Of a stretch of 37,148 nt of DNA, positions 1 through 37,148 are shown piece by piece. This DNA is from Pseudomonas mandelii (lineage in GTDB: Bacteria > Pseudomonadota > Gammaproteobacteria > Pseudomonadales > Pseudomonadaceae): positions 11,993 through 49,140 of the forward strand of contig NZ_NMOJ01000024.1 of NCBI RefSeq assembly GCF_002251635.1, given 5' to 3'. Every line of letters starts with the position of its first letter. The first letter of the stretch is position 1. The position numbers and the translations under genes are program-made. The notes beneath the pieces are model-generated. The model did not search any database. It had not been told where the DNA came from and saw only the letters and a program-made list of their open reading frames with translations.

Positions 1-77
1 GGCAACCACTTTCTTTTATGCATAGTGCGCTCCTGATGGATCAGCCAGGCTGTCCATCTGTCATTGCCGGTGGGTGA

Positions 78-1085
78 TCAGAAACCTTCGAGAACGATCT
101 TGCCCTTGGCCTTGCCACTCTCCACCAACGCATGGGCGCGGCGCATATTGGCGGCGTTGATGGTGCCGAAATGCTCGCCGAGCGTTGTTTGAATCAACCC
201 TTCATCGATCAGGCTGGCGACACGATTGAGCAGGTGATGCTGGTTAATCATGTCCGGAGTTTCGAAGAGCGATCGGGTAAACATCAGCTCCCAATGCAGG
301 GACAGCGACTTGGTTTTGAGCGGCATCACATCCAGGCTTTGCGGGTCGTCAATCACCCCCAGACGCCCTTGCGGACGCAGCATTTCAACCAGTTGCTGAA
401 AATGGATTTCAGTGTGGGTAAGGCTCGCGATGTAACTGACAGACTCCAGGCCCAGTGCCTGCAATTGCGCCGGCATCGGTTGATGGTGGTCAATCACATG
501 GTGAGCGCCGAGTTGCCTGACCCAGTCGGCTGTTTCCGGGCGCGATGCAGTCGCGATGACCGTAAGGCCGGTGAGCTGGCGGGCCAGCTGAACCAGCATC
601 GAACCGACTCCACCGGACGCCCCGACGATGAGAAGGCACTTGCCCTCCCCCGAACCCTCGACGACACCGAGCCGGTCAAACAACAATTCCCAGGCAGTGA
701 TTGAGGTCAACGGCAACGCGGCCGCATCGGCTGCACTCAATGAACGAGGCTTGTGCCCGACGATCCGCTCATCGACCAGATGGAATTCGCTGTAGCTGCC
801 GGTGCGGGCAATCGAGCCTGCATAGAACACTTCATCACCCGGCTGAAACAGCGTCACCTCAGAGCCGACCTCGCGGACGATACCTGCCGCGTCCCACCCC
901 AGTATTTTCGGTTCCTTGGCGAAAGTGCCGGCGCGAACCTTGGTATCGACGGGGTTGACTGAAACGGCCCGCACTTCCACCAGCAGATCCTGGGGGCCGG
1001 GCGCAGGTTTAGGGACCTCGGCGTCCTGCAGGGATTGAGGATCTTCAATCGGTAAGCCGTGTTGGGTAAACGTAATCGCTTTCAT
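78..1085 (-). CDS. Zinc-type alcohol dehydrogenase / quinone oxidoreductase (MDR superfamily)
   Basis: Predicted NAD(P)H-dependent medium-chain oxidoreductase of the zinc-binding alcohol dehydrogenase / quinone reductase group, cytosolic. About 335 residues, the usual family length. The N-terminal GroES-like fold contains the typical SVNPVDTKVRAG segment near residue 45. The Rossmann nucleotide-binding motif GASGGVGS lies near residue 157. The classical catalytic-zinc cysteines are not evident, so it is more likely a quinone-oxidoreductase-like enzyme than a true zinc alcohol dehydrogenase. I chose the ATG at 1085; an in-frame GTG lies two codons upstream. It is divergent from the LysR gene at 1196, which probably controls it. 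Its last 45 codons recur at 15349-15490 fused to a kef fragment. Substrate unknown. Confidence 0.88.
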   Translation of the reverse strand: MKAITFTQHGLPIEDPQSLQDAEVPKPAPGPQDLLVEVRAVSVNPVDTKVRAGTFAKEPKILGWDAAGIVREVGSEVTLFQPGDEVFYAGSIARTGSYSEFHLVDERIVGHKPRSLSAADAAALPLTSITAWELLFDRLGVVEGSGEGKCLLIVGASGGVGSMLVQLARQLTGLTVIATASRPETADWVRQLGAHHVIDHHQPMPAQLQALGLESVSYIASLTHTEIHFQQLVEMLRPQGRLGVIDDPQSLDVMPLKTKSLSLHWELMFTRSLFETPDMINQHHLLNRVASLIDEGLIQTTLGEHFGTINAANMRRAHALVESGKAKGKIVLEGF

Positions 1086-1176
1086 GGACACTCGCTGACT
1101 AAGGGGTTGATGCCTGACGTTGCGAGTAGTTTTGTCTTCCCCACGGCAAAGAAAAACCGGCAGAATGCGCCAACAC

Positions 1177-1195
1177 TTTCACTGCTGGAGTGAAA
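1177..1195 (+). promoter_or_regulatory. Perfect inverted repeat overlapping the LysR ribosome-binding site
   Basis: Seven-base arms TTTCACT and AGTGAAA flank a five-base loop. The repeat sits in the intergenic region between the dehydrogenase and LysR genes and ends directly before the LysR ATG. It contains the GGAG Shine-Dalgarno at 1187-1190. It could be an operator for the regulator, or an mRNA hairpin that hides the ribosome-binding site. The repeat is seen directly; the role is inferred. Confidence 0.45.
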
Positions 1196-2086
1196 ATGAT
1201 CCGTATTGATGACCTCGGTCTGTTTCTTCGCAGTGCGGCCTTGGGGAGTTTTACCGCCGCAGCGCATGAGGCCGACCTGCTGCCGGGCCAGGTCGCTGCC
1301 GCGATCAAGCGTCTGGAGCGAGAATTGAACGTGCGTCTGTTCGCACGGACAACCCGAAGCCTCCGTCTGACGGCCGAAGGCGAGCAATATTTGCCCACCG
1401 CGCTGTCAGTGCTTGAGGCCTTGAAGCAAGGACGCGAAAACCTGCGCGGTGAAAACGCCCGCCTGCAAGGGGTGCTTCAAGTCTCCGCGCCGTCGGATCT
1501 GGGACGTAATGTGCTGTTGCCTTGGCTTTCGGCATTCCGACGCGAACACCCAGCGCTCAGCCTGCGCTTTTTCCTTTCCGACCAGGTGGCCGACCTCTTT
1601 CGCGATCCGGTGGATGTCGCCATTCGCTATGGCCTGAACGAAGACGCTAACTACATCGCGTTGCCGTTGGCGCCGTGGAATCGGCGCGTGCTGGTCGCAT
1701 CGCCTGACTATGTGGCGCGAAACGGCAGTCCACAGGCACCGGAGGATTTGCTGGATCACGCTTGCTTGCTGTATCTGCAAAACGGCCGAATCTACGACAA
1801 ATGGAACCTGGGCCACCGCACCGTGCAGGTGTCCGGGCCGCTGTTCAGTGACGACGCCGACATCGCCCGGCGCTGGGCCATCGAAGGCGAAGGCATCGCC
1901 TACAAATCCTGGCTGGATGTGAGTGCGGATGTCATGGCAGGACGGCTCGTGGTGTTGATGGAGAATCATCAGGGTGAGGGTTTACCGCTGAGTCTGGTGT
2001 GCGCGCACCGCAAACAGGTGTCCCCGGCAGTTTCCCGGCTCCATGCATGGTTGACGAGCCAGTTCGTTACGCTGAAGCCTGTTTGA
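1196..2086 (+). CDS. LysR-family transcriptional regulator
   Basis: DNA-binding regulator of about 296 residues. The N-terminal winged helix-turn-helix (residues 1-60) has the typical order: FLRSAALGSFTAAA, then a recognition helix with AAIKRLERELNVRLFARTTR. The C-terminal half is a periplasmic-binding-like effector domain (about 90-290). A GTG two codons upstream keeps the frame, but the ATG at 1196 is preceded by GGAG at good spacing and was preferred. Divergent orientation to the dehydrogenase suggests regulation of that gene. The 3' end overlaps the end of the convergent antiporter gene by about 105 bp, which is unusual. Effector unknown. Confidence 0.9.
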   Translation: MIRIDDLGLFLRSAALGSFTAAAHEADLLPGQVAAAIKRLERELNVRLFARTTRSLRLTAEGEQYLPTALSVLEALKQGRENLRGENARLQGVLQVSAPSDLGRNVLLPWLSAFRREHPALSLRFFLSDQVADLFRDPVDVAIRYGLNEDANYIALPLAPWNRRVLVASPDYVARNGSPQAPEDLLDHACLLYLQNGRIYDKWNLGHRTVQVSGPLFSDDADIARRWAIEGEGIAYKSWLDVSADVMAGRLVVLMENHQGEGLPLSLVCAHRKQVSPAVSRLHAWLTSQFVTLKPV

Positions 2087-3886
2087 CGTGGTCAGGGCTG
2101 CAGCATTCGCGTTCTCCCGCGCCTCAGGGTTCGGCGGCTCGATGCGCTCAATATTTCCCAGCACCAACGCTCGCCCGGCAAACAGCCCGCCCGATGTTTC
2201 CAAGGCAAAACGTTCGGCATCGCGTTTGCGCACTTCGTCGATCACCGCGTCGGCTTCGTGCTCCGACGCCCCCAGAGTCACCACGGCCTGACGGCCGAGC
2301 AGCAGGGCGGCCTCAAAGGTTTCCCGCACTATGTAGTCGGCGTCGTGTTTGACCAATTCCAGCGCATGTTCGCGGTCAAAAGCGCGTACCACCAATTTCA
2401 CCTGCGGGCAGAAGTGCCGCGTACTTTCGACAATGCGAGTCGCGGCTTTTTTATCGTCCACACAAACAATGATGGCGCGAGCGTGATGGGCGCCAGCGGC
2501 GTGCAATATTTCATGGCGGGCGCCATCGCCGTAATAGACCTTGAAACCATAGGGTGTCACGGCGCGGATGACCTCTGGATTTATATCGATGATGGAAATT
2601 TTCGCTCCCTGAGCGAGCGGCGCTTGGCAGGCAATCTGCCCCACACGGCCAAAACCGATGATGAGTACATTGCAGCGCAGATTCTGTGCGGCTTCCACAC
2701 CGTCCAGGGAAACGGTCCGCGCGCGAGCAAACCGTTTGTACAGCAATAAAGTCACCGGCGTTATGACCATGGAGAGCACCACAATAGCCGTCATATTGGC
2801 GTTGACTTCAGGACTGATGGCCCTGAGTTTGAGCGCTTCGGCAAACAGCACAAAAGCAAATTCGCCACCCTGCGCCATCAGCAAGGCGCGATCCAGCGCG
2901 TCGTCATGACCGCTTTTCGCGAGGCGCGCGACCGCATAAATACACAGCGCCTTGACCACCATCAGCGCCAGCACGCCGGAGATGATGAGCTTCCAGGCCT
3001 CGGCCACCAATTGCAGATCCAGCGACATGCCGACGCCGAGGAAAAACAGCCCCAGCAGCAGGCCGCGAAACGGCTCGATGTCGGCCTCCAACTGGTGGCG
3101 GAAAGTGGATTCGGACAGCAACACACCGGCCGCGAAAGCCCCCATCGCCATTGAAAGACCGCCGAGTTCCATCAGCAACGCTGCGCCCAACACAACCAGC
3201 AGCGCAGCGGCAGTCATTACCTCGCGCGCTTTGACTTGGGCCAATACCCGAAACAGGGGATTGAGCAGCCACAACCCGATGGCCACCAATGCACCCAAGG
3301 ACAGCGCTGCGATACCTATGCGTTGCCAAAGTGGAGACGTGGGTCCATTCGCCAACTCCGTGGGCGCCAGAAATGCCACCACCGCCAGCAAAGGGGCTAT
3401 CAACAGGTCTTCAAACAGCAAAATGGACACGACGTGCTGCCCTCTCGGCTCGGTAATGTCACCGCGTTCCGAGAGAACTTGCATAACCAGAGCCGTGGAG
3501 GTGAGTACAAAACCCGCTGCGCAGACAAATGACACCTGCCAAGAGAATCCGAAAGCCATGCCGACAAAAGTGAGCAGACATGCACTGACCACCACCTGCA
3601 GGCTGCCCAACCCAAAGATCTGCCTACGCAGGTCCCATAGGTGAGAGGGTTTCATCTCCAGGCCAATCACAAAAAGAAACATGACCACGCCCAACTCGGC
3701 CACCTCAAGGATGGTGTGGGGGTCATTGAAAAGTTGCAGTCCGAAGGGGCCAATGATCAGGCCCGCCGCCAGGTAACCGACCACTGAGCCGAGCCCGATG
3801 CGTTTGAACAGCGGCACTACCAGCACGGCGGCGGCAAGCAAAATGACGACGCCCAATAATTGTCCTGCATTGCCTTCAACGGCCAT
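1982..3886 (-). CDS. CPA2-family K+/H+ antiporter with RCK domain (KefB/KefC type)
   Basis: Inner-membrane potassium/proton antiporter of the monovalent cation:proton antiporter-2 family, about 634 residues. The first 380 or so are strongly hydrophobic and form the exchanger domain. A cytosolic TrkA-N/RCK domain follows, starting at NVLIIGFGRVGQ (about 405-425), with an acidic nucleotide-pocket segment SIIDINPEV. The ATG at 3886 was chosen over the one at 3901 because GAGGG lies eight bases before it. The last 33 residues are encoded opposite the 3' end of the LysR gene and look like a read-through extension. Gene order clpG-like > psiE-like > kef resembles stress-tolerance islands, where a Kef antiporter accompanies psiE. 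The first 150 or so codons are duplicated at 15490-15945. Confidence 0.9.
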   Translation of the reverse strand: MAVEGNAGQLLGVVILLAAAVLVVPLFKRIGLGSVVGYLAAGLIIGPFGLQLFNDPHTILEVAELGVVMFLFVIGLEMKPSHLWDLRRQIFGLGSLQVVVSACLLTFVGMAFGFSWQVSFVCAAGFVLTSTALVMQVLSERGDITEPRGQHVVSILLFEDLLIAPLLAVVAFLAPTELANGPTSPLWQRIGIAALSLGALVAIGLWLLNPLFRVLAQVKAREVMTAAALLVVLGAALLMELGGLSMAMGAFAAGVLLSESTFRHQLEADIEPFRGLLLGLFFLGVGMSLDLQLVAEAWKLIISGVLALMVVKALCIYAVARLAKSGHDDALDRALLMAQGGEFAFVLFAEALKLRAISPEVNANMTAIVVLSMVITPVTLLLYKRFARARTVSLDGVEAAQNLRCNVLIIGFGRVGQIACQAPLAQGAKISIIDINPEVIRAVTPYGFKVYYGDGARHEILHAAGAHHARAIIVCVDDKKAATRIVESTRHFCPQVKLVVRAFDREHALELVKHDADYIVRETFEAALLLGRQAVVTLGASEHEADAVIDEVRKRDAERFALETSGGLFAGRALVLGNIERIEPPNPEARENANAAALTTSNRLQRNELARQPCMEPGNCRGHLFAVRAHQTQR

Positions 3887-4020
3887 AGCATTGACCCTCA
3901 TCCCACATCAGGACCGGTAATGCTTCCACGGCCAGGCGTGTTGAGCAGAGCTTTCAAGCTGAGCGCTCAGTTCTGCAAATTCTTCTGGACTAAGCACCAG
4001 ATCCGGAGCGTTCACCAAGA
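3421..4020. repeat. Left copy of long direct repeat (kef 5' part plus upstream small ORF)
   Basis: This stretch matches 15490-16080 in the same orientation with only scattered differences by eye (above 90 percent over long runs). It covers the 5' third of the kef gene and the 110 bp upstream. The two copies lie about 12 kb apart and bracket the clp-to-oxidoreductase block. Confidence 0.85.
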
Positions 4021-4027
4021 ATTGTAG
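3908..4027 (-). pseudogene. 3' remnant of a small ORF upstream of kef
   Basis: About 39 codons ending in a TGA just upstream of the kef start, in the same frame as, and directly after, the TAG of the psiE-like gene. The peptide includes LSPEEFAELSAQLESS and ends HAWPWKHYRS. The same peptide, with mainly third-position DNA changes, is encoded at 15967-16152. That pattern indicates this was once a selected coding sequence. No start codon of its own is apparent here. Function not recognised. Confidence 0.5.
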
Positions 4028-4534
4028 CTATTCATCCTTATCACTTTCTCGTAAGTCATCCTTATCACGCTCTCGTAAGAGCCAGCAGACGATGCCGAGT
4101 ACCAGGGTGGCAAATCCTAGTGCGGCAATGGTGAGCGCAGGAGTAGCGGCAGAATCGAGAATAACGAACTTCCGGCTGAGCGCCAGCAGGGCGATCAACA
4201 GCACTGTGCGAACCTGAACGATGCTGTTGCGTCTTAAGGCGGGGCGCACAATCGAATGCTTGAACTCCAGGGCTATCAGCACGGTGAAGATTGAGCCAAA
4301 GAGGGCCTGGAAAACATCGTGGTCCAGAGGATCAATCGCACCACTGATCAACAACGGCACGACCCTGCGACAGAGCTGCAGTAGCGCCATCATAATCACA
4401 GACGCGATGATGAGACTGAGCGCAAGAACAACCAATTGTTCGAAACGTTCGTAAGCACTCATCAGCGCCCACTGAAGTCTGAAATTTTTCAGCGTCGAGT
4501 TGCGCTCACGCCTTTCAGAATCAGGCTTTGACAC
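4028..4534 (-). CDS. PsiE-family (phosphate-starvation-inducible) membrane protein
   Basis: Small inner-membrane protein of about 168 residues with four predicted membrane segments. The core between them, with FQALFGSIFTVLIALEF and VRTVLLIALLALSRKFVILD, is characteristic of the PsiE family. The biochemical role of that family is not established. The reading frame is open upstream to a TTG at 4579, but the GTG at 4534 has a near-perfect GGAGGG five bases before it and was chosen. The C-terminus is highly charged, with a repeated DKDDLRESDKDE-like tail. It lies 53 bp downstream of the clpG-like gene and upstream of kef on the same strand, so the three are probably co-transcribed. A psiE-kef pair is a known part of the transmissible stress-tolerance locus. 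Confidence 0.8.
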   Translation of the reverse strand: MSKPDSERRERNSTLKNFRLQWALMSAYERFEQLVVLALSLIIASVIMMALLQLCRRVVPLLISGAIDPLDHDVFQALFGSIFTVLIALEFKHSIVRPALRRNSIVQVRTVLLIALLALSRKFVILDSAATPALTIAALGFATLVLGIVCWLLRERDKDDLRESDKDE

Positions 4535-4587
4535 GATAACCCTCCACACTTGCGTCTTCAGTCTGCCGGGCCCGTCCAAGCATGAGG

Positions 4588-7350
4588 CTAAGTCCCAGTC
4601 TCCGCGGCAGGTGTCAGATCATCCGATTGGCCAGGTGGACTACCCTTTTCGGAAGTCTTTGACGCATCCACCTCGACCTTTTTGAAGACCACTTCGCCAC
4701 GCTCTTTGTCGTAACCCAACTCGACACTGTCGCCGGCTTTCAGCTTGCCAGCGAGCATTTCCTTCGCAAGCCGCGTTTCGACGGTCTGGCGAATCTGACG
4801 TTTCAACTCGCGCGCGCCAAACTCTGGCTGATAACCAACGTCCGCCAGATGATCAATGAGTGAGCCATCAACTTTCACTGTAATGTTCTGTGCAGCTGCG
4901 GTTCGAATGACCCGATCAAGCTGAATGTTCACAATCGATCGGATGTTGTCACGGGTAAGGGCATGAAACACGATGATGTCATCAATACGGTTCAGGAATT
5001 CGGGACGAAAATGCCCTTTCAAGACTCCCATCAATTCATTACGTAACGCTTTTTCCGTAAGGCGTTCATCTTCAGGGCGCTCGAGATTCTCCATGATGAT
5101 GGGAGAGCCCAGGTTACTGGTGGCAATGATGATCGTATTGCTGAAGTCCACAACACGTCCCTTGCCGTCCGTGAGACGCCCATCGTCGAATACCTGAAGC
5201 AATACGTTGCTCACATCGGGATGCGCCTTCTCGATCTCGTCGAGCAGAATCACACTGTAGGGCTTGCGGCGGACACGCTCTGTCAACTGACCGCCCTCGT
5301 CGTATCCCACATAACCGGGTGGCGCACCGATCAACCGAGCAACTGCATGACGCTCCATGTACTCCGACATATCAATACGAATGATCGATTGCTCGTCACC
5401 AAACACCGTTTCCGCCAACGCTTTGGCAAGTTCAGTTTTGCCGACGCCCGTAGGGCCAAGAAAGAGAAACGTGGCAATAGGTCTGTTGGCTTGGCCAAGA
5501 CCGGCCCTAGACAACCGAACGGCATCGCTGACTGCGAGCACAGCATCTTCCTGCCCCACCAGCCGATCACGCAAAGTGTCTTCCATATTCAAAAGCTTTT
5601 GACGCTCTTCCTGCGTAAGTTCGGTCACAGGAATACCGGTGAGACGGGACAACACCTCGGCAATTGACTCCAGGGTCACCTCAAGGGTTTCGGAACCTGT
5701 CTTGCGCTGCCAAGCTTCTGTTTCCTCTCCCAGTTGCGCTTGTTTTTGACCAATGCGTTCTTCAAAGCCTTTGGATTCATCAAAACGTTTACGGGAGGAT
5801 GCATAATCCTGTTCACGTTTAAGTTGCGTAATCTCGGCTTCAAGCTCCTGGATGCTGGCCGGCCTTGACGAGGAACTGATTCGAACGCGGGCCGCGGCCT
5901 GATCGATTAGGTCTATGGCTTTATCCGGCAAATAGCGCGAGGTGATGTAACGATCCGACAGCTCTGCTGCCGCCACAAATGCTTCATCGGCGAATGTGAC
6001 TTGATGGTGAGCCTCAAGCTTGTCGCGCAGCCCACGCAGGATAATGATGGTCTGCTCTACGGTGGGTTCGGCTATCAGCACAGGCTGAAAACGTCGTTCA
6101 AGCGCTGCGTCTTTTTCGATGTGCTTTTGATACTCATTGAGTGTCGTCGCACCGATCAAGCTAAGCTCTCCGCGTGCCAATGCGGGTTTGAGTACGTTGG
6201 CAATATCGAGGCCGCCCTCCTCACCACCCTGCCCCGCGCCAACGATCGTATGTAACTCGTCGATGAACAGAATAAGCTCCGAGCTTTTTGCGGCGACTTC
6301 ATCAAGCAGTTGCTTGGCTCGCTCCTCAAATTCACCACGATATTTAGAGCCCGCAACCATTGAGTTCAGATTGACTTCAACAAGCCGCCTGCCACGCAGA
6401 ATCTCAGGGACATCGCCCTTTACTATTCGTTGTGCAAGCCCTTCAACGATGGCTGTTTTACCGACGCCAGGTTCGCCGATAAGAACCGGATTGTTCTTTC
6501 TGCGCCGCGCCAGCACCTCGATGGTATTTTCGATTTCCTGCGCGCGCCCCAGTACGGGATCGAGTTTGCCCTCACGAGCCAGTGACGTCAGGTCGCGACC
6601 GAACTTGTCGAGTGTCGGTGTTCCCGTCGGGGTGTCGACTCGCCCATCCTCAGCCCCCTTACCCACCACCTTGACCACCTTCTGCCGCAAGGCTTCAGGC
6701 GTTACGCCGTATTTTTTAAGCAATGTCCCGGCGATACTTTCTGGTACAGAGGCAAGCCCGATCAACAAATGCTCTGGGCCAACGTACGAATGTCCTAAAT
6801 CACGAGATGCCTGGAACGCAAAATTGAAAACTTTCTTTAACCGTGGCGAAATGCTCATCTGGTCCACCGGGGCCTGGGCCTCCGCTGTGCCCCTCTGAGC
6901 ATGTTGATCGATGTAGCCTTTGATCTCGTCCGGAGAAAGCTTCAGCTCCTTAAGCAACGCCGTACCCACATCGGTATCCGCAAGCACATACAACAAATGC
7001 TCAGTATCGAGCTCGCTACGGTTGAGCTCATGGGCTTTCTCACCCGCGCGTTGCAGGATTTCCAGCGTCTGGGAACTGAATGCATCGGTTGCATCGACAG
7101 ATTCTCGAGGCACTTGCGCAGAGAGCCTGAAGTCATCACCCGCTTGATCCTTTGCTCCGCCCATGCTGTCGAAAAAGCGGGACACACCCCCGCCCAGTAG
7201 AGAGTCGAATGGATTCAACATGCTTTGATGGCGTAAGAGTTGACGGTAATCGTGGTCGCAAATGGACATTGTCCTGGCTTGGCCATTTTGCGATACGGTC
7301 ACTCGCGCTACAGCGGGTCTCGCATTACATATTTCACAGAGAGTAGCCAT
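4588..7350 (-). CDS. ClpG/ClpK-like AAA+ disaggregase (Hsp100 family)
   Basis: Hsp100 unfoldase of 920 residues, cytosolic. N-terminal zinc-finger-like motif C5-x2-C8-x22-C31-x-H33; then a Clp N-domain repeat pair (about 90-235); AAA-1 with Walker A GEPGVGKT near 292; a short ClpC-size coiled middle domain (about 495-560); AAA-2 with Walker A GPTGVGKT near 630 and pore loop GYVG near 678; and a polar C-terminal tail. The AAA-2 segment between ATSNLGS and [10 protein letters not shown] lacks any IGF/VGF/IGL tripeptide, the loop that docks ClpP in ClpA, ClpC and ClpX. The long ClpB middle domain is also absent. This combination matches the autonomous ClpG/ClpK disaggregases linked to heat tolerance. 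Sits first in the clp-psiE-kef unit. ClpC is the alternative label an automatic annotation might give. Confidence 0.85.
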
Positions 7351-7638
7351 GATGAGTTGTCTCCAAAGATGGATAACACGGACTCATTCGGATGGATCTA
7401 CGTCCCCGTAAACGATGCTCAAGACATAGGGGCATGAGATCCGCAATACGCTGAGATTGCTCAGGAAGACGATTACGTTGGAGGGAATGGTAGTCTCGGC
7501 AGACGACGCCATCCAATAACGATAGTCGGATCTCATCCAAACACGCTATGGGCGACCCAGGATACCGACGAACGACGTCTGATAAATTCGTGCTCAAAAA
7601 TACCGCCAGTCGTAAACCACCAACTCATCAGCAAATGA
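7351..7638. other. Intergenic region upstream of the clpG-like gene
   Basis: About 290 bp upstream of the disaggregase with no gene I can support. It should hold the leftward promoter. On the minus strand CTTGAG (around 7424-7429) and CCCCTAT occur, which resemble parts of a sigma-32 promoter, but the order and spacing do not fit the consensus. A minus-strand open frame at 7334-7597 has no family I recognise. Confidence 0.4.
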
Positions 7639-7746
7639 GGCTATGGAATCACCAGCGTGATCGAGCAACGATTCGATGTCGGAATTCGCAGGGGCGAATC
7701 GATCAGCAAGGACATGATTGCGGTTCGCACCAAAACCATCGGATAA
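7639..7746 (+). pseudogene. Fragment of a LysR-family regulator (effector domain)
   Basis: One frame reads GYGITSVIEQRFDVGIRRGE followed by SISKDMIAVRTK, then a stop at 7744. This is the highly recognisable mid-part of LysR substrate-binding domains (pattern DYGLTDIVAERFDAGIRLGE..KDMIAVR). A stop precedes it and no DNA-binding domain is left. It directly precedes the efflux-factor remnant. The family match is from memory of the conserved pattern; a BLASTX search would settle it. Confidence 0.65.
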
Positions 7747-7764
7747 AAAAACCGCCGAAAATGA

Positions 7765-8087
7765 CAGCAAAAGAACGAGCGCGCGAGATCTTGCCTGCAC
7801 TGGAGGAAACGGAGAACGCGTTCAGCGATTACGGCAAGCGCCAACAACGACTATAGTCAATGGTGCGCCAGAGCGAATCCAGCCTTTCCGCTACCAACCT
7901 GGCCTCAATCCAATACCGCGAAGGCACGGCTGATCTCCTCGTGCTTCTTGATGCGGATCGTGAACGTCTCGCAACCGAAGACACTTAGGCTCAGGCCTCG
8001 AACGAGGTGTATCGAGGCATCGTCGCCATTTATAAATCACTTGGCGGTGGATGGAGTTATCCCCCCGGGCAAGTCGTATCCCGCTGA
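7765..8087 (+). pseudogene. Remnant of an RND outer-membrane efflux factor (OprM/NodT family), C-terminal part
   Basis: A single reading frame carries the C-terminal signature of outer-membrane factors. It reads ALEETENAFSDYGKRQQRL, then ASIQYREGTADLLVLLDADR, then VAIYKSLGGGW and a terminal stop at 8085. Two in-frame TAG codons interrupt it (7854-7856 and 7986-7988), so it cannot yield the full segment. The rest of the gene is missing. These proteins form the outer-membrane channel of tripartite multidrug or metal efflux pumps; no inner-membrane or adaptor partner is present in the window. Confidence 0.75.
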
Positions 8088-8123
8088 GCAGACCCCAACC
8101 GCCCATCTATAAGGGCTCAAGCC

Positions 8124-8660
8124 ATGCACACTTCAGAATTGGATGATGCGAAAGAAACGAATGGCGACCTGGTTCAGGGGCCGCTGCCGGCCGGCACTGT
8201 CGCGCCCGACTTCACTCTGTACGCAACCCCTGATCAGCAGTTGTCCCTGCGCGGGCTAAAGGGAAATCCCGTGATACTGGCGTTTTATCCCGCAGACTGG
8301 ACTTCGGTTTGTGGCGACCAACTGACCTTGTACAACCAATTGCTACCCACATTCAGAGAATACGGTGCGACGCTACTGGGTATCTCGGTTGACAGCGCTT
8401 GGTGTCATCAGGCCTTTTCCAAAGATCGGAATTTTCACTTCAGCCTGCTCGCCGATTTCGAGCCCAAAGGGGCTGTGGCGCGACAGTATGGAGCGTACGA
8501 CTCCCACCTGGGAGTTTGTAAGCGGGCGTTGTTCGTGATTGACAAGGAGGGAGTGATCGCCTGGAGCTACATCTCACCAATGGCAATCAATCCGGGGGCG
8601 GACGGCATTCTGGATGCGCTGGATGCTCTGGCGAATTCATCACAATGCACGCCAACCTAA
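8124..8660 (+). CDS. Peroxiredoxin (AhpC/TSA family)
   Basis: Thiol peroxidase of 178 residues that would reduce hydrogen peroxide and organic hydroperoxides; cytosolic, with no signal peptide. The thioredoxin-fold core GTVAPDFTLYATPDQQLSLR leads to the active-site region FYPADWTSVCGDQL, where the peroxidatic cysteine is near residue 66. This matches the family pattern PxDxTxxC. A later cysteine in LGVCKRALFVID could act as the resolving residue. The gene follows the efflux remnant and overlaps a possible upstream start of the next gene; the pair probably forms an operon with the DsbA-like gene. Shine-Dalgarno is weak (AAGG). Confidence 0.88.
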   Translation: MHTSELDDAKETNGDLVQGPLPAGTVAPDFTLYATPDQQLSLRGLKGNPVILAFYPADWTSVCGDQLTLYNQLLPTFREYGATLLGISVDSAWCHQAFSKDRNFHFSLLADFEPKGAVARQYGAYDSHLGVCKRALFVIDKEGVIAWSYISPMAINPGADGILDALDALANSSQCTPT

Positions 8661-8677
8661 AATTAACAGGTGATCCC

Positions 8678-9205
8678 ATGGCCACTCTCAAAGTCCCGGT
8701 AAGTGCCAGCGACCATCGCCAGGGAAGTGCGCATGCCAAGGTCACACTGGTGGAATTTGGCGACTATCAATGTCCCTATTGCGCTGAAGCGTATTGGATA
8801 GTCAAGAATCTGCAACAGCATTTTCGCGATGATTTGCTGTTCGTGTTCCGTAATTTTCCACTGACCACTGCTCACCCGCATGCGATGGCTGCAGCTGTCA
8901 CCGCTGAGTTTGCCGGGAGTCGAGGATTCTTCTGGGAGGCGCACGACGAATTGTATGAAAATCAGGATCGATTGGGCCTGCCGCTGTTTCGGGCCATCGC
9001 TCTAAAACATGGCCTCTCCGACGAAGAACTCTATCTTGCCATGCAAGACGGTACCTACGTACCCAAAATAAAATCCGATTTTAATGGCGGCGTACGGAGC
9101 GGCGTGAATGGCACCCCAGCGTTTTACATTGACGGGCTTCGCTATGACGGGGCTCCAGAGTTCACCGAGATGAGTCAGATGATTGAGCTTTCGTTAGTGA
9201 GTTGA
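8678..9205 (+). CDS. DsbA-family thiol:disulfide oxidoreductase / thioredoxin-like protein
   Basis: Protein of about 175 residues with a DsbA-like thioredoxin fold. The active site CPYC lies near residue 33 in VEFGDYQCPYCAEAYW, and the conserved cis-proline is in NGTPAFYIDG near residue 150. No signal peptide is seen, so it may act in the cytosol, unlike classical periplasmic DsbA. The open frame extends to 8645, but the ATG at 8678 has AGGTGA seven bases upstream and begins a normal domain, so I chose it. It lies 17 bp after the peroxiredoxin and may recycle it or handle oxidised proteins; this link is inferred from position. Confidence 0.85.
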   Translation: MATLKVPVSASDHRQGSAHAKVTLVEFGDYQCPYCAEAYWIVKNLQQHFRDDLLFVFRNFPLTTAHPHAMAAAVTAEFAGSRGFFWEAHDELYENQDRLGLPLFRAIALKHGLSDEELYLAMQDGTYVPKIKSDFNGGVRSGVNGTPAFYIDGLRYDGAPEFTEMSQMIELSLVS

Positions 9206-9409
9206 CGAAATCGCTAGATAGTGAAATCGCTTGGCATCACCCACACCGTAGCCGAGGGCGAACGTGCCCCATTGCGCACGCGCACCAGGTGTGCATTCGA
9301 TAATATTTCAATACGGGAGATTGAGGAATCCACGGTGCTGCCAACGATAAGCATCGCTCGTAAAGCAGCGGCACGAAAATATCAGCCCAGCGAACCGAGG
9401 ACATAAAAA
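9206..9409. other. Intergenic stretch without recognised content
   Basis: About 200 bp between the DsbA-like gene and the next small ORF. A GTG-started open frame (9221-9406) exists but has no recognisable motif and no clear ribosome-binding site. I see no hairpin terminator. Confidence 0.3.
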
Positions 9410-9604
9410 ATGGCGATGTTAATTTTTGACAGCTCGGAAGATTCCATAGTCGAGGCGCGTGTCCTGGTCGAGGCGCTGAATGAATGGTTGGCGGAACAGC
9501 AGCCCAGTTGCCCGCTAAGGTCCGCCCGTGCGCAATGTTGCTATCGGCCCGATGGCACGCTGGATTCTGTATTGACCGTACTAACAGACGTGGTGGTGGA
9601 CTAG
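9410..9604 (+). CDS. Small hypothetical protein (64 residues)
   Basis: Short ORF starting MAMLIFDSSEDSIVEARVL and ending VLTDVVVD, acidic overall, with a GAGG about ten bases before its ATG. I do not recognise it. It lies between the redox pair and the AT-rich LtrA gene, in a zone with several decayed genes, so it may itself be a truncated remnant. Confidence 0.35.
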   Translation: MAMLIFDSSEDSIVEARVLVEALNEWLAEQQPSCPLRSARAQCCYRPDGTLDSVLTVLTDVVVD

Positions 9605-9725
9605 GTCAGGTGTTGCACTCAGTTTTTGCGACCGTCCCCAAGGTTGACGCCTATACCCGTCCACCCGTTCGCTTATCCGTTAGTTTCCTTCTACATTAAA
9701 GAGGTGCACACGGAGCCAGCAGCGA

Positions 9726-10826
9726 ATGAAATCTTTGAAGTATTATGAAAAAAATCGACACGCCACATGGTTAGAGTTGTTTTTTGACCTGATTTTTGTT
9801 GTTGCAATTGGCAAGGTTACGCATACTCTTGGACATCTTCATCACGGCCACTTTGAACAGGAGCAATTATGGACATTTTTACTGCTTTTTGTTCCATTAT
9901 GGTGGATCTGGTCCAGCCACACGATTTACTCAAATAGGTTTGATACAGACAGTAACCTTCACCGCTTGGCAACATTATTTTTAATGTTGCTGCTCATTGT
10001 GCTGTCTGCACGGATTGGGGAAGAATTGGAAGTAAACTATGCGCTTGTCATTGCCTGCTATTTTGGTATACGTGCCATCATCAGTATTATGTACATTTCG
10101 TCCATAAATAAATTCGATCACCGTAGCGAATTCTCCTCCAGGCTTGGCTTCGCCCTGTTAGTTAGCGCAGTTGTTAGTCTTTCATCCATTCTTTTTGACC
10201 CACCTATGCGTTACTTTGTCGCTTACATTGGGATTTTACTTGACATTCTGCTCCCTCTATTTTCTTGGGGTAAGCTAAAGCCATTGCCCGCACATACAGA
10301 ACACTTGGTTGAACGACTAGGTTTACTCACCCTCATCTTATTGGGCGAGTCGGTAATTAGCCTTTCTGGAGGGTTATCTGACATTCAATGGGATCGTTAT
10401 AATGTGATGGCGGCAATCACCGGATTTATCATGATTTGCAGTATCTGGTGGATCTATTTTGATAGCTTTTACCTACTGAGCAAAAATGAAAGTAGTATGA
10501 GTGGACACTCCTTAATCTACTCGCACCTTTTTCTATTTATGGGGCTAGCACTTCTCGCAAATTTGATCAGGCATGCGATCTTGAATGACATTGCGATGCG
10601 CGATTTCCAGATTACGTCAATCATCGGCATGGCTTTATTTTTCTTAGGCAAGCAATATGGCTACTTCATAGCGGTACCTAAAATAAGGAAATACATACTA
10701 CAAAACACCTTGATCGTGTTTTCTCTAGGTGGGTTGGTTATATTCCTACCCCGCGTCGAGTACATATTGGTCGGCCTGACAGCAACCATGATCTGCTATG
10801 TTTTCCTAAATTTCAGGTATCGTTGA
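9726..10826 (+). CDS. LtrA-family (low temperature requirement A) membrane protein
   Basis: Polytopic inner-membrane protein of 366 residues with about ten hydrophobic segments. The start RHATWLELFFDLIFVVAIGK is the hallmark of the LtrA family, and a second conserved element ERLGLLTLILLGESVI lies near residue 200. The family was named from a Listeria gene needed for growth in the cold; its mechanism is not known. The base composition is clearly richer in A and T than the flanking genes (frequent TTT, ATT, AAT codons), which points to horizontal acquisition. A GGAG lies upstream of the ATG. The gene ends just before a luciferase-like remnant. Confidence 0.85.
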   Translation: MKSLKYYEKNRHATWLELFFDLIFVVAIGKVTHTLGHLHHGHFEQEQLWTFLLLFVPLWWIWSSHTIYSNRFDTDSNLHRLATLFLMLLLIVLSARIGEELEVNYALVIACYFGIRAIISIMYISSINKFDHRSEFSSRLGFALLVSAVVSLSSILFDPPMRYFVAYIGILLDILLPLFSWGKLKPLPAHTEHLVERLGLLTLILLGESVISLSGGLSDIQWDRYNVMAAITGFIMICSIWWIYFDSFYLLSKNESSMSGHSLIYSHLFLFMGLALLANLIRHAILNDIAMRDFQITSIIGMALFFLGKQYGYFIAVPKIRKYILQNTLIVFSLGGLVIFLPRVEYILVGLTATMICYVFLNFRYR

Positions 10827-10850
10827 ATCTTTATAATTAAGCCATATCAC

Positions 10851-11003
10851 GGGTGGATCAGCTATCCGCGCGCACCAAAGACTCAGCAGCTGATTGTCGA
10901 GGACTGGCGCACTGCGGATCGTGCCGAATGTGGTTAGCTGTTCAAGCCCTTCACCCAGTCGCTATACATCCCTACCAACGAGAAGCGGGTGGTCGCCTGG
11001 TAA
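10851..11003 (+). pseudogene. Fragment of a luciferase-like (LLM class) oxidoreductase
   Basis: One frame reads GWISYPRAPKTQQLIVEDWR, and after an in-frame TAG (10935-10937) continues LFKPFTQSLYIPTNE. This parallels residues 213-260 or so of the intact gene at 14256-15239 (GWINYPRQP..QRLIVEDWR..VYKPFAQSLYI). Only about 50 codons survive and both ends are cut, so it is a decayed paralogous fragment. Seen directly by comparing the two places in the window. Confidence 0.8.
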
Positions 11004-11056
11004 AGCACGGGGGGGGAACACCGCGCGGCGGGAGGCCCGCGCCAAGCGGCAAAAAC

Positions 11057-11872
11057 CTAATCAAAGAAGGCCAGGGTGCGAACTTCGATACTCTCGCGCG
11101 GCGGGGCTCCCGGCGGCGTATTGGGGTCTTTGAAGGCGGTATGGGGCGTGAAGCGGGCACGGCCGTCGTGACGTGAGTCATACCCCTTGATCAGCAAGAC
11201 TTCGTCACGGGGCATGTCCGGAAAATAGTACCAGCGCTGTTGCGGATTGTAGGCCAGGTGGTAGATCTCACCGATACGATCCGGATAGACCAAGTCGGTG
11301 GCCAGCAGGTCATTGGAGTCAAGCGTCGAGGCGTCCAGCACGGCCAGCGGCGAGCGCTTGACGGGCCCGCTCATCGGGCGCCAGAGGTTAATCTGGGCCA
11401 CCGACACCAGTGCGGCGGCCTGATCCAGGCCCAGCACGTCGCGAATACGCTCAGGACCCGAGCGCTCGGTGTAGTCATTATGCACACGGCTGGCTGGGCC
11501 GCGAATATCCCGCCCCTCGGCGTCGCTGCGCCTGGTGTGGTCGAAGATGACGACCCGGCTCGCGCCCGTCAGCTCCTTGATCAAGGCCTTGACCTCGTCA
11601 TAGTAGACGCTTTTCACCAAGGCATCGTCGTAGAGGTCGTCGACCACCGTATCCCGCCGATGGAGCTCAAACCCCTGCTTGTCCAGAGACAGGCTGCCTG
11701 CCAACGGACGACCGTTGTGTATCGTGACCTCGCGCTCCTCCTGCTCGGCAAAGTAGTGCGGTTCACTGTCACCGGTCAGAGCCTCGGTATGCACATAGGG
11801 CTTCGCATCGTGCTTGACTAGGTAGGTAAGTGTCGTGATGACGCTAGCGGGCGTATCAGTTGTGTGCTTCAA
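11057..11872 (-). CDS. CmcJ/NvfI-family oxidoreductase (Fe(II)/2-oxoglutarate-type oxygenase-like)
   Basis: Protein of 271 residues resembling the CmcJ/NvfI (GA4 desaturase-like) family, members of which act as hydroxylases or desaturases in secondary metabolism. Conserved blocks: VHNDYTERSGPERI (about 130-143, with the probable metal-ligand His and Asp), INLWRPMSGPVKRSPLAVLDA (about 165-185), and the C-terminal RARFTPHTAFKDP (about 240) that supplies the second His and an Arg. The start appears to be TTG at 11872 with GGGAGG six bases upstream. It stands alone with no biosynthetic neighbours; substrate unknown. Pseudomonads often carry isolated members. Confidence 0.8.
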   Translation of the reverse strand: MKHTTDTPASVITTLTYLVKHDAKPYVHTEALTGDSEPHYFAEQEEREVTIHNGRPLAGSLSLDKQGFELHRRDTVVDDLYDDALVKSVYYDEVKALIKELTGASRVVIFDHTRRSDAEGRDIRGPASRVHNDYTERSGPERIRDVLGLDQAAALVSVAQINLWRPMSGPVKRSPLAVLDASTLDSNDLLATDLVYPDRIGEIYHLAYNPQQRWYYFPDMPRDEVLLIKGYDSRHDGRARFTPHTAFKDPNTPPGAPPRESIEVRTLAFFD

Positions 11873-12191
11873 GTAACACCTCCCGGTCTGCTGACCGCTT
11901 CCGGCGTGGTGTCACCGTGGCGGATCTGTAACTTGTACGTAGTCACCTTCCCGCTCAATCGTATGCCTTCGAATGGACACTATCAAATGCAGCCCGAGGT
12001 GCATGGCACCCGACCGGTAGAAAAGGACCACTCTTACCTCGGCATCGACGACCAGCTTGACCATGACTGGCGTGTCGCACTCCGGGTCTGCGCCGATCAT
12101 GAGCATCCGATATCCCGGCCCGCCCGTTACAATCGTTTGTCTGCCATAACGGGTTCGGACGTTGGTTAAATCAAACTTCCCGTACCACTAT
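11873..12191. other. Intergenic region, possible minus-strand gene remnant
   Basis: About 320 bp between the oxygenase and the porin. A minus-strand frame (about 11909-12170) reads in a coding-like way (GGPGYRMLMIGADPECDTPV, then VVDAEVRVVLFYRSGAMHLG), but I recognise no family and no start signal. The stretch also contains the promoter side of the leftward oxygenase gene. Confidence 0.3.
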
Positions 12192-13505
12192 CTAGAGAAG
12201 CGGAATGCTATAACTCACAAAAATACGATTCTGATCTACGTTACGAGATGCTTCGCTGTTGGACTTGCCGTTACGCCAGCCGAACCCGACGCCTTTTAGC
12301 GCTCCCGACTGAAGGACGTAGTCCAGGCTAATGTCTCTTTCCCATTCCTTTTGGTTGGTGCCTGACGTCGTTTTAATGTTACCGCCAGAGAGGTACATGA
12401 CCGAGCCTTTTAGGCCAGGGACACCCAGAGCGGCGAAGTCGTAAGCATACTGACCGAAAGCTGTGCGCTCGCCTGCGCGGGTGAAGGTTTGGATCAGGCG
12501 GTCTGTATACAGATACAGGCTTGCTCCACCGGCGCCCTTGTCTACCAGGCTACCCTGACTGAGTTGAGTGAAGTTGCTGCCATCCGACACACTTTGGTAC
12601 CCCGCAGTAATCGCGTGGCCACCCAGTGTGTAAATCAACGCGGCACTCCAGGTACGGTTGTCGATTTCTCCATCACCGTTTTTGGTGTAGCCACTAACTC
12701 TGTAGCCTGACGTACCGGAGCTATTTGCACCTGACGAGTCAGTTTTGAAGTAGCGCAGGTCGGTTTTTAGGGACTGATTGTCCGAGATGGCAAGGGTGTG
12801 AATCAATCCCAAAAAATGCTGCGTATAGTAGTTATCGAGGCCGGCGTAGTAGTACTGAGCTGTCAGATCCTTGGTGACTTTCCAATCGCCCCCGGCGAAG
12901 TCAAACTGATTGCTTTCACGCGTACCACCAGTAACGGCCAGCCCCGTCTGATCGCTCGAACCACGTCCTATTGCATGTTCGATCCGACCTCCAGTCAAGG
13001 TCAGGCTATTGAGCTCGCTCGAGGTGATTTGAACGCCCTCGAAGGTTTGCGGAAGCACGCGCCCATCGTTGGCGACCAGAATTGGGAGTTTCGGAATCAA
13101 GGTGCCGTAGCGAAGTTCAGTTTTCGACATTTTGACTTTTCCGGTCAGCCCCAGCCTGCTCCACCAGCTGTCCGCCGCTTTGCCGTCATCGTTGGGGATC
13201 ATCGAGCTGCCCACGTGGCGGCCGGCACCGCTGTCGAGGGTCACGCCGAGCATGCCGACGGCGTCAAGGCCAAAGCCGACGGTGCCTTCGGTAAAGCCCG
13301 ACTGGTAGTTGAGGATAAACGCCTGGCCCCACTCTTCGGTCTTCGACGGGGCGGCGGCGCCGTCACGGTTGTCGTTATTGAAGTAGAAGTTGCGCATGCT
13401 CAAGTTGGCTTTACTGTCGCTCAGGAAATCAGCGCTCGCCAAAGGGCTCAGGGCAATGCCCAGACCGCCGGTCAATACGCTTAATACATTCAACGTGGCT
13501 TTCAT
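12192..13505 (-). CDS. OprD-family outer-membrane porin
   Basis: Outer-membrane channel of about 437 residues, the normal OprD length, for uptake of small substrates such as amino acids or aromatic acids. Features: an N-terminal signal peptide (MKATLNVLSVLTGGLGIALS, cut near ASA), the mature start DFLSDSKANLSMRNFYFNND typical of OprD, alternating beta-strand pattern, and a C-terminal strand ending RIFVSYSIPLL. The open frame extends to 13583, but the ATG at 13505 begins the signal peptide and has GGAG upstream. Its upstream DNA contains a duplicate of the control region of the molybdenum hydroxylase operon, suggesting joint regulation with that catabolic cluster. Confidence 0.9.
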   Translation of the reverse strand: MKATLNVLSVLTGGLGIALSPLASADFLSDSKANLSMRNFYFNNDNRDGAAAPSKTEEWGQAFILNYQSGFTEGTVGFGLDAVGMLGVTLDSGAGRHVGSSMIPNDDGKAADSWWSRLGLTGKVKMSKTELRYGTLIPKLPILVANDGRVLPQTFEGVQITSSELNSLTLTGGRIEHAIGRGSSDQTGLAVTGGTRESNQFDFAGGDWKVTKDLTAQYYYAGLDNYYTQHFLGLIHTLAISDNQSLKTDLRYFKTDSSGANSSGTSGYRVSGYTKNGDGEIDNRTWSAALIYTLGGHAITAGYQSVSDGSNFTQLSQGSLVDKGAGGASLYLYTDRLIQTFTRAGERTAFGQYAYDFAALGVPGLKGSVMYLSGGNIKTTSGTNQKEWERDISLDYVLQSGALKGVGFGWRNGKSNSEASRNVDQNRIFVSYSIPLL

Positions 13506-13673
13506 CAGGACGAACTCCGGCGCGGAAAGTAATAGAAGCAACGCAAGATTTTCAGGTGCGCGTTTTTTTATTATTCTTAACATCCTGCTGAAAACGAGAA
13601 ATCGACGATGCCTCGCCCCTCCTGCATCAAGTTAATATTGTTAATGCAAGTTCCAAAGTCGCTCATCGCACCT

Positions 13674-13823
13674 GTTTCTGTTATGCAACGCGATAGCGAT
13701 AGAGCGGATTGTGTGAGAAAGGCGCAGGGAGTGCCTTGCCTAGGGAAATGGAGTTCTGCGTTGCAGTCTGAAAATTTATCTTATCGTCTGAATTTCAGGA
13801 TTGGGGCCGGACCCAATTGTCGG
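13674..13823. repeat. Second copy of the molybdenum-hydroxylase operon upstream region
   Basis: About 150 bp matching 28846-28995. It lies in the same orientation relative to a leftward gene (OprD here, the hydroxylase there). Conserved are the hairpin at 13719-13737 (AAGGCGC arm; the second arm GTGCCTT keeps a G-T pair) and two GTCTGA boxes at 13766 and 13786 exactly 20 bp apart. The copy is about 170 bp from the OprD start, against 17 bp from the operon start in the original. Confidence 0.8.
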
Positions 13824-13868
13824 TCGAGTACCCAAAGGCTCAGCGGGCTGACCTGACGACTGTCCTCT
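13824..13868 (-). pseudogene. 45-bp scrap of the GGDEF/EAL gene joined to the duplicated intergenic region
   Basis: Bases 13824-13868 match 29552-29596, inside the EAL domain of the diguanylate cyclase/phosphodiesterase gene, with a handful of differences. It abuts the copy of the intergenic region at 13823. The original interval 28996-29551 is therefore missing here, as expected from an internal deletion in a duplicated locus. Confidence 0.7.
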
Positions 13869-14255
13869 ATAGCAACCCGCGGCGCGCCGATCACGACGCC
13901 CAAGGCCCAGACTGCGGTGTAATCATCTGCGACAGGTACCGAGACGGACGACGAACATGGCGGTTCCCCCGCAATGCCGCCTACGCTTGTTGGATGGTCC
14001 CCATGCTTTTGCTCAGGCGATGTATCGGGTTGGAACGATCTGATTTATTTTGACCGCCCGCTCAATGCCAATCCGGACCTGCCCGCGCGTATCGCCAGCA
14101 ACTGGCCCCTCACTCCGGTCGACCCGACCAGCATGTACGGCGCAACGGGCAAAGATTGCACCCACTACCCCACCTGTCGTTCCCAAGCGACCGATGCCGC
14201 AGCACCTCTGGAAACAGGGGCGCTGTTCACGTTCTCCCCATTGAGGAAGATTAGT
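13869..14255 (+). other. Coding-like remnant upstream of the luciferase-like gene
   Basis: The frame of the following gene is open from 13974 and has GC-rich third positions, reading for example NDLIYFDRPLNANPDLPARI and WPLTPVDPTSMYGATGKD. This is not part of a luciferase-like enzyme, whose normal start and ribosome-binding site come later. I do not recognise the family. It is probably the tail of a displaced gene. Confidence 0.35.
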
Positions 14256-15239
14256 ATGTATCGGCCGAGCACGATTCCTTATCAGGAGCATCGAGGGTTC
14301 AGCCGAACCTTCACTCCGGGTCATTTGAGCCTGGGATTGTTCTTTCCTTTGGAGGCCTTCGATGGGGACACTCCGAGCATGCTCAACCAGGTCGCATTGG
14401 CCAAACGAGCCGAGGAGCTGGGCTTTTGCGCGCTCTGGTTTCGCGATGTGCCTCTTCGCGACCCTGGCTTCGGCGATGTCGGCCAAGTCTTCGACCCTTG
14501 GGTTTACCTGGGCTATATAGCCGCTCATACGTCAGAGATAACGCTTGGCACCGCATCCATTGCCATCCCTTTACACCATCCACTGCACACGGCCAAGGCG
14601 TCAGCCAGCATCGATCAGTTGAGCGCAGGTCGCTTGATTCTGGGGGTAGCTTCCGGCGATCGCCCTGTGGAATTTTCGGCTTTTGGCGTCGATGCCGAAA
14701 GGCGCGGAGACATCTTTCGAGAGTACTACGAGGTGATTCGCAGAGCCCACAGCACCAGCTTTGAACCCATCCGCTGGAGCGGTGGTGAGCTGCGGGGCGC
14801 AGACCTCATTCCGAAACCCACAACCCAAGTGATTCCAATGCTCGTAACCGGGCATAGCCGCCAGTCACTGGATTGGATAGCGCGCGAAAGCACCGGATGG
14901 ATCAACTATCCACGCCAACCGAACATGCAGCGACTGATCGTGGAAGATTGGCGGCTGGAGGTCATGAAGCAATGTGGTTCCGTCTATAAGCCCTTCGCTC
15001 AGTCGCTATACATCGACCTCGCTGAGAACCCGTCAACGCCGCCCACTCGTATTCATTTGGGGTTCAGGCTTGGACGCGACCACCTCCGGGGTTTGCTGGA
15101 GGTGCTTCAGGAAATCGGGGTGGACCACGTTATCCTGAATCTCAAATACAGTAAGCGCCCTGCTGCGCAAGTTATTGAGGAGCTGGGCACTCACATCGTT
15201 CCGCAATTCGGAGTACAGCCTCGTTCCGAAGCGAACTGA
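14256..15239 (+). CDS. LLM-class flavin-dependent oxidoreductase (luciferase-like)
   Basis: Predicted FMN or F420-type flavin-dependent monooxygenase with a bacterial-luciferase TIM barrel, 327 residues. Typical elements: GHLSLGLFFPLEAF at the first strand (about 22-35), AKRAEELGFCALWFRDVPLRD (about 48-68), then LGTASIAIPLHHPL (about 95-108) and QLSAGRLILGVASGDRPVEF (about 118-138). The ATG at 14256 was chosen because GAGGAAG precedes it at good spacing; the open frame runs further upstream into unrelated sequence. No partner flavin reductase is adjacent. A degraded fragment of a paralogue lies at 10851-11003. Substrate unknown. Confidence 0.87.
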   Translation: MYRPSTIPYQEHRGFSRTFTPGHLSLGLFFPLEAFDGDTPSMLNQVALAKRAEELGFCALWFRDVPLRDPGFGDVGQVFDPWVYLGYIAAHTSEITLGTASIAIPLHHPLHTAKASASIDQLSAGRLILGVASGDRPVEFSAFGVDAERRGDIFREYYEVIRRAHSTSFEPIRWSGGELRGADLIPKPTTQVIPMLVTGHSRQSLDWIARESTGWINYPRQPNMQRLIVEDWRLEVMKQCGSVYKPFAQSLYIDLAENPSTPPTRIHLGFRLGRDHLRGLLEVLQEIGVDHVILNLKYSKRPAAQVIEELGTHIVPQFGVQPRSEAN

Positions 15240-15348
15240 AACCAATACGTTACTGGACGGATTCATCGTCAACTCTGCGACATAAAAAATGGCAGTGATG
15301 CCGCAGGCGGTTCAGAGGCCCGCAAGCGAGCCCGCCCGAGGAGTGAAG

Positions 15349-15945
15349 TCAGAAACCTTCTAGAACGATCTTGCCCCGGGCCTTGCCGCTCTCGACCAGC
15401 GCATGGGCACGACGCATGTTGGCCGCATTAATCGCACCGAAGTGCTCGCCCACAGTGGTCTGCAGAACACCTTGGTCAATCAGAGCGCTGACGTGCTGCC
15501 CTCTCGGCTCGGTAATGTCACCGCGTTCCGAGAGAACTTGCATAACCAGGGCCGTGGAGGTGAGTACAAAACCCGCTGCGCAGACAAATGACACCTGCCA
15601 AGGGAATCCAAAAGCCATGCCGACAAAAGTGAGCAGAACAGCACAGACCACCACCTGCAGGCTGCCCAGCCCAAAGATCTGCCGACGCAGATCCCATAGG
15701 TGCGAGGGTTTCATCTCCAGTCCAATCACAAAAAGAAACATCGCCACACCCAGCTCGGCCACCTCAATGATGGTGTGGGGGTTATTGATCAGTTGCAGTC
15801 CGAAGGGGCCAATGATCAGCCCCGCCGCCAGGTAACCGACCACTGAGCCGAGCCCGATGCGTTTGAGCAGCGGCACTGCCACCACGGCGGCGGCAAGCAA
15901 AGTGACGACAGCAAATAATTGTCCGACGTTGCCTTCAGCGGCCAT
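15349..15945 (-). pseudogene. Kef antiporter / alcohol dehydrogenase in-frame fusion (deletion scar)
   Basis: The reading frame begins as a second kef gene (MAAEGNVGQLFAVVTLLAAA) and follows it for about 150 residues to GDITEPRGQHV. It then switches to the last 47 residues of a zinc-type dehydrogenase (SALIDQGVLQTTVGEHFG to GKIVLEGF). The junction is near 15490. The intact order at 78-3886 explains it: one deletion removed most of the dehydrogenase, the LysR gene and the C-terminal part of kef. The frame stays open, so a membrane stub of about 198 residues could be made, but it lacks ion-path helices and the RCK domain. The kef part is closer to the left copy than the dehydrogenase part. Confidence 0.85.
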
Positions 15946-16080
15946 AGCATTGACCCTCATCCCACATCAGGACCGGTAATGCTTCCACGGCCAGGCGTGT
16001 TGAGCAGAGCTTTCAAGCTGAGCGCTCAGTTCCGCAAACTCTTCAGGACTAAGCACAGCATCTGGAGCGTTCTCCAAGAA
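15490..16080. repeat. Right copy of long direct repeat (kef 5' part plus upstream small ORF)
   Basis: Direct repeat of 3421-4020. Homology ends near 16080 on the right and at the fusion junction on the left. Confidence 0.85.
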
Positions 16081-16152
16081 CTCTCTGCGGTAGGAATGGC
16101 ACCTGAAGTGTAGTGCAGCACACCGGCATCGTTTGAAAGGGTGACAAAAAAT
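15967..16152 (-). pseudogene. Second copy of the small ORF upstream of kef
   Basis: About 61 codons, longer than the left copy. It includes FKRCRCAALHFRCHSYRREF, then ENAPDAVLSPEEFAELSAQL and the same end HAWPWKHYRS. Most changes from the left copy are at third codon positions. No ATG or GTG start is evident after the upstream stop, so it is either a fragment or uses a rare start. Function unknown. Confidence 0.45.
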
Positions 16153-16531
16153 TCAGTTGCTTCTCCCCGTCCGTACCGTAAAGGGCCGGCTAACAATCCT
16201 TTCATTTATACCGAGCGCGCAGGCTTGGCTTGAATCTTTGGCCAGGTACTTTGGCCACGATATTAACCTTAAATATAAGTGTTTTAATTGGCCCTCATCA
16301 AATCCATCTGATACGGCTTTTTTTTGATCACCTGAGCCTTTTTCGTCAACCAACAGTCTATAAAGTGCATGCCCGATGTTCTTTAAAACAACAAAAAGCA
16401 GCCAACTCGTTTTGGCGCTTGGGCACACTGACGCGCTCAAGAATCTAGACCATCCCAGGATCAAAAATAGAACCCTGTTTTATCAGAACAAACGGGACAA
16501 ATAATAATTCATTTGATTTGGAGATGGTGTC
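16153..16531. other. AT-rich intergenic region
   Basis: About 380 bp between the right repeat copy and the next gene, richer in A and T than its surroundings. I see no supported gene, hairpin terminator or recognisable promoter pair. It marks the boundary between the patchwork and the rest of the chromosome. Confidence 0.3.
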
Positions 16532-17275
16532 GTGCGAAAGCTTGGCTTGGGCTTCCTGGTAACTGGCGTTTTTGGGCAACTATCAGCACTACTATGGACC
16601 TACACGTCCACAGGACAAACTTGTCAAAATAACGTCGACAATTCACACATCCAGCAAAAAGTGACAAAGTTCGAACAACTATTCGATGACACCGCAAATA
16701 AAGTTGCGGCAGAGCTCAGTGCAAAAGATTCCGACGGGCTCGCGCACCTTGCGAGAAACGAATCCCGCATACCCGACTCAACGGAGGCTGAGGCCGTACA
16801 GTTTTTGATGGAAAAGCCAGATGAAACTACAGTACTTACGCTGCCTTCATTGCCCACACAGGCACACAAATGGACAATTATTCTAAGCGGTCTGATTGCT
16901 TTCACCGGCCTGCTCTTGGCACTCTTCGCTCGTAAAAAAACCATTCATACGCAATGGCATGTCTTTCGTACCATTCCAGGCTCGCTAATCACGCTGGAAC
17001 GCCCGTGCTTGACATGCGGCGGCTATATTCTCCACCCTAAAAAAGAAGCTTCAACCACGCCTTCATCCGGCGTTTGGGTGGTCGAAATTGCATTGAACAC
17101 ACCCAGTCGCCATCGCGCAGTAAAAGCCATTCAACAGTTGGAGTTGCCGGTAGCGCGTAAAGAAAACAACTTTGTCGTCATCGGCCCGTATAAACAAAAG
17201 CAGGACGCGGCTCGCGTCGTGAAAGAGTTGAGTGAACGTCATGGCGTTCGAGGATGGATGATGGCAGGAAATTGA
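16532..17275 (+). CDS. Membrane protein with SPOR-like C-terminal domain
   Basis: Hypothetical protein of 247 residues starting at GTG with GGAG eight bases upstream. Residues 5-25 are a hydrophobic N-terminal segment. A polar region (30-105) is followed by a second membrane segment (about 112-132, ending in ALFARKK). Residues 178-247 resemble a SPOR or sporulation-related repeat: VWVVEIALN, paired strands and helices, FVVIGPYKQKQDAARVV. SPOR domains bind denuded peptidoglycan in the periplasm. With two membrane spans the C-terminus would be cytosolic unless the first segment is a cleaved signal, so topology is open. Domain call is moderate. Confidence 0.65.
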   Translation: MRKLGLGFLVTGVFGQLSALLWTYTSTGQTCQNNVDNSHIQQKVTKFEQLFDDTANKVAAELSAKDSDGLAHLARNESRIPDSTEAEAVQFLMEKPDETTVLTLPSLPTQAHKWTIILSGLIAFTGLLLALFARKKTIHTQWHVFRTIPGSLITLERPCLTCGGYILHPKKEASTTPSSGVWVVEIALNTPSRHRAVKAIQQLELPVARKENNFVVIGPYKQKQDAARVVKELSERHGVRGWMMAGN

Positions 17276-17345
17276 CACAGTCCGATTTATCGCTGGGCCG
17301 ACCTCGAACAACCAGCTACTTATTGCATTCCACAAGAGAGCATTC

Positions 17346-17636
17346 ATGATCGCAAAAGAACTTAGAGCCGAACTCGCCCTGAAAAAGTTTCTGGACGCCA
17401 ACTTATGGATCCAACTTGAACTCAGCGAGCTGAACTACAGCCTCGCTGAAAACTGTGGGCTCTCGCCGGAAGAATATCGCCTTAAATTTCTGAAAGAAGC
17501 ATTTGAAGCAGAAGCCGACGCGCACGGCTGCGATTGCTGGGACTTCATCCTGCAGTGGGTGGCCGAAACCAAGGAAGAACTTGAGTTGATGCGCGAAGAA
17601 CGCATGAAAGAGATTTATGACTTTCTGGACAATTAA
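17346..17636 (+). CDS. Small acidic hypothetical protein
   Basis: Protein of 96 residues, acidic and helical, with a Glu-rich C-terminus (AETKEELELMREERMKEIYDF) and a CDCWDF motif near residue 60. AGAGAG precedes the ATG. I recognise no family. It follows the SPOR-like gene by 70 bp and may be co-transcribed. Size and charge would also suit an immunity or anti-factor protein, but nothing else supports that. Confidence 0.65.
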   Translation: MIAKELRAELALKKFLDANLWIQLELSELNYSLAENCGLSPEEYRLKFLKEAFEAEADAHGCDCWDFILQWVAETKEELELMREERMKEIYDFLDN

Positions 17637-17700
17637 CAAGTGTTACAGCTTACGTAGTCTATAAAAGCCGTCAGCTTCAAGATGAAAGACTAACTTCATC

Positions 17701-17730
17701 GGCGGGAGTATTGCCCAACACCCCCGCCTT
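17701..17730. terminator. Possible GC-rich hairpin between convergent genes
   Basis: GGCGGG at 17701-17706 can pair with CCCGCC about 17 bases later, followed by a pyrimidine-rich stretch. It lies between the small acidic protein gene and the convergent AraC gene. The loop is long, so the call is weak. Confidence 0.35.
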
Positions 17731-17739
17731 CGTCTCTAT

Positions 17740-18594
17740 TTAAACCGTCGCATAACAATCCACTACACGCCGATACTGGCTGGGAGAAGCTCCGATGTGC
17801 TGGCGGAAAAACCGTGTGAAATGACCTTGCTCGGAGAACCCGAGGTTCTCCGACAACAGGCCCAACGTTCCACTGCGCTCACGCTCCAGCCAGGTAAAAG
17901 CCCGGCGCATGCGCGCGTCGTTCAGCAGCAAGGTCGGGGTCATGCCGGTATCTTTCTTGAACAGCGCAAAGAAGTGCGCCCGAGACAGTCCACAAGCCCG
18001 CGCGGCGTTGTCGATCGGGGTCGGATCATCGAGGTGCTCAAGCAACCAGGCGGTGCCACGGCGCACGCGCGCGTCCCGGAACTCACCTGAGTTCGGCGCA
18101 CCCAGCATCGACAAATGCCGCCAACTGGAAAAGTCCTCGATCAGTTCGATCAGGAAGTCGAACAGCATGAATTCCATGCGTTCTTTCGGCACGATCCCGC
18201 AGCCATGCGCTTCGGCGACCAGGATGTCGGCCAAGGTGCGATTACGACTCGACAGCTCGATGCACGACCGGGCAAAAAAGTCCGGCCGACCGCTGAGCGC
18301 CAGCGACTGCTGGGCAGTGGCCAGCCAGGCGGGCTCGATGTAGAGCGCAAGGATCAGGGTGGCACCGGCGCCCGGCTGCGGATCGTAGAAATGCGGCTCC
18401 CAGGCGTTGACCAGCACCGCCGTGCGATCGCTGAGCGGAACCCGCCGACCGTTGACGTTGAAGTAAGTGTCTTCACCGGACACTTTAACCAGGACATGGC
18501 ATTCGGAATGGGTGTGGGTGACCAGCGAACGATCCATATTCAGCAAGGCGACCCGTCCAAACCTGCCGTGGAAAACCCGTTGGGCAATCGACAT
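17740..18594 (-). CDS. AraC-family transcriptional regulator
   Basis: Activator-type regulator of about 284 residues. An N-terminal cupin-like sensing domain (THTHSECHVLVKVSGED, about 25-45) is followed by a C-terminal AraC/XylS double helix-turn-helix. That part has ACGLSRAHFFALFKKDTGMT near 215 and GFSEQGHFTRFFRQHIGASPSQYRR at the end. The start at 18594 is fixed by GGAGG seven bases upstream, although the frame is open to 18648. It lies next to xdhC at the edge of the molybdenum hydroxylase cluster and is the best candidate for its regulator. The paired 20-bp-spaced boxes upstream of that operon fit AraC binding geometry; this link is inferred. Confidence 0.87.
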   Translation of the reverse strand: MSIAQRVFHGRFGRVALLNMDRSLVTHTHSECHVLVKVSGEDTYFNVNGRRVPLSDRTAVLVNAWEPHFYDPQPGAGATLILALYIEPAWLATAQQSLALSGRPDFFARSCIELSSRNRTLADILVAEAHGCGIVPKERMEFMLFDFLIELIEDFSSWRHLSMLGAPNSGEFRDARVRRGTAWLLEHLDDPTPIDNAARACGLSRAHFFALFKKDTGMTPTLLLNDARMRRAFTWLERERSGTLGLLSENLGFSEQGHFTRFFRQHIGASPSQYRRVVDCYATV

Positions 18595-18782
18595 CAGATT
18601 CCTCCGCTCGCTAGAAGCGATATTGTTACCGACCACAATGCATATCATCGGGGCGTCTATCTATTTCTCAACCCCGACGGTCACTCAATGGTTCAGCAAC
18701 ACGTGGCTGGCCACTATCGCGCGCGAATGACCGAGCGTCTACCTCGACTTTCGCAGCCCCCACACTCGTCGGAAAAACCGCC

Positions 18783-19754
18783 TTACAAGGCATGGCGTTC
18801 TTTCCCGTGATAAACGCGCAGGATATCGGCCACCACCGCCAGAGCGATTTCCGCCGGGGCCTTGCTGCCCAGATCCAGGCCGATGGGCATGTGCAAACGG
18901 GCAATCTGTTCATCCGTCAGACCACCGATGCGTTTGAGCCGCTCGGCGCGCTTGGCCGAGGTTGCCTGAGAACCCATGGCACCGATGTAAAACGCCGGGG
19001 TGTGGACCGCTTCCATCAGCGCCAGATCATCGATTCGCGGATCGTGAGTCAGCGCCACCACCGCGGTCGCCGCATGGCAACCTCCGGCGGCAATGAACAT
19101 TGAGGGCAGCACACGTTGCATCTCCACACCTTCGAGATGTATATGCAGCATCTCTTCCCGGGGATCGCAGGCGATGACTTCGCAGCCGATGGCACGGGCA
19201 AAACCGGCGCAGACTTCAGCGACCGGCGAGAGCCCTGCCAGAATCAGTCGTAACGCCGGGCCAACGCTGATACGCACCTTTTCGTCGACGACTTGCACCC
19301 GCTCGCTGCCGTGTCCGGTGTCCGGGTCCAGGCGCAAGGCACCGCTGCTCAGCTCGACGTGACGCATCAGACGGCGCTGGCCGAGCAACGCCGCTTGCAG
19401 ACTCTCCAGGTGGGCGATCCATTCGAGACTGGCAGCGCGGTGCTCAACCAGCACGATCAGCACGCCACCACAGGGCAATCGCAGACGGTGGCGTTGCTCG
19501 ACGCTGTCGCCATAACTGACGATCTGCGCCGGTTCGCGTAACTCACCGCGCGTCAGGCTTTCGAGAAACTCCTCCTCGACGCAGCCACCCGACAGCGAGC
19601 CGACGTGTTCGCCTGTGCCATTGGTCACCAGCATCGCACCCGGCGCACGCGGCGCCGAGCCATAGGTGGAGAGCACTGTGCACAGCCACTGGGCCTGCCC
19701 GGCGCGAGCCCATTGCAGTGCCTGGTCGATCACCTGAACATCGAGATGACGCAT
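18783..19754 (-). CDS. XdhC/CoxI-family molybdenum cofactor maturation factor
   Basis: Cytosolic protein of 323 residues that in this family binds molybdenum cofactor, promotes its sulfuration and inserts it into xanthine-dehydrogenase-type enzymes. The N-terminal XdhC/CoxI domain shows CTVLSTYGSAPRAPGAML (about 25-42) and LSGGCVEEEF (about 53-62). The C-terminal Rossmann-like domain includes VVALTHDPRIDD, FYIGAMGSQATSAKR and PIGLDLGSKAPAEIALAVVADIL. It belongs functionally with the large, FAD and iron-sulfur subunits at 24.5-28.8 kb, though separated by four genes. GAGG precedes the ATG. Confidence 0.9.
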   Translation of the reverse strand: MRHLDVQVIDQALQWARAGQAQWLCTVLSTYGSAPRAPGAMLVTNGTGEHVGSLSGGCVEEEFLESLTRGELREPAQIVSYGDSVEQRHRLRLPCGGVLIVLVEHRAASLEWIAHLESLQAALLGQRRLMRHVELSSGALRLDPDTGHGSERVQVVDEKVRISVGPALRLILAGLSPVAEVCAGFARAIGCEVIACDPREEMLHIHLEGVEMQRVLPSMFIAAGGCHAATAVVALTHDPRIDDLALMEAVHTPAFYIGAMGSQATSAKRAERLKRIGGLTDEQIARLHMPIGLDLGSKAPAEIALAVVADILRVYHGKERHAL

Positions 19755-19844
19755 GTTTTCTATACCTCAAGCAAAGCGTGGTACTGCATGCTGGGTTACG
19801 TTTACGGTAACCTGCGAGCAACCTTGTTCAATCGTTGATTCAAC

Positions 19845-20630
19845 ATGTCGCCACAACAATTTTTGCAACTTGGGCCGCTGCGCCTGGAATATCGCCAACT
19901 GCCTGCGGCTGACCCGTCGCGACCAACGTTTGTGCTGTTGCACGAAGGCCTCGGCAGCGCCGAACAATGGAAAGACTTCCCCCTGCGCCTGGCCCAGGTC
20001 AGCGGCTGCGGTGTGGTCACTTACAGCCGTCAGGGTTATGGGCAATCGAGCCCGGTAACCCTGCCGCGTCCGCTGAACTACCTGACCAGCGACGGCCCTC
20101 GGGAACTGCGGCAATTACTTGATGCCTTGCAACTGCCGCAAGTGGTCTTGCTCGGTCACAGTGACGGCGCATCCATCGTCCTTGCCTATGCCGCCACCAA
20201 CGATCCACGCGTGTTGGGCAGCATCGCACTGGCGCCTCACGTGATTGTCGAGACCGAGAGCCTCGATGGCATTCGCCATACCACCGAGGCTTGGCATCTG
20301 GGCGAATTGCGCGAGCGCCTGGCACGCCACCATGGGACAAATGTCGATGGCGCTTTTCACGGTTGGAGCGACAGTTGGTTGCACCCGGACTTTTCCTTGG
20401 ATGATCTCGAAGCGCAGTTGGCTTATATCGAAAAGCCGTTGCTGGTCATTCAGGGTCGCGACGACCACTACGCCACGCCCGAGCAACTGGTGGTCATCCA
20501 GCGACAGGTGCCTGGACCGTGCCGCTGTGTGTTGCTGGATAACTGTCGGCACTTTCCCCAGACCGAAGCGACCGAGCAGACCTTGCAGCTGATCTGCGAT
20601 TTCCTGAAGCGCCTCCCCGCCTTTACTTGA
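19845..20630 (+). CDS. Alpha/beta-fold hydrolase
   Basis: Cytosolic hydrolase of 261 residues. The oxyanion-side motif LLHEGLGSAEQW (about 32-43) is followed by a nucleophile elbow GHSDGAS with the catalytic Ser near 106, an acidic residue in LLVIQGRDDHY near 210, and the catalytic His in NCRHFPQTE near 237. The triad is therefore complete. Its 3' end overlaps the convergent transporter gene by eight bases. Placed inside a catabolic cluster, it may hydrolyse an ester, lactone or thioester intermediate; the substrate is unknown. It is the only gene of the cluster on the plus strand. Confidence 0.87.
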   Translation: MSPQQFLQLGPLRLEYRQLPAADPSRPTFVLLHEGLGSAEQWKDFPLRLAQVSGCGVVTYSRQGYGQSSPVTLPRPLNYLTSDGPRELRQLLDALQLPQVVLLGHSDGASIVLAYAATNDPRVLGSIALAPHVIVETESLDGIRHTTEAWHLGELRERLARHHGTNVDGAFHGWSDSWLHPDFSLDDLEAQLAYIEKPLLVIQGRDDHYATPEQLVVIQRQVPGPCRCVLLDNCRHFPQTEATEQTLQLICDFLKRLPAFT

Positions 20631-21975
20631 AATTGCCTTGGGTTTCTGGAATCACCACGCTGCCAATCAGGTAGATCACCGACAGACCGGCAGCGAAAAT
20701 CGCCAGCACCATGGGGATCTGCGCCGGGCTGCTGCTGACCAGGGACACAAAGGTTGGCATGGTTCCGCCGAGGGCGAAACCGATGTTCCAGGACAATCCG
20801 GTGCCGCTGGCTCGCAGCTCGGTGGCAAAGCGTTCGTTGAGAAAGATCAGAATCGGCGCGATGATCGCCCCACCTATGAAGCCTATGCCCACGCAATACA
20901 GCGCAGTACGGGTCAGCGAACCCGATTCGGCGACACCCAGAAACATCATCGGCAGGCTCACTAGGTTGATCACACCCAGCAGCATGAAGGTCTTCTTGCG
21001 ACCGATCAGGTCGCTCAGGTAACCGAAGGCCAATGCTCCGACAATGGTTGCCACCGACCCGTACATGAGCAGCTGCGAAGTCTGCGCATGGGGCACTTTG
21101 GCGACCACGTTGAGCAACGTCGGCAGATAACCGCAGGCCAGGTAATACGTGGCACCGCCTCCGAACGTAATCAGCAGATTGACCAGCATCACGCCGCGGT
21201 ACTCGCGACCGAACAGACGCTTGAGCGGCGACACGACAACTACTGCCGGCCCCTTGGTTTTACGCGCTTGTTGCAGTTGCTGCCAGACCGGGGTCTCTTC
21301 CAGGTAACGGAACATCACCAGACCGAACAATGTGCTGAGCAGGCCGCAGAAGAACATGAAGCGCCAGCCCCAGACGTCAAATTCCTCCCCGGGAAAGATC
21401 TCTGACAACACCAGATAGGTGAATGACGCCAACAGCGCGCCCATGCCGGCACCGGCGCCACCGATCAACCCGGACATCAAGCCGCGATAGCGCGGCGAGA
21501 TGGATTCGGTGCCGATGGTGTGAGTGGAGGCAACGATGCCGCCCACGAAAATGCCCTGAATCACCCGCAAGACCAAAAACAGTATCGGGGCCAATATGCC
21601 GACCTGATGAATGGTCGGCAACGCGCCAAACAGTGCCGTTGAAATACCGACGCCGACCATCGACACCATCAACGCACGCTTGCGGCCGTGTTTGTCGGCA
21701 TACGCGCCGAAGATCGCCGAGCCCAGCGGACGCACCAGCAACGCCACGGCGAACGAGGCATATACCGCGGCCAGCGACAATGTCGGGGTGTCCGAGGGGA
21801 AGAACAGGCGGCCGATAATCGGTGCCACATAAAGCAGAATGAACAGGTCAAACAAATCCAGCGCCCAGCCGAATGTCGAGGCAAATGCCGCGAGCAAGGC
21901 CTTGCCCGGTGGAATCTGTGGTGTATCGCTAGCGGCGCTGGAGGGTGATGCAGTTATTGTTGTTGTCGTAGTCAT
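20623..21975 (-). CDS. MFS transporter (metabolite:H+ / aromatic acid:H+ symporter type)
   Basis: Inner-membrane permease of about 450 residues with 12 predicted helices. It shows the MFS loop 2-3 motif GAYADKHGRKRAL and its second-half counterpart GYLSDLIGRKKTF. The layout, with a serine- and threonine-rich N-terminus and a long first loop, is like the proline/betaine and aromatic acid symporters. The ATG at 21975 has GAGG five bases upstream and was preferred to the ATG at 21990. It is separated from the upstream hydratase by about 180 bp, so it may have its own promoter. It likely imports the substrate of the adjacent catabolic operon. Confidence 0.87.
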   Translation of the reverse strand: MTTTTTITASPSSAASDTPQIPPGKALLAAFASTFGWALDLFDLFILLYVAPIIGRLFFPSDTPTLSLAAVYASFAVALLVRPLGSAIFGAYADKHGRKRALMVSMVGVGISTALFGALPTIHQVGILAPILFLVLRVIQGIFVGGIVASTHTIGTESISPRYRGLMSGLIGGAGAGMGALLASFTYLVLSEIFPGEEFDVWGWRFMFFCGLLSTLFGLVMFRYLEETPVWQQLQQARKTKGPAVVVVSPLKRLFGREYRGVMLVNLLITFGGGATYYLACGYLPTLLNVVAKVPHAQTSQLLMYGSVATIVGALAFGYLSDLIGRKKTFMLLGVINLVSLPMMFLGVAESGSLTRTALYCVGIGFIGGAIIAPILIFLNERFATELRASGTGLSWNIGFALGGTMPTFVSLVSSSPAQIPMVLAIFAAGLSVIYLIGSVVIPETQGNFK

Positions 21976-22156
21976 GGTTGCCTCACACAAACGGTGATCG
22001 AACGTTCTGCATCCCGGTGCACGGGTTGCGAGTAATCAGCAGGTCAGCGGTGAAAGCTTGATGTGCCCTTTCAGTTGCATTGAAGGGGCGGCAGGCCCTG
22101 CTCCGTAAGGCGTACGCTGTTATCAACATACTCCCGGGCCCGCTCGCCAGTACGAT

Positions 22157-22960
22157 TTACTCGCCGATAAATACGGCCGTACGCTTGCTGTGAAACGCTT
22201 CAACGCCTTCCTTGAAGTCTTTGGAGCTACGCAGACGGCTGTAGCAGTGACCTTCCATTTCAATCGCGACGGTCAGCGGCGCATCTTCGTTGTCGTTGAT
22301 CAGTTTTTTCGCCGTGCGCTGAGCCAGCGGCGAGAAGCGGCGCAGTTCATCGACCAACGCGTCGACGGTGCTTTCCAGTTCGGTATCCGGCACGACCTCG
22401 GTCGCGATACCCCAGGCGTAGGCCTGGTCACCGGTGATGCGTTTGGCGCGCATCACCATGTGTTTGGTGCGGGTGATGCCGATGATTTTCTGCAGGCGCG
22501 CGGAGCCACCCGAGCCCGGGATCTGACCGAGGTTCTGCTCAGGCAAGGCGTAGCGAGTGGTTTGCGAAGCAATGCGGAAATCGCAGGCCAGGGACAGTTC
22601 GAAACCGACGCCGAAGGTGTAACCCCGGTTGGCCACGATCACCGGTTTTTCGCAACGTGCCGGTGCCGCGACGTTCCAGGCCAGTTTCGAAACGTGCTCT
22701 GGCGACGCTTCGAGGAAGCCCTTGATGTCGCCACCGCTGGAGAAGTGTTCGCCCACCGAGCGCAGCACGATGACGCGCACGCCTTTGTGTGCATCGAGGG
22801 CTTCGAAGACCTGGCGCAGTTCATCACGCTGCCCCATGGAAATGACGTTCAACGGTGCGCGGTTGAGGATGATGTCGGCGCGCTCGCGGGACACATCGAC
22901 TTCAACCTGGAAGCCATCGAACTGAGTGTCGAGAAATTGCTGGATCGCTTGCTGTTGCAT
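22157..22960 (-). CDS. Enoyl-CoA hydratase/isomerase (crotonase family)
   Basis: Crotonase-fold enzyme of 267 residues acting on acyl-CoA. The oxyanion-hole segment HFSSGGDIKGF lies near 72. Both hydratase glutamates can be placed: one in YTFGVGFELSLACD (about 117) and one in RYALPEQNLGQIPGSGG (about 137). This is consistent with a true hydratase rather than the hydroxycinnamoyl-CoA lyase subgroup, which has a different second site. Located 19 bp after the CoA ligase gene, it is the fifth gene of the operon. GAGG precedes the ATG. Likely hydrates an unsaturated CoA ester made by the neighbouring ligase. Confidence 0.88.
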   Translation of the reverse strand: MQQQAIQQFLDTQFDGFQVEVDVSRERADIILNRAPLNVISMGQRDELRQVFEALDAHKGVRVIVLRSVGEHFSSGGDIKGFLEASPEHVSKLAWNVAAPARCEKPVIVANRGYTFGVGFELSLACDFRIASQTTRYALPEQNLGQIPGSGGSARLQKIIGITRTKHMVMRAKRITGDQAYAWGIATEVVPDTELESTVDALVDELRRFSPLAQRTAKKLINDNEDAPLTVAIEMEGHCYSRLRSSKDFKEGVEAFHSKRTAVFIGE

Positions 22961-22979
22961 GAGAGTGTCCTCTGGATGA

Positions 22980-24518
22980 TTAGCTGATGGCCTTCAAGGC
23001 CTGTTCCTGAAATTGAGCCAGCAGCACGCGCCGCAGCACCTTGCCCACTGGAGATTTGGGAATCTGATCGATGAACTGATAACGCCGTGGCCGCTTGAAT
23101 TTGGCCAGGCCCGAAGCAATGCAATGGGCATCGAGGTCGCTTTCCGATACCTCGGCGCGCAGCTTGATAAACGCGGCAATGATCTTGCCCCACTGCTCGT
23201 CGGGCAGACCGACCACCACCACTTCTTCCACTGCTGGGTGCAGAGAGAGCATGTTTTCGATTTCTGCCGGGCTGACGTTTTCGCCGCCGGTGATGATCAA
23301 GTCATCGACACGACCGGTGACGAACAGATCGCCCTCCAGATCGAAGTAGCCGATGTCACCCGTGAAATACCATCCATCACGCAACGCCTTGGCGGTCGCT
23401 TCGGGGCGGTTCAGGTAGCCTTCGAACGCCTCGTCACTCGCCAGGTCGGCGATGATCTGGCCCTCCTCCAATGGGTTGACCTGTACGTCCACCGTTTCGG
23501 CATCGATCGGCACCACGCGCACGCGCTGGTTCATTGCACTGCGCCCTGACGAACCGGGTTTGCGGCTGGCTTGCTGGTCGATGGTGAAGGTGTAGATCTC
23601 CGAGCTGCCGTAATGATTGACGAACAATTGCGGCTGGAACGCCTGCTCGACGCGACGCATCAAACCGTCGCTCATCGGTGCACCGGCAAAGCCGATTTTC
23701 TCCACACTGGCGACTCGCTCGCGGGCAAAGGCTGGGTGTTCGATGAGCATGTGGTAGAGCGTCGGCACCAGGTACAGGTTGCTGACCTTTTCCCGCTCGA
23801 TGGCCTGCAGCGTGGCCTCCACATCGAACTTCGGCACACAGACGAAATGCCCGTCGATCAGCGCCATGGACAGCAACGAACGCACGCCCATGGTGTGGTA
23901 AAGCGGCATGACACCCAGCGTGCACTCGCCCTGGCGGTAGAGGTTTTGCGCTACGTGGGCAACCGCCGCGGCGCGTTCACTACGGTGCCGACGCGGCACG
24001 CCTTTGGGCTTGCTGGTGGTTCCGGAGGTGTACAGCAGCAGTGAAAAGTCTTCGGCGTCGGCCTGCAAAATGATGCCGGAGGGGGTCTGCGAACAGAGTT
24101 CCTCGAAACTCAGGTCGGTGTTGGCGGCACGGAGTCCGGTGGCGATCCGTGGCAACCTTGTGGCGGCGCTGCAACCGGCCACAGCGGTCACGGTTGCGTC
24201 GTCGTAAGCCACTGCACGGATTTGCGCATCTTCGATGCAGTAGCCCAGTTCCTCGGCAGTCGAACGCCAGTTCAACGGGGTCATGACGATGCCCGCGAAC
24301 TGACAGGCCCAATGCAGGGTTGCCATCTGCCATCGGTTTTGCATCACTACCAGCAGTCGGTCACCGCGTTGCAGCCCAAGGCATTGCAAGCCCCAGGCGG
24401 CGCTCTGGATATCGACGAACCAGTCTTCATAGGTTTTCTTCAACGCACCGTCACTGACCGCCACGGCATGCGGTCGGCGTTCAACGGCAGCGAGGAAACT
24501 GCGTCCGAGATCGAACAT
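22980..24518 (-). CDS. AMP-forming acyl-CoA ligase (ANL superfamily)
   Basis: Adenylate-forming CoA ligase of 512 residues: carboxylate + ATP + CoA to acyl-CoA + AMP + PPi. Motifs in order: phosphate loop LLLYTSGTTSKPKGVP (about 160), NHYGSSEIYTF (about 295), the hinge region WYFTGDIGYFDLEGDLFVTGRVDDLI (about 385), and the catalytic-lysine motif PKSPVGKVLRR near the C-terminus. The start ATG overlaps the stop of the 2Fe-2S subunit gene (TAATG), indicating translational coupling. The acid substrate is not predictable from sequence; medium-chain or aromatic acids are plausible. Confidence 0.9.
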   Translation of the reverse strand: MFDLGRSFLAAVERRPHAVAVSDGALKKTYEDWFVDIQSAAWGLQCLGLQRGDRLLVVMQNRWQMATLHWACQFAGIVMTPLNWRSTAEELGYCIEDAQIRAVAYDDATVTAVAGCSAATRLPRIATGLRAANTDLSFEELCSQTPSGIILQADAEDFSLLLYTSGTTSKPKGVPRRHRSERAAAVAHVAQNLYRQGECTLGVMPLYHTMGVRSLLSMALIDGHFVCVPKFDVEATLQAIEREKVSNLYLVPTLYHMLIEHPAFARERVASVEKIGFAGAPMSDGLMRRVEQAFQPQLFVNHYGSSEIYTFTIDQQASRKPGSSGRSAMNQRVRVVPIDAETVDVQVNPLEEGQIIADLASDEAFEGYLNRPEATAKALRDGWYFTGDIGYFDLEGDLFVTGRVDDLIITGGENVSPAEIENMLSLHPAVEEVVVVGLPDEQWGKIIAAFIKLRAEVSESDLDAHCIASGLAKFKRPRRYQFIDQIPKSPVGKVLRRVLLAQFQEQALKAIS

Positions 24519-25024
24519 TATTGTTTTACCCCTTTGTTCGTTTGGCGCTGGGCAGCGACTTCAAGCACGGCCTGGACGATGCCGGTGTACCCCGTGCAGC
24601 GACATAGATGCCCTGAAAGCATGTCGCGTACCTGGGTCTCGTCCGGGTTGGGTACCCGCTCGAGAAAATCCACGCAGGACATGAGAATGCCCGCAGTGCA
24701 AAAGCCGCACTGCAAGGCGTGATGACGGCGAAAGGCTTGTTGCAGGTCGCTCAGAGTGTCGTCGTCAGCCAGGGACTCGACGGTCTCGATTCGCCGCTCG
24801 TGCCCCTGTACCGCGAGCATCAGGCAGGAACGCATGGCGACTCCGTCCACCAGCACCGTGCAGGCACCGCAGACACCGTGTTCGCATCCGACATGGACAC
24901 CGGTGGCACCGAGGTCGTGGCGCAGGAAGTCACAGAGTTGGGTCCGCGGCTCAGCCAGCGCTTCGCGGGAGCGGCCGTTGAGTTCCAGGCGGATCGGAAA
25001 GGTTTGGTCGGCAGTTACACGCAT
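24518..25024 (-). CDS. Molybdenum hydroxylase 2Fe-2S subunit (CoxS/XdhA type)
   Basis: Iron-sulfur subunit of 168 residues that passes electrons from the molybdenum site to FAD. The N-terminal ferredoxin-type cluster site CEHGVCGACTVL (about 47-58) has a fourth cysteine in MRSCLML. The C-terminal four-helix domain cluster is CGFC (about 106) plus CRC in SGHLCRCTGYTGIV (about 140). All eight cluster cysteines are present. It starts two bases after the FAD-subunit stop. Length is typical. Confidence 0.93.
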   Translation of the reverse strand: MRVTADQTFPIRLELNGRSREALAEPRTQLCDFLRHDLGATGVHVGCEHGVCGACTVLVDGVAMRSCLMLAVQGHERRIETVESLADDDTLSDLQQAFRRHHALQCGFCTAGILMSCVDFLERVPNPDETQVRDMLSGHLCRCTGYTGIVQAVLEVAAQRQTNKGVKQ

Positions 25025-25026
25025 GT

Positions 25027-25833
25027 TCAGACTCCTTCGATCAGCTGATGACCCAGCTCGCGAATCAGTTGGCGGCGATAGGCAGCGCTGGCCTGCACAT
25101 CGTCTTGTGCGTCGAGCGACCAGGCGGTTTGATTGAGCGCGTCCGGCAGCCCCGCACCGCGAGGCAGACTGCGACGTTGCGGACGGTCGGCGACCCCGCC
25201 GATGCCGAGTTCGACCTGGTCCGCGCCGATGGCTGCGGCCAGGGAGACAATTGCAAAGTCGCCGTGGCGCATGGCGATCTCGCGGAAGCGATAGGTGATG
25301 CCTTCACGTTTGAGCGGAAAACGCACCTCGACGACCAGTTCGTCTGCACGCTTGTCGGTGGTGAGAATGCCTTGGAAGAAGTCAGCAGCCTTGACAATGC
25401 GCTTGCCTTTTTTCGACTCCAGAACGATCTCGCCACCCAGCGTCACCAGGCACAGCGGCAACTCGGCGCTCGGGTCGGCATGAGCCACCGAACCGCAGAC
25501 TGTGCCGCGATTACGCGTCTGGAAGTGACCGATCCAAGGCATTGCCAGCGCCAATAAAGGCACCTCGTCCATCAGGGTCGAACGCGCCAGCAACTGCGCC
25601 TGTCGTACCCCGGCACCTACCGCCAGACAATCCTTGCGCAGTTCGATATAGGCCAGGTCAGCCACATGATTGATATCGATCAACAACTTGGGCTGAGCCA
25701 GGCGCATGTTCAGCACCGCCATCAGCGATTGGCCACCGGCGATGATGCGAGCTTCCTGGCCGTACTCGGCGAGCAACTCAACCACCTGACGACGGGTATC
25801 AGCCCGAACGTAATCGAAAGCAGCCGGTTTCAT
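25027..25833 (-). CDS. Molybdenum hydroxylase FAD-binding subunit (CoxM/XdhB type)
   Basis: FAD subunit of 268 residues. The pyrophosphate-binding motif GGQSLMAVLNMRLA (about 33) and the second flavin motif NRGTVCGSVAHADPSAELP (about 108-126) match the CoxM family. It has few cysteines and lacks the extra 4Fe-4S insertion of 4-hydroxybenzoyl-CoA reductase, so an aerobic hydroxylase or oxidase is more likely. The frame is open to 25887, but the ATG at 25833 overlaps the large-subunit stop (ATGA) and has GGGAGG seven bases upstream. Confidence 0.92.
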   Translation of the reverse strand: MKPAAFDYVRADTRRQVVELLAEYGQEARIIAGGQSLMAVLNMRLAQPKLLIDINHVADLAYIELRKDCLAVGAGVRQAQLLARSTLMDEVPLLALAMPWIGHFQTRNRGTVCGSVAHADPSAELPLCLVTLGGEIVLESKKGKRIVKAADFFQGILTTDKRADELVVEVRFPLKREGITYRFREIAMRHGDFAIVSLAAAIGADQVELGIGGVADRPQRRSLPRGAGLPDALNQTAWSLDAQDDVQASAAYRRQLIRELGHQLIEGV

Positions 25834-28829
25834 TGCGCACCTCCCTTGCCAAACAGCGCGCCAAGCGAGGCCCGCAATCGCGCCCACCAGCCGGTGGAGA
25901 TGGCTTGGCCGCTAACCCGTTGTGACAGGCGAGTAAATATTTGTCCGATGATCACTTTCGAGGCCCCTTGCAGCATTCGGCCGCCGACCGCGGCGACTTT
26001 GCCGCTGACCGCCACCTGGTATTGGTATTCCAGGCGCGTGTGGCCGTTTTCCAGTTCAACGAAACGCACCTTGGCCTGCCCCTGGGCCGACCCCATCGAG
26101 CTGCTGCCGGAACCGGACAGACGCAATGAATGCGGCGGGTCCAGATCACTCAGGGCAACCTTGGCCTCGAAGCGCGCGCGGATCATGCCGACGCCGACAG
26201 TGACGTCTGCGCGGTAACGGTTTTCGCCTTCAAGCACGAGGTCGTGACAACCGGGAATGATCGCAGCCAGCGTCTGCGGGTCGAGCAAGGTGTCGAAGAC
26301 CTGTTGCGGCGAAGCAGGAATCACCACCGAGTCGTTGGCCCGCAGTGCCGGTCCACCGGCAGGTACTGCGTCGAGGTTTTCATCGGGCTCCATACCGGCG
26401 GGCCGTGGCGGCTCGTCGATCCCGATCAGCGTGCGTACTTTCGATGGCGTCAGTGGCAGACGGATGTCCGAGCGGCCGAGGGCGTCGGCCACCGCGTTGG
26501 CGACGCACACCGGCGTGCTCATATTGTTGCCCTCGCCCACACCCTTGGCGCCCAGTGGGGTGAAGGGCGATGGCGTTTCCATGTGCAGGATCATCGGTTC
26601 GATCACTTCCGGTGCGGTCGGCACCAGATAATCAGCGAAGGTCCCGGAGAGGAAGCTGCCGTCCTCGCCATAGGCGAACTCTTCCATCAGCGCCGCGCCG
26701 AGGCCTTGGGTGAAGCCGCCACGAATCTGGCCATCGACCAGTGCCGGGTTGAGCAGGCGGCCGGCGTCATGGCAGGTGACGTAGCGATCGATGTGGATCT
26801 CGCCGGTCATGCGGTCGATTTCCAGACCGCAGATGTCGAAGACAAAGCCGTAGCACAGCGAGCTGTTGACCTGATCCTTGTCGTCCGGTGCCTCCAATTG
26901 CGGCGGGCTCCAGAAGGCGGTTTCACGCAGACCGCCGTTTTCCCCTTCCGGCAGCAGGCCCGGCGACCAGTGGGTCGCACCGGCAATCCGATGAAATGGC
27001 GCTACCGCCCCGCCATTGACCACGAATATCTTGCCGCCGGCGAAACGAATATCTTCGGGACTGGCCTGCAATTGCTCGGCGGCAATCGCGGCGAGGCGAT
27101 CGCGGATCTTCAGCGCGGCTTTGTAAACGGCACCGGCCACAGCGCCGGCGAAGCGGCTGGAATAGTTGCCCGAGGCAATCGACCAGGCGTCCTTCTGGGT
27201 GTCCAGCTCGACGTTGACCACGATGGATTCCAGCGCAACCCCAAGCACTTCGGCGACGACTTGAGCGACGGTGGTTTGATGGCCCTGCCCTTGCGGTGCC
27301 GAGGACACATGCACACTGACGTCACCCAACGGGCCGACGTTGATGGTTGCGGTGGCGACAGCGCCGTTTTTCGGACCGGCCTTGCGCCGCTCTTCGGGTG
27401 TCATCGCAGTGGTGATGTAGCCCATGTTGGAAATCGACGGTTCGATGACAGCGGCATAACCAATGCCATAGATCCGGCCTTCGGCACGCGCCTGATCACG
27501 ACGTTTGAGCAACTCGTCGAGACCGCCATCAGCCGCCGCCAAGGCAATGCCAGCCTGGTAGTTGCCGGAATCGAGCAACGCACCGGCGGCCGCGCGATAC
27601 GGGAAGGCATCGGCCGGCACCAGGTTGCGGCGGATCACGTCCAATGGATCAAGCTTTAACTGCACGGCGATGTGTTGCAGCAGCCGTTCAAGGGCGAAAT
27701 ACACCTGTGGGCCACCGAAACCACGGTTCAGGCCGGAAGGGGTTTTGTTGGTCAGCACCACTCGGTTGCGCACTTGCAAATTGCGGATCGCGTAGGCACC
27801 CGTCAGGTTGCCGTGCATGCGGTAAAAAGTCGCCGGTTCAGGCGCTCTCAGGTAGGCACCACAATCGTCGATCTGGTCATAACGCAAAGCGGTGATACGG
27901 CCATCCGCTTCTACCGCTGCTTCAATTTCGGTCACCCGATTGGTCGCCGAAGAAGCCCCCTGAAGATGTTCCAGACGGTCCTCGACCCACTTCACCGGTG
28001 CACCGACCTTGCGTGACGCCAGCCCCATCATCACCACGTAAGGGAAAACCCCTTGCTTGATGCCAAAGCTGCCGCCGGAATCTTTCGGTGTACGCAAACG
28101 GAGGCGGTTGCCGGGTACATTCAGTGCCCGGGCCATGACCGTGTGCAACGCATAGGGACCCTGAAAATTGGCCAGCACGTCATAAATGCCGGTGGCGCGC
28201 TCGTACTGAGCCAGCACCACATAGCATTCGATGGGCGTGCAGGAACTGCGCGGAAACTTTACTTTGAGCGAGACCTTGTGCGGCGCCTGCTCAAAGGCCT
28301 GCTCCGGCTCGCCATAACGAAAGTGCCGCTCATTGACCACGTTGCTGCCGACTGCTTCGTGCAGGACCGGCGCCTGTTCGGCAGTGGCCAGTTCAGGATC
28401 GATGATCGGTGGCAGCGGCTCGTATTCAACGCGCACCCCTTCGATGGCGTCCTCGGCCAGATAGCGGCTCTCGGCGATCACCACGGCCACCGGCTCCCCG
28501 ACGTAACGCACCTTGTCGACGGCGACGCACCAGTGCTCCATCGGCTGACGCACACCCACCGGGAACGGCAGCGCCCAGCGTTTGACGTCTTCGCCGACCA
28601 GCACGCCATGCACGCCTTTCATCAGCAGCGCACGGGAAAAGTCCACCGAGGTGATACGTGCATGAGCGTGGGGTGAGCGGATGATCGCCGCGTGTAGCGT
28701 TCCCGGAGGGATCGCAGCGTCATCGGCATAGCAGCCGAGGCCGCGCAACAATGCGGCGTCCTCGACACGGGTCTGACGGGCGCCGATGTGGCTGGTCGGG
28801 CTTTCGGTAGCAGGCTGGAAAGTAGTCAT
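25830..28829 (-). CDS. Molybdenum hydroxylase large subunit fused to a CoxG-like domain
   Basis: Catalytic subunit of 999 residues, longer than the usual 770-800. Residues 15-790 or so form a CoxL/XDH-type molybdopterin domain, with GGSFGIKQG (about 255), GFGGPQVYFALER (about 370) and the catalytic-glutamate motif PLGAKGVGEGN (about 755). The CO-dehydrogenase active loop AYRCSFR is absent, so it is not a CO dehydrogenase. Residues 810-970 look like a CoxG/SRPBCC helix-grip domain (VVIPASPQQVFDTLLDP, IIPGCHDLVLEGENRYRADV), normally a separate gene needed for maturation or membrane attachment. First gene of the operon; no strong Shine-Dalgarno before its ATG. Substrate unknown: an aldehyde or N-heteroaromatic is plausible. 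Confidence 0.9.
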   Translation of the reverse strand: MTTFQPATESPTSHIGARQTRVEDAALLRGLGCYADDAAIPPGTLHAAIIRSPHAHARITSVDFSRALLMKGVHGVLVGEDVKRWALPFPVGVRQPMEHWCVAVDKVRYVGEPVAVVIAESRYLAEDAIEGVRVEYEPLPPIIDPELATAEQAPVLHEAVGSNVVNERHFRYGEPEQAFEQAPHKVSLKVKFPRSSCTPIECYVVLAQYERATGIYDVLANFQGPYALHTVMARALNVPGNRLRLRTPKDSGGSFGIKQGVFPYVVMMGLASRKVGAPVKWVEDRLEHLQGASSATNRVTEIEAAVEADGRITALRYDQIDDCGAYLRAPEPATFYRMHGNLTGAYAIRNLQVRNRVVLTNKTPSGLNRGFGGPQVYFALERLLQHIAVQLKLDPLDVIRRNLVPADAFPYRAAAGALLDSGNYQAGIALAAADGGLDELLKRRDQARAEGRIYGIGYAAVIEPSISNMGYITTAMTPEERRKAGPKNGAVATATINVGPLGDVSVHVSSAPQGQGHQTTVAQVVAEVLGVALESIVVNVELDTQKDAWSIASGNYSSRFAGAVAGAVYKAALKIRDRLAAIAAEQLQASPEDIRFAGGKIFVVNGGAVAPFHRIAGATHWSPGLLPEGENGGLRETAFWSPPQLEAPDDKDQVNSSLCYGFVFDICGLEIDRMTGEIHIDRYVTCHDAGRLLNPALVDGQIRGGFTQGLGAALMEEFAYGEDGSFLSGTFADYLVPTAPEVIEPMILHMETPSPFTPLGAKGVGEGNNMSTPVCVANAVADALGRSDIRLPLTPSKVRTLIGIDEPPRPAGMEPDENLDAVPAGGPALRANDSVVIPASPQQVFDTLLDPQTLAAIIPGCHDLVLEGENRYRADVTVGVGMIRARFEAKVALSDLDPPHSLRLSGSGSSSMGSAQGQAKVRFVELENGHTRLEYQYQVAVSGKVAAVGGRMLQGASKVIIGQIFTRLSQRVSGQAISTGWWARLRASLGALFGKGGAQ

Positions 28830-28845
28830 TTTTTTCGCGGCTCTT

Positions 28846-28995
28846 GTTGTTGTGCAGCGCGATAGCGTTAGAGCCGAGTGTGTGAGAAAGGCGCGGGGAG
28901 CGCCTTGCCTGAGGAGAGGGAGTTCTGCGCTGGAGTCTGAAAATTTGCCTTAGCGTCTGATTTTCAGGACTGAGACCCGACATAATGGCCGGTCA
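28846..28995 (-). promoter_or_regulatory. Upstream region of the molybdenum hydroxylase operon with AraC-type direct repeats
   Basis: Intergenic region between the operon start and the EAL gene end. On the minus strand TCAGAC occurs twice with 20-bp periodicity (boxes at 28935-28940 and 28955-28960), two helical turns, as AraC-family activators often need. An inverted repeat CTGAAAAT/ATTTTCAG overlaps them. A hairpin with arms AAGGCGC (28888-28894) and GCGCCTT (28900-28906) lies between the boxes and the start codon. All three elements persist in the copy at 13674-13823. I could not assign a sigma-factor promoter. Confidence 0.5.
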
Positions 28996-31203
28996 GGGAT
29001 GGGACGCGGGATGGCTCAGGAAAGCTTCGATTTCTGCACAAGGCATCGGTTTGGCGAAGTAATACCCCTGAAAAATATCGCAACGACTGCCCTTCAGGAA
29101 ATCCACCTGGGACGCCGTTTCCACGCCCTCGGCGACCACCGTCAGACTGAGGTGATGGGCCATGGAAATAATGCCTTGGGTGATCGCTGCATCGTGAGGG
29201 TCGGTAGCGATTTCCTGAATGAACGAGCGGTCAATCTTGATCTTGTCGATGGGCAAACGCTTGAGATAGCTGAGGCTGGAAAAACCGGTGCCGAAATCAT
29301 CGAGCGCAATGCGCACCCCCAGCGCCTTGAGCCGGTGCAACGTGTCGATTGCCTGTTCCGCGTTATGCAACAGCAGCGACTCGGTGATCTCCAGCTCCAA
29401 CTGCTCACCACGCAGACCATGTTTCTCCAGGGTGGCCTGGACACACTGGACGAACTGGCCACGCTGAAAATGCATCGGCGAAATATTCACGGCCATTGAG
29501 ATGCTCGTAATGCCCTGCTCGCCTAGCTGGCGCAGTTGCGCGCAGGCCGTATCGAGTACCCAAAGGCTTAGCGGGATGATCTGACCACTGTCCTCTGCCA
29601 CCGGCACAAACACCGCGGGTGAGATAAAGCCTTTTTCCGGATGCTCCCAGCGCAACAACGCTTCGATCCCGACCACCCGACCCGTGCGCGCTTCTATCTG
29701 CGGTTGATAATGCAGCTTGAGCGACTGGGTCTCGATAGCCTTTTGCAGGTCATTGCGCAGGCTCGCGTGCTCGCAAACGCGCTGATTTAGATCGCTGGTG
29801 TACCACTGAAAGTTGTTGCGCCCTTGCTGCTTGGCTTTGTACATGGCCATGTCAGCCTGCTGAATCAGCTGCATCGGCTGCTCGATGTGACCATCGTTCA
29901 GGGTGATGCCGACACTTGCGCTCAGGTGCAGGTCAATGCCCTGGATGCAGTAGGGCCTGGCAATGCTGGCCATCAATCGCTCGGCTACCGGTACAACGTC
30001 CTCATCACGAAGCAAGTCCGGCAGCAGAACGATAAATTCATCACCGCCCATGCGCACGATGGTATCGCCGGGACGAATCTGCTGGGTCATACGCTGCGCC
30101 ACCTCAATCAGCACCTGATCGCCGAAGTAGTGTCCGATCGAATCGTTGATGGATTTGAATCCATCCAGATCAATGCACATCACCGCCAGACGACGCCTGC
30201 GCCGACGACTGATGTGACAATCCAGAACAAGCCGTTCTTCAAGCGAAACACGGTTGAGCAAGCCGGTCAGCCGGTCATGGCTGGCGTTGAAGCTCAACTG
30301 GCGCTCGTAATGCTTCTGCTCGCTGATGTCCCGGGCAATGCCGAATACCCCGACGATTTCTCCGTTGACCATGATCGGCAGGTTAGAGATGTCCATGGTC
30401 AGCAGATTGTCACTCTCGTCGAGAACCCGTGCCTCGAAGCGCTGAGGTTCTCCGGCGCGGGCTGCGGAAAAATGCTGACTGACCCGCTCCAGGTCCTCTT
30501 CGAGTACCAGATGGGAAAAGTGATGACCAATGAAATCGGTTGCGGTGTACGGTTTCAGCTTCAGGCCTGCTGCGTTCACACTTTGGATATTGCCGAACAG
30601 ATCGAGGGAGAACACGGGGTGGGGGTTGTAGGTGAACAATGAACGAAAACGTTGTTCGCTTTCCTCCAGTCGTTGGCCATCACGCTCATGACGAATCGCA
30701 ATGACTGCCAGTTGGGCCGCGCGGTCCAGTCGTTGAATCTGCGCCTCGTCCGGCGCATGGACGCGGTTCTGGTACAGGGCAAATGTACCCAACACGCGTC
30801 CCTGATGGGAGAGCAAAGGCACCGACCAGCAGGAACGCAGGTTATGCCCCAGCGCCAGGCTGCGGAAACGCTCCCAGTTGGGGTCCCGGGCGATGTCTTC
30901 GGTGACTACAAGCTCGCGCCGGAACGCAGCGGTGCCGCAGGTTCCTTCCTGTGGACCAATGGCCATTCCATGAATCGCGTCACTGTATTCGACCGGAAGG
31001 CTGGGCGCCGCGCCACTCAGCAAGCGTTTGCCCTCGGCATCAGTGAGCAGTATCGAACAGAAGGTTTCGGGGGCCTGTGCGTCGTGCATCTGGCAGATGG
31101 CGCAGAGTATGTCGCCCAGATGATGATCGGTCGCGATCATACCGAGAATGTCACGTTGCGATTCGGGGAGTGTCTTGCTGCGAAAACCAGGACGAGTATT
31201 CAT
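28993..31203 (-). CDS. GAF-PAS-GGDEF-EAL cyclic-di-GMP signalling protein
   Basis: Cytosolic two-way c-di-GMP enzyme of about 736 residues. Order: GAF domain (about 15-190, with TCGTAAFRRELVVTEDI), PAS domain (about 195-315, RFRSLFTYNPHPVFSLD), GGDEF domain (about 325-480) with an intact MGGDEF motif, EAL domain (about 495-735) with IEALLRW, DDFGTGFSSLSYL and VVAEGVET. Both catalytic motifs are intact, so it may make or break c-di-GMP or do both, controlled by GAF or PAS ligands. The start at 31203 has AGGA upstream; the frame is open to 31401. No membrane segment is present. Confidence 0.9.
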   Translation of the reverse strand: MNTRPGFRSKTLPESQRDILGMIATDHHLGDILCAICQMHDAQAPETFCSILLTDAEGKRLLSGAAPSLPVEYSDAIHGMAIGPQEGTCGTAAFRRELVVTEDIARDPNWERFRSLALGHNLRSCWSVPLLSHQGRVLGTFALYQNRVHAPDEAQIQRLDRAAQLAVIAIRHERDGQRLEESEQRFRSLFTYNPHPVFSLDLFGNIQSVNAAGLKLKPYTATDFIGHHFSHLVLEEDLERVSQHFSAARAGEPQRFEARVLDESDNLLTMDISNLPIMVNGEIVGVFGIARDISEQKHYERQLSFNASHDRLTGLLNRVSLEERLVLDCHISRRRRRRLAVMCIDLDGFKSINDSIGHYFGDQVLIEVAQRMTQQIRPGDTIVRMGGDEFIVLLPDLLRDEDVVPVAERLMASIARPYCIQGIDLHLSASVGITLNDGHIEQPMQLIQQADMAMYKAKQQGRNNFQWYTSDLNQRVCEHASLRNDLQKAIETQSLKLHYQPQIEARTGRVVGIEALLRWEHPEKGFISPAVFVPVAEDSGQIIPLSLWVLDTACAQLRQLGEQGITSISMAVNISPMHFQRGQFVQCVQATLEKHGLRGEQLELEITESLLLHNAEQAIDTLHRLKALGVRIALDDFGTGFSSLSYLKRLPIDKIKIDRSFIQEIATDPHDAAITQGIISMAHHLSLTVVAEGVETASQVDFLKGSRCDIFQGYYFAKPMPCAEIEAFLSHPASHP

Positions 31204-31278
31204 GGTGGTTCCTGAAGACTCTCGAGGTCGTCCGGTCTTCAGAGAGCCAGAAATAGTAGGCGGCCGATCACTGTCCAC

Positions 31279-31319
31279 TAGTGCGTCGGACGCGCACTCT
31301 ATAGAGCACCGACGCACTA
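31279..31319. promoter_or_regulatory. Nested inverted repeat upstream of the GGDEF/EAL gene
   Basis: Outer arms TAGTGCGTCGG (31279-31289) and CCGACGCACTA (31309-31319) are perfect over 11 bp, and the loop contains the ten-base palindrome CTCTATAGAG (31297-31306). On the minus strand the run of T comes before, not after, the hairpin, so it is not an ordinary terminator for the short-chain dehydrogenase gene. It lies 76-116 bp upstream of the EAL start and could be an operator or a leader hairpin. Confidence 0.5.
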
Positions 31320-31358
31320 AAAAAAGACTCAGATCCAACATAAAAAACAGTATCAGAT

Positions 31359-32327
31359 TTATGAAACTGTCATCTCTGTCCATTGCTCCGATGCGGCCCA
31401 AAGACGCTCGGCATACTCAAGATCGACTGCCCATCTGGCCACGCCCTTGCGTCCCGTCTCCGATTCGTTGATAGAGGCGATATTGCAATCTTCGCAGTAA
31501 ACACCGCCCAAGGTTGCAAGCGCGGCGCTGGTCGCACACCACAAGCCGGTTGCAGCGCCCTGCTCCAGTGTCTTGAGTCCGATCTCCGGGTTCAGGCGCT
31601 GCCGACCGTGCTCATCCAGCACGTCGAATGCGGCTATTTCGGCGCTGCTCAGATGGCGTCCGAGGCTGGTCAGGACTTGCCCCGGGTGCAGCGAAAATGC
31701 CCGCACGCCGCGATGACGTCCGCGTTTGTCGAGCGCCAACGCAAACAGTGCGTTGGCGGTTTTCGACTGACCGTACGCCACCCACTTGTCGTATGGCCGG
31801 CGCAAAAAATCGATGTCGTCAAAATCCACCCCGGCGATCTGATGCCCTCGTGACGAGACCGAAACCACGCGCGCCGCGCCCGCAGCAATCAGCGCCGGCC
31901 ACAGCCCGCAAGTCAGACGGTAATGACCGAGATGGTTCGTAGCGAACTGACTTTCGTGCCCATCGCCGTCTCGCGTCAGTGGCGAGGCCATGACCCCGGC
32001 GCAGTTGATCAGCAGCGAGATCGGACGGCCACTGTTGAGCATGCGTCGGCTGAAGGCTTCAACCGATGCGGGTTGCATCAAGTCCATCTCCAGTACTTCG
32101 ACCCGCTTGACCTCTGCCAGGGCAGCCAGGGCCCGGACCGAATCTCGGGCGGGAACGATAACGTGTGCGCCCGCCGCGGCCAGGCTTTTCGTGGTGACCA
32201 GTCCGATTCCCGAATAACCGCCGGTGACGATCGCAATTTTGCCGGTCAGGTCAACACCTGCCATGACCTCGGCGGCGGTACTGGCGGCATTGAAGTCGGA
32301 GTGAATAGGGTTTTGAAGCGTCGGCAT
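31359..32327 (-). CDS. Short-chain dehydrogenase/reductase (SDR)
   Basis: NAD(P)-dependent oxidoreductase of about 322 residues. The cofactor motif TGGYSGIG (TGxxxGIG) lies near 35. NCAGVMAS (the NNAG-like motif) lies near 115, and the catalytic region has Ser in VVSVSSRG near 160 and YGQSK (YxxxK) near 190. It resembles the retinol-dehydrogenase-like or oxidoreductase group of SDRs. The start at 32327 has GGGAG seven bases upstream. It is divergent from the AraC gene, a common arrangement for a target and its regulator. Substrate unknown. Confidence 0.9.
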   Translation of the reverse strand: MPTLQNPIHSDFNAASTAAEVMAGVDLTGKIAIVTGGYSGIGLVTTKSLAAAGAHVIVPARDSVRALAALAEVKRVEVLEMDLMQPASVEAFSRRMLNSGRPISLLINCAGVMASPLTRDGDGHESQFATNHLGHYRLTCGLWPALIAAGAARVVSVSSRGHQIAGVDFDDIDFLRRPYDKWVAYGQSKTANALFALALDKRGRHRGVRAFSLHPGQVLTSLGRHLSSAEIAAFDVLDEHGRQRLNPEIGLKTLEQGAATGLWCATSAALATLGGVYCEDCNIASINESETGRKGVARWAVDLEYAERLWAASEQWTEMTVS

Positions 32328-32353
32328 GAGAAATCTCCCTCGCAGGTATCGAA

Positions 32354-33298
32354 GTGCTCGATTCTTCACTAAGCTCGCTGGACGAAACAGCTCAAGAAAC
32401 CCGGTTTTCTATCGTGATCATCCAAAATTCAGTTTCTGATCCATTGTCCGAAGTCCTGGCGCTGTCAGGACTGCGTGCCGCCTGCTCCGTGCGATTGCAG
32501 GCAGGCGGCACTTGGGCATTACAGTTCCGGCCCATCGAATTGAAATTCAATGTCGTGCGACGAGGCGAGTGCTGGTTGCGCATGGACGGCATGGCGCCTT
32601 GTCATCTAAGGGCCGGCGACTGTTTTGTCGTTGCTCGTACGCCGTTCGTTCTGGCCAGCGGGCCGGATGTGGAGGCGATAAATGCCTCCGATGTGTTTTC
32701 CCATGCGGGGGCGTCGGCAATGTTCGGCGTGGGTGACGATGTCGAGTTGCTGGGCGGCAGCGTTTCACTTGTCGGTCCTGCGGCGATGGAGTTGCTCGAT
32801 GCGTTGCCGCCTGCACTCATCATCCGCGCCGGGTCCGGAGGCGCATCGTCGTTTGGCTGGCTGCTGGATGAACTGGATCGTGAGTGGCAATCGAATCAAG
32901 CTGGCGCGCATGCAATGTGCAACGATCTACTGCGGCTGATCTTCATTCACGTGCTTCGCCATCGCATCACCGCCGCCGACGCTACTGATTTGAATTGGCT
33001 GGGAGGACTTCGAGATCCGGTCATCGCCAAGGTGTTGCGTGCCATTCATGGCGCACCCGAAAAATCTTTGAGGCTGGCTGAAATGGCGGATATGGCTTGC
33101 ATGTCCCGCTCTGGCTTTACTGCATTATTCAAGACGCGCGTGGGGCAGTCGCCCGGCGAATATGTCACGCGATGGCGCATGCAAGTGGCAGCGTCGAGGT
33201 TGCGCGATGGCACGGACAACGTCGCTACCGTTGCCGCTTCGCTGGGTTATCTGTCGGACGCTGCCTTTGGAGTCGCGTTCCGCCGTGTGGGTAATTGA
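32354..33298 (+). CDS. AraC-family regulator with cupin N-terminus
   Basis: Regulator of up to 314 residues. The N-terminal cupin (AraC-binding) half includes DPLSEVLALSGLRAACSVRL, LKFNVVRRGECWL and HLRAGDCFVVARTPF. The C-terminal AraC helix-turn-helix pair reads MACMSRSGFTALFKTRVGQSPGEYVTRWRM and VAASLGYLSDAAFGVAFRRV. The start is uncertain: the GTG at 32354 has an AGG upstream, while family members usually begin close to DPLSEVL, which would favour the GTG at 32414. Divergent from the SDR gene, so it probably controls it. A terminator follows directly. Confidence 0.88.
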   Translation: MLDSSLSSLDETAQETRFSIVIIQNSVSDPLSEVLALSGLRAACSVRLQAGGTWALQFRPIELKFNVVRRGECWLRMDGMAPCHLRAGDCFVVARTPFVLASGPDVEAINASDVFSHAGASAMFGVGDDVELLGGSVSLVGPAAMELLDALPPALIIRAGSGGASSFGWLLDELDREWQSNQAGAHAMCNDLLRLIFIHVLRHRITAADATDLNWLGGLRDPVIAKVLRAIHGAPEKSLRLAEMADMACMSRSGFTALFKTRVGQSPGEYVTRWRMQVAASRLRDGTDNVATVAASLGYLSDAAFGVAFRRVGN

Positions 33299-33314
33299 TC
33301 GGACAACCGGATAC

Positions 33315-33356
33315 AAAAAGCCCACTGACCGTCACCGGGTCAGTGGGCTTTTTTTT
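33315..33356. terminator. Bidirectional rho-independent terminator
   Basis: Strong stem with AAAGCCCACTGACC pairing to GGTCAGTGGGCTTT and T or A runs on both sides. It serves the AraC gene on the plus strand and could also stop the convergent lysine-rich gene. The stem sequence recurs, with a different loop, at the two mqo-type terminators. Confidence 0.9.
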
Positions 33357-33410
33357 ACTGCGTGACGCGTTGGAACAACGCCCTCGACTACCCCTAGCAG
33401 ATAGCAGATG

Positions 33411-33650
33411 TCACTTTTTCTTTTTCGCCGGCTTTTCTGCCTTGTCTGATTTCTTAACCTTGTCTGGCTTGCTATCAGCTTTTTTTGCAGATTTCTTCGG
33501 TTCGGCGTCTTTTTTCTTGTCTTTCTTTTCGGAAGATTTCGAAAGCGCCGAGGCCGCCGCTGATTTCTTTGCCTTGGATGACTTCTTGTCTTTCAAATCC
33601 TTGCTGGCGTTCGAAGCATCACCTTTGCTTTTCTTCTCGTCTTTAGCCAC
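33411..33650 (-). CDS. Lysine-rich small basic protein
   Basis: About 79 residues, roughly a third lysine, with alternating KK, SK and KKDKK blocks and a terminal PAKKKK. Low complexity and likely disordered, like histone-H1-type bacterial proteins (for example AlgP or HctB-like tails), but without their regular repeat. The GTG at 33650 has GAGAGG eight bases upstream and was preferred over the longer open frame to 33707. A nucleic-acid-binding role is inferred only from charge. Confidence 0.65.
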   Translation of the reverse strand: MAKDEKKSKGDASNASKDLKDKKSSKAKKSAAASALSKSSEKKDKKKDAEPKKSAKKADSKPDKVKKSDKAEKPAKKKK

Positions 33651-33830
33651 GTTGACCACCTCTCGAAAAATGCCGGTATTGGCACATTGCCTGTGCGATT
33701 CGTCCACAAGCTAATCATTAGGCGAGCGCGTCCAAAGGCGGTTCAAAGTTTTTTGATGCGTTCAGACAGGCTTTGGATGAAGCACCGAGATGTGGGCCCA
33801 GATGAATCTACCCCCTCGAAAACCACTCCC

Positions 33831-34137
33831 CACAAAAAAGCCCACTGACCGTCCCCGATCAGTGGGCTTTCTCTGATTACGCTCCTACTTACAAAGCCAT
33901 ATCACTGGCAGCATTAGCCTTCGGCGCCTTTGCCTTATCAGCATCAGCCGGAGCGGCAGCCGGAGCCGCGACCTGACCAATCGCCGGCGGCGGAGTCAGT
34001 TGCAGCACCTTGGCGGTGTAAGCCCACTCCTGCGCAACCTTCTCAGGACTGCCGTTCAGCTGAGTGCCATAGCTTGGCACGATCTGATGCAGCTTTTCCT
34101 GCCAGGCAGGCGAAGCTACTTTGTCCTTGAACACTTT
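33831..34137. repeat. Left copy of the mqo 3' direct repeat
   Basis: Matches 36431-36737 in the same orientation with a fixed 2600-bp offset and only a few base differences. Includes the mqo stop codon region and its terminator. Confidence 0.95.
33833..33872 (-). terminator. Terminator of the mqo fragment
   Basis: Stem AAAGCCCACTGA pairing with TCAGTGGGCTTT around a GACC-type loop, identical to the terminator of the intact mqo at 36433-36472. Confidence 0.85.
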
Positions 34138-34204
34138 CTGTAGGTGCCAGTCTTCGGCTTTGGCGTTCGGGAAGTATTGGTCGTGAATGGGCTAAAAAGG
34201 GTGG
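33889..34204 (-). pseudogene. Truncated mqo 3' fragment with internal deletions
   Basis: Encodes the C-terminal 80 or so residues of malate:quinone oxidoreductase ([20 protein letters not shown] to SDMAL) almost unchanged. Upstream, two shorter pieces follow. Bases around 34141-34178 match 36906-36943 and remain in frame ([10 protein letters not shown] joined to HLQKVFKDK). Bases around 34179-34200 match the region near 37113-37133 out of frame. So two internal deletions have removed most of the gene. No start or catalytic domain is left. Confidence 0.9.
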
Positions 34205-34269
34205 CCATGGTTGTCAGCGGATTCTTTGTGTAACAATCCTCCACTTCACATTTTACAAGGACGTTCAAA

Positions 34270-34800
34270 ATGGCTGGAAAACCTGCTGCCCGAGTCACGG
34301 ATCCCACAAGCTGTCCGCTACCCGGCCACGGAGTAAACCCCATCGCCGCTGGCTCTCCCGACGTATTCTTTGACGGGTTGGCTGCTGCTCGCCAAGACGA
34401 CAAAAGTACGTGCGGCAGCCGCATTGTAGGAGAGGTCGCTTCTACCGTTCTTATAAACGGTAAACCCGCCGCAACGGTCGGCAGTGTTGGTGCCCACGGC
34501 AACAACGTGGTGAGTGGCTCCGGAACGGTGATCATTGGCAACGTCCACTCGCCTGCGGACTTCGTCCCGCCCTTACCTATGCCGTTGTGGTTGCAGCCAT
34601 TCAATGAGCAGTTTCGTATTCTCGGGAGCGACGGCCAGCCTCTTGCCTATGTGCCGTATCACATCAAAGATGAAGCAGGCCGGGTTTACACCGGCTTTTC
34701 TGACGAGTCAGGACATACGCCACGAATCACAACCAAAAAACAGGAAACGCTGGAAATCACCACAGGTGTTGCCGCGCTCGAAAAGTGGGGCGATGCATGA
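34270..34800 (+). CDS. PAAR-domain protein (type VI secretion spike tip) with C-terminal extension
   Basis: Protein of 176 residues. Residues 1-95 are a PAAR repeat domain (GKPAARVTDPTSCPLPGHG, INGKPAATVGSVGAHG, GSGTVIIGN), which sharpens the VgrG spike tip and carries effectors. Residues 105-170 (FRILGSDGQPLAYVPYHIKD to TPRITTKKQETLEI) resemble the small beta-sandwich found in VgrG and PAAR adaptors. AAGGA precedes the ATG. The stop overlaps the start of the next gene (ATGA), so the pair is translationally coupled. No VgrG, Hcp or other T6SS gene is in the window; it would use an apparatus encoded elsewhere. Confidence 0.88.
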   Translation: MAGKPAARVTDPTSCPLPGHGVNPIAAGSPDVFFDGLAAARQDDKSTCGSRIVGEVASTVLINGKPAATVGSVGAHGNNVVSGSGTVIIGNVHSPADFVPPLPMPLWLQPFNEQFRILGSDGQPLAYVPYHIKDEAGRVYTGFSDESGHTPRITTKKQETLEITTGVAALEKWGDA

Positions 34801-35690
34801 CTGAGTTTTCTTGTAAAGTCCCTACAAATCAACAGGCCGGGTCGGTTAGCAATGTGCCTGGCTATTCAATGCCTGCCAACATTCACTTGTTCGTTGTCGT
34901 CGATGAAATAGGTAAAGATGGCTTTCTAGTTCGCAAAATCTACTCCTCACCAGATAATCCTCACCTTGTCGCAAAGAACCTCCCCGCGTTTCAAATCAAG
35001 CACGAGGTATGGCCGGAAAAATTTGGCATGATACCTATAGACCCGAAATCCAACGCCACGGTAGCGGAGCACGTATTTAGCAGCAGAAAATATCCGTCCA
35101 GCTATCTATCTACCAGCTCTGAATTTCCAAACGGGTCGCCGCGATTCGAGGGCAAGACCGTTTACATTGATATAGAAAAAGCAAAAGCAGCAGGTGCAAA
35201 GCTTGTATCCACCGAAGAGATATTAAAGTCACTCGACGAATACAAAAAAGTCGCCCCAAAGAAAGTCGTCCAGATAGACCAAATCGCAGATTGGGTTAAG
35301 AATATAGACAAAGAAGTACTGGTTCAGGCTGAAAAAGTACCGGCCAAAGCAGTCTTTAGCCCAAGTTCCTACAAAGCAACAAACATGTTGATTAAGGGAG
35401 CGAGAGTTGTAAGGGTTTTTGCCATCGGTTTTACCGCCTATGACTTGAAGTTGGCTACAGATGAGTCAATCAAGCAAAATAGCGTCAAACCGATCTCGGT
35501 CGAAGTAGTCAAGCAAGCTGGAGGTTGGGGGTCCGCAATCGCGGGAGGACGGATTGGCCTGGCGGTAGGTGCTGCTGTTGGTATAGAAACGGGCCCAGGA
35601 GCAATTGTCAGTGCTGCTGTTGGTGGAATTATCTTCGGTACGGCGGGTTATTTGGGTGCAACCTGGCTTACTGATTACGTACAAGACTGA
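34797..35690 (+). CDS. Putative secreted effector with glycine-zipper C-terminus
   Basis: Protein of about 297 residues, AT-rich. The N-terminal domain contains HVFSSRKYPSSYLSTSSEF (about 98-116) and GKTVYIDIEKAKAAGAKLVS (about 122-141). A serine-threonine-serine strand followed by a strand and helix recalls ADP-ribosyltransferase-type toxin folds, but this is only a resemblance. The last 55 residues are hydrophobic and Gly/Ala-rich (GGRIGLAVGAAVGIETGPGA), a glycine-zipper as in membrane-inserting effectors. It is coupled to the PAAR gene and followed seven bases later by a likely immunity gene, the standard effector module order. No signal peptide. Confidence 0.7.
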   Translation: MTEFSCKVPTNQQAGSVSNVPGYSMPANIHLFVVVDEIGKDGFLVRKIYSSPDNPHLVAKNLPAFQIKHEVWPEKFGMIPIDPKSNATVAEHVFSSRKYPSSYLSTSSEFPNGSPRFEGKTVYIDIEKAKAAGAKLVSTEEILKSLDEYKKVAPKKVVQIDQIADWVKNIDKEVLVQAEKVPAKAVFSPSSYKATNMLIKGARVVRVFAIGFTAYDLKLATDESIKQNSVKPISVEVVKQAGGWGSAIAGGRIGLAVGAAVGIETGPGAIVSAAVGGIIFGTAGYLGATWLTDYVQD

Positions 35691-35699
35691 GGTCTGGTG

Positions 35700-36323
35700 A
35701 TGAGTTTTTTTAGTCGTTTCAAATCCTTCATGAAGCAAGAACCAGAAGAGCAAATTGCTGGATATTCCATTTCAGAGCTAAAAACCATTTTCGCTGATCC
35801 TTCAACAAGCGAAATTAGTCGGCTGCCCTACTACCCCAAAACATCATCTTTAGAAGGACTGGGTATTCCAGCCTTTTATTCTTCATTTTTAATTGAGCAC
35901 GCAGACACTCATAAATTTCTGGCGTTCGTCGAAGCAAATTTTAAATACACATCTGAAAAAACATTTAATGAGCTACCTGCAAAGCACTATGTTAACGATG
36001 AAAAAAACGAGCAATTAGTATTTTTTACTTCCACAAGGGAGTTCAACTCAACAACTGTTCGAATGGTTACGAACAGCATCGATTTCATGAATGTTATTTT
36101 GCGCGAGAATTTTGCCCCTCCTCCCCCATGGATAGCGTTTGAAGGGTACAACCCTTCCTGGTGGGGTGGAGAGATGCAAGGTGCTCAAGGGTACTACAAC
36201 GACAATTACTTCATTCCCTTCCTCACTCAATTGAGTGACCTGGAAAGAATGAAGTATTACGCAAGATTTGGCGCTACAAACGAGTGGATAGAACGCTTGG
36301 AATTGATGTACCGCTCTGAATGA
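35700..36323 (+). CDS. Candidate immunity protein to the upstream effector
   Basis: Protein of 207 residues, AT-rich, no signal peptide and no clear membrane segment apart from a weakly hydrophobic N-terminus. It is rich in aromatic residues (PPPPWIAFEGYNPSWWGGEM near 140). I recognise no family. Its role is inferred from position: last gene of a PAAR-effector unit, nine bases after the effector stop, with GAGG before the ATG at 35700. A GTG one codon upstream is an alternative start. Confidence 0.65.
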   Translation: MSFFSRFKSFMKQEPEEQIAGYSISELKTIFADPSTSEISRLPYYPKTSSLEGLGIPAFYSSFLIEHADTHKFLAFVEANFKYTSEKTFNELPAKHYVNDEKNEQLVFFTSTREFNSTTVRMVTNSIDFMNVILRENFAPPPPWIAFEGYNPSWWGGEMQGAQGYYNDNYFIPFLTQLSDLERMKYYARFGATNEWIERLELMYRSE

Positions 36324-36351
36324 GCATGGCCTGAACGGGTCTGCTCCGCAG

Positions 36352-36379
36352 CCCACCGGGAGCAAGCTCCCTCGCCACA
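36352..36379. repeat. Degenerate REP hairpin
   Basis: The sequence CACCGGGAGCAAGCTCCCTC with the flanking GCCACA resembles the repetitive extragenic palindromes of fluorescent pseudomonads, which have a GGGAGC..GCTCCC core. Single copy; lies between the immunity gene and the mqo terminator. Confidence 0.6.
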
Positions 36380-36430
36380 GAGGCGGTGTCAGTCTTGGAT
36401 ATTACGGGCCAGCAAGTGCTGAGTTTGAAG

Positions 36431-36737
36431 CACAAAAAAGCCCACTGACCGTCCCCGATCAGTGGGCTTTCTCTGATTACGCTCCTACTTACAAAGCCAT
36501 ATCACTGGCAGCATTAGCCTTCGGCGCCTTTGCCTTATCAGCATCAGCCGGAGCGGCAGCCGGAGCCGCGACCTGACCAATCGCCGGCGGCGGCGTCAGT
36601 TGCAGCACCTTGGCGGTGTAAGCCCACTCCTGCGCAACCTTCTCAGGACTGCCGTTCAGCTGAGTGCCATAGCTTGGCACGATCTGATGCAGCTTTTCCT
36701 GCCAGGCAGGCGAAGCCACCTTGTCCTTGAAGATTTT
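36431..36737. repeat. Right copy of the mqo 3' direct repeat
   Basis: Direct repeat of 33831-34137, here within the intact mqo 3' end and its terminator. Confidence 0.95.
36433..36472 (-). terminator. Terminator of mqo
   Basis: Stem AAAGCCCACTGA pairing with TCAGTGGGCTTT, A run on one side and T-rich flank on the other, 16 bp downstream of the mqo stop codon. Confidence 0.88.
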
Positions 36738-37148
36738 CTGCAGCACGGTCAGCATGATCGGTGCAGCGGTCGATGCGCCCGGCGATGCGCCCAGCAGGCC
36801 GGCGATCGAGCCGTCAGCGGAAGCAACGATTTCAGTACCCAACTTCAGCACGCCACCCGCCGCTTCATCACGCTTGATGATTTGCACGCGTTGGCCGGCT
36901 TGCCACAGGCGCCAGTCTTCGGCTTTGGCGTTCGGGAAGTATTCTTTCAGGGCGTTGAGGCGGTCTTCGTCAGACAGCATCAGCTGGCCGGCGAGGTACT
37001 CGACCAGCGGGTATTCCTTGATGCCGACTTTGGTCATTGGCCAGATGTTGTGGGTAGTGGTGCTGGTCAGCAGGTCCAGGTACGAGCCTTCTTTCAGGAA
37101 CTTGGTCGAGAAGGTCGCGAATGGGCCAAACAGAATCACGCGCTTGCC
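36489..37148 (-). CDS. mqo: Malate:quinone oxidoreductase, C-terminal part (cut by the window edge)
   Basis: FAD-dependent membrane-associated enzyme oxidising malate to oxaloacetate with quinone as acceptor, part of the citric acid cycle. Only the last 219 or so residues are in the window. Family blocks are clear: [75 protein letters not shown] and the Ala/Pro/Lys-rich tail ending SDMAL. The 5' end lies beyond 37148. A 300-bp duplicate of its 3' end lies at 33831, on the other side of the effector module. Confidence 0.93.

Follow-up and report, generated by a model that had tools for sequence, protein, structure and literature searches.

The window, i.e. the whole stretch of 37,148 nucleotides analysed, encodes on its minus strand a well-supported ClpG-type disaggregase, its activity being assigned by analogy, that belongs to a branch unnamed in NCBI models and lies in a separate Pseudomonas cluster. 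The explanation judged best, at a probability of roughly four in five, is that this protein is a ClpG-type AAA+ disaggregase, encoded at the head of a likely clpG-psiE-kef unit within a Pseudomonas stress cluster. Its domains, motifs, clade, neighbours and purifying selection are outcomes of computation. The source genome is of 6.67 Mb in 251 contigs, and the features of the locus are as follows.

4588 to 7350, minus strand: gene for the clpG-type Hsp100 disaggregase, 920 aa, an uninterrupted 920-codon ORF assigned from domain and model matches and from the tree
4028 to 4534, minus strand: psiE (PF06146, E 7.1e-28), its likely start codon a GTG at 4534, separated from the clpG stop by 53 nt
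1982 to 3901, minus strand: gene for a kef-type CPA2 antiporter with a TrkA-N domain (PF00999, PF02254)
8124 to 8660, plus strand: gene for an AhpC/TSA-family peroxiredoxin (PF00578, E 1e-33)
8645 to 9205, plus strand: gene for a DsbA-like / Thioredoxin_4 protein (PF13462, E 6.7e-22)
9726 to 10826, plus strand: gene for an LtrA-family membrane protein, a recurrent neighbour (PF06772)
13974 to 15239, plus strand: gene for an LLM-class oxidoreductase, a recurrent neighbour (TIGR03571)
15349 to 16080, minus strand: a scar in which an adh 3′ end is in frame with a kef 5′ end and kef upstream DNA, these being copies of 78 to 212 and 3431 to 4021

The minus-strand order is thus clpG, psiE, kef, with the peroxiredoxin-DsbA pair and then LtrA divergent on the other side; the peroxiredoxin and DsbA-like genes that the preliminary description of this DNA had placed there are borne out by their Pfam matches. 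That clpG, psiE and kef form one transcription unit is a guess, as is any cooperation of ClpG with PsiE, Kef, the peroxiredoxin and DsbA. The mechanically called psiE ORF begins further upstream, at a TTG (4579), and the peroxiredoxin and DsbA-like ORFs as mechanically called overlap by 16 nt, an overlap that a later ATG at 8678 would abolish.

Pfam recognises Clp_N, AAA, AAA_lid_9, AAA_2 and ClpB_D2-small on the 920-residue protein, whose plan comprises a zinc-finger N1 domain, Clp_N (N2), two AAA+ modules, each of which retains its Walker motifs and pore loop, and a ClpC-sized middle region. Its nearest named relatives are from Pseudomonas (L009 and L010, 94%), and a genome of the same genus, G005, has a copy at 99%. 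With dN/dS at 0.03 to 0.08 against six relatives, clpG is under strong purifying selection, a pattern beyond chance. G005 has ClpB; no ClpB above the cut-off was found in the window's genome, and loss of ClpB was considered but dropped, the place of clpB falling at the break between contigs C82 and C84.

The best NCBIfam model for the window protein is ClpG (NF033607; 1400.8 to 1402.7 bits, residues 3 to 893), the ClpK model (NF033606) giving 1259.2 bits, and the protein is below the cut-off of 1900 bits that holds for both. As controls, the ClpK of the transmissible locus for stress tolerance (tLST; L122) reaches 2144.7 bits with its model, and the core, P. aeruginosa-type ClpG of genome G532 (L189) 2183.1 bits with the ClpG model (2075.7 for partial L189), against 1402.7 for the window protein in one search. 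As the controls score properly and the members of the window's branch stay below 1900 with the ClpG model (L120 at 1391, L119 at 1442.3 and L174 at 1398.4 bits), the branch takes a place between the NCBI models for ClpG and ClpK. G532 is the sole genome above the NCBI ClpG cut-off among 248 of the same family. Judged by sequence, this is a third ClpG branch, without a name in the NCBI models and common to Pseudomonas, Burkholderiaceae and enterobacterial plasmids. Excerpts of PMC8290217 announce that ClpG has more subgroups, in differing genetic settings (ClpG2_GI, ClpG3_GI and ClpH, with ClpG3_GI from P. putida Idaho), and one of these, known here by description and not by sequence, could cover the branch.

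A phylogeny with ClpA, ClpB, ClpC, ClpG and ClpK, which the preliminary description had proposed, was built from 46 rows with IQ-TREE (PMSF, quick search, SH-aLRT, no bootstrap), and in it the window protein groups with ClpG/ClpK and not with ClpC. A single clade (SH-aLRT 100) unites the 34 N1-bearing rows, from proteobacteria and Deinococcus, with the window inside, and the ClpC, ClpB and ClpA rows are outside it, on which ground identity as ClpC or ClpB was rejected. More narrowly, the window is in a branch of 19 rows (SH-aLRT 100), whose proteins come from Pseudomonas, Burkholderiaceae and enterobacterial plasmids. Core ClpG L189 is the row to which this branch attaches, with SH-aLRT 96; tLST-type ClpK rows are in a separate group (11 rows, SH-aLRT 89). 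Long-branch warnings in this tree attach to the ClpA row, the actinobacterial ClpC rows and the Streptomyces rows. It omits overlapping or partial ORFs (L119_2, L124_2, L189_2, L001_1, L003_1 and L097_1), the frameshifted L010 and L181, 15 near-duplicate rows, and a set of long-branched or distantly related rows (L204, L091, L092, L105, L067, L056, L032, L057, L076 and L202); L182 and L201 have no single ORF. In a preliminary tree, in which one ClpB row was misread and on which the verdict is not based, the four-cysteine rows L057 and L076 are outside the ClpG rows. N1, motifs and tree placement together uphold the original description of the protein as a ClpG/ClpK-type Hsp100.

Three known groups invite comparison. 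Core ClpG L189 has the same N1-N2-AAA1-M-AAA2 plan, also without a ClpP tripeptide, and is 67.0% identical to the window protein over 903 columns (53.3% in N1 residues 1 to 45), but has His at position 34 where the window has Asp. The tLST ClpK/ClpG_GI (L122) likewise shares the architecture, the zinc-type N1 and the absence of the tripeptide, yet at 61.2% identity it is in a different tree group, and its companions (Hsp20, YfdX, HdeD, Trx and KefB-GI) differ from those of the window. The ClpG-like ATPases of Burkholderiaceae and enterobacterial plasmids (H1-H18) belong to the window's own 19-row branch, at 76-82% identity and with H or D at position 34 of N1, but often adjoin NAD formate dehydrogenase, DyP, encapsulin and FdhF/YdeP, whereas the window has Prx-DsbA-PsiE-Kef. 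Three parts of the protein carry most of the assignment.

7216 to 7350, minus strand: N1 domain core (residues 1-45), with predicted zinc site C5/C8/C31/D34, a beta hairpin and a helix
5638 to 5880, minus strand: middle-domain region (residues 491-571), ClpC-sized, with two long helices
5002 to 5106, minus strand: AAA-2 segment (residues 749-783) at the place of the ClpP tripeptide of ClpC and ClpA rows, the tripeptide being absent

With N1, a sequence search matches the solved ClpG N1 8p66 (E 8.6e-7), and a fold search, although it yields no match at E 0.001, ranks the same structure first among PDB entries (E 1.8e-3, probability 1.00, TM 0.55); the N1 model has a mean pLDDT of 76.9, with residues 1-40 at 86-88. 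In the family alignment C5, C8 and C31 are present in 52 rows, near-duplicates counted, and position 34 in these holds D (27 rows), H (23) or C (2), with no other residue. Since only D, H or C occurs there, whereas eleven different residues are met at position 33, position 34 is the column of the fourth zinc ligand. The window has Asp34 in that column with His33 adjacent, a pair found in 16 of 16 branch rows from the window's family. A C-x2-C-x22-C-x-H finger had been described initially: the string is there (C5, C8, C31, H33), but His33 is not in the column of the fourth ligand, which is that of Asp34. Asp34 corresponds to His34 of P. aeruginosa ClpG, whose zinc ligands an excerpt of PMC10641755 gives as C6/C9/C31/H34, and because the same excerpt terms the H34A single mutant ‘largely active’, Asp at 34 is plausible. 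V17, needed for aggregate targeting according to that excerpt, is kept in the window, and Leu21, given there as important in the N1 of ClpG_GI, is replaced by Gln, as it also is in core ClpG row L189. Gln for Leu21 and Asp for His34 were both counted against the best explanation. The function of N1, its zinc site and V17 is also treated in PMC8024975.

Given that, among solved relatives, ClpC scores highest over the whole protein (842.3 bits) and that the middle region is ClpC-sized, a ClpP-dependent, ClpC-like unfoldase feeding a protease has to be weighed. The middle region, at 81 residues, is within the range of the ClpC-like rows (76-81) and short of the 142 residues of the ClpB-like rows (L063, L095, L105 and L106), in agreement with the initial statement that it is of ClpC and not ClpB size, and in the model it appears as a two-helix, single-wing domain shorter than that of ClpB (helices 498-519 and 523-553). 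What separates the window protein from ClpC, apart from its N1 and its place outside the ClpC rows of the tree, is the AAA-2 docking place, which carries NVGF, YVGF, MGF or IGF in ClpC-like L012, L013, L038 and L058 and ClpA L002; alignment reveals no tripeptide of the VGF/IGF type in AAA-2 of the window protein, just as had been claimed, nor in any ClpG or ClpK row aligned. The tripeptide alone does not define the family, since it is missing too from Streptomyces rows L023 and L053, and the WOR-1 protein L076, with a four-cysteine finger, has IGF. A ClpP loop, on whose absence the preliminary description had made its reading depend, is seen neither in the alignment nor in the structure model, where the docking region holds just a short coil (758-765); the full-length model is itself weak to moderate (pLDDT 74.5, pTM 0.43, 15 sequences). 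Two points were counted against ClpP independence. The clpK locus, from the work of Bojer et al. in 2013, reportedly has both ClpP-dependent and ClpP-independent activities. A possible species-specific protease motif is also allowed for in an excerpt of PMC7685784. On balance a ClpC-like, protease-feeding role is highly improbable. At the C-terminus, where ClpGs have a disordered extension of 20-40 residues, typically Pro/Lys-rich (PMC8024975, in excerpt), residues 894-920 of the model are at pLDDT below 50, and 881-920 hold 5 Lys with no clear richness in Pro.

The catalytic mechanism expected for the window protein is the known one of ClpG disaggregases, by analogy with work on P. aeruginosa ClpG and ClpG_GI, from which hexamer formation, aggregate binding, threading and independence of DnaK and ClpP are carried over. 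ClpG would assemble as a hexamer, with N1, stabilised by zinc (C5/C8/C31/D34), binding aggregate surfaces via its first beta strand (V17, V19). Powered by ATP hydrolysis in both AAA+ rings, chains would be threaded through the pore, past Y337 in ring 1 and the GYVGY loop in ring 2, and the threaded chains would be released for refolding and not passed to ClpP. At the level of the locus, clpG would head a clpG-psiE-kef unit divergent from the peroxiredoxin-DsbA pair, and the cluster may serve envelope, redox and proteotoxic stress.

A different view of the locus, that of the preliminary description, is as a reduced or variant tLST. Shared with tLST are a ClpG-family gene, an antiporter and a PsiE that is 57% identical to tLST PsiE; the window also has a GGDEF/EAL gene (28993-31401), cf. 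the c-di-GMP genes of tLST, and excerpts of PMC8290217 have tLST gene content evolving, with c-di-GMP genes often gained. The order clp, psiE, kef is indeed present, but its proposed match to part of tLST does not stand. In the annotated tLST (hsp20-clpK-...-hsp20GI-yfdX1-yfdX2-hdeD-orf-trx-kefB-psiE-...-peptidase) kefB comes first and then psiE, far from clpK, whereas in the window psiE comes first, directly after clpG, and the window's Kef is just 28-29% identical to tLST KefB. No tblastn match at E<=1e-3 to Hsp20, Hsp20-GI, YfdX1, YfdX2, HdeD, Trx or DegP is present in the window and the preceding 12 kb, consistent with the earlier statement that small heat-shock proteins, yfdX, hdeD and degP are missing. 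The core unit of any such locus is dna-shsp20-clpG_GI according to an excerpt of PMC7685784, and the window has neither an Hsp20 match nor a ClpG that groups with the tLST rows.

Trees of the companions, both quick and with long-branch warnings, are pertinent here. In that of psiE the ClpG-linked copies form one clade (96) and the ClpK-linked copies, tLST included, another (94); Roseomonas L166 belongs to neither. For kef, the ClpG-associated copies form one clade (99), together with one Clp-less genome, close to ClpK-associated copies that are 83-87% identical to the window's Kef. Gene order as in the window is seen with ClpK-PsiE-Kef in L184 and L186, and L185 (G066) has a tLST-type ClpK-PsiE and three Hsp20 matches followed by Kef (84%)-Prx-DsbA-LtrA; as it carries both sets, tLST-like and window-like loci share genes. 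With ClpG of another branch, psiE of another clade and Kef remote from tLST KefB, derivation of the locus as a reduced tLST was not upheld and is quite unlikely. The better reading of these comparisons is that a Pseudomonas stress cluster (Prx-DsbA-LtrA, PsiE and Kef) carries a clp-psiE pair of either type, clpG or clpK, its relation to tLST being one of shared parts and not of reduction.

Among 398 genomes of the genus, one per species, a match to the ClpG model at E<=1e-300, a limit that can miss weaker ClpG-like genes, is found in 24: 14 are of the window's branch (1320.8-1425.2 bits) and 10 are ClpK-like by score (1242-1298.9 bits), 8 of the 10 being ClpK-type by sequence as well. The family is therefore not confined to P. 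aeruginosa or tLST. The peroxiredoxin and DsbA genes are near clpG, in the stretch fetched, in 12 of the 14 branch genomes, divergent from it in 8 of the 12 and upstream and co-directional in the other 4; the two exceptions are L174, with its DyP, and L169, which starts close to the end of a contig. The orthologue of DsbA is present in 12/14 branch genomes vs 10/384 others and so in 22 of the 398, 13 of them with ClpG or ClpK and 9 genomes being without ClpG, and Kef at >=80% occurs in 16 of the 398, 13 of these with ClpG or ClpK, all such counts being uncorrected for relatedness. Against tight coupling of the cluster genes are the occurrence of DsbA without ClpG, the reduction of kef to a fragment in L009 and L180, and the absence of psiE or kef from the surroundings of several loci.

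Neighbours of the branch outside this cluster raise the possibility that it is specialised for peroxide- or disulphide-damaged protein, beside enzymes that remove peroxide. In 18 plasmid records (H1-H18), each with a best place at least 76% identical to the window's ClpG, a DyP peroxidase and a family-1 encapsulin are beside clp at 12 of the 18 best places (H3-H7, H9, H11 and H13-H17) and in 13 of the 18 records, since H12 has both at a second place on the same plasmid and not at its best place. DyP is directly upstream of clpG in L174 and L190, the match ending at query residue 317-320 of 353, with no encapsulin seen near clpG in either (L190 being of 5.7 kb only), and is near a 65% ClpG in Paracoccus L165. 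Peroxidase neighbours thus recur in two unrelated settings, Prx-DsbA in Pseudomonas and DyP-encapsulin on plasmids. However, an oxidative role rests on neighbourhood: the remaining 6 best places, those of H1, H2, H8, H10, H12 and H18, are without DyP and encapsulin in the DNA fetched, though H10 retains a DyP stretch, the DsbA orthologue can occur without ClpG as above, the window's genome has no encapsulin match, and of 5426 E. coli genomes 55 match some of the DyP-encapsulin-ClpG stretch and just 2 carry 80% or more of it in a single place. The specialisation is a doubtful proposition, and the ClpG-type disaggregase of a Pseudomonas stress cluster is preferred to it. In the main text of two papers that treat enterobacterial DyP encapsulins no word starts with ‘clp’, and the literature searched does not pair encapsulin with ClpG or ClpK.

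A broader conjecture, probably wrong as a whole if conceivable, is that the third ClpG branch, with D/H at the fourth zinc position and below both NCBI models, is a mobile proteostasis part for oxidative and not heat stress. On more than one occasion it would have come to lie with modules that remove peroxide (peroxiredoxin-DsbA in Pseudomonas, DyP-encapsulin in Burkholderiaceae and on enterobacterial plasmids), clpG-psiE and tLST-type clpK-psiE would have been swapped at least once in one Pseudomonas cluster, and a Shine-Dalgarno hairpin may gate translation. With peroxidases recurring as neighbours, whether some ClpGs act on oxidative and not on thermal aggregation becomes a testable question, and a chaperone partner is suggested for some of the DyP-encapsulin loci.

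Regulation was approached through the leader.

7351 to 7590, minus strand: clpG leader, 240 nt, mean column identity 90% over 12 Pseudomonas loci

Just before the clpG start codon a hairpin is predicted over the Shine-Dalgarno sequence (GGAG) and start region, as it is in close Pseudomonas leaders, more distant members being without the same hairpin. Its energy is not unusual relative to shuffles (z -1.59, -1.33 and -0.83 in three close leaders, 0.09 in L174), and covariation speaks neither way because the pairs are invariant in the 12 leaders. With z unremarkable and pairs invariant, an RNA thermometer was set aside and kept as a lead only. No Rfam family fits the leader, 7300-8130 giving just one fluoride match, below threshold and on the opposite strand. 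A sigma-32 promoter was also sought and rejected, the best 12-position scores being 7-9 at places that differ between loci, with no steady site; transcription of clpG_GI is sigma-32 independent according to the part of PMC7685784 available.

Beside ClpG of the branch to which the window protein belongs, plasmids frequently carry genes for a DyP peroxidase and a family-1 encapsulin, the two adjoining clpG in plasmid loci L119, L120, L121, L124, L163, L167, L264 and L265, and lying beside it at 12 of the 18 best plasmid places (at least 76% identity), or in 13 of the 18 records. NAD formate dehydrogenase and FdhF/YdeP are frequent additional companions of such loci, with RpoH and MscS accompanying them in enterobacteria.

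Loci L174 and L190, from two genomes in the same family as the window, also have a DyP gene directly upstream of clpG:

L174, 7647-8591: DyP, directly upstream of clpG
L174, 8919-11678: clpG
L190, 4653-5588: DyP, directly upstream of clpG

The match of both DyP products stops at query residue 317-320 of 353, and no encapsulin was found in the stretches of DNA examined around the two DyP-clpG pairs.

Several further features of the window have counterparts in related loci:

28993-31401, minus strand: GAF-PAS-GGDEF-EAL protein
7351-7394, minus strand: predicted hairpin over the clpG Shine-Dalgarno
15349-16080: duplicate scar, a 203-aa ORF that joins the adh 3' end in frame with the kef 5' end
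10833-10985: LLM oxidoreductase fragment, matching residues 302-352 of the 13974-15239 product at 53% identity

The first is 88% identical to a copy that sits beside Prx-DsbA-clpG in locus L009; c-di-GMP genes are noted for islands bearing the transmissible locus for stress tolerance in the abstract of PMC8290217. The hairpin is predicted in close Pseudomonas relatives too, its energy being without significance against shuffles. A similar scar occurs in same-genus genome G005 (locus L172) and in L171, and the oxidoreductase fragment has counterparts in L171, L172 and L175.

One Caballeronia plasmid (L164) carries a pair of ClpG-type genes separated by about 4.7 kb:

2593-5319: 61% to window ClpG
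10001-12748: 78% to window ClpG

Near codon 65-69, inside a short repeat, clpG is frameshifted in L010 (~10201-10210) and L181 (~8768-8775), whose contigs share a length of 734376 and so probably belong to one genome (UBA1879), and the shift may be an assembly error. Clp proteins of L057 and L076 (Thermoanaerobacterales, WOR-1) have a four-cysteine N-terminal finger, with cysteine at position 34, possibly an older form of the N1 finger; that of L076 also has the IGF tripeptide.
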